Source of the DNA: Microbacterium esteraromaticum
GTDB lineage: Bacteria; Actinomycetota; Actinomycetes; Actinomycetales; Microbacteriaceae
Assembly: GCF_017303215.1 (NCBI RefSeq)
Contig: NZ_JAEMWU010000001.1
Span: 434,001 to 498,000, forward strand
DNA: 64,000 nucleotides
Direction: 5' to 3'
The notes beneath the pieces are model-generated. The model was not told the origin of the DNA, did not search any database, and worked only from the letters and a program-made list of their open reading frames with translations. A program made the translations under genes and the position numbers. This document shows positions 1-64,000 of this stretch, piece after piece; positions within the stretch are counted from its first letter, which is position 1; the number at the start of each line of letters is the position of its first letter.

Positions 1-72
1 GCTGGCGAGGAAGATCACGAAGATCGCGGTGCGCCAGCGCACGAACTGCGAACGAGTGAGGGCGGTGTCCAT
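1..72 (-). CDS. MFS transporter, N-terminal fragment (cut by window edge)
   Basis: Only the first 24 codons are inside the window. The ATG is at 72-70 and the protein begins MDTALTRSQFVRWRTAIF, a short polar start running into a hydrophobic first membrane segment. This resembles the N-terminus of major facilitator proteins of the YbjJ type, but 24 residues cannot settle the family or the substrate. It is divergent from the LacI-type regulator at 132, and the 24-bp palindrome between the two starts suggests that regulator controls it. Confidence 0.5.
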   Translation of the reverse strand, partial: MDTALTRSQFVRWRTAIFVIFLAS

Positions 73-80
73 TCCGCCAT

Positions 81-104
81 CGTAATCGAAACGTTTCGAT
101 TACG
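81..104. promoter_or_regulatory. LacI-type operator, 24-bp perfect palindrome
   Basis: A perfect inverted repeat centred on AAACGTTT with core TCGAAACGTTTCGA. It lies 8 bases from the start of the leftward MFS gene and 27 bases from the start of the LacI regulator. A central CG with A/T-rich flanks is typical of LacI-family operators. The position implies autoregulation plus control of the transporter. Confidence 0.85.
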
Positions 105-131
105 TGTGCGCAAGCGGGATATCCTCGGAGG

Positions 132-1205
132 ATGAGCAGCAGCGGCCGTCGCGCGACCATCGCGGACGTGGCGCGAGAGGCCGGGGTGTCGACATCGACG
201 GCATCCGTGGTCTTCAGTGGCAAGGTCAACGTCGCCGAGGCGACGCGAGAGCGCGTGCTCGCCGCGGCCGACGCGCTCGGCTACGCCGGCCCGGATCCGC
301 GTGCCGCATCGCTGCGCACGGGCCGCAGTGGCATCGTCGGCGTGCTGCTCGGCGGTGATCTGCGCCATGCCTTCCTCGACCCGGTTACGACGGTGATGAT
401 GGACGGCCTGACCGAGGCGATGGCCGCCGACAGCGTAGGTCTGCTGTTGCTGCGCGATGACCCTCGTGGCGCGGAGGCGCCGCCGATCGGCGAAGCGCCG
501 GTGGACGCGGTCGTGCTGATCGGCTGCTCGGCCCGGACGCGTTCGGCACTGGAGACGGTGCGCCAGCGCGGCCTGCCCGCCGTGGTGATCGAAGGCGACG
601 CCGGACCGGATGTTCCCCAGATCACGCTGAATAACCGCGAAGCCAGTGCCGAGATCGCACGCCATCTATTCCGCTTGGGGCATAGACGGGTGAAGGCCAT
701 CACGCTGCCCCTGGATGCGGCACGTGAGCGGAGCGAGTTGACGCCCGAGCGCGAGGCGGCCGCCACGGTGGACGTCACTTTGGACCGGCTCGCCGGTTTC
801 CGTGAGGTGTACCCGCAGGGCGGTGGCGTCTCGGCGGCCGGAAGCCTGGTCGACGAGGGCAACCATGGCGCGCGGATGCTGCTCGCTGATCCGGACGGGC
901 GGCTACGAGACGACCGACCCACCGCGATCGTCGCACAGAGCGATCTGTTGGCCGTCGGCGCGATCCGCGCCGCCGAGGAGCTCGGTCTGCGTGTACCGGA
1001 GGACCTCAGCGTCGTCGGCTTCGACGGCATCTCGGCTGACGGGCTGGGGTCGCGACGCCTGACCACCATCACGCAGCCTGCGCTCGAGAAGGGGCGTGCG
1101 GCGGGCACCCAGATCTCGCGGATGCTGGCCGGGGAGCCGGGGGAGTCGGTGCACTTCACGTGCGTTCTCCGCGTCGGAGGGACCTCGGCCGCCCCGCGTG
1201 CATGA
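132..1205 (+). CDS. LacI family transcriptional regulator
   Basis: A 357-residue DNA-binding regulator. Residues 8-27 form the LacI helix-turn-helix (ATIADVAREAGVSTSTAS), followed by a hinge to about residue 60. From about residue 66 comes a periplasmic-binding-protein-like effector domain ending in the usual GFDGI...T.I.QP region. Length is normal for the family. The ATG at 132 is chosen because the HTH starts only eight residues later. A purine-rich CGGAGG abuts the start with no spacing, so translation may be leaderless or weak. It probably binds the palindrome at 81-104 and responds to the sugar carried by the divergent MFS transporter; the ligand cannot be read from the sequence. Confidence 0.92.
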   Translation: MSSSGRRATIADVAREAGVSTSTASVVFSGKVNVAEATRERVLAAADALGYAGPDPRAASLRTGRSGIVGVLLGGDLRHAFLDPVTTVMMDGLTEAMAADSVGLLLLRDDPRGAEAPPIGEAPVDAVVLIGCSARTRSALETVRQRGLPAVVIEGDAGPDVPQITLNNREASAEIARHLFRLGHRRVKAITLPLDAARERSELTPEREAAATVDVTLDRLAGFREVYPQGGGVSAAGSLVDEGNHGARMLLADPDGRLRDDRPTAIVAQSDLLAVGAIRAAEELGLRVPEDLSVVGFDGISADGLGSRRLTTITQPALEKGRAAGTQISRMLAGEPGESVHFTCVLRVGGTSAAPRA

Positions 1206-1414
1206 CGCGTCGGTGTCATGCCAGCATATTGCTAGGACGACTTACAAACCCTGCTATTCCGCAGGATTTAGAGGCTCGACAGCGGTCCACAGTTTGTGCA
1301 TACTTGACGCTTGACGCGCCGCCAGCACTGTGGGGGTGCACGGTTGCGACGTGAGGTGGGGACCTCCGCGCGACTTCGTTAGGGTGACGCGTCGTGATCG
1401 CTGGGGGATCAACC

Positions 1415-2332
1415 ATGTTGCATGTTCTGTTGTCGGCTGCCGTCTTGGCAGGCGCCGCCGTGGCCGCTGGTGCGACCATGCACCGCACTGCTCGCTGGAT
1501 CGACCGCGAGTTCCGCTATGGCCGAGTGCTTCGCAGCGTCGTTGCGGCGATCGGCATCGCGCTCGCGACCAGCGCGATGGCCATCGTGCTCACCACCGGG
1601 CACGCGCACGACATCGCGGGACTGTTCGCCTGCTGCGCCACCTTGTTGCTCGTCAGTGTGCTGTTCATCGCGCCGTACCTGCGCCGAACGGTGTCGGTGA
1701 CGCTGCGGCCGCGTCGCATCCTCGCGATCGGGGCGCATCCGGACGACCTGGAGCTCGCCTGCGGTGCGACCCTCGCGAAGCTCGTCGACCAGGGGCACGA
1801 GGTGCACACCGTCGTGATGAGCCACGGTGCGTCGGGCGGCGACGAGCACACGCGCGCATTGGAAGCGCGTAACGGGTCGCTGTACCTGCGAGCCACGACC
1901 GTCAACGTGCTCGACTTCGAGGACACCGCGTTGCGTGAGCACGAGCAGGGCATGATCGCCGCGATCGAGCGTGCGATCCGCGACGTACGCCCGGATGTCG
2001 TGCTCACCCACTCGGCGCATGACCAGCACCAGGACCACCACGCCGTCCACCAGGCGACCATGCGCGCCGCGCGACAGTGCCCATCGATCCTCTGCTACGA
2101 GAGCCCGTCGGTGACCCGCTCGTTCTCGCCGGAGTTCTTCGTCGACGTCTCGACCCACGTCGACGTCAAGGTGCGCGCCATTGAACTGCACCGCGACCAG
2201 CGGAACAAGCCATACATGACCGGCGCGCGTGCGCGCGCGACAGCCGCGTTCCGCGGGGGCCAGGCCAGGGTCGGCTTCGCCGAGGGGTTCGAGGTCGTGC
2301 GCCTCGAGGCGTCGGCGATCGGCGAATTCTGA
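1415..2332 (+). CDS. Membrane-anchored PIG-L family deacetylase
   Basis: Predicted zinc-dependent N-deacetylase of the PIG-L/LmbE family, fused to an N-terminal membrane part of about three helices (residues ~3-21, 41-60, 67-88). The metal motif AHPDD is at 107-111, with a second metal and catalytic stretch HDQHQDHHAVH at about 202-212. Family members remove acetyl from N-acetylglucosamine-type sugars. The ATG at 1415 is preferred because GGGGGA lies six bases upstream; a GTG at 1394 is possible but poorly supported. It heads a four-gene coupled cluster with an ATP-grasp ligase, a GT2 synthase and a glycosidase-like protein, and its stop overlaps the next start (TGATG). Substrate is inferred, not shown. 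Confidence 0.85.
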   Translation: MLHVLLSAAVLAGAAVAAGATMHRTARWIDREFRYGRVLRSVVAAIGIALATSAMAIVLTTGHAHDIAGLFACCATLLLVSVLFIAPYLRRTVSVTLRPRRILAIGAHPDDLELACGATLAKLVDQGHEVHTVVMSHGASGGDEHTRALEARNGSLYLRATTVNVLDFEDTALREHEQGMIAAIERAIRDVRPDVVLTHSAHDQHQDHHAVHQATMRAARQCPSILCYESPSVTRSFSPEFFVDVSTHVDVKVRAIELHRDQRNKPYMTGARARATAAFRGGQARVGFAEGFEVVRLEASAIGEF

Positions 2333-3234
2333 TGCGCGTTCTGCTCACGGGCGTCGGAGGCCCTGCCGGGCGCTCGCTCGCCCGGCAGCTCTCAGCGCGC
2401 GGCCACTGGGTTGCCGGAACTGATCTGCGCGACACCGGTGCTGAGGTGGATGCGTTCCGTCGGGTGTGCGCCGTGTCGGACCCCGCGTACCTGCCGACCC
2501 TCCACGAACTTGTGGGGGAGTGGAGTGTGGATGCTGTCATCCCGAGCATCAGCGAGGAACTGCCCCTACTCGCCGGCCAGCACGCGCTCCTTCCGGTGCC
2601 GGTCCTGATCGGCTCGCCCGATGCCGTCGGGACGGCCGACGACAAGCTGCTCACCGCGCAGCGATTGCAGCAGGCGGGGGTTCCCGTGCCGCGATTCGCC
2701 GGCCCCGCGGACTTCCCGTCTGCCGCGGACGCCGTGAGCGCCTTTGGGGGACCGGTGATCGTCAAGCCGCGCGTGGGGCGGGGAGGACGTGGGGTACGAC
2801 TGCTCGACGTGTACGAATCCGCCGGGCCCATCGCCGAGGGCTTCTGGGCCGATCTCGACGAGGGGAGCATCGTGCAGGAGTTCGCACCCGGCGCGGAGTA
2901 CGCGCCGGTGCTCTTCCGCGACATCGACGGCGCGTTCCCGGTCTGCACGGTCCTGCGCAAGACGGCGTTGAAAGACGGCGCCGTCGGCAACGCGGTCTCG
3001 GTTGTGCGCGTCGAGGGCACAGAAGATGAGGACGTGCGATCGGTCGCCCGCGCCGCTGCCGAAGCGCTTGATCTGCACGGCCCGATCGACATCGACGTGC
3101 GTCGCCGCGCGAACGGGATGCCGGTGGTGCTCGAGATCAACGCCCGCTTCGGAGCGAACAGCGCTCATGCCCCGGAGCTGCTCGATGCCGCGCTCGCGTC
3201 TCTGTCGGAACGTACCGCGGCGGCGCGCGTATGA
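2332..3234 (+). CDS. ATP-grasp domain protein (carboxylate-amine ligase-like)
   Basis: A 300-residue ATP-grasp enzyme. The N-terminal pre-ATP-grasp Rossmann-like part starts with a glycine-rich loop (TGVGGPAG, residues 6-13). The ATP-grasp fold has the nucleotide lysine in VIVKPRVGRGGRGV (143-156), the adenine-side segment VQEFAPGAEY (181-190) and the magnesium-binding EINARFGAN (268-276). The architecture resembles small CarB-like ATP-grasp proteins. The family activates a carboxylate as an acyl phosphate and usually couples it to an amine. It overlaps the deacetylase by one base and the glycosyltransferase by four, so the three are made together. I infer it may acylate amines freed by the deacetylase; a nucleotide-sugar or small-molecule role is equally open. 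Confidence 0.8.
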   Translation: MRVLLTGVGGPAGRSLARQLSARGHWVAGTDLRDTGAEVDAFRRVCAVSDPAYLPTLHELVGEWSVDAVIPSISEELPLLAGQHALLPVPVLIGSPDAVGTADDKLLTAQRLQQAGVPVPRFAGPADFPSAADAVSAFGGPVIVKPRVGRGGRGVRLLDVYESAGPIAEGFWADLDEGSIVQEFAPGAEYAPVLFRDIDGAFPVCTVLRKTALKDGAVGNAVSVVRVEGTEDEDVRSVARAAAEALDLHGPIDIDVRRRANGMPVVLEINARFGANSAHAPELLDAALASLSERTAAARV

Positions 3235-4568
3235 GTCTGATGCAGGTCGTTCAGACTATTGCGATCCTGCTGTTCGCGGTGAGTGTGGTCAAACTCGTCT
3301 TCGTGCCGCTGGCGCTGTGGTTCGAGGCGCGTCTGCGCACGACCCCGTGGCGCCGTGCGCGGCTGAGAGCGGGGCCTGGCCCAGGAGTGCGCGGGTTCGC
3401 GGGAAGGTCCGCGCGACGGCGCAGCTCACGACACCTGCGGTACCTGGACGGCACCACGGTGTCGGTCATCATCCCGGCATACAACGAGGGCATCGTGCTG
3501 CGCAATTGCGTCGACTCGGTGATGCGCAGCGACTATCCGCATGTCGAGGTGATCATCGTCAACGATGGCTCCACCGACGACACCGGCGACGTCATGGCAG
3601 ACATCGTCCACCGGCATCCGAGCGTCCGTGCCATCCACCAGGCCAATGCGGGCAAGGGTGCCGCTCTCAACCGGGGGATCGCCGAGGCGAGCGGTGACGT
3701 ATTGCTGTTCGTCGACGCTGACGGCCTGTTCACGCCACGCACGATCGACTGGTTGCTGGTGGGGCTCTCATCACCGGACGTCGGCGCGGTCTGCGGTGAC
3801 GATCGCCCGGCGAACCCCGACCGACCGCTCACCCAGATGCTCTCGGTGATGAGCCACGTCGGTACCGGGCTGGTCCGCCGCGCCCTCTCGCTGCTGCACT
3901 GCCTACCGATCGTCTCGGGCAACATCGGTGCCTTCCGCGCATCGCTCGTGCGCGAGATCGGCGGCTTCCGCGAAGACACCATCGGCGAGGACCTCGAACT
4001 CACCTGGCGGGTGTACGCCGCGGGCTACCGCGTGGTCTTCCAGCCCCGTGCCATCGTCTACGCCGAATCGCCCTCGACCCTGCGCGGACTCTGGCGTCAG
4101 CGGGTGCGCTGGTCGCGCGGACTGCTGCAGACCACACGCATCCACTGGCGCCTGATCGGCAATCCGAACCACGGGGTGTTCGGTAGCTTCCTGGCTCTGA
4201 ACACCTTCGCGATGATCATCGCACCCCCCTCGCAGATGGTCGTGCTGATCGCGCTTGGCGGGGCCCTCCTGCTCGAGCCGCAGCCCGCCGCTCCCGAGGT
4301 GATGGCAGTGCTGTCGTGGCTAGGGGTCTTTCTCAGCCTGGCACTGGTGCTGCTCGCGATCGTGTTGAACGCGGCCTGGCGCGACCTGCGCTACCTGTGG
4401 ACGCTGCCGTTCTGGCCGATCTACTCGATGGCGATGGGCCTGACCATGGTCACCGCGCTCGTGCAAGAGGTGCGCGGTGCCCCGGCCCGCTGGAACAAGC
4501 TGCAGCGCACCGGTGTGGTCACCGGCGGTGCGGTTGCGGGCATGATCCCGGCCGGGAAAGCCGCCTGA
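3231..4568 (+). CDS. Processive family 2 glycosyltransferase (PgaC/IcaA/hyaluronan-synthase-like)
   Basis: A 445-residue integral membrane glycosyltransferase. One N-terminal helix (about residues 6-30) precedes the cytoplasmic GT-A domain: VIIPAYNE at 79-86, UDP-binding NDGS at 111-114, metal-binding DAD at 162-164, catalytic GED at 252-254 and QRVRW at 290-294. Several C-terminal membrane helices follow. The QxxRW signature and membrane layout are those of processive polymerases such as poly-N-acetylglucosamine synthase PgaC. The start overlaps the ATP-grasp stop (ATGA) and the end overlaps the next gene (TGATG). It probably polymerises and extrudes a polysaccharide; the sugar is not determinable from sequence alone. 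Confidence 0.88.
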   Translation: MSLMQVVQTIAILLFAVSVVKLVFVPLALWFEARLRTTPWRRARLRAGPGPGVRGFAGRSARRRSSRHLRYLDGTTVSVIIPAYNEGIVLRNCVDSVMRSDYPHVEVIIVNDGSTDDTGDVMADIVHRHPSVRAIHQANAGKGAALNRGIAEASGDVLLFVDADGLFTPRTIDWLLVGLSSPDVGAVCGDDRPANPDRPLTQMLSVMSHVGTGLVRRALSLLHCLPIVSGNIGAFRASLVREIGGFREDTIGEDLELTWRVYAAGYRVVFQPRAIVYAESPSTLRGLWRQRVRWSRGLLQTTRIHWRLIGNPNHGVFGSFLALNTFAMIIAPPSQMVVLIALGGALLLEPQPAAPEVMAVLSWLGVFLSLALVLLAIVLNAAWRDLRYLWTLPFWPIYSMAMGLTMVTALVQEVRGAPARWNKLQRTGVVTGGAVAGMIPAGKAA

Positions 4569-5848
4569 TGTCAGGGGTGTCCCCGCCGCGCTCCTGGCGT
4601 CGGTCGATCACCGGCATCCTCGCTCTCGTCGTGCTCGTGGGTGCCATCATCGCTACCGCCGTCATCGCCACACGTGATGCGCCCGCGAAGACGCCCGCGG
4701 CGACGGCGTCGACGCCCACGGAGCGTCCGCGCGCCGAGGTGGTCATTCCGACACCGACGCCCGAGCCCATCACGGTGACGTGCCCGTCTGAGACGGCCCC
4801 GCCACCCGCATCCGACATCCCCGCCCACCGGGCGGTGAATTTCGGGATTGAGGACCTCGTCGACGAACGCCCCGGCCACCTGGAGGCGCTCGCCGCGAGA
4901 CTCGACCAGGTCGGCGCCAACACCGTCTCGATCTCGGTCGGACGACTCGACTGGATCGAGTTCCCCTGGGCCGGCAACGAACGCAACCAGGCGTCGGATG
5001 TCATCAGGACCGGCCGCGACTACGTCGGCGAAGCCGTGAACGTCTTCCGCTGCGCGCCGGACGGCACAAGCCGTACCGTCATCCTCGGCATCGACACGTT
5101 GTTCGGGCGCGACATCCAGCGCGGCACGGTACCGGCCGGGCAGACGGTGGGGGGATGGTCATCCGACCTGTTCGCGAGCCTGAGCGCCTGGAAGAGCGAT
5201 GAACTGAGCGGCCGCCTGACCGCGCTCGCCGAAGAGCTGGCAGTGCGCTACCAGCCCGATGCCATCAACATCACCGAGCTCTTCTTCGACACCACCGTGT
5301 ACGGGCCGGCCGATCTGGTCGACTTTCAGGACGTCAGCGGCCTGTCCGAATGGCCGCGCCGGGACGACGGTGGCGTCGACACGCATCACCCGGCGGTGAG
5401 CGCATGGAAGACCGACGCCCTGACAGGGGTGCTCGCCCAGCTCGATCAGGTGCTCACCCCGCACGGTGTTGAACTGACCGCCGACGTGCGCGGGCCGATA
5501 GACGTGCACACGCCCACGCGCGCCGACATCGGACAGGACTACCCCCGCATGCTCGAGCACGCCGATCGCCTGAACGTCTGGGACTTCCCCGGGGTCAACC
5601 AATGGATCGGGGTGCTTGACGCCGATGACTACGCCTCTGTGCTGTTCGGTCCGGCGCCCGAGAGCTACTCGCTCGAGATCGGGTTGTGGCTCGGCGGTGG
5701 CGCGATCTCGCCGGACGTGCTTCGCAAAGAACTGGCGGTGGCGAGCGACTTCGGCATCCGGTCGGTCTCTGTGACGCCCGCCTCGTTGATGACCGATGCG
5801 CACTGGAAGGTGCTGCAACAGGAATGGCGCGACAAGACCACCCCGTAG
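4568..5848 (+). CDS. Membrane-anchored glycosidase-like protein
   Basis: A 426-residue protein with a basic N-terminus, a single membrane helix at about 14-35, a Pro/Thr/Ala-rich linker to about residue 85, and an extracytoplasmic domain of about 330 residues. That domain looks like a glycoside-hydrolase-like TIM barrel: AVNFGIEDL, a strand ending INITELFFD, then ADVRGPIDVHTPTRADIG and LNVWDFPG, with many D/E at strand ends. No standard family signature is certain. Position beside a PIG-L deacetylase and a PgaC-like synthase recalls the C-terminal hydrolase half of PgaB, which acts on partly deacetylated poly-GlcNAc. That role is inference. It starts at the ATG overlapping the glycosyltransferase stop and ends 59 bases before mrpA. 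Confidence 0.65.
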   Translation: MSGVSPPRSWRRSITGILALVVLVGAIIATAVIATRDAPAKTPAATASTPTERPRAEVVIPTPTPEPITVTCPSETAPPPASDIPAHRAVNFGIEDLVDERPGHLEALAARLDQVGANTVSISVGRLDWIEFPWAGNERNQASDVIRTGRDYVGEAVNVFRCAPDGTSRTVILGIDTLFGRDIQRGTVPAGQTVGGWSSDLFASLSAWKSDELSGRLTALAEELAVRYQPDAINITELFFDTTVYGPADLVDFQDVSGLSEWPRRDDGGVDTHHPAVSAWKTDALTGVLAQLDQVLTPHGVELTADVRGPIDVHTPTRADIGQDYPRMLEHADRLNVWDFPGVNQWIGVLDADDYASVLFGPAPESYSLEIGLWLGGGAISPDVLRKELAVASDFGIRSVSVTPASLMTDAHWKVLQQEWRDKTTP

Positions 5849-5907
5849 ACTGAGAAGCGAAACCTCCCTCCGCGCCGGAAGGCCCCGACGACCCCGAGGA
5901 GCCGCTT

Positions 5908-8880
5908 ATGCTGTTGCTCCTTGCCGTGTTCCTCGCGGGAGCTCTGCTGCTCCCGTTCCTGGTGCGCTGGCTGGGAGCGCAGGCGTTCGTGCTCGGGGCC
6001 CTGGTGCCCGGCGCCGCCTTCGTACACGCGCTCACGCAGACACCCGCTGTGCTGTCGTCCGAAACGGTGCCCTTCGAGTCGTACAGCTGGATCCCGCAGC
6101 TCGGGCTGAACCTCTCGATGCGGATGGACGTGCTCGGGTGGGTGATGACGCTCATCGTCACCGGTGTCGGCGCACTCGTGCTGCTCTACTGCCGGTGGTA
6201 CTTCCACGATGACGCCGCCGACGTCGGGCAGTTCGCCGGCGTGCTCCTCGGATTCGCCGGCGCGATGTACGGACTGGTGCTCACCGATGACCTGATCGTC
6301 ATGGTCATGTTCTGGGAGCTCACCAGCATCCTCTCCTATCTGCTCATCGGCCACTACCGGCGGCGTGCTTCGAGCCGGCGTGCTGCGCTGCAGGCACTGC
6401 TGGTGACCACTCTCGGCGGACTCGTGCTGTTCGTCGGTGCGATCCTCCTGGTCGTCGACACAGGTACCTCCAGCATTCGCGAGCTGCTCGAGATCGCGCC
6501 CACCGGACCCCTCATCGACGCCGCCGTGGTGATGCTGCTGATCGGTGCGGTGAGCAAGTCCGCCCTCTTCCCATTCCACTTCTGGTTGCCCGGTGCGATG
6601 GCCGCGCCGACCCCGGTCAGCGCATATCTGCATGCCGCCGCGATGGTGAAGGCCGGTATCTACCTCATCGCACGGTTCGCGCCCGTCTTCGCCCTAGCCG
6701 AGCCCTGGCGACCGATCGTCATCGGCTTGGGCGTGTTCACCATGCTGCTCGGCGGTATCCAGGCGCTGCGCGAGACCGACCTGAAGCGCATCCTCGCGTT
6801 CGGCACCGTCAGCCAGCTGGGCTTCCTGTCGGTTGTGATCGGCTACGGCACGCCGGCCGCCGCGCTGGCGGGCCTGGCACTGGTGCTCGGACACGCACTG
6901 TTCAAGTCAGCACTGTTCCTCATCGTCGGCATCATCGACCGGCAGCTCTCCACACGCGACATCGACGAGCTGTCGGGCGTGGGCCGGCAAGCCCCGGTGC
7001 TGGCGACAGCGGCATTCATCTCGGCCGCATCCATGATGGGCCTCGCCCCCACGCTCGGCTTCGTCGCGAAGGAATCCGCGCTCACCGCACTGCTGGAAGA
7101 CGCCGAGCACGGCTCGATCTGGGGCGGGGTGGCGCTCATCGGTGTCGTCATCGGGTCTATGCTGACCGCCGCATATAGTGCACGATTCCTCTGGGGAGCG
7201 TTCTGGCGCAAGAAGGACGCCACGGGCGCTTCTATGCCTGATACGGAATGGCCAGATCCGCCGGTGGGCTTCCTGTCTGCCCCGATCATCCTGGCCGGCG
7301 TCACGGTCGCGGCAGGACTGGGCGCGCCGACGGTCGACACCGCCCTGCAGGGGTACGCCATCACGGCGCTGCCAGCGGGTTCGGCGGCCTCGCCCGAACC
7401 CGGTCACCTGGCGCTCTGGCACGGGCTCGAACCGGCGCTCTTCCTGTCTCTCGGAGCGATCGCTGTCGGTATCGGACTGTTCATCCTCAGCATCCGATCC
7501 GGTTGGGACCGGCGGCGCAAGCTGCTTTGGTTCACGGCGGCCGACGCGTACTACGCGGTCATGCGCGGCATCGACCGCGTCTCGGTCTTCACGACCGGAC
7601 TCACTCAACGCGGATCCCTGCCTCTCTACGTCGGCACCATCTTCATCGTGCTGCTCGCCGCCGAGGCGACCGCACTCGTGGCCGCCGCCCCCGAACGGAT
7701 CGAGCTGTCGGCGTGGCACACGCCGGCGCAGATCGTCGTCACCCCCGTCATGGCGATCGCCGGCGTGATCGCGGTGCGAGCGCGCAAGCGCTACACGGGC
7801 GTCGTGCTGGTCTCGGTCACCGGACTCGGCATGGTGGTGCTGTTCGCGACCAGCGGTGCGCCCGACCTCGCACTCACGCAGATCCTCGTCGAGACGGTGA
7901 CGATGGTCACCTTCGCGCTGGTGCTGCGGCGGCTGCCAGCACGGATGGGAGAGCACAACGCCTCGGTGGGCAGGCTACCCAGAGCGGTGCTGGCCATCGG
8001 CGTCGGTGTCACGATGGCGTTCGTCGCGATCGTCGCGACCCAGGCACGCATCTTCGAGCCGATCTCGACCGAGTTCAGCGACCTGGCGTACAACCTCGGG
8101 CACGGCAAGAACGTCGTCAACGTCGCACTGGTCGACCTGCGCGGGTGGGACACCATGGGCGAGCTCAGCGTGCTCGTGCTGGCGGCCACCGGGGTGGCAT
8201 CCCTCGTCTTCGTCTCGCATCGCGCTGACCTGCTCTCGGCCACACGCGACCTCCCGGCGACCGGTCGCCGGCGCCGGGAACGACGCCCCCTGGTCGAGAC
8301 CGATCAGGGACTGCGGTTCCAGACCTCCGAGAACCAGGGTGCGCCGCGCGCCTGGCTGGTCAGCGGGCAGCAGATCAAAGCCGAAGACCGTTCGATCCTG
8401 CTCGAAGTGATCGTGCGGGTGCTGTTCCACACCATCATCGTGGTGTCGATCTACCTGCTGTTCGCCGGGCACAACCTGCCGGGCGGCGGCTTCGCCGGTG
8501 GCCTCGTGGCCGGCATGGCCATGGTGATGCGCTACATCGCCGGAGGGCGCTGGGAACTCGGCGCGGCCGCGCCGACCGACGCCGGGCGCCTGCTCGGAGC
8601 CGGCCTCGCCCTCGCCGTCGGCGCAGCCCTGATGCCGCTCTTCTTCGGCATGGCACCCCTGCAGAGCGCGGTGTGGGAATGGGAGGTGCCGGTTCTCGGT
8701 CATCTCGAGCTCGTGTCGTCGACGATCTTCGACATCGGCGTCTACCTGGTCGTGATCGGCCTGGTGCTCGACGTGCTGCGCAGCCTCGGTGCCGAGGTCG
8801 ACCGGCAGACCGCCCAGCTGCGGCATCCCGAGCGCGAGTTCACGGCGGCACCACCGCGCACCGGGGGGAGAAGCAGCTGA
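5908..8880 (+). CDS. mrpA: Na+/H+ antiporter subunit A with fused MrpB domain
   Basis: A 990-residue polytopic membrane protein, largest subunit of the Mrp multisubunit cation/proton antiporter. The N-terminal two thirds is NuoL-like, with the family segments ELTSILSYLLIGHYR and FPFHFWLPGAMAAPTPVSAYLHA, plus a lysine-bearing GHALFKSALFLIVG. The last ~160 residues form the MrpB domain (FHTIIVVSIYLLFAGHN, LPGGGFAGGLVAGMAMVMRY), which is a separate gene in Bacillus. The start has a GAGGAG ribosome site at about 5897. It opens a seven-subunit operon whose members overlap by 1-4 bases. The complex exports Na+ for pH and salt homeostasis. Confidence 0.95.
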   Translation: MLLLLAVFLAGALLLPFLVRWLGAQAFVLGALVPGAAFVHALTQTPAVLSSETVPFESYSWIPQLGLNLSMRMDVLGWVMTLIVTGVGALVLLYCRWYFHDDAADVGQFAGVLLGFAGAMYGLVLTDDLIVMVMFWELTSILSYLLIGHYRRRASSRRAALQALLVTTLGGLVLFVGAILLVVDTGTSSIRELLEIAPTGPLIDAAVVMLLIGAVSKSALFPFHFWLPGAMAAPTPVSAYLHAAAMVKAGIYLIARFAPVFALAEPWRPIVIGLGVFTMLLGGIQALRETDLKRILAFGTVSQLGFLSVVIGYGTPAAALAGLALVLGHALFKSALFLIVGIIDRQLSTRDIDELSGVGRQAPVLATAAFISAASMMGLAPTLGFVAKESALTALLEDAEHGSIWGGVALIGVVIGSMLTAAYSARFLWGAFWRKKDATGASMPDTEWPDPPVGFLSAPIILAGVTVAAGLGAPTVDTALQGYAITALPAGSAASPEPGHLALWHGLEPALFLSLGAIAVGIGLFILSIRSGWDRRRKLLWFTAADAYYAVMRGIDRVSVFTTGLTQRGSLPLYVGTIFIVLLAAEATALVAAAPERIELSAWHTPAQIVVTPVMAIAGVIAVRARKRYTGVVLVSVTGLGMVVLFATSGAPDLALTQILVETVTMVTFALVLRRLPARMGEHNASVGRLPRAVLAIGVGVTMAFVAIVATQARIFEPISTEFSDLAYNLGHGKNVVNVALVDLRGWDTMGELSVLVLAATGVASLVFVSHRADLLSATRDLPATGRRRRERRPLVETDQGLRFQTSENQGAPRAWLVSGQQIKAEDRSILLEVIVRVLFHTIIVVSIYLLFAGHNLPGGGFAGGLVAGMAMVMRYIAGGRWELGAAAPTDAGRLLGAGLALAVGAALMPLFFGMAPLQSAVWEWEVPVLGHLELVSSTIFDIGVYLVVIGLVLDVLRSLGAEVDRQTAQLRHPEREFTAAPPRTGGRSS

Positions 8881-9440
8881 TGGATGTGTCGCTCACCCTC
8901 ATCGTCATCATGGCCGTGCTGTTCGCCGCCGGTGTCTACGCGATGCTCGAACGCAGCCTCACCCGCGTGCTGATCGGCTTCCTGCTGCTCGGCAACGCGA
9001 CCAATCTGCTGCTGCTGATCGTCATGGGGGTTCCGGGAAGCGCGCCGTTCTACGGTGCGGAAGGCCCGGTCAGCGACCCGCTGCCACAGGCGTTGACGCT
9101 GACCGCGATCGTCATCACATTCGCCGTCTCGGCGTTCCTGCTCGCCCTGATCTACCGTTCGTGGCAACTCGGTCAGGCCGATACGGTCGAGGACGACGAG
9201 GTCGACATCGCGCTCCGCGAGCGCACGGATGCCGAAGAGGAGCTGTTCGACGATGAATCGGAGACCGGCGACGACGACGCCACCACCGACTTCGTCGATG
9301 TCGTCACCTCGCCCATCACCGTGCTGAACATGCGCGACCACCCGTCGATTCGGGACGACGCCCCGATCGACACACCCATGGCTCCGCGGGCATCCGACGC
9401 CCCACGCGGGGCATCCGACGAACGGGAGCCGAACGCATGA
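8880..9440 (+). CDS. mrpC: Na+/H+ antiporter subunit C
   Basis: NuoK-like small membrane subunit of the Mrp antiporter. Residues 1-100 hold three helices with the family pattern LIGFLLLGNATNLLLL and DPLPQALTLTAIVITFA. The protein is 186 residues, longer than the usual 110-120, because of an acidic, low-complexity C-terminal tail (about 100-186) rich in D/E and ending in a short repeated RASDAP/RGASDE segment. The ATG overlaps the mrpA stop by one base, and GGGGGGAG lies about 9 bases upstream. It shares four bases with mrpD. Confidence 0.93.
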   Translation: MDVSLTLIVIMAVLFAAGVYAMLERSLTRVLIGFLLLGNATNLLLLIVMGVPGSAPFYGAEGPVSDPLPQALTLTAIVITFAVSAFLLALIYRSWQLGQADTVEDDEVDIALRERTDAEEELFDDESETGDDDATTDFVDVVTSPITVLNMRDHPSIRDDAPIDTPMAPRASDAPRGASDEREPNA

Positions 9441-11002
9441 GCGCACTCGTCCCCCTCATCGTGATGCTGCCGCTGCTGGGCGCGGCTGTCGCGCTCATCT
9501 TCGGCCGCAATCCGCGCCTGCAGATCATCGTGACGACGGGCACACTCGCGGCAGTCTCGATCATCGCCGCTGTGCTGTTGGCCGCCGTGCATGCCGCCGA
9601 CCAACCCTTTGCTGTGTCGGTCGGGGGATGGCCCGTGCCGTTCGGCATCATCCTGTACGTCGACCGGTTCGCGGCCCTGCTCGTGCTCGTCTCGAGCATC
9701 GTGCTGCTGGCGGTGCTGTTGTTCTCGATCGGTCAGGGATCTGCCGACGGTGACGGCGAGACGCCGATCTCGATCTTCAACCCGACGTACCTGATCCTCG
9801 CCGCCGGCATCTTCGATGCATTCATCGCCGGCGACCTGTTCAACCTCTACGTCGGCTTCGAGATCCTGCTCGTGGCGTCGTACGTGCTGATCACCCTGGG
9901 CAGCACCGAGTCGCGCATCCGCACCGGAGCGGTGTACATCGTCGTGTCGCTCGTGTCATCGATCCTGTTCCTGGCCGCGATCGCGATGATCTACGGAGCC
10001 GTCGGCACGGTCAACATGGCGCAGATCGCCGAACGGGTCGCCCAACTGCCGCAGGAGACGCAGCTGGTGCTGCATCTGCTGCTGCTGGTGGCCTTCGGTA
10101 TCAAGGCGGCCGTGTTCCCCGTGTCGTTCTGGCTCCCCGACTCGTATCCCACCGCGCCCGCACCGGTCACAGCGGTGTTCGCCGGGTTGCTGACCAAGGT
10201 CGGTGTCTACGCGCTGATCCGCACAGAGACGCAGCTGTTCGCATCGAACAGCGTCGACGATCTGCTGATGATCGTGGCGCTGGCGACGATGATCGTCGGG
10301 GTGCTCGGCGCGGTCGCGCAGGCCGAGCTGAAGCGCATCCTGTCGTTCACGCTCGTCAGCCACGTGGGCTACATGATCTTCGGCCTCGCGATCGCCACCG
10401 AGGCAGCCATCGGGGCGACCGTCTACTACATCGTTCACCACATCGTCGTGCAGACGACGCTGTTCCTCGCGGTCGGCCTGATCGAACGCCAGGCGGGCAG
10501 CACCTCGATCCTGAGAGTCAGCGGCCTGATGAAGGCCGCACCATTGCTGGCCGTGCTGTACTTCGTACCCGCCATCAACCTCGGAGGCCTGCCCCCGTTC
10601 TCGGGATTCATCGGCAAGATCGGACTCTTCGAGGCCGCGGCCTCGGTGGGAACGCCGTTGATGATCGTGCTGATCTTCGGGGGCATCCTGACCTCGCTCC
10701 TCACCCTGTACGCGCTGATGCGGGCGTGGAACCTGGCGTTCTGGCGCGAGGACGAAGAGGGCGCCGAGATCGCCACCTCTACCGGGCGTCTGGCGCACCT
10801 CGGGAACGCGCCGGCGGCGGATGTCCAACAGGAGACGCGTGCCATCCCCGCGATCATGAAGATCGCGACCGGCGGCATGGTCGCGGTGACGCTCGCGCTG
10901 ACCGTGTTCGCCGGACCGCTCTACGCTCTCTGCGACAGCATCGGTACCGGTCTGCTGCAGCCGGTCACGCTCACGCAGATCGATGAGGAGGCCGGTCGAT
11001 GA
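9437..11002 (+). CDS. mrpD: Na+/H+ antiporter subunit D
   Basis: A 521-residue NuoM/NuoN-like proton-translocating subunit with about 14 membrane helices. Recognisable family segments include GDLFNLYVGFEILLVASYVL, the lysine region FGIKAAVFPVSFWLPDSYP, LKRILSFTLVSHVGYM and LGGLPPFSGFIGKIGL. Length is typical. Its ATGA start overlap with mrpC and end overlap with mrpE show tight coupling. In Mrp complexes subunits A and D carry the antiport channels. Confidence 0.95.
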   Translation: MSALVPLIVMLPLLGAAVALIFGRNPRLQIIVTTGTLAAVSIIAAVLLAAVHAADQPFAVSVGGWPVPFGIILYVDRFAALLVLVSSIVLLAVLLFSIGQGSADGDGETPISIFNPTYLILAAGIFDAFIAGDLFNLYVGFEILLVASYVLITLGSTESRIRTGAVYIVVSLVSSILFLAAIAMIYGAVGTVNMAQIAERVAQLPQETQLVLHLLLLVAFGIKAAVFPVSFWLPDSYPTAPAPVTAVFAGLLTKVGVYALIRTETQLFASNSVDDLLMIVALATMIVGVLGAVAQAELKRILSFTLVSHVGYMIFGLAIATEAAIGATVYYIVHHIVVQTTLFLAVGLIERQAGSTSILRVSGLMKAAPLLAVLYFVPAINLGGLPPFSGFIGKIGLFEAAASVGTPLMIVLIFGGILTSLLTLYALMRAWNLAFWREDEEGAEIATSTGRLAHLGNAPAADVQQETRAIPAIMKIATGGMVAVTLALTVFAGPLYALCDSIGTGLLQPVTLTQIDEEAGR

Positions 11003-11580
11003 CCCCCGAATCGAAGCGCGGCGCCGTGCGCGACCTGCTGCTGCAGCTGCCGTTCCTGCTCTGGCTGGTCGTGCTGTGGATGCTGCTGTGGCACCAGTTC
11101 ACGCCGCTCGCCCTGGTCAGCGGGCTGATCGTCGCGATCTTCGTCACCCGGGTCTTCCGCCTGCCGACCGTCGAGCTGGTCGGACGGGTGAACCTCTGGT
11201 ACGTCCTGGTGTTCATCGTGCTGTTCCTGGGCGCCGTCGTCGCCGGTGCGATCAGCGTGGCGATTCAGGTGTTCGACTTCCGCCGTCAGCCCGGGGCTGC
11301 CATCATCGAGATCCCGCTCCGATACGCGGATGACATCGTCATGACCCACGTGGCCGTCACCGCCTCGCTCATCCCCGGATCACTCGTCGCAGAGAGCGAC
11401 CGTGACCGTCGCATCCTGTACCTGCACGTCATCGGGGTCCGTAACCGCGCCGACGTCGACGCTTTTCGCGACGGCGTGCTTCGGTGGGAGAAGCGCATCG
11501 TTCGCGCCGTCGGATCGCCGGAGCAGTATCGTGCTCTCAAGGCCGATGAGTCCCGTGCCCGTGCCGGAGGTGCACGATGA
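10999..11580 (+). CDS. mrpE: Na+/H+ antiporter subunit E
   Basis: A 193-residue MrpE with two N-terminal helices (LPFLLWLVVLWMLLW, LALVSGLIVAIFVT) and a third around residue 70-95. The cytoplasmic domain carries the family pattern PGAAIIEIPLRYADDI followed by TASLIPGSLV. It overlaps mrpD and mrpF by four bases each. MrpE is an accessory or assembly subunit of the antiporter; length and order within the operon match the family. Confidence 0.93.
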   Translation: MTPESKRGAVRDLLLQLPFLLWLVVLWMLLWHQFTPLALVSGLIVAIFVTRVFRLPTVELVGRVNLWYVLVFIVLFLGAVVAGAISVAIQVFDFRRQPGAAIIEIPLRYADDIVMTHVAVTASLIPGSLVAESDRDRRILYLHVIGVRNRADVDAFRDGVLRWEKRIVRAVGSPEQYRALKADESRARAGGAR

Positions 11581-11846
11581 GCCCTCTGATGGTGACAATC
11601 CTGGTGGTCTTCGCCGTGGCCGCGCTGCTGTGCGTGGTGCGGATCGTCAGCGGACCATCGATCCTCGACCGCGCGGTGGCGTCAGATGTGCTGCTGACGC
11701 TCGTGATGTGCGTGTTGGGCGCTGAGATGGCGATCAACGGTCATACCCGCAACGTGCCGGTGCTGCTCATCATCGCCGCCGTTGGCGTTTTCGGGTCGAT
11801 TGCCGTCGCGCGTTATGTGGCGCGAAGGGACAACACGACATCATGA
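11577..11846 (+). CDS. mrpF: Na+/H+ antiporter subunit F
   Basis: An 89-residue membrane protein with three helices. The middle carries VRIVSGPSILDRAVASD, the R.V.GPS..DR.VA.D pattern that identifies MrpF/PhaF. It ends in a short basic tail. Coupled by ATGA overlaps to mrpE and mrpG. Functions as a small structural subunit of the cation/proton antiporter. Confidence 0.93.
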   Translation: MSPLMVTILVVFAVAALLCVVRIVSGPSILDRAVASDVLLTLVMCVLGAEMAINGHTRNVPVLLIIAAVGVFGSIAVARYVARRDNTTS

Positions 11847-12232
11847 ACGTGCTGGAACTCGAACTGCCAGAGGCCGTCGCCGACACGATCGTGCTCGTGC
11901 TCGTGCTGATCGGTGCGATCCTGTGCCTCTCGGCCGCGGTCGGTCTGCTGCACTTCCGCGATGTGCCGTCCCGGCTTCACGCGGCGACCAAGCCGCAGGT
12001 GCTGGGACTGCTTCTGATCTGCCTGGCGATCGCCGTTTCGCAGCGGACGGTCGGCGGCATCCTGCTGGGCCTGGTGATCAGCACACCGGTGATCCTGCTG
12101 CAGTTCGTCACCGCACCGCTGTCTGCGCACATGGTCGGACGCCAGGCGTATCGCAACGGCACCATTCAATCGCGTGACCTGGTCGTCGACGAGTACGCCG
12201 AGTCGAAGCGCACCCCGCCGGCCGCTGGCTGA
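11843..12232 (+). CDS. mrpG: Na+/H+ antiporter subunit G
   Basis: A 129-residue last subunit of the Mrp operon. Three helices carry the family segment GLLHFRDVPSRLHAATKPQV, the MrpG pattern G..R.PD...R.HA..K. The C-terminus is hydrophilic, and the stop codon lies inside the first unit of the 19-bp tandem repeat at 12227. No clear terminator follows; transcription may end in the palindromic region 12309-12389. Confidence 0.93.
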   Translation: MNVLELELPEAVADTIVLVLVLIGAILCLSAAVGLLHFRDVPSRLHAATKPQVLGLLLICLAIAVSQRTVGGILLGLVISTPVILLQFVTAPLSAHMVGRQAYRNGTIQSRDLVVDEYAESKRTPPAAG

Positions 12233-12278
12233 GTCACCGGCAGCGGGCTGACTCACCGGCCGCGGGCTGAGTCACAGG
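12227..12278. repeat. 19-bp tandem repeat, 2.7 copies
   Basis: Units at 12227-12245, 12246-12264 and a partial one at 12265-12278 share the pattern GGCTGAnTCACCGGCnGCG, with single-base differences. The array begins inside the last codons of mrpG and runs past its stop. Two or three copies without spacers is not a CRISPR; replication slippage is the simplest origin. Confidence 0.85.
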
Positions 12279-12308
12279 AGGCCCGGCCCGGGCATCCGAC
12301 GCTCTCTC

Positions 12309-12389
12309 GTTCGCAACTCCGGAAGAACCTGCGGCAACCCGGCCTATAGCGGTGTTCGGGGCCCATCCGCGGGTGTTTCTCCGGAGTTG
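12309..12389. repeat. REP-like palindromic element (left flank of DUF559 gene)
   Basis: Inverted arms CAACTCCGGA (12314-12323) and TCCGGAGTTG (12380-12389) enclose about 56 bases. The outer edge reads GTTCGCAACTCCGGA. The reverse complement of the element at 13364-13448 starts with the same 15 bases and ends in the same TTTCTCCGGAGTTGTG, so the two are related copies in opposite orientation around one gene. Confidence 0.8.
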
Positions 12390-12492
12390 TGTGCACTCCA
12401 CTCGTCGTGCACAGACAACGTGAGCGGCGATTCCGTCCACAGATCGGGCAACTCAGGTCCGCGCCGCCGCCCAGCCGACCAGGATCGCGTGC

Positions 12493-13404
12493 ATGCCTGT
12501 CTCGAAGCCGACCGTCGCTCAGCGTCTTGCAGACCTGCAGCGGATCCGTATCTACAGCCGAGCGGACCTCTTCGACCAGGGGCTCGGCGCGCGCGGCATC
12601 ACCGCAGCGGTGCGCGCCGGCAGACTGTTCCGACTGAGACGCGGGCACTACGTCACCCATCAGGTCCCCGACGACATCGCCGACGCGGTGCACACCGGCG
12701 GTCGCATCGGGTGCGTGACGCTACTGCACCTGATCGGCGTCTTCGTTCTGGAGAAGCCCGCGGCGCATGTGCACGTGTCGCCGCAGCTCTCACGCAGCCG
12801 TCACCGTCGATCTCGCTCCGCCACGATGCACTGGAGTCCGTGTCACGAGCCGGGGACTGCGCACGCGGTATCGGTATGGGATGCCGTGCGTGAGTCCATC
12901 CGGTGCCAGGCGCCCCGTGCGGCGATCGCGACCGTGGACAGCGTGCTGCACCACCGTCTGCTGACACGGGAGCAGATCGTCCGGATCTTCCGCAGCCTGC
13001 CCGCGAGGTTCCAGGCGCTTCTGCCTCTGGTCGACGCCTCGGCCGAGTCCGGACCCGAGACATTCGTCAGGCTCATGCTGCGCGCTCTGGGCGTGCCCTT
13101 CGAGACTCAGGTCACGCTGGTCGGCATCGGCCGCGTGGATTTCGTGGTCGATGGATGGCTGATCATCGAATGCGACAGCCGGGAGTTCCACGAGGGATGG
13201 GATCAGCAAGTCGAGGATCGGGCGCGTGATCTGATGGCCGCGCAACTCGGATACGTCACGATCCGGCCGATCGCGGCCGATATCTTCAATCGGCCTGACC
13301 GAGTGCGGGCAGCCATCACGGACGTGATCGCAGTGCTCGGACCGCTGTTCGAGGGTCGGCGGCGTTCACAACTCCGGAGAAACGGGCGATCTGGCGGGGC
13401 TTGA
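12493..13404 (+). CDS. AbiEi-like HTH plus DUF559 (Vsr/PD-(D/E)XK-like) domain protein
   Basis: A 303-residue protein. Residues about 20-60 resemble the winged-helix start of type IV toxin-antitoxin AbiEi proteins (ADLFDQGLGARGITAAVRAG, then RGHYV). The C-terminal part, about 185-275, resembles DUF559 endonuclease-like domains: ESGPETFVRLMLRALGVPFE with E189, then VDFVVDGWLIIECD with D216, E226 and D228 as likely metal ligands. No AbiEii toxin partner is adjacent. The gene stands alone between two palindromic elements, and its last ~14 codons, including the stop, lie within the right-hand element. The ribosome site is weak. Possible roles are an orphan antitoxin, DNA repair or restriction nuclease, or a factor tied to the repeats; none is proven. 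Confidence 0.7.
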   Translation: MPVSKPTVAQRLADLQRIRIYSRADLFDQGLGARGITAAVRAGRLFRLRRGHYVTHQVPDDIADAVHTGGRIGCVTLLHLIGVFVLEKPAAHVHVSPQLSRSRHRRSRSATMHWSPCHEPGTAHAVSVWDAVRESIRCQAPRAAIATVDSVLHHRLLTREQIVRIFRSLPARFQALLPLVDASAESGPETFVRLMLRALGVPFETQVTLVGIGRVDFVVDGWLIIECDSREFHEGWDQQVEDRARDLMAAQLGYVTIRPIAADIFNRPDRVRAAITDVIAVLGPLFEGRRRSQLRRNGRSGGA

Positions 13405-13448
13405 CCGCGGGTAGCCCGGAAAACCCGAGAATCTCCGGAGTTGCGAAC
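13364..13448. repeat. REP-like palindromic element (right flank, overlaps gene 3' end)
   Basis: Seventeen-base arms at 13364-13380 and 13432-13448 pair with one mismatch; the core CAACTCCGGAGA/TCTCCGGAGTTG is perfect over 12 bases. The roughly 50-base interior contains secondary pairing (GGGCT with AGCCC). The left arm and part of the interior are translated as the C-terminus of the DUF559 protein, whose stop is at 13402-13404. On the other side it lies just past the 3' end of the leftward acylase gene. Confidence 0.85.
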
Positions 13449-13454
13449 AGGGGC

Positions 13455-13496
13455 GGGGGTGCGGATGCCAGGGACGGGGGTGCGGATGCCAGGGGC
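13455..13496. repeat. 21-bp tandem repeat, two copies
   Basis: Units 13455-13475 and 13476-13496 share GGGGGTGCGGATGCCAGGG and differ only in their penultimate base. They sit between the palindromic element and the acylase stop codon. Each contains the locally frequent word CGGATGCC. Confidence 0.85.
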
Positions 13497-13501
13497 AGGG
13501 G

Positions 13502-16141
13502 CTAACCGGCCGGGGTCAGCGTCAGCGTGTCGACGGCCGCGGCCTTCACCGCCTTCGGGCTGAAGGCCCAGGGGGTCTGGATGCCCTTCGCCCAGTCCGC
13601 TGTCTGATCGGTGTAGTGCGGGTGGAAGGCATGCCCGCTGGCCCCGGTGAGGTGGTTCCACGTCGACGCGTCGAAGTCTGCCAGGTCGATCACCATGCGC
13701 ATCGACGGGACGGTCGCGGTGGCGTACGACTCGCCGAGCACCCATCCGGTGGCGTTGACGACCGATGAGCCGCCGCCGACGGGGTACGGCCCGCGGTTGA
13801 ACAGCATCTCGATCGGCGCGATACCTGACGTGCCCAGCGTGTCGTGGGTGAGTGGCAGCGCGTGCAGCGACCCCCAGCTCCAGCGGGTGACGTCTTCGCC
13901 CTGCAGCTCGGCGAGTTCGGCATAGGCCTGCTCGGCCGAGAGCGCCAGCATTGAGTACATGTCGGTGGTGCCGAGGCGCTCGTTGGTCCACATCGGGTCG
14001 ACGGCGTCGTCGAGCATCGTGCCGACGACGGTGAAGAGGCGGCCCTGGTCGCCGACCGGAAGCGGAACCTCGCGTTCGACGAAGACGTTCTGCGCCAGGT
14101 TCGACCACAGCACGTTGGCGAAGGCCGCGGCTGCCGAGTCTGGATCGTTCTGGGCATCCCAGGTGCGTAACAGCTCGATGGCCGCCTGCGGGCCCTCGCC
14201 TTCGACAGCGACGCGGTCCATGACCACGGCGAGCTGCTTGCCGATCCACATCTCTTCATCCATCTGGATGTCGCGCATGTCGGCGGCGGTGATCGGTCCG
14301 GCTGCCGCTTTGCGTTCGATCAGGTGCTCGATGCGCGCGGCGCGGTAGCCGTAGTCCCAGTCGCGGGATAGGAAGTGCTCGTAGTCGTCATCGACGATCG
14401 CGTTGTTCGCCGTGACGATGTACCCCTGCGGCGGGTTGTACGACACCGGGAGTTCTTCGAAGGGGATGAACCCCTCCCAGTCGTAGGCGCTGTCCCAGCC
14501 GGCCTGCGGCAGCCAGCCGTCGCCGGCGCCGCGGATCGGCAGCCGCCCGGGCGCCTGATAGCCGATGTTGCCCTCGACGTCGGCGTAGACGAGGTTCTGC
14601 GCCGGGACGTCGAAGAGGGATGCTGCCCGCCGGAACTCCTGGAAGTTCTGGGCGGTGTTGAGCGCGAACAGGGCGCTGGCGGTGGTGCCGGGCTCGAGAG
14701 CCGTCCAGCGCAGGCTTACCGCGCTCTCACCGTCGGGGATCTCGGGCGCACCCTCCAGTGGGAGCACCGCATCGCCCGCGCTGACGACGGGGGACTCCGC
14801 GATCGACGTGAAGTCGTCGGTCAGGCCCGAGATGATCGGACCGTGCACGGTGCGGCGGATGGTCAGCGGCACGTCGTCGCCGCCGGCGACCTTGATGACA
14901 TCCTGCTCGATCTCGAGCGGCGTCAGCGCACCGTCGCGCCAGTACTGGTCACCGTCGAGCTTCTCGATGTACAGATCCGTGACGTCGGTGGTGAGATTGG
15001 TGAAGCCCCAGGCGACGGTCTGGTTGTGTCCGATGACGACGCCCGGCATTCCCGAGAATGAGAACCCGGCCACGTCGAAGGGGCACTGCTCGCCGACGGC
15101 TTCGCACTTGAGCTGGATCTGGTACCAGACCGAGGGCAACGAGGCGCCCAGGTGCGGGTCGTTGGCCAGCAGTGGCATCCCGCTCTCGGTGAGGTCACCC
15201 GAGACGACCCAGGAGTTCGACCCGATGCCCTCGCCGACCCCGCCGATCATCATGCTCGCCGCGGCGAGCACGCTCTCGGCCTCCTGCCACTCGACCGTGG
15301 CGAGGGCGTCGGTGACCCCGGCATCGCCCGCGCCACCGAAGGCCGCCGGCTCAGCATCGGCCTGCACGGGTTCGACCGCCGAGATGGTGGGCACGATCAC
15401 CGGGTTCTGCGCGAACGGGTACGGCGGGTAGGCCGTTTCGATGACGGCCGTGTTCTCAGCATCCGACGCTCCGGATGCCTGCAGCCGGGCAGCGAGCAGC
15501 GCACGGTCGGTCTCGTCCTCGACGTTGGTGCGCAGATCCCAGGCCATCGCCTTCAGCCAGGCGACCGAGTCCGCCGGCTCCCAGGGCTCGGGCTCGTAGT
15601 CCGGGTTCTGTATGCCCAGAACGGCATATTCCAGTGAGAGCTGGGCGCCGGAGCGGGAGTCCAGATAGGCGTTCACCCCGTCGGCGTAGGCCTCGTAGTA
15701 GCCGAGCGTCGTCTCGTCGAGGTTCGCGACTTCCTCTTCGGCGACGGCGCGCCACCCGAGCGTACGCAGGAACTTGTCGGTCGCGACCTGGGAATCACCG
15801 AACATCTCGGCGACGCGCCCCGAGGTCACGTGCCGCCGGAAGTCCATCTCGAAGAACCGGTCCTGCGCGTGCGTGAACCCCTGCGCGTAGAACAGATCGT
15901 GCGTGGTCGAGGCGGTGATCGTGGGGATGCCGCGGTCGTCTCGCTGCACCGTCACCGTGGCGTCCAGTTCGCTGAGCTGAATCTCGCCTGAGGTCTGGGG
16001 GAACGAGCGCTGGATGGTCCAGGTGAGGAAGAACGCGGCGGCGGTGGCGATCGTGATCAGTACGGCGACCACGACGAAGGCGATACGGCCGAGGCGTCCC
16101 GCGAGGGAGCGTCGGTTCGGGTCGCTGGTTGTGCTCATCAT
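13502..16141 (-). CDS. Penicillin acylase family N-terminal-nucleophile hydrolase
   Basis: An 879-residue amidohydrolase of the penicillin G acylase / acyl-homoserine-lactone acylase superfamily. One membrane helix (about 21-40) anchors or exports the protein. The alpha-chain signature follows: VQRDDRGIPTITAST, then DLFYAQGFTHAQDRFFEMD near 82-100. The beta-chain N-terminal serine is predicted at S308 in GSNSWVVSGD, with NDPHLG shortly after, so self-cleavage before S308 is expected. Two consecutive ATGs open the gene; either may be used. It has its own promoter region at 16142-16252. Substrate could be a beta-lactam, an AHL or another N-acyl compound; the sequence does not decide. Confidence 0.9.
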   Translation of the reverse strand: MMSTTSDPNRRSLAGRLGRIAFVVVAVLITIATAAAFFLTWTIQRSFPQTSGEIQLSELDATVTVQRDDRGIPTITASTTHDLFYAQGFTHAQDRFFEMDFRRHVTSGRVAEMFGDSQVATDKFLRTLGWRAVAEEEVANLDETTLGYYEAYADGVNAYLDSRSGAQLSLEYAVLGIQNPDYEPEPWEPADSVAWLKAMAWDLRTNVEDETDRALLAARLQASGASDAENTAVIETAYPPYPFAQNPVIVPTISAVEPVQADAEPAAFGGAGDAGVTDALATVEWQEAESVLAAASMMIGGVGEGIGSNSWVVSGDLTESGMPLLANDPHLGASLPSVWYQIQLKCEAVGEQCPFDVAGFSFSGMPGVVIGHNQTVAWGFTNLTTDVTDLYIEKLDGDQYWRDGALTPLEIEQDVIKVAGGDDVPLTIRRTVHGPIISGLTDDFTSIAESPVVSAGDAVLPLEGAPEIPDGESAVSLRWTALEPGTTASALFALNTAQNFQEFRRAASLFDVPAQNLVYADVEGNIGYQAPGRLPIRGAGDGWLPQAGWDSAYDWEGFIPFEELPVSYNPPQGYIVTANNAIVDDDYEHFLSRDWDYGYRAARIEHLIERKAAAGPITAADMRDIQMDEEMWIGKQLAVVMDRVAVEGEGPQAAIELLRTWDAQNDPDSAAAAFANVLWSNLAQNVFVEREVPLPVGDQGRLFTVVGTMLDDAVDPMWTNERLGTTDMYSMLALSAEQAYAELAELQGEDVTRWSWGSLHALPLTHDTLGTSGIAPIEMLFNRGPYPVGGGSSVVNATGWVLGESYATATVPSMRMVIDLADFDASTWNHLTGASGHAFHPHYTDQTADWAKGIQTPWAFSPKAVKAAAVDTLTLTPAG

Positions 16142-16252
16142 CGGTGAAGGCCCTTGGGTAGTACGTGGGACTCCGTGTCACGGAGGCCGCGCACGCGTCT
16201 CGGGTCGCGCGCGTCCTCGCATACTACCGATTCCCGCTCGCGCTGCCGAGGA

Positions 16253-18064
16253 TCACCCGATCAGACTGGGCTGCAGGTCGCGCAGGGTGCGCCGGTGGGT
16301 CATCCGGGTCACTCCGACGGCCGCCAGCGCGAGGGCGCCGATGAGCCATGCGGCGAGGATCGCCAGGTCGTAGAGGGCTCGGGTGATGTCACCGCCGTAC
16401 ATCAACTGGCGCAGCGCATCGACGACGTATCCCATCGGCAGCACGTGATGCAGTCCGGCGAGCGGCTCGGGCAGCGTCTGCCAGGGGAACGTGCCACCCG
16501 CGGTCACCAGTTGCAGCACCATCAGGACGAGGCCCATGAACTGGCCGACGGAGCCCAACCAGACGTTGAGCGCCAGAATGATCGCCGCATACGTCGCCGA
16601 GGCCATCACCATGACGCCCAGTGATCCCCACGGGTGTGAGAAGTCGAAGCCGAGCATGTAGCCGAGCACACCGATCAGGCCCACCATCTGCAGGGCGCCG
16701 AGCATCGCCGGTGTCAGCCATCCCGCCAGCGTGATCCGCAGCGGTGAGTGCAGCGCGGTCACCGCCCGCCGTGAGATCGGTTTGACGATCAGGAACAGGG
16801 CGTAGATGCCGATCCACCCGGCCAGCGCGGCGAAGAACGGCGCGAGGCCCTGACCGTAGTCGCGCGCGGCCGCGACCTTGTCGCTGGAGACGTGCACGGG
16901 GTCGGCGATGGTGTCGGCCTGCGCGGCGCGCAGCTCGGCGGTGGATGCCGGAATCGCCGCCACTCCGGAGGCCAGGCCGTCGCGCAGGGACCCGATTCCG
17001 TCGCCGAGAGCACCGAGGCCGTCGTCGAGACGGGCGGCACCGTCGCGGGCGGATGCTGCACCATCGGCGGCGTCCCGAGTGCCGCTGGACAGTCGTGCGG
17101 CGCCTTCGGAGAGCCGCTGCGCGCCTGCGGCGAGTTCATCGACCTGGTCGACGGCGCGTTGTGCGGCGGTGTTGCCCTCCTGAAGGCGGGCGGCCAGCGG
17201 ATCGAGGTCGGTGAGCACGGCGTCGATCTGCTCGGCGGTCAGTCCGTGTTCGGCCATGCCCGCGGCGAGATCCGCGCGCACGCCGGGCAGCGCATCGGCC
17301 GCCTGCTGGGCATGGACGGCGGCGTCATCGGCTGCTTCGGCCAGCTTGCGGTTTCCGGCGCTGACCTGTGCGGCGCCGTCGGCGAGCGAGCGGGCCCCGA
17401 GGGCGAGCGCATCGGTCCCGTCGGCGAGGGTTCCCAGCCCGGTGGTGAGCGCTGACGATCCGTCCTTCGCCGAGTGGGCGCCATCGAGCAGCTGTCCGGT
17501 GCCGTCGACGGCGTCGGCGAGGTTCGCGCGCACATCGCTGAGGCCGGTCAGGAGTTGACCGGCCGCTTCCGAGCCGACCATCTCGGCGACGGAACGCCGG
17601 ATGCGTTCGACCGCCTGCGTGCCGATGGATGAGGCCAGATAGTTGTTCGCATCGTTCGTCTCGAGCTCGATGCGCGCCTGGCGGGGGTGGTCGCCGGAGG
17701 CCGAGGCGAGTGCATCCGAGAAGTCGCGGGGGATGGTCACGGTGAAGTCGACCGTGCCGTCCGAGAGCGCTGCGCCGGCCTCGGATGCCGTCATCACCCT
17801 CCAGTCGAAGGAGCCGTCGCTCAGCAGCTGCTCGGCGACGTCCGATCCGTAGTTCTGCGGGTTCTCGGCGTCACCGGTGCCGGTGTCGTCGACCACCAGC
17901 GCGACGGGGACCTCGGTGAACTTGCCATAGGGGTCTTGATTCGCCCACAGGTACAGCCCGCCGTAGAGCACGGGAACGGCCAGCAGCGCGATCAGCGCCA
18001 CTACGGCCATGGGGCTGGCCACCAGTCGCCGCAGTTCGGCGGCGATCATCGAGGGGATCTTCAT
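16253..18064 (-). CDS. YhgE/Pip family membrane protein (ABC-2-like exporter)
   Basis: A 603-residue YhgE/Pip-type protein. A first helix at about 17-37 is followed by YGGLYLWANQDPYGKF, typical of the family. Then comes a long extracytoplasmic region with repeated A/G/L/D heptad-like segments (LADGTDALALGARSLADG and similar), which should form a coiled coil. About five C-terminal helices resemble an ABC-2 permease. The start at 18064 overlaps the stop of the ATPase-like gene (ATGA), giving the order tetR, ATPase-like, yhgE. Family members include phage-infection proteins and type VII-associated EsaA; export of a lipid or peptide is plausible but unproven. Confidence 0.88.
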   Translation of the reverse strand: MKIPSMIAAELRRLVASPMAVVALIALLAVPVLYGGLYLWANQDPYGKFTEVPVALVVDDTGTGDAENPQNYGSDVAEQLLSDGSFDWRVMTASEAGAALSDGTVDFTVTIPRDFSDALASASGDHPRQARIELETNDANNYLASSIGTQAVERIRRSVAEMVGSEAAGQLLTGLSDVRANLADAVDGTGQLLDGAHSAKDGSSALTTGLGTLADGTDALALGARSLADGAAQVSAGNRKLAEAADDAAVHAQQAADALPGVRADLAAGMAEHGLTAEQIDAVLTDLDPLAARLQEGNTAAQRAVDQVDELAAGAQRLSEGAARLSSGTRDAADGAASARDGAARLDDGLGALGDGIGSLRDGLASGVAAIPASTAELRAAQADTIADPVHVSSDKVAAARDYGQGLAPFFAALAGWIGIYALFLIVKPISRRAVTALHSPLRITLAGWLTPAMLGALQMVGLIGVLGYMLGFDFSHPWGSLGVMVMASATYAAIILALNVWLGSVGQFMGLVLMVLQLVTAGGTFPWQTLPEPLAGLHHVLPMGYVVDALRQLMYGGDITRALYDLAILAAWLIGALALAAVGVTRMTHRRTLRDLQPSLIG

Positions 18065-18732
18065 CGGGCGTCCTCCTCTGCGGCGGGCGTGACCTGTGCG
18101 GCAGCGCCGGCATCTGACAGATGCTCGGCGTGCACGGTCTCGGGCATGGTCGAGATGACGGCGGCGGCTGCGCCACCCACGATCACGAGCATCGCGTACC
18201 CACGGTCGGCGAACTCCGACGCGATGCGCCACCAGCCATCGGGCCGTCCACCGTGGCGGTCGGGGGCCACCAGCACCAGCGCCTCGACCTCGGCGCGGAG
18301 CACGGCCAATTCGCACAGGATGCGCACGCGCGCCGCCGGGTCGATGACGCCGATCGGTGTTCTGATCAGATCGTCGAACCCCAGCATCCGCAACCAGCGA
18401 CGTGCGTGGCGGGGTGTGGCGGGGCGTCCGGCGAACATGAGCTCTTCGCCCACCACTGCGCCGACGGCAACGTCGGGGGGTGGGTCGCTGACGGCCGGGG
18501 CATCGACCAGCGCCACCCGTCGCCGCAGCGCGCCCGCGTCGGCGACGCCGTCGATCGTGACCGTGCCGGAGTCGGGGCGCATCCGCCCCGAGGCGATGAG
18601 GCCGAGCACGGTCGGGCGCTGCTCGGTCTCGGCACGGATGAAGCGGGCGTGCCCGGACTCGAACACGATGTCCATGGTCGGCAGCACTTGCCCGCGACGA
18701 CCCTTCGTGACGTTCTGCAGTGCGACCCTCAT
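18061..18732 (-). CDS. Degenerate ABC transporter ATP-binding-like protein
   Basis: A 223-residue protein with the ABC-ATPase layout: VALQNVTKG start, a P-loop position at about 35-50, SGTVTIDGV, a signature region and a Walker-B-like EALVLVAPD. However, the P-loop reads FIRAETEQRPTVLGLIAS, with no GxxGxGK[ST], and no LSGGQ is visible (the region reads DPAARVRILCELAVL). The catalytic Glu after Walker B is also absent. Reading other frames did not recover a P-loop, so this is substitution, not frameshift. It is coupled by ATGA to the YhgE gene and lies 13 bases downstream of the TetR gene. It may be a structural or regulatory pseudo-ATPase. Confidence 0.75.
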   Translation of the reverse strand: MRVALQNVTKGRRGQVLPTMDIVFESGHARFIRAETEQRPTVLGLIASGRMRPDSGTVTIDGVADAGALRRRVALVDAPAVSDPPPDVAVGAVVGEELMFAGRPATPRHARRWLRMLGFDDLIRTPIGVIDPAARVRILCELAVLRAEVEALVLVAPDRHGGRPDGWWRIASEFADRGYAMLVIVGGAAAAVISTMPETVHAEHLSDAGAAAQVTPAAEEDAR

Positions 18733-18745
18733 GCGGCGGATGCCC

Positions 18746-19387
18746 TCACTCGGCGCTCTGCGCGGGGACGAGAACGTCGGGGTGATCGCGAAGCAGGGCG
18801 TCCGCGTCGCGCCACGACAACCCGGCGATGCTGAGCACGATCCGCACGACCGCATCGGCTGCTGCGGCGGGTTCTGCGCCTGTCTCGTCCGCGAGGTTGC
18901 GGGAGGCAACTGTGCGCGCCACCTCCTCGATCAGTCGGGCGAGCATGCCTGCGTCGATGTCGGTGCGCATGCGCTCGCCGCGTCGGCCCCGCCGCACGAT
19001 GTCGGCGAGCACGCGACGTAGCGGGGCCAGCGCCGCGGCGGTCTCGGTGAGGTGCGCATCGTCGAGCGCCAGCGCCGCCGTGATGCGCACGTGCGCCGCC
19101 TCGTGCCACATCAGTGCGGCGAGGCGCGCGAGCGCGACCTGAGGATCATCGTCGTCCACCGAGGTCGCCAGCGCGTTGAAGCGCCGGGCGCCGGACGCGA
19201 TGAGCTCGCGGATCAGCGCGTCGCGGTCGGCGAAGTGCCCGTAGATGGTGCGGCGAGAGACGCCGGCGGTACGCGCGATCGCGTCGACCGAGGCGTGCGG
19301 GTCGGACGCGAGGGCGGTGCGGGCCGCGGCGATGATCCCGGCACGGTTCGCGAGAGCATCCGAGCGCGGAGTGCGGGTGGAGGACAT
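18746..19387 (-). CDS. TetR family transcriptional regulator
   Basis: A 213-residue TetR regulator. The HTH is at about 30-50 (VDAIARTAGVSRRTIYGHFADRD pattern), followed by a helical ligand domain. The start at 19387 is chosen because the HTH distance fits and the upstream ATG at 19423 lies inside the operator. It is first in an operon with the ABC-like and YhgE genes. The palindrome 19402-19427, immediately before the start, should be its own operator. Confidence 0.92.
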   Translation of the reverse strand: MSSTRTPRSDALANRAGIIAAARTALASDPHASVDAIARTAGVSRRTIYGHFADRDALIRELIASGARRFNALATSVDDDDPQVALARLAALMWHEAAHVRITAALALDDAHLTETAAALAPLRRVLADIVRRGRRGERMRTDIDAGMLARLIEEVARTVASRNLADETGAEPAAAADAVVRIVLSIAGLSWRDADALLRDHPDVLVPAQSAE

Positions 19388-19401
19388 GCATCGAGTGTAA
19401 G

Positions 19402-19427
19402 TATCTTGCACATCACTGTGCAAGATA
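19402..19427. promoter_or_regulatory. TetR operator, 10-bp arms with 6-bp spacer
   Basis: TATCTTGCAC (19402-19411) and GTGCAAGATA (19418-19427) form a perfect inverted repeat 15 bases upstream of the TetR start. It is almost certainly the site through which the TetR protein represses its own operon. Confidence 0.88.
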
Positions 19428-19474
19428 AAGCAGGGGATTCACAGCCCATGCGTCACTACCGCTCAGAACGCAGT

Positions 19475-19516
19475 CGCCCCGCGTGGGTCACCCGAACGGG
19501 CGACCCACGCGGGGCG
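19475..19516 (-). terminator. Strong hairpin downstream of argG
   Basis: A perfect 15-bp stem (19475-19489 with 19502-19516, starting CGCCCCGCGTGGGTC) has a 12-base loop containing CCCG/CGGG. It lies 18 bases past the argG stop and upstream of the TetR promoter, so it should isolate the two leftward transcription units. There is no long U tract, as is usual in actinobacteria. Confidence 0.75.
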
Positions 19517-19534
19517 TCGGAAAGCGTACTGCGG

Positions 19535-25390
<5,856 letters not shown>

Positions 25391-25414
25391 GCGACGCGCT
25401 CACGCGCTGACCTC

Positions 25415-25448
25415 GGGGGTCGGCACGCCGAACGGCGTGTCGACCCCC
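25415..25448. terminator. Bidirectional hairpin between adhesin and kinase genes
   Basis: Sixteen-base arms (25415-25430, 25433-25448) with a two-base loop and one mismatch, beginning GGGGGTCGGCACGCCG. It lies between two convergent genes and can terminate both. Confidence 0.8.
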
Positions 25449-25537
25449 GCAGCGTTTCGGAACGGGAGCAGCGGGCTCCGCACCAGGCAGGTAGAGCGCG
25501 CACCGGGTGCGCAGAGCACGCACCGGCCACGCCGTGA

Positions 25538-26476
25538 TCAGCCGCGGGTGACGTCCGCGAAGCGCTCGCGCAGCGGGTGATCCTGCCCCAACCCGGCGAG
25601 GGCCACGCATCCGTCCAGCCCAGATCCCCGAGGCGGCACGAACCGGGCATCCGGTCGCTCGGCGCGCACCGCATCGATGAAGGCGTCGCGGATAGCATCC
25701 GATCCGAACACCCCGCCGACCGCGCCCACGGCGGCGTCGGCGGGAGCGTCGACGACACGCAGCGCGGCGGTGGCGGCCAGCGCCAGCTCAGCGGCCGCGT
25801 CGCGGCAGATGCGCTGCGCGACGGCATCGCCGGCCGCGGCGGCCTCGGCCACCTGCGCCGCGAACGATGCCACGGTGCGTACGCGATCGTGCGCCGCCTG
25901 CAGGTGCACGTAAGCGGTCTCGAGGTCGGGCCAACGCTCCTGCATCGGCGCGGTCAGAGAGGTCGCGGGGCCGCGTCCGTCGTGGGCGCGCATGACGGCA
26001 TCCAGCGCCTCGCGTCCGATCCAGAAGCCGCTGCCCGCGTCGCCCATGATGTGGCCCCAGCCGTCGACGCGCGCGGAGTGCTGCGGGCCGACGCCGAGCG
26101 TGACCACGCCGGTGCCGGCTGCGACGACGGTTCCGTACTGGTCGCCGAGCACGCCCAAGTACGAGGTGACCGAGTCGTGCGTGGCGACCACGCGGCGCAC
26201 GTCGGTGAGATCCGGATGCTGCAGCAGCGCTTCTGCTTCGGCATCGGCATCCGTCAGCCCTGACACCCCCAGCGACACGGTGTGCGGTGCCGAACCGGTC
26301 ACCCGGATCACTTCGGCGACCACCGCCGCGAGCTGCGGAAGCAGCGGCTGGTTGGTGAACACTCCGGGGAACAGCCACTCCTGCACGGCGCCATCGGCGC
26401 TCAGCAACCGGGTCTTGATACCGGTCTGGCCCGCGTCGACGGCGAGCAGCGGGTACTGCGGGTGGTGCTCAGACAC
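25538..26476 (-). CDS. BadF/BadG-type N-acetylglucosamine kinase-like protein
   Basis: A 312-residue ASKHA-fold kinase of the BadF/BadG/BcrA/D family. Its phosphate-1 loop is LAVDAGQTGIKTRLL near the N-terminus, SLGVSGL follows, then the phosphate-2 region VVAAGTGVVTLGVG and WGHIMGDAGSGFWIGREAL, the pattern of mammalian and bacterial GlcNAc kinases. A GTG at 26476 is the likely start, with GAGAGGG eight to ten bases upstream; earlier ATGs leave a long nonconserved extension. It probably phosphorylates N-acetylhexosamines for recycling. It has its own unit, convergent with the adhesin gene. Confidence 0.82.
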   Translation of the reverse strand: MSEHHPQYPLLAVDAGQTGIKTRLLSADGAVQEWLFPGVFTNQPLLPQLAAVVAEVIRVTGSAPHTVSLGVSGLTDADAEAEALLQHPDLTDVRRVVATHDSVTSYLGVLGDQYGTVVAAGTGVVTLGVGPQHSARVDGWGHIMGDAGSGFWIGREALDAVMRAHDGRGPATSLTAPMQERWPDLETAYVHLQAAHDRVRTVASFAAQVAEAAAAGDAVAQRICRDAAAELALAATAALRVVDAPADAAVGAVGGVFGSDAIRDAFIDAVRAERPDARFVPPRGSGLDGCVALAGLGQDHPLRERFADVTRG

Positions 26477-26558
26477 GTCGTGCCCTCTCGCTTGGTGTGG
26501 CGGCGACGGGTTCGCGGCCAGATGCAAGCGTAAGACACGTCTCGCGCCCGCCCGCCGG

Positions 26559-27665
26559 TCAGAAGTCCGGGTACTCGCGCAGGCGCTCTTCGAACTCGGC
26601 GCGGTCTTGTTCGGGCAGCAGGTTTCGGGCGATGATCATCAGCTGCACCCCCTCGACAGGTTCTCCGGTCTGCTGGGCGATCGCCTCTCGCTGCGTGCGG
26701 AACTCGCCCGTGGCGTCCTTCGAGAGGTCGTAGGTCGTGACATAGAACCGCAACGGGTCGGGATAGGTATCGGCGTAGTACTCCCACGTGTGCTGGCGCT
26801 CGACATCCGCCGACCCGTAGAGCTTCGCGACCATGTCGTCAGAGAGGCCGCTGGCGGGCACGTTCAGCGGGTAGAGCCCCCACATGTCATGCTCCATCAG
26901 CACCTGATCGATGATGATCATGATCTCGCGCTTGCGCTGGTTATCGTGCACGGGCTCTGCGGTCGTCCAGGTCGGCGAGACGTATCTCTTGAGCATCGAC
27001 TCACCGCCGTAGCCGTTGCGTTCCGGACTGACGTCGACCGCACCGGCCTGCACCCAGGTGTAGCCGAGGCGTTCCGTGAGCCGTTCGCGCACCGCCGCCA
27101 TCAGCTCGTCGCCCTGGCGCTGCACCTGTTCGAGCGAGGGGCCGTTGAGCACGTCGTAGTTCGAGTGCTCGTGGACGCCCGGATACGCCTCTTCGTGCCG
27201 CTGCTGCTCGGACTTGGTGCCGTCGTAGGCCTGCGTCGCCGCCGAGCGCAGCGCACTCATTGCGCCCACCGTTGCCACGTTGAACACGAGCGCTCCGACG
27301 AGGGCGATGGCTCCCAGCATCCGCCCGCGCCGCGTGAGCAGCGCCGCGACGATCACTCCGATGACGAGCAGCTGCACGACCAGCAGAGATATGCCGTAGA
27401 TGGCATCTGTTCCGCCCGTCATCAGAAGCACCAGCAGGGTGACCGCGAACAGCGCCGCCGCGACGACGGCGGCGACACCGAGTGCGCTGGTGCGTTTAGG
27501 TGCGTCGGGCGCGGTGTAGACGAGGTCGGCGGATGCCGGAGGCAGGCCGGCCGCGGCATCGAGCCCGGCCGAGGCGCGCCCCGGGCGCTGATAGCCGCCG
27601 GGCGGGGGAAGAGGCGGCGCACCCTCGGCGCCGCCGACGTATCTGCTGCGACGCTGGTCTACCAC
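26559..27665 (-). CDS. Membrane protein of unknown function, last gene of MoxR/VWA operon
   Basis: A 368-residue protein I do not recognise. A Pro/Gly/Ala-rich cytoplasmic start (about 1-58) is followed by three or four membrane helices (about 62-150, e.g. LGVAAVVAAALFAVTLLVLL), then a soluble 210-residue domain with many charged residues, including the stretch GYTWVQAGAVDVSPERNGYG. The soluble part may be extracytoplasmic. A GTG start overlaps the end of the preceding TPR-like gene, so it belongs to the seven-gene operon with MoxR, DUF58 and two VWA proteins. A role as a partner or regulator of that complex is inferred only from position. Confidence 0.6.
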   Translation of the reverse strand: MVDQRRSRYVGGAEGAPPLPPPGGYQRPGRASAGLDAAAGLPPASADLVYTAPDAPKRTSALGVAAVVAAALFAVTLLVLLMTGGTDAIYGISLLVVQLLVIGVIVAALLTRRGRMLGAIALVGALVFNVATVGAMSALRSAATQAYDGTKSEQQRHEEAYPGVHEHSNYDVLNGPSLEQVQRQGDELMAAVRERLTERLGYTWVQAGAVDVSPERNGYGGESMLKRYVSPTWTTAEPVHDNQRKREIMIIIDQVLMEHDMWGLYPLNVPASGLSDDMVAKLYGSADVERQHTWEYYADTYPDPLRFYVTTYDLSKDATGEFRTQREAIAQQTGEPVEGVQLMIIARNLLPEQDRAEFEERLREYPDF

Positions 27666-28432
27666 GGCCGCTCCGTTCCGCCGCTGCCGCCGTCCTCGCC
27701 CAGCTGGTCCTCGCGTTCCTGCGCACCCTGATCGAGCCGATTCTCGATGTCATCGAGATCACTCTGCGAGGGTTGATCCTGTTCGCCCTGTTCGGACGGC
27801 TGCCCGCCCTGCTCGGGGTTCTGCTGTTGCTTCTGCTGCTGACGCTGCTGGTTCTCGTCGAGGGTGTCGCTCATGTCGCGGCTCGGATCGGGCGACTGGT
27901 TCTGGGCCTCGTCGCTGCGGCACTCCTCGGGCGTCTCGACGGTCATCTGCAGCGCCTGCCCGTAGAACTCGGCGGCCGACACGGCATCGCCGTCGGCCTG
28001 GGCCGCGTCACCCTGCCGTTCGATCACCAGCGACAGGTTGATGCGTACGTAGCAGACGTCCAGACCGGTTGCCAGAGGGAGGGCCGTCTCGAGGTGGTCG
28101 CGTGCCGCGGCGAGCTGTTCGGCGCCGGCCTGAGCCGTGCCGATGTTGTACGGCGCCTTGAACTGCTCGAAGCCGTTGAGCCAGGTCTGCCCGCGCGCTG
28201 CCGACTCGGATTCGGCGTACGACCCGGTGACGAACGAGCTGATCGACTGATGCGCGAACGCGTACATGCTCAACACCTTGCCGACCAGCAGCAGGCCGGC
28301 GAGCGTGAGGGGCAGGGTCGCGACCGCGACCCACCATCGGATGCGCCGACGGCGACGGTTGGCGGCGAGCAACAGCGCCGCCGCGTCGGCCTGCGTGGCG
28401 GGAGGCGTCGGATGCTGCGACGGCGTCGTCAT
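27659..28432 (-). CDS. Single-pass membrane protein with TPR-like and Gln-rich tail (BatC-like position)
   Basis: A 257-residue protein: cytoplasmic Arg-rich start, one helix at about 33-55 (WWVAVATLPLTLAGLLLVGKV), then a helical region about 95-165 that reads like one or two degenerate TPR units (AAARDHLETALPLAT, NLSLVIERQGDAAQADG). A highly charged, Gln-rich tail (about 175-257) contains runs such as QQRQQQKQQQ. In Bat operons the gene after the VWA proteins is often TPR-containing BatC; this one has the same place but low sequence certainty. Start and stop overlap both neighbours. Confidence 0.6.
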   Translation of the reverse strand: MTTPSQHPTPPATQADAAALLLAANRRRRRIRWWVAVATLPLTLAGLLLVGKVLSMYAFAHQSISSFVTGSYAESESAARGQTWLNGFEQFKAPYNIGTAQAGAEQLAAARDHLETALPLATGLDVCYVRINLSLVIERQGDAAQADGDAVSAAEFYGQALQMTVETPEECRSDEAQNQSPDPSRDMSDTLDENQQRQQQKQQQNPEQGGQPSEQGEQDQPSQSDLDDIENRLDQGAQEREDQLGEDGGSGGTERPW

Positions 28433-29511
28433 CGTGCACTCCTGTCCTCAGGCGCTGAGACGGCACGGTCGGTCGGGTGGTCGGCCGGGGCGGGCCGGGC
28501 ACGGTCATCCGCCTGATCGCGCGGCGTGCGCGGGGCGAGAGCGCCGCGCAGGCGCGTGACCTGCATCGTCGCGCGCGCCAGCTCGACACCCAGCAGCAGC
28601 ACGAGCACCAGGGCGAAGATCCAGTACAGCTCGATCACGTTGCCCACCTCGCCCGACGACGCGTAGTCGACGGTGCTCGTGGGCGCTGGGGGCAGCACCA
28701 GGGGCGCATCCGCCGCGCGGGGCTGGTACTCGATGCCGAGTTGCTCGGCGACCTGCTGCAGATTGTCGTCGTCGCGCTTCGACAACGCCGGCTCGCCCCG
28801 GTACTGGATGTACTCGCCCTGGGCGGCGGTGCCGGTGGTGATGCGCATCGGGCCGCCCTCGGCGGTGCCGTAGCCGAGCACCGCCCCGCCGTCGACGTAC
28901 TTCGCGCCCGAGGCGAACGACTCGGGCGGGCCCGACGCGGTCTGCTCGCCGTCGCCCAGGTAGAACACCATGCGGCTGCGATCGGGGGCAGCCTCGGCTG
29001 CCGATGAGAGGGTGTCTGCCAGCATCCGACTCGCGATGCCGATCGATGACCCCCGCGACTGGTCGGTGACCTCGGGACTCATCACTTCCAGCGATGACAT
29101 CAGCGCCGTGGCATCCGTCGTCAGCGGCAGGCGCAGCTGCGCCGCCGCGTCGAAGCTGATCAGCGCGAACCGCGCGCCCGGGTACTCGTCGACGATCGTC
29201 TGCACGTCGTCGCCGACGCCCTCGAGGCGGGGTGCGCCGTCGGCCCAGTCCTCGGCGACGATGCTCGCCGTCGTATCGACGACGAGCACGATGTCGGTGT
29301 CGGTCGCGAGGGTCTGCGACGAACCACCCGGGATGCCGGGACGCAACAGCATCACGAACACGACGACGATCATGCCGAGCCTCAGCAGCCATATGCTGCG
29401 ACCGGCATGATCGCCCTTCCATCCCTTGGCGAGGGCGAACACGGCGAGGGCCGCCAAGGGCGTGCACAGCAGAATCAGCAGCAACGGAGGCAGCACGGGC
29501 GTGAAGATCAC
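28429..29511 (-). CDS. VWA domain membrane protein (BatB-like)
   Basis: A 360-residue protein. Two N-terminal helices (about 5-30 and 38-56) are followed by a von Willebrand A domain with metal site DTTAS (79-83) and FALISFDAAAQLRLPLT, MVFYLGDGEQT, then a last helix near 305-325 (VIELYWIFALVLVLLLGVEL). The GTG at 29511 is chosen because it overlaps the preceding stop (GTGA); this is the coupling seen across the operon. VWA/Bat proteins work with MoxR ATPases in envelope stress or in protein maturation. Exact substrate unknown. Confidence 0.82.
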   Translation of the reverse strand: MIFTPVLPPLLLILLCTPLAALAVFALAKGWKGDHAGRSIWLLRLGMIVVVFVMLLRPGIPGGSSQTLATDTDIVLVVDTTASIVAEDWADGAPRLEGVGDDVQTIVDEYPGARFALISFDAAAQLRLPLTTDATALMSSLEVMSPEVTDQSRGSSIGIASRMLADTLSSAAEAAPDRSRMVFYLGDGEQTASGPPESFASGAKYVDGGAVLGYGTAEGGPMRITTGTAAQGEYIQYRGEPALSKRDDDNLQQVAEQLGIEYQPRAADAPLVLPPAPTSTVDYASSGEVGNVIELYWIFALVLVLLLGVELARATMQVTRLRGALAPRTPRDQADDRARPAPADHPTDRAVSAPEDRSAR

Positions 29512-30494
29512 AGCCTCACCACCCACAGCAGAACGACGAAGCCGAGGATCGCGACCAGCATTAGCGCCATCCACAGGTTCGGTGTGTCGACCCAGACCAC
29601 CTGCGCCTGCCCCTGCAAGGCGCGGGCCTCCTGCTTCTGGATCTGAGCGACGATGTCGGCGACCGTGGTGGTGTCTCTCAGCGCGTAGGACTGCCCGCCG
29701 GTGATGGCGGCGGCCTGCGACAGCTGCGCGCTCACCTCGGCGTCCTTGCCCTGCACGGGATTGAGCGCGAACACCCGCACCTGTTGCGCCCTGGCATACT
29801 GCGCGGCCTCCTCGACGGTCAGGATCGACGCGCCGGCGAGCTCATTGTCGGTCGCGAGGATCACCGAACGGCTGCGCTCGTCGTCCAGGTGGTCGAACCG
29901 CATCGTGCAGGCCGCGAGGCCATCGCCGATCAGCGAAGCGCCGGGGCCGTTGAGGGTGCCGACCCAGTGCTCGGGCGTCTCGTCGAGGTAGTCGAAGCTC
30001 TCGCGCATGCGCTGCAACTGCTCGCGGACGAACGCGTAGTCGTCGGTGAGGGGGAAGATCTGCACCGGCGAGCTGTTGAAGATCGTCAGACCGATGCGCT
30101 CGCCCTCGAAGCTGTCGAGCAGTTCATCGAACACGGTGAGCACCTCGACGTCGACCTCGGTCATCGATCCCGAGACATCCAGGCACAGCATGATGTCGCG
30201 GCTGGTGTTGACCGGCTGCACGGTCTGCGCCGACATCGGCCGCGCGGCGACCACCCCGGCGAGCAGCGTCGCGATCACGCCGAGGGCGAGGATGCCCGAT
30301 AGCGCCGCCATGCGGCGACCCACCGATGCGCGGAAGGCCGGAAGAGTGCGCAGTCGCTCGGCGCGTGAGACCAGGGCCGCGGGCGCCGCATTGCGCGCGG
30401 CGCGAGAACGCAGACCGAGGGCGACGCCGACCACGATCGCGACCAGCACTACTGCCGCGGCGATCAGGACGACCCAGCTCGTGTTCAGTGCCAT
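29508..30494 (-). CDS. VWA domain membrane protein (BatA-like)
   Basis: A 328-residue protein with helices at about 7-28 and 63-84, a VWA domain whose complete metal-ion-dependent adhesion site DVSGSM lies at 106-111, the segment IGLTIFNSSPVQIFPLT, and a C-terminal helix (MALMLVAILGFVVLLWVV). The start is the ATG overlapping the end of the preceding small membrane gene. It is the more canonical of the two VWA proteins in this MoxR operon. Confidence 0.85.
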   Translation of the reverse strand: MALNTSWVVLIAAAVVLVAIVVGVALGLRSRAARNAAPAALVSRAERLRTLPAFRASVGRRMAALSGILALGVIATLLAGVVAARPMSAQTVQPVNTSRDIMLCLDVSGSMTEVDVEVLTVFDELLDSFEGERIGLTIFNSSPVQIFPLTDDYAFVREQLQRMRESFDYLDETPEHWVGTLNGPGASLIGDGLAACTMRFDHLDDERSRSVILATDNELAGASILTVEEAAQYARAQQVRVFALNPVQGKDAEVSAQLSQAAAITGGQSYALRDTTTVADIVAQIQKQEARALQGQAQVVWVDTPNLWMALMLVAILGFVVLLWVVRL

Positions 30495-30973
30495 GTCGTC
30501 ACCACCGTGCGGGCGGCCTCGGCGCCGGCAACCGGATCGATCGCGGGTCCGCGCTGGAAGATGCTGGGGTAGTAGTGGCGGCGCAGCGCGTCGAGCAGTG
30601 CCGGCTGCACGCCGCGCGCGACCAGGTCGTCCAGGGCGAGCACCGGCGCTTCGAGCCCCGAGTACTCGTTGACGAATGAGCGGACGCATCTGCTGAGCTC
30701 GAGGTTCGCCCTGCGGGCATCCGCGTTTCCGGATCGGTACGCGGTCTCGATGCGGTCCACCTCGGCGAGGTAGTCGGTGCGCAGGCGGGCGAGTACCGCA
30801 GAGGTCGGCGGCCGGTAGAGAGCAGTGCCCGGAACCGTGATGCTGCGTCGCGGCCGGGTCAGGAACAGCAGCAGCCAGGCGCCCAGCGCGAGCACGGCGA
30901 GGACGCCGAGGGCCAGCAGCAGCCAGCCCCAGCCGTACTGCACCGGAGGATAGAGCTCGTCAGAGGCGGGCAT
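30485..30973 (-). CDS. Small membrane protein (DUF4381-like position) of MoxR/VWA operon
   Basis: A 162-residue protein: extracytoplasmic start, one helix at about 14-38 (GWGWLLLALGVLAVLALGAWL), and a cytoplasmic helical domain with conserved-looking LARLRTDYLAEVDRIE and FVNEYSGLE. Size, topology and place between DUF58 and VWA genes match DUF4381-type proteins of such operons, but I cannot confirm the family. It overlaps both neighbours. Confidence 0.65.
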   Translation of the reverse strand: MPASDELYPPVQYGWGWLLLALGVLAVLALGAWLLLFLTRPRRSITVPGTALYRPPTSAVLARLRTDYLAEVDRIETAYRSGNADARRANLELSRCVRSFVNEYSGLEAPVLALDDLVARGVQPALLDALRRHYYPSIFQRGPAIDPVAGAEAARTVVTTWH

Positions 30974-31841
30974 GCGACCTCCGATCCAGCATCGCCAATA
31001 GGGCGGGCACGGCCGTGTCGCGCGATCCGAACTCGGCGTGTGTGATCTCCAGCCGACGCAGCATCTCGTGGCGGCGGGCGGTGTCGGCGGCCTCCTGCGC
31101 GGCGAGCTCGCTCAGCACCGCGGCATCCCCGTGCACGAAGTCGGGCACCGCCCAACCGGTGTCGACGTCGCGGCGGTGCGCGCGGACTGCCGCCACCGGA
31201 TCGGCATCACGCACGGTCAGCCACAGCACGTCGTGCTGCACCGAGAGCCGACGCAGCTGCCGCTCGGTCTCATCGGTCACGGGCGCCTCATCCGTCACGA
31301 TCACGACGATCATCCGCTTGGATATGTTGCGGGCGGCATATGACAGCAGGGCGCGACGGTCGTTCGGTGCCGTGCTCTCGGTGGCGGCGCGATCGATCGT
31401 GCGCAGTGCCCGTTCGAGTGCGGCCTCACTGCCGCCCGGGGCGAGTCGGCGCACCCGATCGGCATCGCCGTACACGACCGAGAAGTTGTCGCCGTGACGC
31501 ACGGTCAAGAACCCGAGCGCACCGGTCAGCAGCACCAGCAGCTCGCGCTTCGACCCCTCATCCTCGGCCAGCGCATTCATGCCCCGACCGGAATCCACCA
31601 GAAAGAGCACGGTGTGCTTGCGAGTGGCCTTGGTGCGCTTGATCAGGGGCTCCCCATGCCGGGCTGTGGCCCGCCAGTCGATATCGCGCACGTGGTCGCC
31701 GTACTCGTAGGGTCGCAGATCCTCGAAGTCCAGGCTGCGCCCCCGCAGCAGCGACGCGTAGGCACCGTCGAGCGCGTGCATCGACTTCTGCGACGAGTGG
31801 ATGAAGAGTCGGCTCTTCACCTGGGTGACGAGGCTGGGCAT
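30960..31841 (-). CDS. DUF58 domain protein
   Basis: A 293-residue cytoplasmic protein carrying the DUF58 signature FEDLRPYEYGDHVRDIDW followed by RATARHGEPLIKR (about 39-70), and a VWA-like fold (TVLFLVDSGRGM at about 77-88). DUF58 genes almost always follow moxR, as here with an 8-base gap. The family is thought to act with MoxR ATPases, but the biochemical role is not established. Confidence 0.88.
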   Translation of the reverse strand: MPSLVTQVKSRLFIHSSQKSMHALDGAYASLLRGRSLDFEDLRPYEYGDHVRDIDWRATARHGEPLIKRTKATRKHTVLFLVDSGRGMNALAEDEGSKRELLVLLTGALGFLTVRHGDNFSVVYGDADRVRRLAPGGSEAALERALRTIDRAATESTAPNDRRALLSYAARNISKRMIVVIVTDEAPVTDETERQLRRLSVQHDVLWLTVRDADPVAAVRAHRRDVDTGWAVPDFVHGDAAVLSELAAQEAADTARRHEMLRRLEITHAEFGSRDTAVPALLAMLDRRSHARL

Positions 31842-31849
31842 CGGGCGGG

Positions 31850-32929
<1,080 letters not shown>

Positions 32930-33013
32930 GTCTGTCACCCGTACAGGGTAATCCGCCCGCAGCTGAGCGGGCCGAGTGATGGCATGACCTGCGAAGCGGG
33001 CTAGGCTCCGGCT

Positions 33014-34207
33014 ATGAGCCGAACAGTGCCGTTCCTCGATCTCGCCGACCCCTCCTTCGACGTGACCTCCGAGGTCGTCCACGACGCCCGAGACACCGGG
33101 TGGTACACCGAGACCCCGTACGGCTGGGCGGTGCTGCGGTACGACGAGGGCACAGCGCTGCTCAAGGACAAGCGGTTCCAGCAGGGCAACGCCCGATGGC
33201 CCGCGCAGAACGGCATCCATGAGGGGCCGTGGCAGCAGTGGTGGGCCGAGACCCTGCTCAGCATCGAGGGTGCCGACCATCTGCGCATGCGCCGCCTGCT
33301 GGGACCGGCGTTCCGCAACAAGACGATCGAGGCGATGCGCCCACGATTCCAGGCGCTCGCGGGCGAACTCATCGACGCGTTCGCCTCGCGCGGTCGCGTC
33401 GAGTTCGTCTCGGAGTTCGCCGAACCGTACGCGTCTCGCATCCTCTGCTACCTACTCGGCCTGCCCGACGACCAGTGGCCGCAGGTGGCCCGCTGGGCCG
33501 ACGACCTCGGAAAATCCTTCGGCATCAACGTCCGCCACGACCTGCCGCGCATCGAGGCGGCACTCGAAGGCCTCACCGGATACATCGAGGAGGTGATCGA
33601 GGACCGCATGCGCACGCCCCGCGAAGATCTGGTGACCACACTGGTGCAGGCGCACGAGGATGGCGACGCACTCGATCGCCGCGAGCTCAGTGTCGCGCTG
33701 GTGTTCCTGGCGTTCGCAGGGATGGAGACCACCCGCAATCAGCTCGGCCTCGCCCTGCAGACCCTCCTGGCCCACCCCGAGCAGTGGAAGCTGCTCGCGG
33801 AGCGCCCCGAGCTGGGCGCCGCGGCCGTCGAAGAGGTCATGCGCGTCAACCCCACGGTCACCTGGGTCACCCGCGAAGCGATCGAGGACGTCGATCTGAA
33901 TGGACTGCACGTGCCCAAGGGCGGCATCGTGCAGGTGCTCTCCCATGCGATCGGCACCGATCCCGCACGGATGGGCGACGCGCCCGGCTTCGACATCAGC
34001 GTCACGGATCGCCCGCTGCATTCGGGCTTCGGCGGCGGCATCCACCACTGTCTCGGGCACTTCGTCGCCCGCACCGACATGTCGGTCGCCCTGCCGTTGC
34101 TCGCCCAACGCATGCCCGACGCCGTGCCCGACGGCCCCGGCGATTGGCTTCCGGTATCGGGCAACACCGGTCCCGTGCGGTTCCCGATCCGGTTCACCGC
34201 CTCGTGA
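33014..34207 (+). CDS. Cytochrome P450
   Basis: A 397-residue soluble bacterial P450. I-helix AGMETT is at 235-240, with Glu in place of the commoner Asp. The ExxR pair is E274/R277, and the heme loop FGGGIHHCLG has ligand C346. Length is typical of class I P450s that need separate ferredoxin and reductase, neither adjacent here. The stop overlaps the start of the DUF2804 gene (TGATG), which suggests a shared pathway. TAGGCT some 15 bases before the ATG could be a -10 box, giving a short or no leader. Substrate unknown. Confidence 0.93.
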   Translation: MSRTVPFLDLADPSFDVTSEVVHDARDTGWYTETPYGWAVLRYDEGTALLKDKRFQQGNARWPAQNGIHEGPWQQWWAETLLSIEGADHLRMRRLLGPAFRNKTIEAMRPRFQALAGELIDAFASRGRVEFVSEFAEPYASRILCYLLGLPDDQWPQVARWADDLGKSFGINVRHDLPRIEAALEGLTGYIEEVIEDRMRTPREDLVTTLVQAHEDGDALDRRELSVALVFLAFAGMETTRNQLGLALQTLLAHPEQWKLLAERPELGAAAVEEVMRVNPTVTWVTREAIEDVDLNGLHVPKGGIVQVLSHAIGTDPARMGDAPGFDISVTDRPLHSGFGGGIHHCLGHFVARTDMSVALPLLAQRMPDAVPDGPGDWLPVSGNTGPVRFPIRFTAS

Positions 34208-35202
34208 TGAGCGAACGAGAACTCACCACCGACGTCTCGCTCACGCTGCCGAACGGAAGACTGAATCCGGATGCCGTCGGCTGGGCGCGCTCGCCGCTGG
34301 TCGACACGACGGGGATCGGGCGTGGGCGCGGCCGCAACAAGCGCTGGGAGTATTGGGGCATCACCACCCCCACCCATGTTGTCGGCATGACCGTGTCATC
34401 GATCGATTACGCCGCCGTGCTCGAGCTGTGGGTGCTGGATCGCGCGACCGAACGCACCTGGCACGGCACACCGACACTCATCCCCGCCCGCGGGGTCGTG
34501 CTGCCCGCGCGGGCCGAAGCCGGTCCCAGCCGCGCCAGGGCGAAGGACTTCGAGATCGACATCGACGAACTGCCCGAAGGCACCCGCCTGCGCGCACGGA
34601 TGCCCGGCGTCACCGTCGATGTGATCGCGGAGCTACCGGCCGGCCATGAGCGCCTGGCTGTCGTCGTGCCGTGGAGCAGCACGCGGTTCCAGTACACGGT
34701 CAAAGACGTCGCGCGGCCGGCATCCGGCATCCTCACGCTCGACGGCGTCGCCCACGCGCTCCCCGCGGGGGAGTCGTGGGCGGTTCTCGATCACGGTCGC
34801 GGACGCTGGCCGTACGATATCCGCTGGAACTGGGGCGCCGGGTCGGGCCGATCCGGCGGCCACACGATCGGCGTGCAGGTCGGCGGCAGATGGACGGCGG
34901 GCACCGGATCGACCGAGAACGCGTTCGTCGTCGATGGGCATCTGCACAAGATCAGCGCCGAACTGGACTGGCAGTACGACCTGGCGCAGTGGCGCACACC
35001 ATGGCGGGTCACCGGCGGGGGATTGGATGCCACCTTCACCCCCGTCTATGACAAAGTGACGCGCACCAACCTCGGCGTCGTCGCCGGGTCGACCGACCAG
35101 TGCTTCGGGGATTGGTCGGGCGTATTCTCGACCGCGGACGGCGAGCAGATCGCCTTCGACGGCATCTTCGGCTGGGCCGAAGAGGTGCACAACCGCTGGT
35201 GA
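34207..35202 (+). CDS. DUF2804 family protein
   Basis: A 331-residue protein matching the DUF2804 pattern as I know it: LTLPNGRLNPDAVGWARSP near the start, NKRWEYWGI, then WAVLDHGRGRWPYDIRWNWG and C-terminal CFGDWSGVF. The family has no established function; the beta-rich pattern and W/D motifs recall lipocalin-like or AttH-like domains. It starts within the P450 stop codon, so the two proteins are co-translated. No membrane segment or signal peptide is seen. Confidence 0.8.
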   Translation: MSERELTTDVSLTLPNGRLNPDAVGWARSPLVDTTGIGRGRGRNKRWEYWGITTPTHVVGMTVSSIDYAAVLELWVLDRATERTWHGTPTLIPARGVVLPARAEAGPSRARAKDFEIDIDELPEGTRLRARMPGVTVDVIAELPAGHERLAVVVPWSSTRFQYTVKDVARPASGILTLDGVAHALPAGESWAVLDHGRGRWPYDIRWNWGAGSGRSGGHTIGVQVGGRWTAGTGSTENAFVVDGHLHKISAELDWQYDLAQWRTPWRVTGGGLDATFTPVYDKVTRTNLGVVAGSTDQCFGDWSGVFSTADGEQIAFDGIFGWAEEVHNRW

Positions 35203-35329
35203 GAGGGAAGAAACGGATGCCCCGGGTGCGCCCGCACAGAGGGCCCGTCACCGACCCTGCTAACGTCGAAAGGGCAGCCGCATCCCTGGATGGTTGAGCC
35301 ACACCGCTCCCGTCGGGAAGCCCTGTCCC

Positions 35330-35359
35330 TGTGACGGATGCGGGTGCGACCCATACATA
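35330..35359 (+). promoter_or_regulatory. Candidate promoter of the Tmm-like gene
   Basis: TGTGAC (35330-35335) and TACATA (35354-35359) are spaced 18 bases, with the predicted transcript starting about 15 bases before the GTG. A/T-rich DNA is rare in this window, so the TACATA stretch stands out. No experimental support. Confidence 0.35.
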
Positions 35360-35380
35360 ACCGAATCAGAGGATGCATAC

Positions 35381-36751
35381 GTGACCAGCAGAGAACGAGT
35401 AGCAATCATCGGCGCCGGGCCTTCGGGCATGGCGCAGTTGCGGGCCTTCGAGTCCGCAGCACGTGCGGGGGCTGAAGTCCCCGAAGTGGTGTGCTTCGAG
35501 AAGCAGGCCGACTGGGGTGGGCAGTGGAACTTCACCTGGCGCACCGGACTGGACGAGTTCGGCGAGCCCGTGCACTCCAGCATGTACCGAAACCTGTGGT
35601 CGAACGGCCCCAAGGAAGCACTGGAGTTCGCCGATTACTCCTTCGACGAGCACTTCGGTCGTCCCATCTCGTCGTACCCGCCGCGTCCCGTGCTGTGGGA
35701 CTACATCGCCGGACGCCTCGAGAAGACCGACGTGCGCGATCAGATCCGTTTCCAGACCGTCGTGCGCTGGGTCGACTACGACGCCGAGCGCGAGATCTTC
35801 ACGCTCACCAGCGAGGACCTGCCCAGCGGCACGTCCACGACCGAGGAGTTCGACCGGGTGATCGTGGCCAGCGGCCACTTCTCCTTCCCGAACGTGCCCG
35901 AGTTCCCGGGTATCGAGACGTTCCCCGGGTACATCAGCCACGCGCACGACTTCCGCGGCGCGGAGGGCTTCGCCGACCAGGACGTGCTGGTCATCGGCGG
36001 CAGCTACTCGGCTGAAGACATCGGAAGCCAGGCGTTCAAGATGGGCGCCCGGTCGGTGACCGCGAGCTTCCGCTCGGCACCGATGGGCTACGACTGGCCG
36101 GATGGCTTCGAGGAGCGCCCGGTCGTCGAGCGCTTCGAGGGCAACATCGTGCACTTCGCTGATGGATCGTCCAAGCGCATCGACGCGGTGATCCTGTGCA
36201 CCGGATACCTGCACAAGTACCCGTTCCTGCCCGACGACCTCGCACTGGCGTCGCCGAACAACGTCTACCCCGATGGTCTGTACCGCGGCGTGATCTGGCA
36301 GGGCAACCCGCGGCTCGCGTACCTCGGAGCGCAGGACCAGTGGTTCACGTTCAACATGTTCGACGCGCAGGCCTGGTACGTGCGCGACGTCATCCTGGGG
36401 CGCCAGGAGCTGCCCGCGGCCGACGAGCGCGCCGCATCGATCGCCGAATGGCGTGCCCGGTTCGAGGCGATCGGCTCGGCGGCCGATGAGATCCGCTTCC
36501 AGGCCGACTACATCCGCGATCTGCTGCAGCAGACCGACTATCCCGAGTTCGACATCGACCGGGTCGTCGAGATCTTCCTGGAGTGGAAGCGCGACAAGAA
36601 GAACGACATCATGGGCTACCGCGATCGGGTGTACCAGTCGGTGATGACCGGCACGATCGCCGTCGTGCACCACACGCCGTGGCTGCAGGAGCTCGACGAC
36701 TCGCTCGAGCGCTACCTCGACGAGACGCCGGCGGAGTCGCTGGTCGCGTGA
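35381..36751 (+). CDS. tmm: Trimethylamine monooxygenase-like flavin-containing monooxygenase
   Basis: A 456-residue class B FMO. The FAD fingerprint GAGPSG lies near residue 10. The next region is very close to Roseobacter Tmm: WGGQWNFTWRTGLDEFGEP, HSSMYRNLWSNGPKEALEF, SSYPPRPVLWDYI. The FMO identity motif appears as FPGYISHAHDF, the NADPH site as GGSYSAED, and CTGYLHKYPFLPDD ends the core. Tmm oxidises trimethylamine to its N-oxide with NADPH and O2. A GTG at 35381 with AGAGGA seven bases upstream fits the family N-terminus; a TTG at 35294 would add a Cys-rich stretch. A related indole- or other amine-oxidising FMO cannot be excluded. The last 40 bases overlap the convergent Pr6Pr gene. Confidence 0.82.
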   Translation: MTSRERVAIIGAGPSGMAQLRAFESAARAGAEVPEVVCFEKQADWGGQWNFTWRTGLDEFGEPVHSSMYRNLWSNGPKEALEFADYSFDEHFGRPISSYPPRPVLWDYIAGRLEKTDVRDQIRFQTVVRWVDYDAEREIFTLTSEDLPSGTSTTEEFDRVIVASGHFSFPNVPEFPGIETFPGYISHAHDFRGAEGFADQDVLVIGGSYSAEDIGSQAFKMGARSVTASFRSAPMGYDWPDGFEERPVVERFEGNIVHFADGSSKRIDAVILCTGYLHKYPFLPDDLALASPNNVYPDGLYRGVIWQGNPRLAYLGAQDQWFTFNMFDAQAWYVRDVILGRQELPAADERAASIAEWRARFEAIGSAADEIRFQADYIRDLLQQTDYPEFDIDRVVEIFLEWKRDKKNDIMGYRDRVYQSVMTGTIAVVHHTPWLQELDDSLERYLDETPAESLVA

Positions 36752-37446
36752 ACCTCGGATCGGGCGGTGCCGCGGCGCCGCCCGATCCACACCACGACCG
36801 TCGCGATGAGGATGATCGCGACGGCGATGCCGATGACGTAGACCAGCACGCCGCCGTATCCGCCCTGCAGGTGCGGGTCGAGGAACGGGTACGGGTACCA
36901 CCAGGGTGCGCCCGTCGCGGGAGCGATGACCAGGTTCGCGCGGATCAGCGTGTAGGCGACCCACACGACAGGGAACACGGCGACCACCAGGACGGTCGAC
37001 CACGGCAGCGCCCGCCGGCGCGGCGCGACGAGCACGTCGAGCAGCAGGAACAACGGGAACACGACGTGCAGCACCTCGTTCGACCACGGCACCGTCACAC
37101 CCTGCGGCAGTTCGATGCCGCGCAGCAGCAGGTTGTAGACCACGCCGGTCACGATCATGTATGTGCTGACGCACACCAGCAGTAACGACAGCCAGCGCGG
37201 CTCCGGACGCGCCGGATCCCTCTGCCCCAGTGCCCACGCCGCCGCGATGATCAGGGCGATCGCAGCCGAGACATTCGAGAGAATCGTGAAGAAGCTGAAG
37301 AAGTTCACCGCGACCGTGGGCAGGTGACCGCCCCACGGTGTCGTGGCCTCCAGCGCGATCTGCAACGTCAGCGAGAGCTGCGCCACGATCGCCGCGATAC
37401 CGAGCAGTGCTGCCGCTAGTCGGGCGAAGGGCCACCAGGTCGTCAT
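36712..37446 (-). CDS. Pr6Pr family membrane protein
   Basis: A 244-residue protein with six or seven membrane helices. The pattern NFFSFFTILSNVSA, YNLLLRGIELPQG, WSNEVLHVVFPLFLLLDVLV and YTLIRANLV identifies the Pr6Pr (FAR-17a/AIG1-like) group. Function is not established; eukaryotic relatives hydrolyse fatty-acid esters. It is transcribed leftward from the region shared with purA, and its 3' end overlaps tmm tail-to-tail. Confidence 0.82.
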   Translation of the reverse strand: MTTWWPFARLAAALLGIAAIVAQLSLTLQIALEATTPWGGHLPTVAVNFFSFFTILSNVSAAIALIIAAAWALGQRDPARPEPRWLSLLLVCVSTYMIVTGVVYNLLLRGIELPQGVTVPWSNEVLHVVFPLFLLLDVLVAPRRRALPWSTVLVVAVFPVVWVAYTLIRANLVIAPATGAPWWYPYPFLDPHLQGGYGGVLVYVIGIAVAIILIATVVVWIGRRRGTARSEVHATSDSAGVSSR

Positions 37447-37477
37447 GGGTGAACTCTAGCGATCCCGTGGGCTTCGC

Positions 37478-37528
37478 TAGGATGGTCTCGCCCGTTCGGG
37501 CCAGCTCATCTGCCGGTGCAAACCCGGC
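37478..37528 (+). promoter_or_regulatory. purA upstream region: possible -10 and two small hairpins
   Basis: TAGGAT (37478-37483) could be a -10 element. Downstream are two short inverted repeats, GCCCG/CGGGC (37490-37501) and GCCGG/CCGGC (37512-37528), in what would be a 5' leader of about 70 bases. No known riboswitch class is recognised. Confidence 0.3.
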
Positions 37529-37558
37529 GAACAGCGTGCAGTACCAGGGGGTACACCC

Positions 37559-38845
37559 ATGCCAGGAATCGTGATCGTCGGCGTCCAGTGGGGCGATGAG
37601 GGCAAGGGCAAGGCGACAGACCTGCTCGGAGAGCGCACCGACTGGGTCGTCAAGTTCAACGGCGGTAACAACGCCGGACACACCGTCGTCATCGGCGACG
37701 AGAAGTACGCCCTGCACCTTCTGCCCTCCGGCATCCTCAGCCCCGGGGTCAACCCGGTCATCGGCAACGGCGTCGTCGTCGACCTTGAGGTGCTCTTCGA
37801 AGAGCTCGACGCGCTCAACGCGCGCGGAGTCGACACCTCGCGCCTGCGGGTCAGCGCCAACGCGCACATCATCACGGCGTACCACCGCACGCTCGACAAG
37901 GTCACCGAGCGCTTCCTCGGCCAGCGCCGCATCGGCACCACGGGCCGCGGTATCGGGCCGGCCTATGCCGACAAGATCAACCGCGTCGGCATCCGCGTGC
38001 AGGACCTGTTCGACGAGAACATCCTGCGTCAGAAGGTCGAGGGCGCCCTCGACCAGAAGAACCACCTGCTGGTGAAGGTCTTCAACCGTCGTTCGATCAC
38101 GGTCGACGAGATCGTCGACGACCTGCTGTCGTACACCGAGCGGCTGCGCCCGATGGTCGCCGACACCGGCCACCTGCTCGACGAGGCGCTGGAGCGAGGC
38201 GAGGTCGTCGTGTTCGAGGCCGGCCAGGCCACCATGCTCGACGTCGACCACGGCACCTACCCGTTCGTCACGTCGTCGTCGGCCACGGCCGGTGGCGCGG
38301 CGACGGGCTCGGGCGTCGGCCCCGGCCGTCTCGACCGCATCGTCGGCATCGTCAAGGCGTACACGACGCGCGTCGGCTCGGGCCCGTTCCCGACCGAGCT
38401 CGACGATGAGATGGGCGAGTGGCTGCGCCAGACCGGCGGCGAGTTCGGCACGACCACGGGTCGTGAGCGCCGTACCGGCTGGTACGACGCGCCGATCACC
38501 CGCTACGCCACGCGCGTGAACGGCATCACCGACATCGTGCTCACCAAGCTCGACGTGCTCACCGGCCTGGATGAGATCCCGGTGTGCGTGGCCTACGACG
38601 TCGACGGCGTGCGCTTCGATGACGTGCCGGTGAACCAGACCGACTTCCACCACGCGAAGCCGGTCTACCAGAGCTTCCCCGGGTGGAAGGAAGACATCTC
38701 GACGGCTCGCACGTTCGAGGATCTGCCGCAGAACGCGCAGGACTACGTGCTCGCGCTGGAGGCCATGAGCAACACGCGCATCTCGGTCATCGGCGTCGGC
38801 CCGGCACGCGACCAGGTCATCGTCCGTCACGACCTCGTCGACTGA
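37559..38845 (+). CDS. purA: Adenylosuccinate synthetase
   Basis: A 428-residue cytoplasmic enzyme joining IMP and aspartate with GTP, the first committed step to AMP. The GTP loop GDEGKGK is at 12-18, followed by [45 protein letters not shown]...[14 protein letters not shown] and [14 protein letters not shown]. Full length, with normal ends. GGGGG lies about ten bases before the ATG. It is divergent from the Pr6Pr gene and followed by a palindromic element. Confidence 0.97.
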
Positions 38846-38861
38846 CCGCATCCTCCGTCTA

Positions 38862-38912
38862 TTCGGCACAAACCCGCGCTATCGCACCCGGATTCCGCGG
38901 GTTTGTGGCGAA
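38862..38912. repeat. REP-like palindrome downstream of purA
   Basis: Seventeen-base arms (38862-38878 and 38896-38912) pair with one mismatch, with a perfect core CACAAACCCGCG/CGCGGGTTTGTG and a 17-base loop. The layout (TTCG outer edge, one mismatch near the fifth base) parallels the elements at 12309 and 13364, although the core differs. It could also terminate purA transcription. Confidence 0.8.
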
Positions 38913-38961
38913 CAGACGGGTGCAGGGTGCAGGGCGCAGTGCCGGGGAGACAGGGGAGAGC

Positions 38962-40059
38962 ATGACGCGGTTCTGGACGGGGGGCTACGGGCCCGACATG
39001 GACGGCGACGGCGACGGGATCGGGATCCTGTCGGTCGACGAAGGACGCGGGCCATCGACGTTGCGGCACCGCGGCACGGCGGCCCCGGCCGCCTCACCCT
39101 CGTGGCTCGTCGCGCACCCGACTCTCGACGTCGTCTACGCCGCGCTGGAGGGCGCCGGTCAGGTACAGGCGTTCGCCCGCGACGGCGAGACGACCCTGCG
39201 TCCGCTCGCCCCGCCCGTCGCGGCAGGGGAGGGCGTGTGCCACCTCGCGGTGTCACCCGGAGGGCGGATGCTGATCGCCAGCTGCTACGGCGACGGGCGC
39301 GTCATCAGCTTCGGCCTCGCCGACGATGGCCGACTCGTCGAACCGGTGACCGATAAGGCCGCCGCGCTGCGCGCCGCCCTCTTCGGCGGCGACGAGCCCA
39401 CGGCGGAGCGCCGACATGCGGCATCCGACCCCCATCCCCTTCCGGCGGGGGAAGACCCCCGCAGATCGCACGCGCACGCGGCGGTCTTCTTGCCCGACGG
39501 GCGCATCGCCACCACCGACCTCGGGTTCGACCTGGTGCGGATCTGGCGGGCCACCTCGGGTGCGCTCGACCTCGACCACGAGGTCGTGCTGCCTCGCGGC
39601 ACCGGCCCCCGGCACATGGTGATGCATCCCAGTGGGCACCTGCACGTGGTGACCGAGTACTCGTGTGAGGTGTTCACGCTGGCATCCGATCGGGCCGGGA
39701 CGTGGGGGCTGGTCTCGGCCACCACGGCGTCACCGATCGCGCAGCCGGGTTTCGACTTTCCCGCCGAACTCGCCGCCTCGCGCGACGGACACACGCTCTA
39801 CACGGCCCTGCGCGGCAGCAACACGCTCGCCGCGCTGCGCGTGCGCGGCGGCGGCGAGTCACTCGAACCGCTCGCGCTCGCCGAATCGGGGGTGGACTGG
39901 CCGCGTCACCACCTCGTGTACGACGGCACGCTGCTCGTATCGGGGCAGCGGTCGAACACGATCAGCGTCGTCGATCTCGACGAGCGCACCGGCGCACCGC
40001 GCGACGTGCGTCACGTCACGGCCGCACCCACTCCGTCGCACGTGCTGCCCGCGCGCTGA
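38962..40059 (+). CDS. Lactonase family beta-propeller protein (Pgl-like)
   Basis: A 365-residue seven-bladed-propeller lactonase of the YbhE/6-phosphogluconolactonase group: start FWTGGYGPD, PSWLVAHPTLDVVYAALEG, HLAVSPGGRMLIASCYGDG, HAHAAVFLPDGRIATTDLG, GTGPRHMVMHPSGHLHVVTE and ending TPSHVLP. Family members hydrolyse 6-phosphogluconolactone or related lactones, but many are uncharacterised. AGGGGAGAG precedes the ATG. It is alone between purA and the convergent amidohydrolase. Confidence 0.82.
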   Translation: MTRFWTGGYGPDMDGDGDGIGILSVDEGRGPSTLRHRGTAAPAASPSWLVAHPTLDVVYAALEGAGQVQAFARDGETTLRPLAPPVAAGEGVCHLAVSPGGRMLIASCYGDGRVISFGLADDGRLVEPVTDKAAALRAALFGGDEPTAERRHAASDPHPLPAGEDPRRSHAHAAVFLPDGRIATTDLGFDLVRIWRATSGALDLDHEVVLPRGTGPRHMVMHPSGHLHVVTEYSCEVFTLASDRAGTWGLVSATTASPIAQPGFDFPAELAASRDGHTLYTALRGSNTLAALRVRGGGESLEPLALAESGVDWPRHHLVYDGTLLVSGQRSNTISVVDLDERTGAPRDVRHVTAAPTPSHVLPAR

Positions 40060-40074
40060 GCGCGGGGTCGATGC

Positions 40075-41307
40075 TCAGACGGTGAGCCAGTTCCGTGCCG
40101 CAGCGGTGAGTGCGCGCACGCCCACCGCGAGCGTCGGCATGATCACAGGCGCGTAGAGCGGGGAGTGGTTCGAGGGCAGTTCGATGACCCGTGCGGCCAG
40201 TTCGGCGACCGTGGTTCGGCCGGCGAACTCGGCCGGGTCGGCCCCGCCGAGCAACCAGTACACGCAGGGGGCCCCGGCCTCAGCGGCCAGGATGCCGACG
40301 TCCTCGCTGCCGGTGACCACGCCGGGGTCGACGACCATGACGCCGGCGAGATCCGAGGCCAGCGCGCCGCGCACCCGTTCGACGGCGGTGGGGTCGTTCA
40401 CCACGGCGGGGAACGAGTGCATCGCCTCGATCAGTGGCGCACGGTCGGCGCCGGCAGTGATCGCCTCGCCGCGCACGATGCGCTCCACCGCGTCGAGCAC
40501 GCGGCGACGCACGGCGGTGTCGAAAGTGCGGATGCTGACCTGCAGCTCTGCGGAGTCGGGGATGATGTTGGCGGCGTCGCCCGCGTGGATCGAGCCGATC
40601 GTCAGCACGGCGGTCTCGGTGCCGGGGACCTCGCGCGAGACGATGGTCTGCAGGCGCAGCACGACCGATGCGGCGAGGACGACCGGATCGATCGTGGCCT
40701 CGGGCCGGGAACCGTGGCCGCCCCGCCCGTAGAGGGTGATGCGCAGGGCGTCGGATGCCGCGAACGAGGCTCCGGGGCGCAGCCCGATCGCCCCGGCGGG
40801 CAGAGGTGCGACGTGCTGACCGAGCACCACGTCGGGGGTGCCGAACCGGTCGTACAGGCCGTCGTCGACCATCGCCCTGGCGCCGGCGCCCTGTTCTTCG
40901 GCGGGCTGGAAGACGGCGATGATCCGGCCCGACCAGTCGTCCTGCGTGGCCAGGGTTGTCAGGGCGCCCAGCAGCGCGGTGACGTGCATGTCGTGCCCGC
41001 AGGCGTGCATGACCGGCACGTCCTTGCCGTCGCGCAGGGCGGTGACGGTACTGGCGTAGGGCAGGCCGGTCTGCTCGGCCACGGGCAGGGCATCCATGTC
41101 GGCGCGCAGCAGCACCGTCGCTCCGGTGCCGCGCTGCAGCACTCCGACGACGCCCGTGCGCCCGACCTGCTCGGTCACCGCGAAGCCCAGCGCGCGCAGG
41201 CGCTCGGCGACGATGCCGGCCGTGCGGGTCTCGGCGAAGCTCAGCTCGGGATGCGCGTGCAGGTCGCGGTACACGGCGGCGAGGTCTTCGAGCAGGGCGT
41301 TCTCCAC
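40075..41307 (-). CDS. M20 family amidohydrolase
   Basis: A 410-residue metallopeptidase of the M20D (hippurate hydrolase/IAA-amino-acid hydrolase) group. RDLHAHPELSF lies near the start, then LLRADMDALPV, MHACGHDMH (metal His and Cys), QPAEEQGAGARAM with catalytic Glu, GRGGHGSRPE in the dimerisation domain and GSEDVGILA near the end. A GTG start at 41307 has GGGAGG six bases upstream; longer in-frame extensions are low-complexity. Deacylates N-acyl amino acids or amides; precise substrate unknown. Divergent from the FUSC-like gene. Confidence 0.9.
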   Translation of the reverse strand: MENALLEDLAAVYRDLHAHPELSFAETRTAGIVAERLRALGFAVTEQVGRTGVVGVLQRGTGATVLLRADMDALPVAEQTGLPYASTVTALRDGKDVPVMHACGHDMHVTALLGALTTLATQDDWSGRIIAVFQPAEEQGAGARAMVDDGLYDRFGTPDVVLGQHVAPLPAGAIGLRPGASFAASDALRITLYGRGGHGSRPEATIDPVVLAASVVLRLQTIVSREVPGTETAVLTIGSIHAGDAANIIPDSAELQVSIRTFDTAVRRRVLDAVERIVRGEAITAGADRAPLIEAMHSFPAVVNDPTAVERVRGALASDLAGVMVVDPGVVTGSEDVGILAAEAGAPCVYWLLGGADPAEFAGRTTVAELAARVIELPSNHSPLYAPVIMPTLAVGVRALTAAARNWLTV

Positions 41308-41354
41308 AGTGTCCTCCCGGGGGCGGCTAGGGTGATCCTCAAACCTATCGGAGC

Positions 41355-42356
41355 GTGCCCCACACCATGGATCGGACGACGACCACGACAGGCGCGCGTT
41401 TGTCGCTCGTGCCGCCGTTGCGCGTGTTGCCGCAGGCTGCGGTGCTGGTCGCGCTCGCCGCCGCGGCGCTGTGGGCGATCTCGGCGGTGTTCGATGCCCG
41501 GGTGGCCTCGGCGGCGTATCTGACGATGATGCTGCTGCTCTCGCCCGCACGGTCGGGCAGCCGCGGTGTCCGCGTTCTCGCTGCCGCGTGGGCGGTGCTG
41601 ATCGCGGTTGTCGGGCATCTGATCGGATCACTGGGGCTGTGGGCGACCCTTGTCGCGCTGGTCGTCGTGTGCCTCGCACAGGCGCTGTACCGCATCGGGG
41701 ATGTCGCCGTGGTGACGCGCTCGCCGGTGAACCTGGTCGTCTTCGCGGGACTGGCGGGCACCGGGACGACCCTGGGCGAGGTGGCCATCGGCGCGTCGAT
41801 CGGTGCCGCGCTCATGCTGCTGGCCGCGCTGCTGGTGCCGACGCGTCCTGCTTCGGCGCAACCCGTGCCGGCCGCGGAGCGCCTGGTCGACGGTGTCGTG
41901 CTCGCCGTGGGCGCGGTCACGACCGTGCTGGTCTCGACCTGGTTGGACTTCGCGTACGTCAACTGGGCGCTGCTGTCGTTCTGCATGATCGTCGCGGTTG
42001 GCGGCCCGCACCGCGGTGGTCGGGCACGGGACCGCGTGATCGGCACGCTGATCGGTACCGTCGCGGGCACGCTCGCGTCGCTGCTGCCGTCACCGTTGCC
42101 GCTGATCATCGCGGTTGTTGCGGTGCTGCTGTGCGTGACGTACCAGCTCGTCGGCGATTACACGATGTTCGTCGTCTTTCTCACCCCAGCCGTGCTGCTG
42201 CTGAGCAGCACGGACCAGTCGGCCCTCGCACTCGGTCTGGGCCGGATCGAGGCTGTTCTCGGTTCGGCGATCGTGGCAGTGTGGTGCACCTGGCTGGCGC
42301 ACCGGCTCTCGAGGGCGGTGGGCGGTGCGTCGGCACGCGACACCGATAACCCCTAG
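41355..42356 (+). CDS. FUSC family membrane protein
   Basis: A 333-residue integral membrane protein with about ten helices in two halves. The second half (about 195-320) matches FUSC_2-type aromatic-acid exporter domains: FAYVNWALLSFCMIVAVGG, RDRVIGTLIGTVAGTLA and YTMFVVFLTPAVLLL. It may be an exporter of hydrophobic or aromatic compounds. GGAG lies one base before the GTG at 41355 and 13 before an ATG at 41367, so the true start is uncertain by four codons. It runs into the next gene after 13 bases. Confidence 0.78.
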   Translation: MPHTMDRTTTTTGARLSLVPPLRVLPQAAVLVALAAAALWAISAVFDARVASAAYLTMMLLLSPARSGSRGVRVLAAAWAVLIAVVGHLIGSLGLWATLVALVVVCLAQALYRIGDVAVVTRSPVNLVVFAGLAGTGTTLGEVAIGASIGAALMLLAALLVPTRPASAQPVPAAERLVDGVVLAVGAVTTVLVSTWLDFAYVNWALLSFCMIVAVGGPHRGGRARDRVIGTLIGTVAGTLASLLPSPLPLIIAVVAVLLCVTYQLVGDYTMFVVFLTPAVLLLSSTDQSALALGLGRIEAVLGSAIVAVWCTWLAHRLSRAVGGASARDTDNP

Positions 42357-42369
42357 AGCGGAGGCCACC

Positions 42370-43776
42370 ATGACCGACGAATACGACCTGATCGTGCTGG
42401 GCGGGGGACCCGTCGGGGAGAACATCGCCGATCGCGCCGTGCAGGGCGGGCTCACCGCCGTGATCGTCGAGAACGAGTTGGTGGGCGGCGAATGCTCGTA
42501 CTGGGCGTGCATGCCCTCGAAGGCGCTGCTGCGCCCGATCCACGCGGCGCACGCCGCCGAGCGGGTGCGCGGTGTCTCCGGCGCCTCGCTCGACCCCCGT
42601 GAGGTGCTGGCCCGCCGAGACGCGTTCGCGGCGCACTGGTCGGATGCCGGACAGGTCGACTGGTTGCACGACTCCGGCATCGACCTCGTCCGCGGTCGGG
42701 GTCGGCTCAGCGCTGAGCGCGAGGTGACCGTCGTCACCGACGACGGAGAGCGGATGCTGCGCGCTCGCCACGCGGTGGCGATCGCCACCGGCTCCGAGGC
42801 TGTGATCCCCGGCATCCCGGGTCTCGCCGAGGCGGAGCCCTGGACGAGCCGTGAGGCCACGAGCGCGCAGGAGGTGCCCGAGTCGCTGGCGATCATCGGC
42901 GGTGGAGTGGTGGCCGTCGAGATGGCGACGGCATTCGCCGGACTCGGATCGCGGGTGACGCTGCTGGCACGCACCGGGCTGCTCGGCGGCATGGAGCCGT
43001 TCGCCGGTGAGCGGGTGGCCACGGGTCTGCGCGAGGTGGGCGTCGAGGTGCGTCTGAACACCGAGACCACCGAGGTGCGTCGCAAGGGAGCACAGGTGCG
43101 CGTCACGGCCGGCGGCGAGCAGATCACCGCCGCCGAAGTGCTCGTCGCCACCGGGCGACGGCCCCGCAGCACCGACATCGGCGTCGAGATCGTGGGGCTC
43201 GAAGCCGGTGCGGCGGTGCCCGTCGACGACACGATGCTGGTGCCCGGAACCGACTGGCTGTACGCCGTCGGCGACATCAATGCCCGCGCGATGCTCACCC
43301 ACCAGGGCAAGTACCAGGCCCGCGCCGCGGGCGACGTGATCGTCGCCCGCTCGCGCGGCGAGGTCGTGGCCGATCAGCCGTGGGGTCGGCACGTGGCATC
43401 GGCCGATCACTCCGCCGTGCCGCACGTGGTCTTCTCGCGCCCTGAGGTCGCATCGGTCGGGATGACCGCGGATGCCGCCCGCGCGGCCGGCTATCGCATC
43501 GACGTCGTCGATCAGGACCTCGGCGCCGTGGCCGGCGCCGCACTGCACGCCGACGGCTATGCGGGTCTGGCCCGCATGATCGTCGACACCGAGCGGGACG
43601 TCGTGCTGGGCGTCACGTTCGTGGGCGACGACGTGGCTGAGATGCTGCCGGCGGCGACGATCGCCGTGACCGGTGACGTGCCGATCAGCAGGCTGTGGCA
43701 CGCCGTACCCGCGTACCCGACGATGGGGGAGATCTGGCTGCGCCTGCTGGAGGCCTACGGGCGATCATCGGCCTGA
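42370..43776 (+). CDS. FAD-dependent pyridine nucleotide-disulfide oxidoreductase
   Basis: A 468-residue class I disulfide reductase (dihydrolipoamide dehydrogenase/mercuric reductase relatives). FAD site GGGPVGENIA follows the start, the redox pair is CSYWAC within GGECSYWACMPSKALLRP, the NAD(P) site is IIGGGVVAVEMA, and the second FAD motif is LYAVGDIN. At the C-terminal interface, where lipoamide dehydrogenases have HPTxxE, this protein reads YPTMGE, so the catalytic His is Tyr; the acceptor may differ. GGAGG lies five bases before the ATG. No mercury-binding N-terminal domain or mer genes are present. Confidence 0.85.
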   Translation: MTDEYDLIVLGGGPVGENIADRAVQGGLTAVIVENELVGGECSYWACMPSKALLRPIHAAHAAERVRGVSGASLDPREVLARRDAFAAHWSDAGQVDWLHDSGIDLVRGRGRLSAEREVTVVTDDGERMLRARHAVAIATGSEAVIPGIPGLAEAEPWTSREATSAQEVPESLAIIGGGVVAVEMATAFAGLGSRVTLLARTGLLGGMEPFAGERVATGLREVGVEVRLNTETTEVRRKGAQVRVTAGGEQITAAEVLVATGRRPRSTDIGVEIVGLEAGAAVPVDDTMLVPGTDWLYAVGDINARAMLTHQGKYQARAAGDVIVARSRGEVVADQPWGRHVASADHSAVPHVVFSRPEVASVGMTADAARAAGYRIDVVDQDLGAVAGAALHADGYAGLARMIVDTERDVVLGVTFVGDDVAEMLPAATIAVTGDVPISRLWHAVPAYPTMGEIWLRLLEAYGRSSA

Positions 43777-43870
43777 AAGCGGCGCGTGAATACGGCGAAT
43801 CGCCTGAGATCCGCCCCTGACGTCGGCGGTGTCCCCTACGCTCGAGAGGCGATCGAGGAGGCACGACCCC

Positions 43871-43903
43871 ATGAAGGCACGACCCGAAGGATCCCGCCGG
43901 TAG
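43871..43903 (+). CDS. Possible 10-codon leader peptide upstream of opuCA-like gene
   Basis: An ATG with a strong GAGGAGG ribosome site nine bases upstream (43855-43861) opens the short frame MKARPEGSRR, which stops 13 bases before the ABC ATPase start. The ATPase itself has only a weak site. The stop-to-start spacing would allow coupled re-initiation. Too short to judge by coding statistics; it could equally be a chance frame. Confidence 0.35.
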   Translation: MKARPEGSRR

Positions 43904-43916
43904 GCGGCACCGCACG

Positions 43917-44759
43917 ATGATCGAGTTCCGCTCCGTCACCAAGACCTTTCCCGACGGCACCCGTGCCGTCGATGACTTCAGCCTGCTGCTGCCCTCGCGA
44001 AAGACGACCGTGTTCGTCGGTTCGTCGGGGTGCGGCAAGACCACCCTGCTGCGCATGATCAACCGCATGGTCGAGCCCACGACGGGCGATGTGCAGATCG
44101 ACGGCGAAAGCGTGCTCGGCGCCGATCCGGTCGCGCTGCGCCGCAGCATCGGCTACGTCATGCAGAACTCCGGCCTGATGCCGCACTTCACCGTGCTCGA
44201 CAACGTCGCCACGGTGCTGCGCCTGACCGGTGCCGGGCGTCGGCAGGCGCACGAGCGCGCCCGCGTCATGCTCGACACCGTCGGTCTCGATCAGGCTCTC
44301 GCCGATCGCTACCCCAGCCAGCTCTCGGGCGGGCAGCAGCAACGCGTCGGCGTGGCCCGCGGCCTTGCCGCCGACCCGAACATCCTGCTCATGGACGAAC
44401 CCTTCGGGGCCGTCGATCCGATTGTGCGCGCGGATCTGCAGCAAGAGCTCATCCGTCTGCAGAGCGAGCTCGACAAGACCGTCGTGTTCGTCACGCACGA
44501 CATCGACGAGGCGTTCCTGCTCGGTGACCAGGTCGTCATTCTCGACAAGGGCGCGCGCGTGGTGCAGGTCGGCAGTCCCAGCGAGATCATCGAGAACCCC
44601 GCCGACGACTTCGTCGCGGCGTTCATCGGGGCAGAGCGCGGCCGCCGCGCGCTGCGGGTGAAGCAGACCGCGCACGGCGCTGTCGTCGTCGACTCCGAGG
44701 GGCGCACCCAGGGACGCCTGCTCGCGGATGCTGCGGATGCGAGCTCTGCGTCGCCATGA
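43917..44759 (+). CDS. Glycine betaine/choline-type ABC transporter ATPase (OpuCA/ProV-like)
   Basis: A 280-residue ATPase energising an osmoprotectant importer. Walker A GSSGCGKTT is at 35-43, Q-loop near 83, signature LSGGQ at 136-140, and Walker B LLMDEPFGAVDP at 157-168. The segment LLRMINRMVEPTTGDVQIDG is typical of the quaternary-amine uptake family. After about residue 240 there is only a short tail, so the CBS pair found in many ProV/OpuCA proteins is missing. First of four coupled genes, overlapping the permease by four bases. Confidence 0.9.
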   Translation: MIEFRSVTKTFPDGTRAVDDFSLLLPSRKTTVFVGSSGCGKTTLLRMINRMVEPTTGDVQIDGESVLGADPVALRRSIGYVMQNSGLMPHFTVLDNVATVLRLTGAGRRQAHERARVMLDTVGLDQALADRYPSQLSGGQQQRVGVARGLAADPNILLMDEPFGAVDPIVRADLQQELIRLQSELDKTVVFVTHDIDEAFLLGDQVVILDKGARVVQVGSPSEIIENPADDFVAAFIGAERGRRALRVKQTAHGAVVVDSEGRTQGRLLADAADASSASP

Positions 44760-45412
44760 GCTGGGTCGTCGACAACCTCGAGCTGATCTTCGAGCTGACT
44801 CTGGTGCATCTGCGCCAGAGCATGATCGCGATCGTGCTCGGCCTGGTGCTCTCGATTCCGCTCGGCTGGGTGGCCTGGCGATTCCGGCTGGTGCGCGGCC
44901 CGGTCATCGTGCTCACCGGGCTGCTCTACACGATCCCGTCGCTGGCCCTGCTGATCCTGATGCCCGCCGCGCTCGGCTACTCGGTCATCAGTGAAGCCAA
45001 CCTCGTCGCGGCGCTGACGATCTACGCCGTCGCGATCCTTGTGCGCGCCGTGGCCGACGGGCTCGACTCGGTCGACCCGGGCGTGCGTCAGTCGGCGACC
45101 GCGATGGGATACGCGGCGCCGCGCCGATTCTGGGGTGTGGAACTGCCGTTGGCGGGTCCCGTCATCCTCGCCGGGCTGCGGGTGACGGCAGTGTCGACTA
45201 TCTCGTTGGCCACCGTGGGGATTCTGATCGGCGTGACCAACCTGGGCTACCTGTTCACCAACGGGCAGCAGCGCCGCCTGGTGGCTGAGGTGCTCGCGGG
45301 TGTGGTCGCCGTGGTGATCATCGCGCTGCTCGTCGACCTGCTGCTGCGTCTGCTCGGACGCGTGCTCATGCCATGGTCCAGAACCGTTCAGGCCGTCGGA
45401 GGTGCGTCATGA
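44756..45412 (+). CDS. Osmoprotectant ABC transporter permease (OpuCB-like)
   Basis: A 218-residue ProW/OpuCB-type permease with five or six helices and the conserved loop ATAMGYAAPRRFWGVELPLAGPVILAGLR (ATPase-contact EAA motif). GLLYTIPSLALLILMP is typical. ATGA overlaps join it to the ATPase and to the second permease. Confidence 0.9.
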   Translation: MSWVVDNLELIFELTLVHLRQSMIAIVLGLVLSIPLGWVAWRFRLVRGPVIVLTGLLYTIPSLALLILMPAALGYSVISEANLVAALTIYAVAILVRAVADGLDSVDPGVRQSATAMGYAAPRRFWGVELPLAGPVILAGLRVTAVSTISLATVGILIGVTNLGYLFTNGQQRRLVAEVLAGVVAVVIIALLVDLLLRLLGRVLMPWSRTVQAVGGAS

Positions 45413-46134
45413 ACCTCTTCGCCGATGCCTTCGCGTGGCTGTTCTCACCCGAGCGACTGCAGGGCCCGTACGCGCTGCAGACCCTGCTCGGACAGCACCT
45501 GTTCTACACCGTCGTCTCGGTCGCTGTCGCCGCCGCGATCGCCCTGCCGATCGGCTGGCTGATCGGCCACACCGGCAAGGGACGCGAGGTCGCCGTGGCC
45601 ATCTCGGGCGCCGCCCGTGCCGTGCCCTCATTCGGTCTGCTGGTGCTGCTGGTGCTCGTGTTGGGCGTCGTGCGCACTCCGCTCGCCGCCGTCATCACCT
45701 TCGTGCTGCTGGCCATCCCGTCGCTGCTGGCCGGCGCCTACACCGGCCTTGAGGCCATCGACCGACGGGAGATCGACGCGGCCCGCGCCATGGGCATGAC
45801 CGAGTGGCAGATCTTCACGAAGGTCGAGCTGCCGCTCGGTCTGCCGCTCCTGGTCGGCGGTCTGCGCGCGGCCGTGCTGCAGGTCATCGCCACCGTCACC
45901 ATCGCCGCGTACGTCAACCTCGGCGGTCTCGGCTGGCCCATCATCCAGGGCATCCCGCTGCGCCGTTTCGACCAGGTGCTGGGCGGCGCGATCCTCGTCG
46001 CCGCGCTCGCGCTGATCGCCGATCTGCTGCTCGCCGTCGCCCAGCGCGCCGCCGTGCCCCACGGCGTCCGCGTGCAGCAGTCCGGAGCGCCTGCTTCCCG
46101 GCGCGCCGGACGCGTAGTATCCGCCCCGGCCTGA
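45409..46134 (+). CDS. Osmoprotectant ABC transporter permease (OpuCD-like)
   Basis: A 241-residue second permease. HLFYTVVSVAVAAAIALPIGW and AVPSFGLLVLLVLVLG are membrane segments, and ARAMGMTEWQIFTKVELPLG is the EAA loop. The ATG at 45409 overlaps the previous stop. The tail (about 220-241) is basic. Its 3' end contains TAGTAT (46115-46120), which might help start a separate transcript for the binding protein. Confidence 0.9.
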   Translation: MNLFADAFAWLFSPERLQGPYALQTLLGQHLFYTVVSVAVAAAIALPIGWLIGHTGKGREVAVAISGAARAVPSFGLLVLLVLVLGVVRTPLAAVITFVLLAIPSLLAGAYTGLEAIDRREIDAARAMGMTEWQIFTKVELPLGLPLLVGGLRAAVLQVIATVTIAAYVNLGGLGWPIIQGIPLRRFDQVLGGAILVAALALIADLLLAVAQRAAVPHGVRVQQSGAPASRRAGRVVSAPA

Positions 46135-46190
46135 CAACGCCGACCCCGCCGACCATTCCTCCGCCTGACCCCAACCGAAAGGCATCCGAA

Positions 46191-47108
46191 ATGTTCACCT
46201 CTCGCAAGACCCGCACCGCACTCGCCGCGGGGGTCGTCCTGATCGCTGGAATCGCGCTGACCGGATGTGGAACGGGCGGCAACCCGCTCGACGAGCCCAC
46301 CGACGACACCAGCGCCGACGGCGACACGATCGTCGTCGGATCGCAGGCCTACTACTCGAACGAGATCGTCGCCGAGATCTACGCGCAGGCGCTCGAGAAT
46401 GCCGGCTTCGCCGTCGACCGCCAGTTCAACATCGGTCAGCGCGACGCCTACATGCCCGAGATCGAGTCGGGCCGGATCATGCTGTTCCCCGAGTACACCG
46501 GCAACCTGCTGGAGTACCTCGACGACAGCGCGACGGCCACCAGCGCCGAAGACGTGTACGCCGCGCTGCAGCAGGCGCTGCCCGAGGGGTTGACGGCACT
46601 CGACTACGCCGAGGCCAGCGACCAGGACACGTACACGGTGCTGACCTCGTTCGCCGAGGAGAACGACCTCACCACGATCGCCGACCTGGCGAACCTCAGC
46701 GAGCCGGCCACGATCGGTGCGGCCCCCGAGTTCGAGCAGCGACCCTACGGCCCCACCGGGGCGAAGGACGTCTACGGTGTCGACGTGACGTTCTCGGCGA
46801 CCGGCCCCGGCACGCTCGATGCGCTGCTGGCGGGCGAGATCCAGGTTGCCGATATCTACACCGCCGACCCTGCGTTCCAGACCGAGGACATCGTGGCGCT
46901 CGAGGACCCCGAGAGCATGATCCTGGCCTCCAACGTCGTGCCGATCGCCTCGGCCGACGTCGCCGACGCCATCAGCGAGGTCATCAACGCCGTCAGCGCC
47001 GAGCTCGGGGCCGATGACCTCGTCGCGCTGAATGTGCAGAGCACCGTCGACCAGATGTCGTCGCCCGAGATCGCGACGCAGTGGCTGCAAGAGGCCGGGC
47101 TGATCTGA
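46191..47108 (+). CDS. Osmoprotectant-binding lipoprotein (OpuCC/ProX-like)
   Basis: A 305-residue substrate-binding lipoprotein. The signal peptide ends at lipobox LTGC with C26 as lipidated residue, followed by a Thr/Asp-rich linker and the OpuAC domain (VVGSQAYYSNEIVAEIYAQA, ESGRIMLFPEYTGNLLEYL, LLAGEIQVADIYTADP). The Tyr-rich patches fit a quaternary-ammonium-binding cage. AAAGG lies eight bases before the ATG. It is the fourth gene of the importer; a large hairpin follows. Candidate ligands are glycine betaine, choline or carnitine. Confidence 0.9.
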   Translation: MFTSRKTRTALAAGVVLIAGIALTGCGTGGNPLDEPTDDTSADGDTIVVGSQAYYSNEIVAEIYAQALENAGFAVDRQFNIGQRDAYMPEIESGRIMLFPEYTGNLLEYLDDSATATSAEDVYAALQQALPEGLTALDYAEASDQDTYTVLTSFAEENDLTTIADLANLSEPATIGAAPEFEQRPYGPTGAKDVYGVDVTFSATGPGTLDALLAGEIQVADIYTADPAFQTEDIVALEDPESMILASNVVPIASADVADAISEVINAVSAELGADDLVALNVQSTVDQMSSPEIATQWLQEAGLI

Positions 47109-47115
47109 GCCCGAA

Positions 47116-47162
47116 ACGCAGAACGCCGGCTGAGGAACGATTCCTCAGCCGGCGTTCTGCGT
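47116..47162. terminator. Bidirectional terminator, 22-bp perfect stem
   Basis: Arms 47116-47137 and 47141-47162 are perfectly complementary with a three-base loop (CGA); the inner part reads CCGGCTGAGGAA. It sits between the convergent importer operon and the AI-2E transporter gene and can end both transcripts. Confidence 0.88.
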
Positions 47163-47172
47163 GTGCGAGAGA

Positions 47173-48351
47173 TCAGACGCGCGAGTCCTGACGCGGGATC
47201 CAGACCTGCTTGATGATGATCAGGATCGACGCGGTCACGGGCACCGCGACCAGTGCACCCAGCAGGCCCAGCAGCGTGCCACCTGCGAGAGCGCCGATGA
47301 CCACCAGCGATCCCGGCACCGACACGGCCTTGTTCATGATGCGAGGGGTGAGCACGTACGCCTCGATCTGCATGTAGATCAGGTACGCGATGGCGAAGAT
47401 GAGCGCCTGCCACGGGTCTGAGAACAGGGCGATCGACGATCCGATCACCCAGAACAGCACCGAACCCACCAGCGGGATCAGGGTGATCAGGAAGGCGATG
47501 GTGGCCATCAACGGCGGGAACGGCAGCCCGAGCACCAGGTACATGATCAGCACGAAAGTGGCGTTCATGAAGGCCAGCACGACCATGCCCTGCACGTAAC
47601 CGCCGACCGAGTCGGTGATCTGGTCGGTGAGGTCGCTGGCGCGAGCACGGTCGCGGGCCGGGGCCAGGCGCAGCAGCGACGTCTTGATCGAGGGCAGACC
47701 CGCGACGAAGTAGAGGGTCAGCACGAGTACGACGATGATGCCCGAGATGCCGGTGGCGATCGAGGTGCCGATCTGCAGCGCGCCGCCGCCGATCGCCTGC
47801 CACGTCTGGCCGCTGGTGAGGAACTTCTGGAGGTCTTGCACGAGCGTCGCGAACTGATCGCCGAACTGCCCCTGCAGCCAGGCGTACACGTCACTGTGCA
47901 TGAAATCCGAGATCAGGCCCGGCACCGACCGCACGAACTGCGCGATCTGCTCGACCACGACCGGGATGATCATCAGCAGCACGAGGGCGAGCACGCCGAG
48001 CAGACCCAGCAGCACGATGAGCACGCTGATACCGCGCGAGAGCCCACGGCGTTCCAGGAACCGCACCGCCGGATCGAGGCCCAGTGCCGCGAACAGCGCG
48101 AAGGCGACGTAGATCAGCACCGTTGACAGATTGGCCAGGGTGAGTGAGAGCAGGAACGCGGTCAGCCCGCCCAGCGTGACGAGAAAGCCGAAGACGAACG
48201 GCTTGTCGATGCGGGTCCAGAACGAACGGCTCGGTGCCGGAGCGTCGACCCCTGGGCGCGCAGCATCCGTCTTCCGGTCCGTCTGCGCGGTCGCGACATC
48301 GCTCGGCGGCGTCGCCGCCGGCTCGGACTCCGTGTTCTCTGCTGAGCTCAT
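47173..48351 (-). CDS. AI-2E family transporter
   Basis: A 392-residue PerM/TqsA-type membrane protein with eight helices. A hydrophilic Ala/Pro/Asp-rich start (about 1-45) precedes the family pattern: FLERRGLSRGISVLIVLLG, VEQIAQFVRSVPGL, SVGGYVQGMVVLAFMNATFV, LPFPPLMATIAFLITLIPLVG and LTPRIMNKAVSVPGSLVVIG. The family includes autoinducer-2 exporters and Na+/H+ antiporters; the role here is open. The ATG at 48351 is preferred to a GTG three codons earlier. Confidence 0.88.
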   Translation of the reverse strand: MSSAENTESEPAATPPSDVATAQTDRKTDAARPGVDAPAPSRSFWTRIDKPFVFGFLVTLGGLTAFLLSLTLANLSTVLIYVAFALFAALGLDPAVRFLERRGLSRGISVLIVLLGLLGVLALVLLMIIPVVVEQIAQFVRSVPGLISDFMHSDVYAWLQGQFGDQFATLVQDLQKFLTSGQTWQAIGGGALQIGTSIATGISGIIVVLVLTLYFVAGLPSIKTSLLRLAPARDRARASDLTDQITDSVGGYVQGMVVLAFMNATFVLIMYLVLGLPFPPLMATIAFLITLIPLVGSVLFWVIGSSIALFSDPWQALIFAIAYLIYMQIEAYVLTPRIMNKAVSVPGSLVVIGALAGGTLLGLLGALVAVPVTASILIIIKQVWIPRQDSRV

Positions 48352-48482
48352 GACGAACACTCTAGGGCGCGACCCGGTATGCGCACCGTCGATACCCGCC
48401 CGCTGCGCGCAGAATTCTCGACATCGTGCGCGAATCGCGCTCGGCGGCTGGCTATCGTGGGAGAGCGAACACCGGGAGGATC

Positions 48483-48797
48483 ATGTCTGACGCCGCTGAC
48501 CAGGTCGCCGAACAGGCTGCTGCCGAGCTGCTGCGCCTGCGCGCCAGCATCGACAACATCGACGCCGCACTGGTGTTCATGCTCGCTGAGCGCTTTCGCT
48601 GCACGCAGCAGGTCGGCACGCTCAAGGCGACGCACAGCATGCCGCCGTCTGACCCCGCGCGCGAGGAGCAGCAGACCGCCCGTCTGCGTGCGCTGGCAGA
48701 AGAGGCGCACCTCGACCCCGAGTTCGCCGAGAAGTGGTTCAACTTCGTCGTCGCCGAGGTCATCCGCCATCACACCGAGGCGGCCGAGGGGCGCTGA
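48483..48797 (+). CDS. Chorismate mutase (AroQ class)
   Basis: A 104-residue all-helical chorismate mutase converting chorismate to prephenate for Phe/Tyr synthesis. LRASIDNIDAALVFMLAERF (residues ~20-40), then QQVGTLKATHSMPPSDPAREE and FVVAEVIRHH correspond to the three AroQ helices with conserved R, D and K positions. Single-domain, without dehydratase or dehydrogenase fusion. GGGAGG lies a few bases before the ATG. Convergent with the ROK regulator. Confidence 0.88.
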   Translation: MSDAADQVAEQAAAELLRLRASIDNIDAALVFMLAERFRCTQQVGTLKATHSMPPSDPAREEQQTARLRALAEEAHLDPEFAEKWFNFVVAEVIRHHTEAAEGR

Positions 48798-48827
48798 CCG
48801 TCTGCAGGCCTTGACCGTTCGGCGTGG

Positions 48828-49895
48828 TCAGGCCAGTTCGTAGGCCAGCACTTGCGCGGCGACGCCGTGCAGCACCGCATCGCGCACCTCGCTGCCGCGC
48901 ACCTCGACGTGCGCGCCCGGCAGGCGCGCCGACATCAGCGCGGTCTCGGCTGCGTGACACAGTCGTTCGCCCAGCAATGCGGTGTCTCCGCTCAGCACCA
49001 CCTGGGGCAGATCCAGGGCCGAGACGATCGCGGCCAGCGGGGCTCCGAGCCGGGCGCCAGCTTCGTCTCGCACCGCATCTCGGGCTGTCTCGTCAGGAGC
49101 GTTCTCACAACGCTCGGCGAGCACGGCGAGCCACACGTGCACGCACGTGCGGCTGCCGCAGACGCACTCCCGACCCGCGTCGCCCCCGACATCCAGGTGG
49201 GCGAGCTCGCGGGCGGTGGAGGCGTCGGCGGTGTACGCGGTGATGATCGCGGTGCTGGTGACCGCACCGAGACGCACGAGCAGGAACTCGTCGGTGCCGT
49301 GCCCCGCTTCGGCGCGAGCGACGACGTCGGCTTCGAGGCCGGTGTGCACGGTCAACGACGCGGTGGCCGGCTGAGCGGCCAGGGCTGCGTTGCATGCCGT
49401 GATCTCATGCCGCTGGTCGAGTCCGATGCCCAGTCCGATGCCGAGCACCGCGGCGTCGGACTGCTTGACGAGTCGCGCCGCGATCGCGGCGACGGACGCG
49501 GCGACGTCGGCATCGGGATCGCGGGCGACCTCGCTGCGCAGCAGGACGCTGCCGTCGGGCGCGCAGACCGCTCCGACGATCCAGTTCCGTCCGGTGAGGT
49601 CGATGGCGATCGACTGCACGGCCCGCCGGTCGATCTCGAGCATCACCGATGGTTTGCCGACGCGCACCTCTTGGCTCTGCCCGGTCTCGATCACGATCCC
49701 CGTGGCGAGCAGTTCGCGGATCACCTCGGTGATGGTCGGGCGCGCCAGGCCGGTCATGCGCGCCAGGTCGGCGCGGCTCGCGGTCTCTTCGCGGAGCAGG
49801 GTCTGCAGCACGACGGCGCGGTTGTGCCGCCGGGTGCCGTGCACCGGAAGCTGCTGCGCGGTGGCCCGCGCCGAGAGCGATACGGTCTCGGCCAT
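48828..49895 (-). CDS. ROK family transcriptional regulator
   Basis: A 355-residue ROK regulator: winged HTH at about 24-75 (NRAVVLQTLLREETASRADL, MTGLARPTITEVI), then an ASKHA-like sugar-binding domain. The zinc motif is partly conserved (CVCGSRTC). The catalytic Asp of ROK kinases is replaced (HTGLEAD instead of a NDA-type segment), so it should sense, not phosphorylate, a sugar. It is divergent from a second ROK regulator across a 128-base gap holding TTAGT...ACTAA. Confidence 0.9.
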   Translation of the reverse strand: MAETVSLSARATAQQLPVHGTRRHNRAVVLQTLLREETASRADLARMTGLARPTITEVIRELLATGIVIETGQSQEVRVGKPSVMLEIDRRAVQSIAIDLTGRNWIVGAVCAPDGSVLLRSEVARDPDADVAASVAAIAARLVKQSDAAVLGIGLGIGLDQRHEITACNAALAAQPATASLTVHTGLEADVVARAEAGHGTDEFLLVRLGAVTSTAIITAYTADASTARELAHLDVGGDAGRECVCGSRTCVHVWLAVLAERCENAPDETARDAVRDEAGARLGAPLAAIVSALDLPQVVLSGDTALLGERLCHAAETALMSARLPGAHVEVRGSEVRDAVLHGVAAQVLAYELA

Positions 49896-49929
49896 CGTGC
49901 TCCTTCGGGTCGGGTGTCGCCGGGATTAC

Positions 49930-49945
49930 TTAGTTCAATGACTAA
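49930..49945. promoter_or_regulatory. Candidate ROK operator
   Basis: TTAGT (49930-49934) and ACTAA (49941-49945) separated by six bases form a palindrome in an A/T-rich island between two divergent ROK regulator genes, 35 bases from one start. The form resembles known ROK/XylR-type sites. Which of the two proteins binds is unknown. Confidence 0.6.
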
Positions 49946-50023
49946 ACTTACTGTTCGAGCGTATGCTCGGCGCCGACGGATGTCAAAGATCCTCTCGACG
50001 CCCTATCGCAGAAAGGACCGCGG

Positions 50024-51178
50024 ATGCTCGACGTGGACCTCGACGGTCAGGCCCTTGTGCGGCGCCTCAATGTGCGCCGCGCGCTGCAGCTGGTCTTCGA
50101 TGGCTCGGGTCGCGAGACCCGCGCGGGGATCGCCAGGGCGACCGGGCTCACGGCCGCGACGGCGTCTTCGCTGGTCGCCGAGCTGATCACGCGCCGGCTC
50201 GTCGTCGAAGTCGGCCCCGCGGCGAGCACCGGTGGAAAGCGGGCGACGACGCTGGCCGTTGATGGATCGCATCACCTGCTTCTGGTGACGGTCATCCGGT
50301 TCAGTGATGTGCAGGTCACTCTGGTCGCGCTCGACGGCGCAGTGGTGCACGACGAGCGTGAGTCGTTCACTCCGGTGGATCGCGATGAGCGGATTCGCGG
50401 GTTGATCTCACGCGTCGGGCGACGCTACTCCTCGCGTCTGCTCGCCGCCGCGGTGCAGCTGCCCGGCGCCACCGACGGTCAGCGCGTGCTGCAGAGTGTG
50501 CAGCTCGGGTGGGTGGATGTGCCCCTGGCAGCCCAGATCGCGGATGAGCTCGGCGTGCCGACCCTGCTGGTCAACGACGTCGACGCCGAGGCCGTCGCCG
50601 AGATGACGGTCGCCGCCGACACATCCGGACGCCGTCTGTTCGTGCATCTCGGTATCGGCATCGGGGCCGCGATCACGCTGGACGGTGAACTGGCGCCGGG
50701 GCCGTCCGCCCGGGTCGGTGAGATCGGGCATGTGCCGGTGGTGTTCGGTGACGACGCCCACGATTGCGAGTGCGGGCGCCGCGGATGCCTGGAATCGGCC
50801 GCCTCGATGACGGCGATGTTGGGTGACGGATTCGTCGAGGGGATGGATGCCGCCGCCTTCGACGCGCTGGTCGCGGCCGCTGATCCTGAGCGGCTCACCG
50901 CGGGCGCGGTCGCACTGGGACGGGTGATCACGATGCTCGCGGCGATGCTGGATCCGGCCGAGGTTGTGATCGGCGGCGCCATCGCGGGGCTCGGAGAGGG
51001 CTTCTTCGCGCAGGTCCGGGCGCAGGCCGGCGTCGCACCGACGGGTGCTGTCACGGTGCCGGTACGCGTGGCGACCTCGGGCGTCGGCGGGCACGTGGGG
51101 GCGGCGCAGTTGGCGCTCGGCTCGGTGTTGGGGGTGCGGTGGTGCGCGGGGCAATTGAGGGCATCCGAACCTCGGTGA
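50024..51178 (+). CDS. ROK family transcriptional regulator
   Basis: A 384-residue ROK regulator, HTH at about 17-65 (VRRALQLVFDGSGRETRAGI then ATGLTAATASSLVAEL), with an intact ROK zinc signature CECGRRGCLES and FVHLGIGIGAAITLDGEL. VNDVDAEAV retains the Asp of the catalytic segment. AGAAAGGA precedes the ATG. It lies upstream of the sugar operon at 51285 and may control it together with the DeoR gene at the operon end. Confidence 0.9.
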   Translation: MLDVDLDGQALVRRLNVRRALQLVFDGSGRETRAGIARATGLTAATASSLVAELITRRLVVEVGPAASTGGKRATTLAVDGSHHLLLVTVIRFSDVQVTLVALDGAVVHDERESFTPVDRDERIRGLISRVGRRYSSRLLAAAVQLPGATDGQRVLQSVQLGWVDVPLAAQIADELGVPTLLVNDVDAEAVAEMTVAADTSGRRLFVHLGIGIGAAITLDGELAPGPSARVGEIGHVPVVFGDDAHDCECGRRGCLESAASMTAMLGDGFVEGMDAAAFDALVAAADPERLTAGAVALGRVITMLAAMLDPAEVVIGGAIAGLGEGFFAQVRAQAGVAPTGAVTVPVRVATSGVGGHVGAAQLALGSVLGVRWCAGQLRASEPR

Positions 51179-51210
51179 ACCCTCCCGCTCGTCGGTTCAT
51201 TGAGGTATTG

Positions 51211-51228
51211 TGAGCGTTAAGCCGCTCA
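51211..51228. promoter_or_regulatory. Candidate operator of the sugar operon
   Basis: TGAGCG (51211-51216) and CGCTCA (51223-51228), six bases apart, lie just before an A/T-rich CAAACAATCAAAAACTT stretch typical of DeoR-type targets. The site is 57 bases upstream of the SIS isomerase start. The DeoR regulator at 55139 is the natural candidate binder; the ROK regulator at 50024 is the alternative. Confidence 0.6.
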
Positions 51229-51284
51229 AACAATCAAAAACTTACACCCACGAGCGTCGGGTGGCCCGAGCCGAGGAGTCAGAT

Positions 51285-52181
51285 ATGACAGACACGACCG
51301 CCGGCGCGCACATGCGCGCAGAACTCGCATCGCAGCCCGAGACCTGGGCGCGTGCAGCAGGCATGCGCACCGCGCAGGCGCTGCTGCCGGCATCTGGTGC
51401 TCGCATCGCCGTCGTCGGCTGCGGCACCTCGTGGTTCATGGCGCAGTCGTACGCCGCCCTGCGCGAGAACGCCGGGCTCGGCGAATCCGACGCCTTCACG
51501 GCATCCGAGGTCCCCGCCGATCGCGGCTACGACGCGATCGTCGCGCTGACCCGCTCGGGCACCACCACCGAGGTGCTCGAACTGACCGAGCGCGTCAAGG
51601 GCAAGACCCCCGTCATCGCCGTCGTCGGTGACGACACCTCGCCCCTGGTCGACCTCGCCGACACCGTCATCGCGATGCCGTTCGCCGACGAGCAGTCGGT
51701 CGTGCAGACCCGCTTCGCGACCACCGCGCTGGCACTGTTCCGCGCATCGCTCGGTGAAGACCTCGACCCGGTGATCGCCGACGCGCAGGCCGTGCTCGAC
51801 AGCACCGACGACGCCGAGCTCGGCGCCGCAGAGCAGTACAGCTTCCTCGGCCTGGGGTGGACGATCGGCCTCGCCCACGAAGCCGCACTGAAGATGCGCG
51901 AGTCGTCGCAGTCATGGACCGAGTCGTACTCGGCCATGGAGTACCGCCACGGCCCCATCGCCATCGCCGCCCCCGGCCGCATCACCTGGCAGTTCGGCAC
52001 GGCCCCCGACGGCCTGCAGGCACAGGTCGAAGCCACCGGAGCCCGCTTCGTGCAGCACGCCGTCGACCCGATGGCCGACCTGGTGCGCCTGCACCGCGTC
52101 GCACTCGACCGCGCCGTGGGCAAGGGCCTCGACCCCGACCAGCCCCGCAACCTGACCCGCTCGGTCATCCTCGACGACTGA
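51285..52181 (+). CDS. SIS domain sugar-phosphate isomerase (AgaS-like)
   Basis: A 298-residue protein with two SIS domains. IAVVGCGTSWFMAQSYAALR (about 40-60) and VALTRSGTTTEVLEL (about 87-101) form the sugar-phosphate site of domain 1; SYSAMEYRHGPIA belongs to domain 2. This is the GlmS-isomerase/AgaS pattern, so a likely reaction is deamination and isomerisation of a hexosamine-6-phosphate to a ketose-6-phosphate. The ATG at 51285 has GAGGAG upstream. First gene of a five-gene operon with two kinases and an aldolase. Confidence 0.85.
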   Translation: MTDTTAGAHMRAELASQPETWARAAGMRTAQALLPASGARIAVVGCGTSWFMAQSYAALRENAGLGESDAFTASEVPADRGYDAIVALTRSGTTTEVLELTERVKGKTPVIAVVGDDTSPLVDLADTVIAMPFADEQSVVQTRFATTALALFRASLGEDLDPVIADAQAVLDSTDDAELGAAEQYSFLGLGWTIGLAHEAALKMRESSQSWTESYSAMEYRHGPIAIAAPGRITWQFGTAPDGLQAQVEATGARFVQHAVDPMADLVRLHRVALDRAVGKGLDPDQPRNLTRSVILDD

Positions 52182-52207
52182 GCCCCGACCACCCGACGAG
52201 AGAGCAC

Positions 52208-53212
52208 GTGAGCACCTCAGCCACTGACCCCACCGGCATCCCGGACGTTCCCATCGACGCCTCGGGAGAGAAGCTCGCGCGCGCCGCGTCCATCGGACAC
52301 GGCGCCCCCGTCCTCGCATTCGACGTCGGCGGCACCGACATCAAGTCGGCGCTGTTCGACGGCGACGGGACCGCTCTCGGCCTGCGCCGCACGCCCACCC
52401 CGGCGGGCGGCGCAGGCGCCCCTCAGCGCCTCATCGACCGGCTCGCCGAGCTGGCCGATGAACTGCGGGCACAGCACCCCGACGTCGTGCCCCAGGCCGT
52501 AGGCCTCGTCGTCCCCGGAATCGTCGACGAGCAGGCCGGCGTCGGGGTGTTCAGCAGCAACCTCGGATGGCGCGACGCGCCGATCCGCGACCTCGCCGCC
52601 GAGCGCTTCGGGCTGCCCGTCGCGTTCGACCACGACGTGCGCGCGGCCAGCTGGGCCGAGCACGTGCTCGGTGGCGCCCGCTCGTACCGCAACTCGGTCG
52701 TGCTGATCATCGGCACCGGCATCGCCGGCGCCATCCTCATCGACGGCCGCCCGCACACCGCAGGCGGCTACGCCGGTGAGATCGGGCACTCGCCGATCGG
52801 CGAATGGCCCTGCCCGTGCGGAGCGCGCGGATGCCTCGAAGCCATCGCCTCGGCCGGAGCCATCTCGCGCCGCTACGCCGAGGCCTCGGGCACCGACCTC
52901 GGCGGGGCCAAGGAAGTCATCGCGCTGGCCGCAGCCGGCGATGCGACCGCCGACCGGATCTGGAACGAGGCGCTCGACGCCCTGGCGTTCTCGATCGCGC
53001 AGCTCACCGCCGTGATCGCCCCCGAGGCCGTCGTCATCGGCGGCGGACTCTCGCGCGCCGGCGGCGCCCTGTTCGACCAGCTGAACCTGCGCCTGCGCGA
53101 CCGGCTCAGCTTCCACCGCATCCCGAAGCTCGTGCCCGCCGAACTGTCTGGCAATGCCGGCATCCTCGGGTCGGCCCTGCACGCCCGCGAGCTCGTCGGG
53201 AGCACCGCATGA
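52208..53212 (+). CDS. ROK family sugar kinase
   Basis: A 334-residue ROK kinase without an HTH. AFDVGGTDIKSALFDGDG is the phosphate-1 loop, FDHDVRAASWAEH supplies the catalytic Asp, and IIGTGIAGAILIDG and zinc motif CPCGARGCLEA follow. A GTG at 52208 with GAGAGA upstream is the likely start, 26 bases after the isomerase. It probably phosphorylates the incoming (amino)sugar at C6. Overlaps the next kinase by four bases. Confidence 0.88.
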   Translation: MSTSATDPTGIPDVPIDASGEKLARAASIGHGAPVLAFDVGGTDIKSALFDGDGTALGLRRTPTPAGGAGAPQRLIDRLAELADELRAQHPDVVPQAVGLVVPGIVDEQAGVGVFSSNLGWRDAPIRDLAAERFGLPVAFDHDVRAASWAEHVLGGARSYRNSVVLIIGTGIAGAILIDGRPHTAGGYAGEIGHSPIGEWPCPCGARGCLEAIASAGAISRRYAEASGTDLGGAKEVIALAAAGDATADRIWNEALDALAFSIAQLTAVIAPEAVVIGGGLSRAGGALFDQLNLRLRDRLSFHRIPKLVPAELSGNAGILGSALHARELVGSTA

Positions 53213-54249
53213 TCGTCACCGTCACCGCGAACCCCGCCCTCGACCTCACCTGGCACGTCGAGAAGATCGTCGCCGGCGGCACCCACCGTGCGGATGCCGG
53301 TGCCGCGCGCGCCGGCGGCAAGGGCCTCAACGTCGCCCGCGTCGCCCACGCGCAGGGCGCCGCGGCGCTCGCGATCACCACCACCGGAGGCGCAACCGGG
53401 GCCGAGTTCACGGCGGAGCTTGAGGCGGCCGGCGTGCCGCACGTGCTCGTGCCGGTGACAGCCGCCACCCGGCGCAGCATCGCCCTCGTCGATGAGGCGC
53501 TCGGTGACACGACCATCGTGAACGAGCGCGGCATCGCGCCGACCGCCGCCGAATGGGACGCCCTGCGAGACAAGGTCGCGATGGCGCTCGCCGCCGGTCC
53601 CGCCGTACTCGTCATCTCGGGCAGCTTCCCGCCCGCGACGCCCGACGACGTGCTGCCCACGCTGATCGGCCTCGGCCGAGCAGCCGGCGCGACCGTGATC
53701 GTCGACACGTCCGGTCCGTCGCTGCTCGCCGCGGCGGATGCCGGTGCATCGGTGCTCAAGCCGAACGAGCACGAGCTGGCTGAGGCGACCGGCCTCGACG
53801 ACCCGGTCGACGGCGCCCGAGAGCTGCTGCGCCGCGGCGCCGAGCTGGTGCTTTTGTCGCGCGGCGCCGACGGGATGCTCGCGGTCACCGCGGCGGAGGC
53901 CGGCGCATACGAACGGGGGGCCGACACGCCACATGTCGGACGATCCCCGGCATCCGGTCCGACATCTGGCGTCTCGGCCCCCGGAACGTATCGTGCGCAC
54001 CCGCCGGTCGACATTCTGCACGCCCGCCTCGGCACGGCTCTCGCCGGCAATCCGACGGGTGCCGGCGACGCGGCCGTCGCCGCGTGCGCCGTACTGATGG
54101 ATGCCGGCATCCACGACCCCGCGCAGATCCTGCGTCGCGCGACCGCGTGGTCGGCGGCCGCCGTGCTCATGCCCCTCGCCGGAGAGATCCACCCCACGTG
54201 GACCGAGCTGGAGAGCGCCCTGATCCTCACCCCGAAGGAGACCCGATGA
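53209..54249 (+). CDS. PfkB family hexose-phosphate kinase (LacC/FruK-like) with palindromic insertion
   Basis: A 346-residue kinase of the 1-phosphofructokinase/tagatose-6-phosphate kinase group, predicted to make a ketose-bisphosphate for the next enzyme. TVTANPALDLTWHV opens the protein, GGKGLNVARVAHAQG follows, LKPNEHELAEATGL is mid-protein, and catalytic GAGD is at 284-287. It is longer than the usual ~310 residues because of an in-frame Gly/Pro/Ser-rich stretch (about 236-262) encoded by the palindromic repeat at 53916-53982, just ahead of the active-site region. ATGA overlaps link it to the kinase before and the aldolase after. Confidence 0.88.
   Translation: MIVTVTANPALDLTWHVEKIVAGGTHRADAGAARAGGKGLNVARVAHAQGAAALAITTTGGATGAEFTAELEAAGVPHVLVPVTAATRRSIALVDEALGDTTIVNERGIAPTAAEWDALRDKVAMALAAGPAVLVISGSFPPATPDDVLPTLIGLGRAAGATVIVDTSGPSLLAAADAGASVLKPNEHELAEATGLDDPVDGARELLRRGAELVLLSRGADGMLAVTAAEAGAYERGADTPHVGRSPASGPTSGVSAPGTYRAHPPVDILHARLGTALAGNPTGAGDAAVAACAVLMDAGIHDPAQILRRATAWSAAAVLMPLAGEIHPTWTELESALILTPKETR
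53916..53982. repeat. In-frame palindromic element inside the PfkB kinase gene
   Basis: Twenty-six-base arms (53916-53941, 53957-53982) pair with only two mismatches around a 15-base loop. Outer edge GGGGGCCGA, middle ACGCCA, inner ATGTCGGAC. It is translated in frame without a stop and accounts for the extra residues compared with ordinary PfkB kinases. It resembles palindromic elements found inside genes in some bacteria (Rickettsia palindromic elements are the classic case). Confidence 0.85.
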
Positions 54250-55112
54250 CCCTCGTCTCAGCCCGCGACCTCATGCGCGCATCCGCCGCCGTCGGCACCG
54301 GACTCGGCGCCTTCAACGTCATCCACCTCGAGACTGCCGAAGCCCTGGTGGCGGCCTCCGAGCGCGCCTCGCTGCCAGTGATCCTGCAGATCTCGCAGAA
54401 CTGTGCCGACTACCACGGCGGTCTTGAGCCGATCGGGTGGGCCACGCTCGCCATCGCCCGCCGCGCCGAGACGCCCGTCGCCGTGCACCTCGACCATGCC
54501 GAGCGCCCCGAACTCGTCGACGAAGCCATCGAACTCGGCTTCGGATCGGTCATGTTCGACGGCGGCAAGCTCGACTACGACGAGAATGTCGCCGTCACCG
54601 CCGACGTCGCCGCCCGTGCCCGCGCCGCCGGCGTCTACATCGAGGCCGAACTCGGTGAGGTCGGCGGCAAGGACGGCGCCCACGCCCCCGGTGTGCGCAC
54701 CGACCCCGACGAGGCACGTGCCTTCGTCGGGGCGACCGGTGTCGACTCGCTGGCTGTCGCGGTCGGCTCGTCGCACGCCATGCTCGACCGCTCAGCCGCG
54801 CTCGACATCGACCTGATCGGGCGGCTGCGCGCCGCCCTGCGTGGCGCGGGCCGCGACGGTGCGGACGTGCCGCTGGTGCTGCACGGCTCATCGGGCGTCT
54901 CGGACGACGTGATCGTGCAGGCCGTGCACGCCGGTATGACCAAGATCAACGTGTCGACCCACCTCAACGGGTTCTTCACGCGCGCGGTGCGCGAGACGCT
55001 CGCCGCTGACGAGAACCTCGTAGACTCGCGCAAGTACCTGCGGCCCGCACGCGAGGCCGTTGCCGAAGAAGCGGCGCGGATGCTGCGGCTGTTCGCCCTG
55101 GTCTCCGACTGA
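54246..55112 (+). CDS. Class II fructose/tagatose-bisphosphate aldolase (GatY/AgaY-like)
   Basis: A 288-residue zinc aldolase. GAFNVIHLETAEALV is near the start, HLDHAE (81-86) carries the catalytic Asp and a zinc His, YIEAELGEVGGKDG follows, and VLHGSSG...DDVI then GMTKINVSTHLN binds phosphate. Predicted to cleave a ketose-1,6-bisphosphate to DHAP and glyceraldehyde-3-phosphate. Coupled to the PfkB gene; together they fit a tagatose-6-phosphate type pathway. Confidence 0.9.
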   Translation: MTLVSARDLMRASAAVGTGLGAFNVIHLETAEALVAASERASLPVILQISQNCADYHGGLEPIGWATLAIARRAETPVAVHLDHAERPELVDEAIELGFGSVMFDGGKLDYDENVAVTADVAARARAAGVYIEAELGEVGGKDGAHAPGVRTDPDEARAFVGATGVDSLAVAVGSSHAMLDRSAALDIDLIGRLRAALRGAGRDGADVPLVLHGSSGVSDDVIVQAVHAGMTKINVSTHLNGFFTRAVRETLAADENLVDSRKYLRPAREAVAEEAARMLRLFALVSD

Positions 55113-55138
55113 GCCGCGCACACCACCCCAGGACCACC

Positions 55139-55909
55139 ATGAACCGCGCCGCACGCCTGAACGCCATCCTCGACCTGCTCGCGGCGCAGGGCGAGGTGAG
55201 CGTCGATCAGCTGGTGGATCGGTTCGGGGCATCCGCGGCGACAACCCGACGCGACCTTGACAGCCTTGCCGACCGGCGGCTGCTCACGCGCACCCACGGC
55301 GGGGCCGTGGCGCAGTCCGTGGCGTACGAGCTGCCGATCCGGTACCGCGGGCACCAGGGTGGCGCGAAGGAGCAGATCGCGGCGACCGCAGCGGCGCTGG
55401 TGGTGCCCGGGCAGGTCGTCGGGCTCTCGGGTGGTACCACCACCAACGCCATCGCGACGGCACTCGCCGCCCGCGACGATCTCGCAGAGCTGGGACTCAC
55501 GGTCGTCACGAACGCGGTCAACATCGCCGCTCAGCTCGCGATGCGCCCCGAGTTCAAGGTCGTCGTCACCGGAGGAGCAATCCACCCGCGCAGCTTCGAG
55601 CTGGTCGGCCCGTTCGTCGAACAGCTGCTCTCGGGCATCCGCCTCGATGTCGCCTTCATCGGCGTCAACGGGCTCTCGGCGGCGTCGGGCGCCAGCACGC
55701 ACGATGAGGCCGAGGCCGCCGTGAACCGCCTGATGGCGCAGCGGGCCGGTGCGGCCTATGCCGTGGCCGACGCGTCGAAGCTCGGAACCGAGGCCTTCGC
55801 GCACGTGGGCGGGCCGGAGCTGTTCCCGGTTGTGCTGACGGATGCCGCTGTCACCACCGAGCAGCGCGCAGCGCTGACGGATGCCGGGTATGAGGTGCGC
55901 GCCGGCTGA
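55139..55909 (+). CDS. DeoR/GlpR family transcriptional regulator
   Basis: A 256-residue DeoR regulator. The HTH at 1-57 reads RAARLNAILDLLAAQGEVSV then FGASAATTRRDLDSLA, and the sugar-phosphate sensor domain has GLSGGTTTNAIA, VVTNAVNIAAQLA and FIGVNGL. CAGGA lies six bases before the ATG. As last gene of the operon it probably represses the operon through the site at 51211-51228 and responds to a pathway sugar phosphate. Confidence 0.92.
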   Translation: MNRAARLNAILDLLAAQGEVSVDQLVDRFGASAATTRRDLDSLADRRLLTRTHGGAVAQSVAYELPIRYRGHQGGAKEQIAATAAALVVPGQVVGLSGGTTTNAIATALAARDDLAELGLTVVTNAVNIAAQLAMRPEFKVVVTGGAIHPRSFELVGPFVEQLLSGIRLDVAFIGVNGLSAASGASTHDEAEAAVNRLMAQRAGAAYAVADASKLGTEAFAHVGGPELFPVVLTDAAVTTEQRAALTDAGYEVRAG

Positions 55910-55945
55910 CTTCGCGCGTACCGTTTCGGGTGGCTCAGGCCCCGA

Positions 55946-56428
55946 TCAGAGCCCGCGAGAGCCCGCTGCCTGCGCGAAGATCAGGCTGGTGCTGGTCGAG
56001 GCGACCTCGGGGCGCAGGCTGAGGGTGTCTGAGACCAGCTCGCGCAACGCGGCAGCATCCGACACCGCCACGTGTACGAGGAAGTCCCGGTCTCCGGCCA
56101 GGAAGTACACCCGCTGGGTCGCGGGCAGATCCTCGAGATAGCTCTGGAATCGGCGCAGGTCGCCGCGGGCATGAGCGTGCAGTCGGATGGTGATCAGCGC
56201 CTCGAGGTGCAGCCCAATCGCGGCCGGGGCGATCTCGGCGTGGAAGCCGACGATCACGCCACCTGCCTGCAGGGCGCGCACCCTCTTCAGGCACGTCGAC
56301 TCGGCGATTCCGGCGATGCGGGCCAGCTCGGTGTTCGAGATGCGGCCGTTGCGGCTCAGTTCGGACAGCAGGGTGCGGTCGACGGCATCCAGACCGGGTT
56401 GAGCTGTGGTCGAAGATTCGGATGCCAT
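55946..56428 (-). CDS. Lrp/AsnC family transcriptional regulator
   Basis: A 160-residue regulator. The HTH at about 14-60 (LDAVDRTLLSELSRNGRISN, LARIAGIAESTCLKRV) is followed by the RAM ligand domain (about 75-150). Divergent from the D-amino-acid dehydrogenase gene across 168 bases, the classic arrangement for an Lrp-type activator and the amino-acid catabolic gene it controls. A GTG three codons upstream is a possible alternative start. Confidence 0.9.
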   Translation of the reverse strand: MASESSTTAQPGLDAVDRTLLSELSRNGRISNTELARIAGIAESTCLKRVRALQAGGVIVGFHAEIAPAAIGLHLEALITIRLHAHARGDLRRFQSYLEDLPATQRVYFLAGDRDFLVHVAVSDAAALRELVSDTLSLRPEVASTSTSLIFAQAAGSRGL

Positions 56429-56496
56429 GAGACTCACTTCTTCCCCGCTGGGGCAATAATCCGACTGTTCCTGCACCACTGTACGCAGAATCTTCG
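56411..56496. promoter_or_regulatory. Nine-base inverted sites around the lrp-like start
   Basis: CGAAGATTC (56411-56419, inside the first codons of the Lrp gene) and its exact complement GAATCTTCG (56488-56496) lie 69 bases apart, flanking the start region of the divergent pair. Lrp-family octamers often bind several spaced sites, so these are candidate operators. Confidence 0.4.
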
Positions 56497-56596
56497 AACT
56501 TTCCCCCAGCGCATCGTCGAGATCTGCATAATCGCAGGTAGCGGGCATCTCGTCGCGCCCGCGCGAAGCACACCGCAGCAGTCTCAGGAGGACGCA

Positions 56597-57820
56597 ATGA
56601 CGCGCACGATCGTCGTCGGAGCCGGAATGGTCGGTCTCGCCACGGCATGGCACCTGCAGGAACGCGGCGTCGAGGTCACGGTCATCGACCGCGTCGGCGT
56701 CGCCGCCGGGTCGTCCTGGGGCAACGCCGGCTGGCTGACGCCCGGCAAGACCATTCCGCTCGCCGACACCGGCCTGTGGACGTACGGGCCCAAGGCCCTG
56801 CTCGACCCCGACGCGGCCCTGCACGTGCCGTTCCGGGTCGACCCGGGCCTGTGGGCGTTCCTCGCGCAGTTCGCAGCGCACGGCACCCACCGCGCCTGGG
56901 ACCGCACCATGGCCGACCTCACACCGATCGACCGGATCGCTTTGGAGTGCTTCGACGAGCTGATCGACGGCGGCGTGCAGTCGTGGACCCGCGAGGGGCC
57001 GTTCGTGATCGGCTTCAAGGAAGAAGCCCACTCCAAGGGCTTCCTGCATGAGATTGACGGCGTCATCCGCCACGGGCAGGACGTGCCGTTCGAGAAGCTC
57101 GAGAACCCGCGTGTGCTCGCGCCGGTGCTGTCGGATGCCGTCCGTCACGCATACCGGCTCGACGGCCAGCGGTTCTTCGAGCCCGGACCCTTCATGGAGG
57201 CACTCGGCCAGGCGTTCATCGACCGCGGTGGCGAACTGCTCACCGGCTACGACGTCGTCGACGTCTCGTCGACGCGTCGCCCCGTGGTGACGATGTCGAA
57301 CGGCGAGCGTCGCGAGGCCGATTCCGTCGTCATCGCGACGGGAGCGTGGATGCCCGCGCTGGCCCGTAAGCTCGGTGTGCGCACCCGCGTGCAGGCCGGT
57401 CGCGGATACTCGTTCAGCGTCGCGACCGAGGTTCCGCAGGAGCACCCGGTGTACCTGCCGTTCCAGCGCATCGCGTGCACGCCCTACGAGGGACGGTTCC
57501 GCATCGCCGGCACCATGGAGTTCCGCCGACCTGACGAGCCCTTCCAGCCGAGCCGAGTGCAGGCGATCATCGCCCAGGCTCGTGAGATGTTCACCGGCAT
57601 CGACCTCGACGACCGTCAAGACGAGTGGGTCGGCTCGCGACCGGTCACCCCGGACGGGCTGCCGCTGGTCGGCGAGACCCAGGCGCCCAACGTGTACGTC
57701 GCCGGCGGGCACGGCATGTGGGGCATCGTGCTGGGGCCGGCGACCGGCAAGCTGCTCGCCGAGCAGATCGTCACGGGCCGCGTCGACCCCATCATCAAGC
57801 CCTTCGACCCGCTGCGCTGA
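56597..57820 (+). CDS. D-amino acid dehydrogenase (DadA-like FAD oxidoreductase)
   Basis: A 407-residue DAO-family flavoprotein. The FAD fold is at the N-terminus (IVVGAGMVGLATAWHLQERG), SSWGNAGWLTPGKTIPLAD follows, and the C-terminal FAD-contact region reads VGSRPVTPDGLPLVGE then GHGMWGIVLGPATGKLLAE. This is the DadA pattern: oxidative deamination of D-amino acids to keto acids with electrons to the respiratory chain. AGGAGGA lies about five bases before the ATG. Regulated probably by the divergent Lrp protein. Confidence 0.88.
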   Translation: MTRTIVVGAGMVGLATAWHLQERGVEVTVIDRVGVAAGSSWGNAGWLTPGKTIPLADTGLWTYGPKALLDPDAALHVPFRVDPGLWAFLAQFAAHGTHRAWDRTMADLTPIDRIALECFDELIDGGVQSWTREGPFVIGFKEEAHSKGFLHEIDGVIRHGQDVPFEKLENPRVLAPVLSDAVRHAYRLDGQRFFEPGPFMEALGQAFIDRGGELLTGYDVVDVSSTRRPVVTMSNGERREADSVVIATGAWMPALARKLGVRTRVQAGRGYSFSVATEVPQEHPVYLPFQRIACTPYEGRFRIAGTMEFRRPDEPFQPSRVQAIIAQAREMFTGIDLDDRQDEWVGSRPVTPDGLPLVGETQAPNVYVAGGHGMWGIVLGPATGKLLAEQIVTGRVDPIIKPFDPLR

Positions 57821-57842
57821 GCGGCGACGTCTGCCGGGCAAG

Positions 57843-57880
57843 CAGAGACGCACCGGATTGTTCAGTCCGGTGCGTCTCTG
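57843..57880. terminator. Bidirectional terminator
   Basis: A perfect 15-bp stem (57843-57857 with 57866-57880, starting CAGAGACGCACCGGA) and an eight-base loop lie between the convergent dehydrogenase and polysaccharide lyase genes. Confidence 0.85.
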
Positions 57881-57901
57881 ATCTGGTCCCGACCGAAACG
57901 A

Positions 57902-60340
57902 CTATCCCAGCACGATGCGTCCCGCGTGGCCATGGCCGTCGAGCGCGAACTCGACGGTGAGCGGCGACGTCGATACGACCCGCACTCCGGCATCCGCCTC
58001 GACGACGGTCGTCCCGGTGCCCTTCGGCAGGGTCACGCGCGCCACGTCCTGGGTGCGGCTGGGGTCCGCCAGGGCGATCGTCGTGCGCCCGTCGTGCTCG
58101 CGCACGGCGAGCGAGCAGGGTCCGGTGGTCTCGTATCCGCCCGCCGATCCCCCGGCGAAGAAGTTCGCGAGGGTGAGTCCATCGCGCGCCGCACGCACCA
58201 TCTGCGCCACGGCGTTGTTCGCGACGACGGCGACGCTCGGCCGGCCCGACTCGGCGAAGGTCGCGCTGTGCGCGACGTTCGGCATCATCAGGTAGGCGTA
58301 TCCGCCGCCCGACGGGTCGGTGCCGTGGTGGTGGGTGATGGTGACGTAGTCGCGGGTCTTGACCTCGTCGGAGCCGCCCGTGTCGGAGCCCGAGTTGATC
58401 GTGCGCCAGTCGCCCGTGCGCCGCACGACCTGCACGTCGATGTCGCCGCTGACGTTCTCGCCATCGAGCAGCACGTATCCGCCGTGCCCGGCGATGTGCA
58501 CGTTGCGCGAGACGGTCACGGCCGCGTCACCGGCGGTCATCGCGCGGTTGCGGTTGTCGGTGCGGATGCGCGGCACGTCGCCTGCGGGGAATGATCGGTT
58601 CTCGATCGTGGTGAACACGTCGAAGCCGGATGCCGACGTGACCCCCGCACCCAGGCAGACCACCTTGTCATCGAGGAAGAACCACGACTTGCGGGCGCTG
58701 AGGCTCTTGTTGTGGTTCAGGTGGTCCATGCCCTGGACGCCCCAGCGGTCATCGAGAGCAAGACCGCCCGCGAACGGCTGGTACGCCCGGGGGATGCCCG
58801 TGCCGTCGGTCGCGCCGTTCTGGCGCGGTTCTGCGGTGACCGTCGTGCCGGGCAGGCGGTACGGGTCGATGGTCGGCCAGAAGTCGTCGGCGAACTGCCC
58901 GGGGTCGGTGGGGGAGTAGATGAAGGTGAGCCCGTCGCCCTGGTACCAGCCGACGTTGTTCTCGCGGTTGCCCCACTCGTAGCGGCCGATGCGGTTCGAT
59001 GACACGTTGACGACGGCACTGAAGTCGGGGCGGTGGTGCACGAGCCGGTCCTGGTCGCCGAAGGCCTTGGTGTACACCGGCGCCGGCGCCGGAACCACTG
59101 AGTCGTCGCCGAGGACCGAGGTGACCAGCAGCGACTTCGCGACGGTCTGCGAGGGCAGGCCGTACTGCTGCTCGGTGCTGCGCTGCAGCCAGCCCTTCAC
59201 CAGCGACAGGTAGCGGCTGCGGTACGGCTCGCCGGCGCCGGGGGCGAGCAGCAGGATGGCGGTCATGGCGCCGGCACCGTCGACGTAGTCGGGCGCCTTC
59301 TGGCGCGAGACGGCACGCCCGCGCACGGTGTCCATCATGCGACCGTTCCAGATGAACGGTGCGTAGGCGGCTTCGACAGCATCCAGGATCACCGACTTGT
59401 TCGGATCGACGACGTCCCACGTGCTGCCGCCCAATAGCCCGAGGATCTCGGCCAGGCCGCTGAGCGTGACCACACCGTACGTGCCGATGTAGGGCAGGTA
59501 GCCGTGCTGCACGAACGAGCCGTCGGTGTAGAAGCCATCACCCTGCGTGACGTAGCCGAAGACGCTGTTGCGGCCGTCGCCCACGGTGTCGCTGAGGGCG
59601 TCGCGGGCCATCGCGATCTCATCGGGGCGGTTGTCGAGCATGCCGCGAAGCGCGCAGGAGAGTGCCTTGTCGGTGCGGTTGGCACCGGTCTCGGCGAAGG
59701 TGGTGCCCCGGCCTCGCCAGTTGGGGTTGGGTGCGAAGTGGCGCACGGCGCCGAGTAGTGCGGTGCGCACGTCGGCGGGGACGACGTCGTACATCAGCAC
59801 GAGCGTGTCGGCGGCCTTGCGGGGTACGCCGATCTCCCAGAACCACCAGTTGCCGACGCGCGGGTGGCCGGCGACGTAGACGTCGGTGCTGAGGTAAGCG
59901 AGCGCGTCCGCGATGTCGGATGCCAGTGTCGGGTCCTGGTACTGGGCGCAGCCCGCGGTCGAGTAGGCCAGGGCCAGACTGAACAGACGGTTGAAGGTGA
60001 CGCCCATGTTGCCTGAGAGCGTCGAGCCGCTGACGCCGGCGAGGGGCAGGTCAGCCCACACGCCGGGCGCGCCGATCGGGCGCACCATCGCGCTCCACGA
60101 GTCGGCGGTGGCGTCGCTCATCTGTCGCAGCACGTCTGCCAGTTCGGGCACCGAGGCGGCGCTGCCGTCGCCGACGAGCATCACTCGCCGTCGTTCGATG
60201 AGTGCGGCGAGGGGATCGGCGGATGCTGAGGTTGCGGTGCGTGCGAATGCGGCATTCGCGGGCTGGGCGGTCATAGTGACCAGTGCGCCCGCGCCGAGCA
60301 GGGCGAGGAACGCGCGGCGGTTCACGGTGGGGATGGACAT
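57902..60340 (-). CDS. Secreted polysaccharide lyase family 8 (hyaluronan/chondroitin/xanthan lyase-like)
   Basis: An 812-residue exported lyase. A twin-arginine signal, NRRAFLALLGAG at 7-18, ends in an Ala-rich cleavage site near 30. The alpha/alpha toroid domain contains NWWFWEIGVPR (164-174), candidate catalytic N221 in ETGANRTDK, and H279 and Y288 in FVQHGYLPYIGTYG; the nine-residue His-Tyr spacing equals that of known PL8 enzymes. The beta-sandwich half follows from about 400. Enzymes of the family cleave uronic-acid-containing glycans by elimination. A single-gene unit with LacI-type sites upstream; no cell-wall anchor is seen. Confidence 0.9.
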   Translation of the reverse strand: MSIPTVNRRAFLALLGAGALVTMTAQPANAAFARTATSASADPLAALIERRRVMLVGDGSAASVPELADVLRQMSDATADSWSAMVRPIGAPGVWADLPLAGVSGSTLSGNMGVTFNRLFSLALAYSTAGCAQYQDPTLASDIADALAYLSTDVYVAGHPRVGNWWFWEIGVPRKAADTLVLMYDVVPADVRTALLGAVRHFAPNPNWRGRGTTFAETGANRTDKALSCALRGMLDNRPDEIAMARDALSDTVGDGRNSVFGYVTQGDGFYTDGSFVQHGYLPYIGTYGVVTLSGLAEILGLLGGSTWDVVDPNKSVILDAVEAAYAPFIWNGRMMDTVRGRAVSRQKAPDYVDGAGAMTAILLLAPGAGEPYRSRYLSLVKGWLQRSTEQQYGLPSQTVAKSLLVTSVLGDDSVVPAPAPVYTKAFGDQDRLVHHRPDFSAVVNVSSNRIGRYEWGNRENNVGWYQGDGLTFIYSPTDPGQFADDFWPTIDPYRLPGTTVTAEPRQNGATDGTGIPRAYQPFAGGLALDDRWGVQGMDHLNHNKSLSARKSWFFLDDKVVCLGAGVTSASGFDVFTTIENRSFPAGDVPRIRTDNRNRAMTAGDAAVTVSRNVHIAGHGGYVLLDGENVSGDIDVQVVRRTGDWRTINSGSDTGGSDEVKTRDYVTITHHHGTDPSGGGYAYLMMPNVAHSATFAESGRPSVAVVANNAVAQMVRAARDGLTLANFFAGGSAGGYETTGPCSLAVREHDGRTTIALADPSRTQDVARVTLPKGTGTTVVEADAGVRVVSTSPLTVEFALDGHGHAGRIVLG

Positions 60341-60375
60341 CTTCGGCCTCCTGGGGAATCGGCGGAGACACCTAC

Positions 60376-60420
60376 GGTAAACGCTTTCTGTGCTGCTGTA
60401 CAGGGGTTGTGAACGCTTGA
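60376..60420 (-). promoter_or_regulatory. LacI-type operator sequences before the lyase gene
   Basis: GGTAAACGCTTTCTG and, 24 bases further upstream of the lyase, GTGAACGCTTGA share the AACGCTT core of LacI-family operators (CG centre, A/T arms). They lie 36-80 bases before the lyase start. The window's LacI protein recognises a different palindrome by context, so another regulator is likely. Confidence 0.5.
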
Positions 60421-60449
60421 TCCGTTCGGGCGAACGTTCGTTCGCGTGC

Positions 60450-61760
60450 CTACTCGAACTGCCGGGCGTGCGCGGTCCAGCCGGATTCGGTCGGAAGCGA
60501 CCGCAACGGCCGGTTGACCAGCGCCAGCAGCACGGCGATCGCGCAGAGCGCCGCGCAGAAGATGATCGTCGGGGTGCGGCCCGCCCACGCGAGTCCGAAG
60601 CCCGCGATCAGTGGGGCCAGCGGCATCGCGCCCATGCCCAGCACGCCGGCGGCGCTGTTCGCGCGCCCGAGCAGACGTGAGGGTGTGGCGACCATGAAGT
60701 AGCCCATCAGAGCCGCGTTCAGTGCCGGCAGCAGGAACACGGCGCCGGCGAACACGATCGAGATGCCCACCGGGGTGTCGACGACGCTCACGATGCTCGC
60801 GCCCGCCGTGGTGGTGATCAGGCCCAGCAGTACCAGGGTGCCGGTCTTCACGCGCGGCACGAGCAGTGGTGCGACGAGTGCGCCGGCGAGCATGACCGCC
60901 CCGATCACGGCCGACAGCATGCCGATCGTGACCTCGGAGTGGCCGTCCTGCTGCAGCGAGTAGATCACGGTGGTGACCGTCGAGGTCAGGCCCAGGTTGA
61001 TGATCGTGATCAGGACGAGCACGCTGCTCAGGTCGGGCCGCGAGAACAGCCAGCGGAAGCCCTCGCGGATCTCGCGCAGCATCCCCCGGGTGGGGCGCTC
61101 GCCTGCGGCATCCGCATCTGTGCCGGCGTCCGCTGCATTCTCGTCAGGGATCGGATGCTCGGGATCGCGCCGCTCGGCGCGGCCCAGCACCCACGCGGTC
61201 GCGGCGGCGAACGCGTACGCGGCCGTCATGACCGCGCCGACCACCCAGGCGCCGGCGGCGAGCAGCGCACCGCCGAGCGGGCCGCCCGCGAGCTGCAGTG
61301 CGGCGTCGCGCCCCTGGTTGGCGGCCTGCGCCCGGCCCATCGCCTCGTCGGGCACGACCTGCTTCAGCGCGCTTTCGCTCGCCGGCTCGAATAGTCCGGC
61401 GCGCACGCACAGGGCGACCTCGAGCAGGAGCAGGGTGAGAAAGGTCAGCGATTCGAAGAACGCCAGCGCCGTGAAGGCCGCGCCGACGAACGTCGCGATC
61501 AGTGCGCCGACGAGCATCATCGCGATGCGGTTGTGGCGGTCGGCGAGTGCGCCGCCGATGAGTGTCGTGACCAGTCGCGTCGCCATGCCGACGCCGCCGA
61601 TGATGCCGGCCTGAGCCGGGTCATTGGTGACGAAGAGGGCGACGAGCGGGATCGCGAAGCTGAACAGTGTGGTGCCCAGGCCCTTGCCGGTGTCACTGGT
61701 GAGCCAGAGCAGGTAGCGGCGGTTGCTCCAGAGCCGAACAGGGGGCGCTTCGATCGTCAT
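60450..61760 (-). CDS. MFS exporter (DHA3-type, macrolide-efflux-like)
   Basis: A 436-residue, 12-helix major facilitator. LWLTSDTGKGLGTTLFSFAI opens the first helix, GGALADRHNRIAMM is the loop 2-3 motif, and a charged central loop (about 205-240) separates the halves. The pattern resembles DHA3 drug or bacteriocin-self-protection exporters. Divergent from an ArsR-like regulator over a 72-base gap that holds a near-continuous palindrome, implying ligand-induced efflux. Substrate unknown. Confidence 0.87.
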   Translation of the reverse strand: MTIEAPPVRLWSNRRYLLWLTSDTGKGLGTTLFSFAIPLVALFVTNDPAQAGIIGGVGMATRLVTTLIGGALADRHNRIAMMLVGALIATFVGAAFTALAFFESLTFLTLLLLEVALCVRAGLFEPASESALKQVVPDEAMGRAQAANQGRDAALQLAGGPLGGALLAAGAWVVGAVMTAAYAFAAATAWVLGRAERRDPEHPIPDENAADAGTDADAAGERPTRGMLREIREGFRWLFSRPDLSSVLVLITIINLGLTSTVTTVIYSLQQDGHSEVTIGMLSAVIGAVMLAGALVAPLLVPRVKTGTLVLLGLITTTAGASIVSVVDTPVGISIVFAGAVFLLPALNAALMGYFMVATPSRLLGRANSAAGVLGMGAMPLAPLIAGFGLAWAGRTPTIIFCAALCAIAVLLALVNRPLRSLPTESGWTAHARQFE

Positions 61761-61776
61761 GTCGCCAGAGTAACCG

Positions 61777-61812
61777 CGCAAGAAAACTTGCGCAACTAGA
61801 ATTGCGCAAGTT
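61777..61812. promoter_or_regulatory. ArsR-type operator: nested palindromes
   Basis: AACTTGCGCAA (61785-61795) and TTGCGCAAGTT (61802-61812) form a perfect 11-bp inverted repeat with six-base spacer. A second one, CGCAAG/CTTGCG (61777-61792), overlaps its left arm, giving three CTTGCG half-sites in 36 bases. Centred between the MFS exporter and its regulator. TAGACT at 61821 may be the regulator's -10 box, which would give a leaderless transcript. Confidence 0.88.
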
Positions 61813-61832
61813 CTGATGACTAGACTGCGGGG

Positions 61833-62423
61833 ATGGGAAGCGGCTCGGCGGAAGGCAGAAGCGGCGCCGCCGTGATGACCTCGGCGATGCTCAAGGCGCT
61901 CGCCAATCCGTTGCGCCGCCGCATCATCAACGAGCTCGTCCGGCGCGAGTACGCTCGTGCGGCCGACCTGTCGGCCGCACTGGAGGTGCCCGCGAACTCG
62001 CTCAGCTTTCACCTGCGGGTGCTCGCCGAGGCGGGCCTCGTCGAAGAGGACCCCGACCGAGCCCGCGACCGGCGCGACCGGGTCTGGAAGCCCGTCGAGT
62101 TGCACGCGCTCGAACTGGGTACTCCCGAGCAGCCCGTCGCCGACGCAGCTGCGGCGGCCGCTTTCGTGGCGCTCATCGCCGACGAGCATCACGAACTCGT
62201 GCGTCGCGTGGTCACCTGGGCGCCCGAATACACCCAGGGGCGCGATCCCGTCATTCGCGGCACGTTCGAGCAGCGCAACGTCCGGCTCACACGCGCCGAG
62301 CTCATGCAGGTGTTCGAGAAGGTCAGCCAGGTCTTCCGCGAGGCCGAGCAGGCACACGACCGCGACGACCCCGACTCCCTGTTCTGGAACATCGACATCG
62401 TCGCGGCCGACGAGACGATCTGA
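61833..62423 (+). CDS. ArsR-like winged-helix transcriptional regulator
   Basis: A 196-residue regulator. Winged HTH at about 18-75 (LKALANPLRRRIINEL, AADLSAALEVPANSLSFHLR), a basic wing (DRARDRRDRVWK) and a C-terminal helical region of about 110 residues for dimerisation or sensing. No metal-binding CxC motif is present, so it likely senses an organic compound. The ATG at 61833 has almost no leader; an internal ATG at 61875 is possible. It should repress itself and the MFS exporter. Confidence 0.87.
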   Translation: MGSGSAEGRSGAAVMTSAMLKALANPLRRRIINELVRREYARAADLSAALEVPANSLSFHLRVLAEAGLVEEDPDRARDRRDRVWKPVELHALELGTPEQPVADAAAAAAFVALIADEHHELVRRVVTWAPEYTQGRDPVIRGTFEQRNVRLTRAELMQVFEKVSQVFREAEQAHDRDDPDSLFWNIDIVAADETI

Positions 62424-62431
62424 GCAGACGT

Positions 62432-62459
62432 CGGGGCGGATGCTCGTGCATCCGCCCCG
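62432..62459. terminator. Bidirectional terminator
   Basis: A 12-bp perfect stem (CGGGGCGGATGC with its complement) and four-base loop between the convergent regulator and ABC permease genes, nine bases past the regulator stop. Confidence 0.82.
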
Positions 62460-62476
62460 TTCTGTCTGCGTCGCGC

Positions 62477-63163
62477 CTAGGGCGTCGCTCGGCGCAGCGT
62501 CAGGTACGAGATGATCATGAGCGCGCCGACTCCAACCAGGCCCCAGAGGGCGACACCCAACGCGCCGAGTTGTCCGAGTGTGCTGCCGACCTGGCCCCAC
62601 AGCTCGAGACGGGTGATGAGGAACAGTGCGGCCACGAGCAGCAGGCCGATCCCCACGCCCACCACCGTGATCATGAGCGCTCCCCAGCGCTTGTAGATCG
62701 TTGCGCCGGTGAAGCCGACGACGAAGAAGAACAATGCGAGCGTGAAGTAGATCACGAAGGCTCCGCCGGCTCCCGCCGCCCACAGGTCGGGCAGGTAGAA
62801 CACGTACCCGTTCACGCCCCAGCCGTTCGTCAACAGCTCAATGCCGCCACCGATCAGGAACAGCACTCCCATGAAGGCGCTGCCCAGAATCGCGGCGAGC
62901 ATCGTGCCGACGAAGAACTCGCGCCGGGTGATACTGATCGCCTGCGAGAACGGGAAGGTCATTGTCATGGCCGTCATGCCGACCGCGAAGAACACCCACA
63001 GCGGGGCCTGTCCGCCGCCGCCATACTTCGGTGTGTCGACGGGAATCATCGCGTAGATCAGCACCGAGACCAGGACGGCACCGGCGAGCACGATCAGCGG
63101 CACCCAGATGAAGGTGTTCTTGTTGATGAGTTGCAGGCGGACGACGTTGAGCGTGCGAGACAT
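62477..63163 (-). CDS. ABC-type exporter permease
   Basis: A 228-residue membrane protein with six helices: VRLQLINKNTFIWVPLIVLA start, VFFAVGMTAMTMTFPFSQAI, FFVGTMLAAILGSAFMGVLF, and three more, ending in a basic RRATP tail. The layout is that of small ABC-2-like permeases paired with a separate ATPase. The start overlaps the ATPase stop by one base (TGATG). Confidence 0.8.
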   Translation of the reverse strand: MSRTLNVVRLQLINKNTFIWVPLIVLAGAVLVSVLIYAMIPVDTPKYGGGGQAPLWVFFAVGMTAMTMTFPFSQAISITRREFFVGTMLAAILGSAFMGVLFLIGGGIELLTNGWGVNGYVFYLPDLWAAGAGGAFVIYFTLALFFFVVGFTGATIYKRWGALMITVVGVGIGLLLVAALFLITRLELWGQVGSTLGQLGALGVALWGLVGVGALMIISYLTLRRATP

Positions 63164-64000
63164 CAGAGCACTCCTTCGGTGACGGCGGCATCGCGCCGTG
63201 CCGCGTTCTGCGTGAGGCGGACGATGAGTTGCTGCAGCGAGACCGGCGCGAGATCGAGGTCGGCTGCGGCGATGGCGGCGCGGTCGCCGTCGGTGAGGTG
63301 GCCGAGGACGGTGACGGATGCCACGCGGCCGAGCGATTCGCGATGGATGACCTCGCGATCGGCGACCCAGGCCTCGACCTTGGCGGCGTCGCCGACGACC
63401 GTCGAGGCGCGTCCGCGCACAGCATCCGTGTCTTCGTTCAGCAGGATGCGCCCTGCGTCGATCACGATCACCTTCTCGATGAGGCTCGAGACCTCGTCGA
63501 TGAGGTGCGACGACAGGATGATCGTGCGGGGGTGCTCGGCGTAATCCTCAAGCAGGCGGTCATAGAAGAGCTGCCGGGCGACGGCATCCAGACCCAGGTA
63601 CGGTTCGTCGAAGAACGTGATCTCGGCACGGGACGCGAGTCCGATGATCACCCCGACCGCCGAGAGCTGGCCGCGCGACAACTTCTTGATGGCCGTCTTC
63701 ATCGGCAGTTGGAAGTCGGCGATCAGGCGCTCGGCGAACTGCTGATCCCAGTGGCGGAAGAACAACCGGGCGGCTGTGAAGGCGTGCGCGGCTGTGGCGT
63801 CGTCGGGGTACTTCTGGCTTTCGCGCACGAAGCAGATGCGACTGAGAACATCGACGTTCTCGTAAGGGCGCTCGCCGAACACGCGCACGTCGCCCGAGGT
63901 GGCGAAGTTCTGCGCGGTGAGGATTGACATCAACGTGGTCTTGCCGGCGCCGTTGCGGCCGAGCAGGCCATAGATGGTGTTCTTCTCAATCGAGAGCGAG
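63163..64000 (-). CDS. ABC transporter ATP-binding protein, N-terminus beyond window
   Basis: 279 codons are visible; the first codons lie past the right edge. Walker A GRNGAGKTT is encoded at about 63934-63960. Then a Q-loop region FVRESQKYPDD, signature-like KKLSRGQLSAVGVIIGLAS, Walker B EITFFDEPYLGLD, and switch His in IILSSHLIDEV. The signature SRGQL replaces the usual SGGQ, a known variant in YtrB/BcrA-type exporters. Works with the permease coupled downstream; a GntR-type regulator often precedes such pairs but is not visible here. Confidence 0.88.
   Translation of the reverse strand, partial: SLSIEKNTIYGLLGRNGAGKTTLMSILTAQNFATSGDVRVFGERPYENVDVLSRICFVRESQKYPDDATAAHAFTAARLFFRHWDQQFAERLIADFQLPMKTAIKKLSRGQLSAVGVIIGLASRAEITFFDEPYLGLDAVARQLFYDRLLEDYAEHPRTIILSSHLIDEVSSLIEKVIVIDAGRILLNEDTDAVRGRASTVVGDAAKVEAWVADREVIHRESLGRVASVTVLGHLTDGDRAAIAAADLDLAPVSLQQLIVRLTQNAARRDAAVTEGVL

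Follow-up and report, generated by a model that had tools for sequence, protein, structure and literature searches.

A coupled four-gene cluster of Microbacterium esteraromaticum with a putative role in N-acyl editing of a surface glycan

Four overlapping genes in a 64,000-nucleotide stretch of Microbacterium esteraromaticum DNA (the window) may specify a compact exopolysaccharide machine of the synthase-dependent type, in which the N-acyl group of an amino sugar is edited on the cytoplasmic side; we assign this reading a probability of about 0.5. The reading builds on the gene set with its order, coupling and recurrence, on the families and catalytic motifs of the PIG-L, ATP-grasp and GT2 products, and on a confident barrel model of the fourth protein. 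The genes and their neighbors are as follows.

132..1205, + strand: LacI-type regulator; flanking, probably outside the cluster
1415..2332, + strand: PIG-L deacetylase gene (open reading frame and Pfam family)
2332..3234, + strand: ATP-grasp ligase gene (open reading frame and Pfam family)
3231..4568, + strand: GT2 synthase gene (open reading frame and Pfam family)
4568..5848, + strand: glycosidase-like protein gene (open reading frame and predicted TIM barrel)
5908..8880, + strand: MrpA/MnhA-type Na+/H+ antiporter subunit; flanking, outside the cluster

Coupling and recurrence of the four genes

The initial annotation had described all four genes as overlapping by 1 or 4 bases, and sequence and reading frames confirm this: the PIG-L and ATP-grasp genes share 1 base (TGATG at 2330-2334), the ATP-grasp and GT2 genes 4 bases (ATGA at 3231-3234), and the GT2 and glycosidase genes again 1 base (TGATG at 4566-4570). 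Junctions were then surveyed in 81 rows, comprising the window, locus L008 and loci L029-L107, for a start codon allowing a 1- or 4-base overlap; the survey was built on stop-to-stop frames, and only presence and junction counts were used. Such an overlap is possible at 35 of 55 same-strand PIG-L/ATP-grasp junctions, at 43 of 77 ATP-grasp/GT2 junctions and for 32 of 53 GT2/glycosidase pairs, while 4 of these 53 are fused. As background, [AGT]TGA occurs at 43% of 3366 unrelated frame ends and the one-base form at 2.5%; because only one in three downstream frames would fit, overlap by chance is expected at about 15%. The four-gene neighborhood is more than chance, and it recurs in other genomes. 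A scan for regulator, terminator and promoter signals yielded nothing useful, and a perfect palindrome at 84-101 is unique in the window even when up to 3 mismatches are allowed.

Recurrence was assessed in 79 loci chosen by GT2 similarity alone, representing the best 80 of 310 GT2 relatives. These loci are not independent, six being from the same genomes as the profile-building loci (with identical GT2 rows) and others being near-duplicates, such as four from Actinotignum. Within this best-80-of-310 set, 77 of the 79 loci carry the ATP-grasp gene along with the GT2 gene, congruent with the joint pathway first proposed, in which the ligase is kept with the other genes. PIG-L is found in 75 of the 79 and the glycosidase in 52; its absence from the other 27 indicates that the glycosidase is not essential. 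The same best 80 of 310 cover Actinomycetota as well as metagenome-assembled genomes titled Chloroflexota, Methanosarcina, Proteobacteria, WOR-3 and Aminicenantes. Weaker ATP-grasp matches elsewhere in the phylum adjoin PIG-L and GT2 genes in three of six cases, with a PIG-L fragment at the stretch edge in a fourth; the GT2s of these three fall outside the cluster GT2 clade in our tree.

Conservation across the genus was ruled out, as the glycosidase gene is present in only 3 of 366 genus genomes (our own, one of the same species and one other). It is found in 7 of 398 family-draw and 4 of 394 class-draw genomes, with the own genome counted in each, and a contig search with the single glycosidase sequence as query recovered no relative. 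The LacI regulator was also considered as a cluster member and rejected: in all six relatives inspected, out of 12 in the genus that gave an antiporter match, the LacI and MrpA-type genes stand on either side of a single site that is devoid of the four genes. The gap between them is below 100 bases in one relative (L142) and holds 1.6-3.5 kb of other sequence elsewhere.

Families, motifs and predicted placement of the products

The first product matches the PIG-L family (PF02585) at 97.6 bits against a gathering cut-off of 28.2, and has the AHPDDLE and HQDH motifs of a CE14-type N-deacetylase intact. AHPDD and HxDH are present in 75 of the 76 rows carrying the gene, the exception (L031) ending at a contig edge. 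By Pfam, no CE4 domain was detected in the four cluster proteins or the two flanking ones. Hydropathy places three N-terminal membrane helices at residues 4-22, 42-60 and 67-85 of the window protein, and among the 56 rows lacking a REC fusion the same scan finds three helices in 37. Of the remaining rows, 15 have two helices, 3 have a single one and 1, which is cut, has none. The charge pattern points the PIG-L domain to the cytoplasm in the five rows inspected. Aggregated, hydropathy, charges and the TPR and REC fusions described below predict a catalytic domain facing the cytoplasm; the two-helix rows, taken at face value, would flip the domain and count against this model.

The 300-residue second product matches ATP-grasp_3 (PF02655) at 54.3 bits (gathering cut-off 23.2). 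The ExNxR motif is intact in the window protein and in 12 of 12 aligned sequences, and the ATP-grasp regular expressions are met in 72 of 78 rows. The predicted structure (pLDDT 92.1) is a soluble fold across residues 1-294. The families and intact motifs of these first two proteins agree with the original proposal of enzymes suited to deacetylation followed by amide formation. VIA-align places 2pn1 closest (Z 26.7), followed by PylC (Z 25.0), biotin carboxylase (Z 24.6) and Ddl (Z 23.3). PylC is an amino acid-amine ligase, and the cluster protein shares the fold and the ExNxR motif with it and other ATP-grasp amide ligases; carboxylases, however, match the model equally well. With biotin carboxylase tying with PylC and Foldseek ranking PurK first, the substrate is unreadable from the fold; our guess for the acid that is joined is an amino acid, as the most likely candidate.

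The third product is a PgaC/NodC-like membrane protein with the motifs DGSTD, DAD, GED and QRVRW, matching Glyco_tranf_2_3 at 123.4 bits against a cut-off of 27. GED-type and QxxRW patterns are present in 80 of 80 GT2 rows, the latter being by itself no proof of processivity. The strict DAD pattern is missed in 3 of the 80 and the strict DGS pattern in 14, including the window, which fails because its sequence reads NDGSTD. PgaC_IcaA (TIGR03937) is the best NCBIfam model at 198.2 bits, below its cut-off of 422.3. In the tree, the cluster GT2s form their own clade outside that of PgaC/IcaA. The initial annotation would give up the joint pathway if the GT2 grouped with non-polymerising enzymes, and here the evidence is divided: by curated models the protein is nearer to PgaC than to HpnI (198 versus 40 bits), but in the tree it belongs to a clade of its own, into which the non-polymerising references ArnC and YfdH, short fragments on very long branches, also fall. 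We take their placement as a long-branch artefact, and the tree decides for neither a polymerising nor a non-polymerising affinity. BcsA likewise sits on a very long branch, and OpgH, which the GT2 profile failed to match, was left out.

No Pfam family exceeds its cut-off in the fourth protein, DUF4015 ('putative glycosyl hydrolase') being reached at E 0.037 only. The confident predicted TIM barrel nevertheless bears out the glycosidase label. Foldseek returns PgaB (C-terminal domain, GH153) as hits 1 to 8, with a best E of 3.1e-14, which upholds the suspected structural kinship to that domain; VIA-align gives PgaB a Z of 27.9 over 319 residues at 3.0 A, tied with Cwp19 (Z 27.9 over 307 residues). 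Cwp19 is another kind of hydrolase than PgaB. The likeness to both is one of TIM barrel fold; by sequence, no significant match to PgaB was obtained using hhalign with either 13 rows or a 65-row glycosidase set. The insignificant local alignment from the 65-row set still follows the strands consecutively, from the first to the eighth. D474 is given as the probable catalytic Asp of PgaB in Bordetella in PMC5933820. In our model, Glu237 directly follows the strand 232-236 and, by strand order, may take that Asp's position where strand 4 ends. A single N-terminal membrane segment (16-34) predicts that the protein is anchored and outside the cell. Lipobox and membrane calls in the motif survey of the rows come from simple pattern and hydropathy rules.

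A second layout is seen in five diderm-type loci, which by record title belong to Nitrosomonadales, Deltaproteobacteria (two), WOR-3 and Aminicenantes. In all five the GT2 and glycosidase share one frame (L101 is cut at the contig end), and each has a TPR/beta-barrel-like frame (cut in L102), resulting in a PgaA-like layout; a beta-alternation test, which is a weak one, gave z of 1.9 to 3.1 for this extra gene. Their PIG-L domain sits in a frame of 610-661 residues, the N-terminal part of which is TPR, as judged by Pfam in L103 and by BLAST to the TPR frame in all five. The GT2 class, the GH153-like partner and this TPR/beta-barrel-like partner together suggest that the GT2 makes a polymer.

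Proposed pathway and alternatives

In the favored scheme, the PIG-L enzyme would deacetylate GlcNAc or a comparable HexNAc at the inner membrane face, either on the precursor or at the end where the chain is growing. In a putative ligation step, the ATP-grasp enzyme would then spend ATP to re-acylate the free amine with a different group, for which an amino acid is the likeliest candidate. The GT2 would polymerise and extrude the glycan, and the anchored GH153-like barrel would cut or trim it outside the cell. The initial annotation had the glycan made, then deacetylated, then acylated. This order is probably wrong: with PIG-L predicted to be cytoplasmic and the ATP-grasp model soluble, both enzymes would do their work ahead of polymerisation or while it proceeds; that is also when the amine would become free and probably receive its new acyl group.

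An unlikely alternative is end-capping in the manner of Nod factors, where the product of the GT2 is an oligo- or polysaccharide of which PIG-L and the ATP-grasp enzyme modify solely the nascent non-reducing end, setting length or making a signal. NodB and NodA follow NodC and work at the nascent chain's non-reducing end, and the three-step division of labor is the same; moreover, the chain end would be the part of the nascent chain within reach of a cytoplasmic enzyme. Against the NodC model the GT2 scores 83.3 bits, below the cut-off of 550, but is nearer to PgaC (198 versus 83 bits), and bulk polymer better suits the TPR/beta-barrel-like partner and an outer-face glycosidase.

Less probable again is a PNAG-type polymer in which PIG-L replaces the CE4 enzymes while the ATP-grasp enzyme acts elsewhere, for example on a peptide, a protein tail or a lipid. 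The GH153-like and PgaC-like partners would fit, and PMC5933820 has partly deacetylated PNAG with free GlcN cleaved by PgaB. Against this, the ATP-grasp gene is the most constant GT2 partner (77 of 79 loci, versus 75 for PIG-L and 52 for the glycosidase, in the best 80 of 310), an amine of the kind such a ligase could use comes from PIG-L, and deacetylation on the cytoplasmic side is unlike PNAG.

We regard as improbable a non-processive glycolipid route resembling HpnI/HpnK, with one GlcNAc added to a lipid by the GT2, deacetylated by PIG-L and aminoacylated by the ATP-grasp enzyme. The predicted cytoplasmic PIG-L would agree, the tree is compatible with non-polymerising GT2 relatives, and ceramide glucosyltransferase chains match the GT2 profile (26qs, E 1.9e-5). 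Their 26.8 bits are however far under the 79.5 bits of hyaluronan synthase, the HpnI model scores 40.2 bits against a cut-off of 310, and the GH153-like barrel and TPR/beta-barrel-like partner would have no role. Finally, a small-molecule pathway (GlcNAc-X to GlcN-X to acyl-GlcN-X) shares the PIG-L plus ligase plan of mycothiol and bacillithiol, but is very improbable given that the window PIG-L stays below cut-off for BshB1 (86.4 of 182.5 bits) and MshB (31.2 of 224.35 bits) and that neither a membrane synthase nor a membrane-anchored barrel fits it.

Relation to known systems and possible control by phosphorylation

The favored cytoplasmic-side machine resembles the PNAG systems pgaABCD and icaADBC in its membrane GT2, for which PgaC/IcaA is the best curated model, in combining a GH153-like barrel with an amino-sugar deacetylase, and in the TPR plus beta-barrel-like protein of the diderm-type loci. 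It differs in that the deacetylase is PIG-L rather than CE4 and is predicted to face the cytoplasm, in the added ATP-grasp ligase, and in a glycosidase that is separate and anchored or GT2-fused, not deacetylase-fused. With NodABC it shares the combination of a chitin-type synthase, a deacetylase and an enzyme re-acylating the freed amine; NodB is however a CE4 deacetylase and NodA an acyltransferase working without ATP, in place of PIG-L and ATP-grasp, and no GH153-like partner was seen in the nod stretch whose gene order we inspected. A survey of pga/ica operons, PMC7112194, has the glycosidase domain only with Gram-negative pga operons, and PIG-L and ATP-grasp do not occur in its main text. 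Within open-licence papers, our literature search found no description of the four-gene set, none of PIG-L joined with ATP-grasp, and none of PIG-L or LmbE together with response-regulator terms. If right, the scheme adds a surface-glycan machine in which amino sugars are edited at the cytoplasmic face, in contrast to PNAG, and it predicts N-acylated hexosamine glycans.

REC domains joined to enzymes are the subject of a general remark in PMC5847659, and PIG-L, LmbE and deacetylase do not occur in the main texts of the response-regulator census papers searched. The likeness here is a REC domain joined to an enzyme; the difference is that the output is a PIG-L deacetylase within a polysaccharide cluster. 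PIG-L partners vary between loci, comprising membrane helices, a TPR scaffold or a REC receiver, and this interchangeability raises the testable question of direct phosphorylation control over polysaccharide chemistry. We tentatively advance, while leaning against it as a whole, the combined proposal that the deacetylase-ligase pair fixes the N-acyl chemistry inside the cell, giving a poly- or oligo-hexosamine that carries N-aminoacyl or other N-acyl groups, and that in one large clade a histidine kinase may switch surface-polymer chemistry by phosphorylating REC-PIG-L, independent of transcription. The REC-PIG-L fusion, which occurs for example in Promicromonospora, is present in 20 of 20 loci of that clade, and a histidine kinase is present in the same locus. 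To us, this pairing within one locus is the most surprising part of the analysis.

Gene composition and genomic site

The positions of the four genes in the initial annotation were confirmed from open reading frames and sequence, with overlaps of 1, 4 and 1 bases.

132-1205, plus strand, LacI-type regulator gene
1415-2332, plus strand, PIG-L deacetylase gene
2332-3234, plus strand, ATP-grasp ligase gene
3231-4568, plus strand, GT2 synthase gene
4568-5848, plus strand, glycosidase-like (GH) gene
5908-8880, plus strand, MrpA/MnhA-type antiporter gene

Family models also sustain the PIG-L, ATP-grasp and GT2 labels, and the motifs expected of each were found in the window proteins; the fourth protein could not be placed in a family by sequence search. 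The GT2 is PgaC-like, yet scores below the PgaC cut-off of curated family models. The four-gene cluster is real, recurrent and coherent, and its chemistry is a proposal from sequence and models.

The LacI and antiporter genes flank one site in all six close relatives examined, part of 12 with an antiporter match, and in one of these they lie less than 100 bases apart. Since the pair flanks the same site, the four genes are a unit occupying a position that is empty or otherwise filled in relatives. The G+C content of the cluster is no different from that of the window (0.685 vs 0.689). Upstream of the LacI gene, a perfect palindrome at 84-101, AATCGAAACGTTTCGATT, is likely a LacI-family operator; a second copy was not found within the window. 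An Mrp-type Na+/H+ antiporter-like gene set follows the cluster (5908-12232), with a Pfam basis for its first gene only.

Recurrence across genomes

The cluster is rare in the genus, with the glycosidase gene in 3 of 366 genomes. Clusters of all four genes in this order were recovered from seven other sources: a plasmid of Arthrobacter, one other species of the genus and five family genomes. A start codon giving a 1- or 4-base overlap is available at 19 of the 21 junctions of these seven clusters, while the remaining two would be an 11-base overlap (L022; L-numbers denote loci from other genomes, with local coordinates) and a 2-base gap (L023). A sixth family genome carries a glycosidase homologue without the cluster (L025, 7243-8403), next to LemA and AI-2E transporter genes, with the other three genes absent and the Glu of the TEL motif replaced by Ser.

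A contig scan with a GT2 alignment yielded 310 relatives. The top 80 were retained, giving 79 loci that were selected on the GT2 only and include six genomes that also supplied profile sequences. Among these best 80 of 310, profile searches detected the ATP-grasp gene in 77 of 79 loci, in agreement with the joint pathway initially suggested, PIG-L in 75 and GH in 52. ATP-grasp is missing only from L099 and L102, whose contigs measure 3.6 and 5.6 kb; three of the four without PIG-L (L054, L099, L100) end early, and the fourth (L085, Corynebacterium glaucum) lacks it despite a full flank and has a shortened ATP-grasp frame. An ATP-grasp search of the phylum gave a match at E 1e-20 in 7 of 296 genomes, own genome included, the six others all being weaker (87-128 bits vs 429): PIG-L and GT2 adjoin the gene in three, a fourth shows a PIG-L fragment at the stretch edge and no GT2, and two have neither nearby. 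Within its own genome the next-best ATP-grasp match reaches 47.9 bits, and no second match to the PIG-L profile of the cluster was found. No description of the four-gene set was found in the open-licence papers searched.

Several loci depart from the common arrangement. In Arthrobacter horti (L033, 2047-10486) an ATP-grasp gene precedes two PIG-L/GT2/GH sets in tandem, and four Arthrobacter loci (L037, L039, L040, L041) carry a second ATP-grasp homologue downstream of the cluster at about 12600-13600 (251-270 bits), preceded in L039 by a 386-aa frame without Pfam match; genes of HTH-EPSP-synthase and GCS2 type are located upstream of the L039 cluster. Two Methanosarcina MAGs (L076, 6054-10275; L081, 1745-4802) keep the order PIG-L, ATP-grasp, GT2, L076 with a borderline GH16-like gene downstream (22.4 bits, cut-off 22). 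Asanoa (L094, 9220-17052) has a very long frame after GT2, with beta-helix and CBM96 domains within its first 1427 residues, a possible surface partner.

Predicted folds and variant loci

The glycosidase model (mean pLDDT 80.7; 240 of 426 residues at or above 90) shows all eight strands of a TIM barrel. The likeness to the PgaB C-terminal part, anticipated in the initial annotation, was borne out by structure prediction, PgaB structures being Foldseek hits 1-8. With VIA-align 2, PgaB (Z 27.9, 319 residues, 3.0 Å) ties with Cwp19 (Z 27.9, 307 residues, 3.5 Å), the next protein following at Z 24.1. One survey reports the GH domain with Gram-negative pga operons only (PMC7112194), whereas the GH153-like domain here recurs in Gram-positive clusters. 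The ATP-grasp model (pLDDT 92.1) is nearest in VIA-align to 2pn1, titled carbamoyl-phosphate-synthase large subunit (Z 26.7), followed by PylC (25.0), which ties with biotin carboxylase (24.6), and Ddl (23.3); Foldseek ranked PurK first, with 2pn1, L-amino acid ligase and PylC close after. PylC is an amino acid-amine ligase, and the modelled fold matches are compatible with, though short of proof for, amide formation on an amine.

All 20 minus-strand PIG-L cases carry an N-terminal response-regulator receiver (REC) domain by Pfam (e.g. L049, 12155-13267); they belong to Promicromonosporaceae, Cellulomonadaceae, Sanguibacter, Mumia, Nocardioides, Microlunatus and Luteimicrobium, and their phospho-acceptor Asp and acidic residues are invariant in an alignment of the 20. 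BLAST identified a protein similar to the Mumia histidine kinase in 20/20 of these loci and a kinase-like gene between GH and REC-PIG-L in 16/20, the kinase domains being established by Pfam for Mumia only and elsewhere by BLAST similarity. In the GT2 tree, a single clade (25 rows, SH-aLRT 98) contains the REC-PIG-L loci; outside it, a downstream histidine kinase occurs in three of seven GH-less loci whose downstream gene was run on Pfam (L077, L086, L105).

Five diderm-type loci, titled Nitrosomonadales, Deltaproteobacteria (two), WOR-3 and Aminicenantes, share an extra conserved frame, cut in L102, with a signal-like start in the four complete cases as judged by eye. It has TPR repeats in 3/5, weakly matching PgaA and BcsC models, and its C-terminal part is rich in strands. 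One report describes an interaction of the PgaA TPR domain with PgaB, together with probable binding of PNAG by that domain (PMC9384988). Because the layout of these loci (TPR/barrel, GH, GT2, deacetylase) is that of synthase-dependent export, we take it, by analogy, as the strongest sign that an exported polymer may be produced.

Predicted topology and proposed order of reactions

Of 50 unfused glycosidase copies, 48 carry a segment of lipobox-like or membrane/signal type, and the GT2-GH fusions have a membrane segment between the domains in 4/5, L102 falling below threshold. A simple hydropathy scan, tallied by hand, placed three membrane helices before the PIG-L domain in 37 of 56 rows without REC, two in 15, one in 3 and none in a single cut row. 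Positive charge lies between helices 1 and 2 of the three, and past helix 3, in the five rows inspected, and the PIG-L catalytic domain would therefore be inside. The PIG-L frame of the five diderm-type loci spans 610-661 aa; its added N-terminal part, TPR in L103 by Pfam, matches the TPR part of the adjoining frame in 5/5 and has an N-terminal helix in all except L104, which would thus leave the TPR repeats outside and PIG-L inside. Based on these PIG-L helices and charges, the TPR and REC fusions, and the glycosidase lipobox and membrane segments, PIG-L and ATP-grasp would act inside the cell and the glycosidase outside. In the GT2-GH fusions, this topology would also require a cytoplasmic location for the conserved W-K/R segment that precedes the last helix, comparable to that of the gating loop in hyaluronan and cellulose synthases.

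We propose that deacetylation and then re-acylation would occur inside the cell, followed by polymerization with extrusion, and finally trimming outside. Editing may target either each monomer or the growing end only, the end-capping version following identical logic to NodC, NodB and NodA. The order initially envisaged, a polymer made and edited afterwards, does not fit the predicted topology and is probably wrong; it is the order of PNAG, where editing follows synthesis, unlike that proposed for the cluster.
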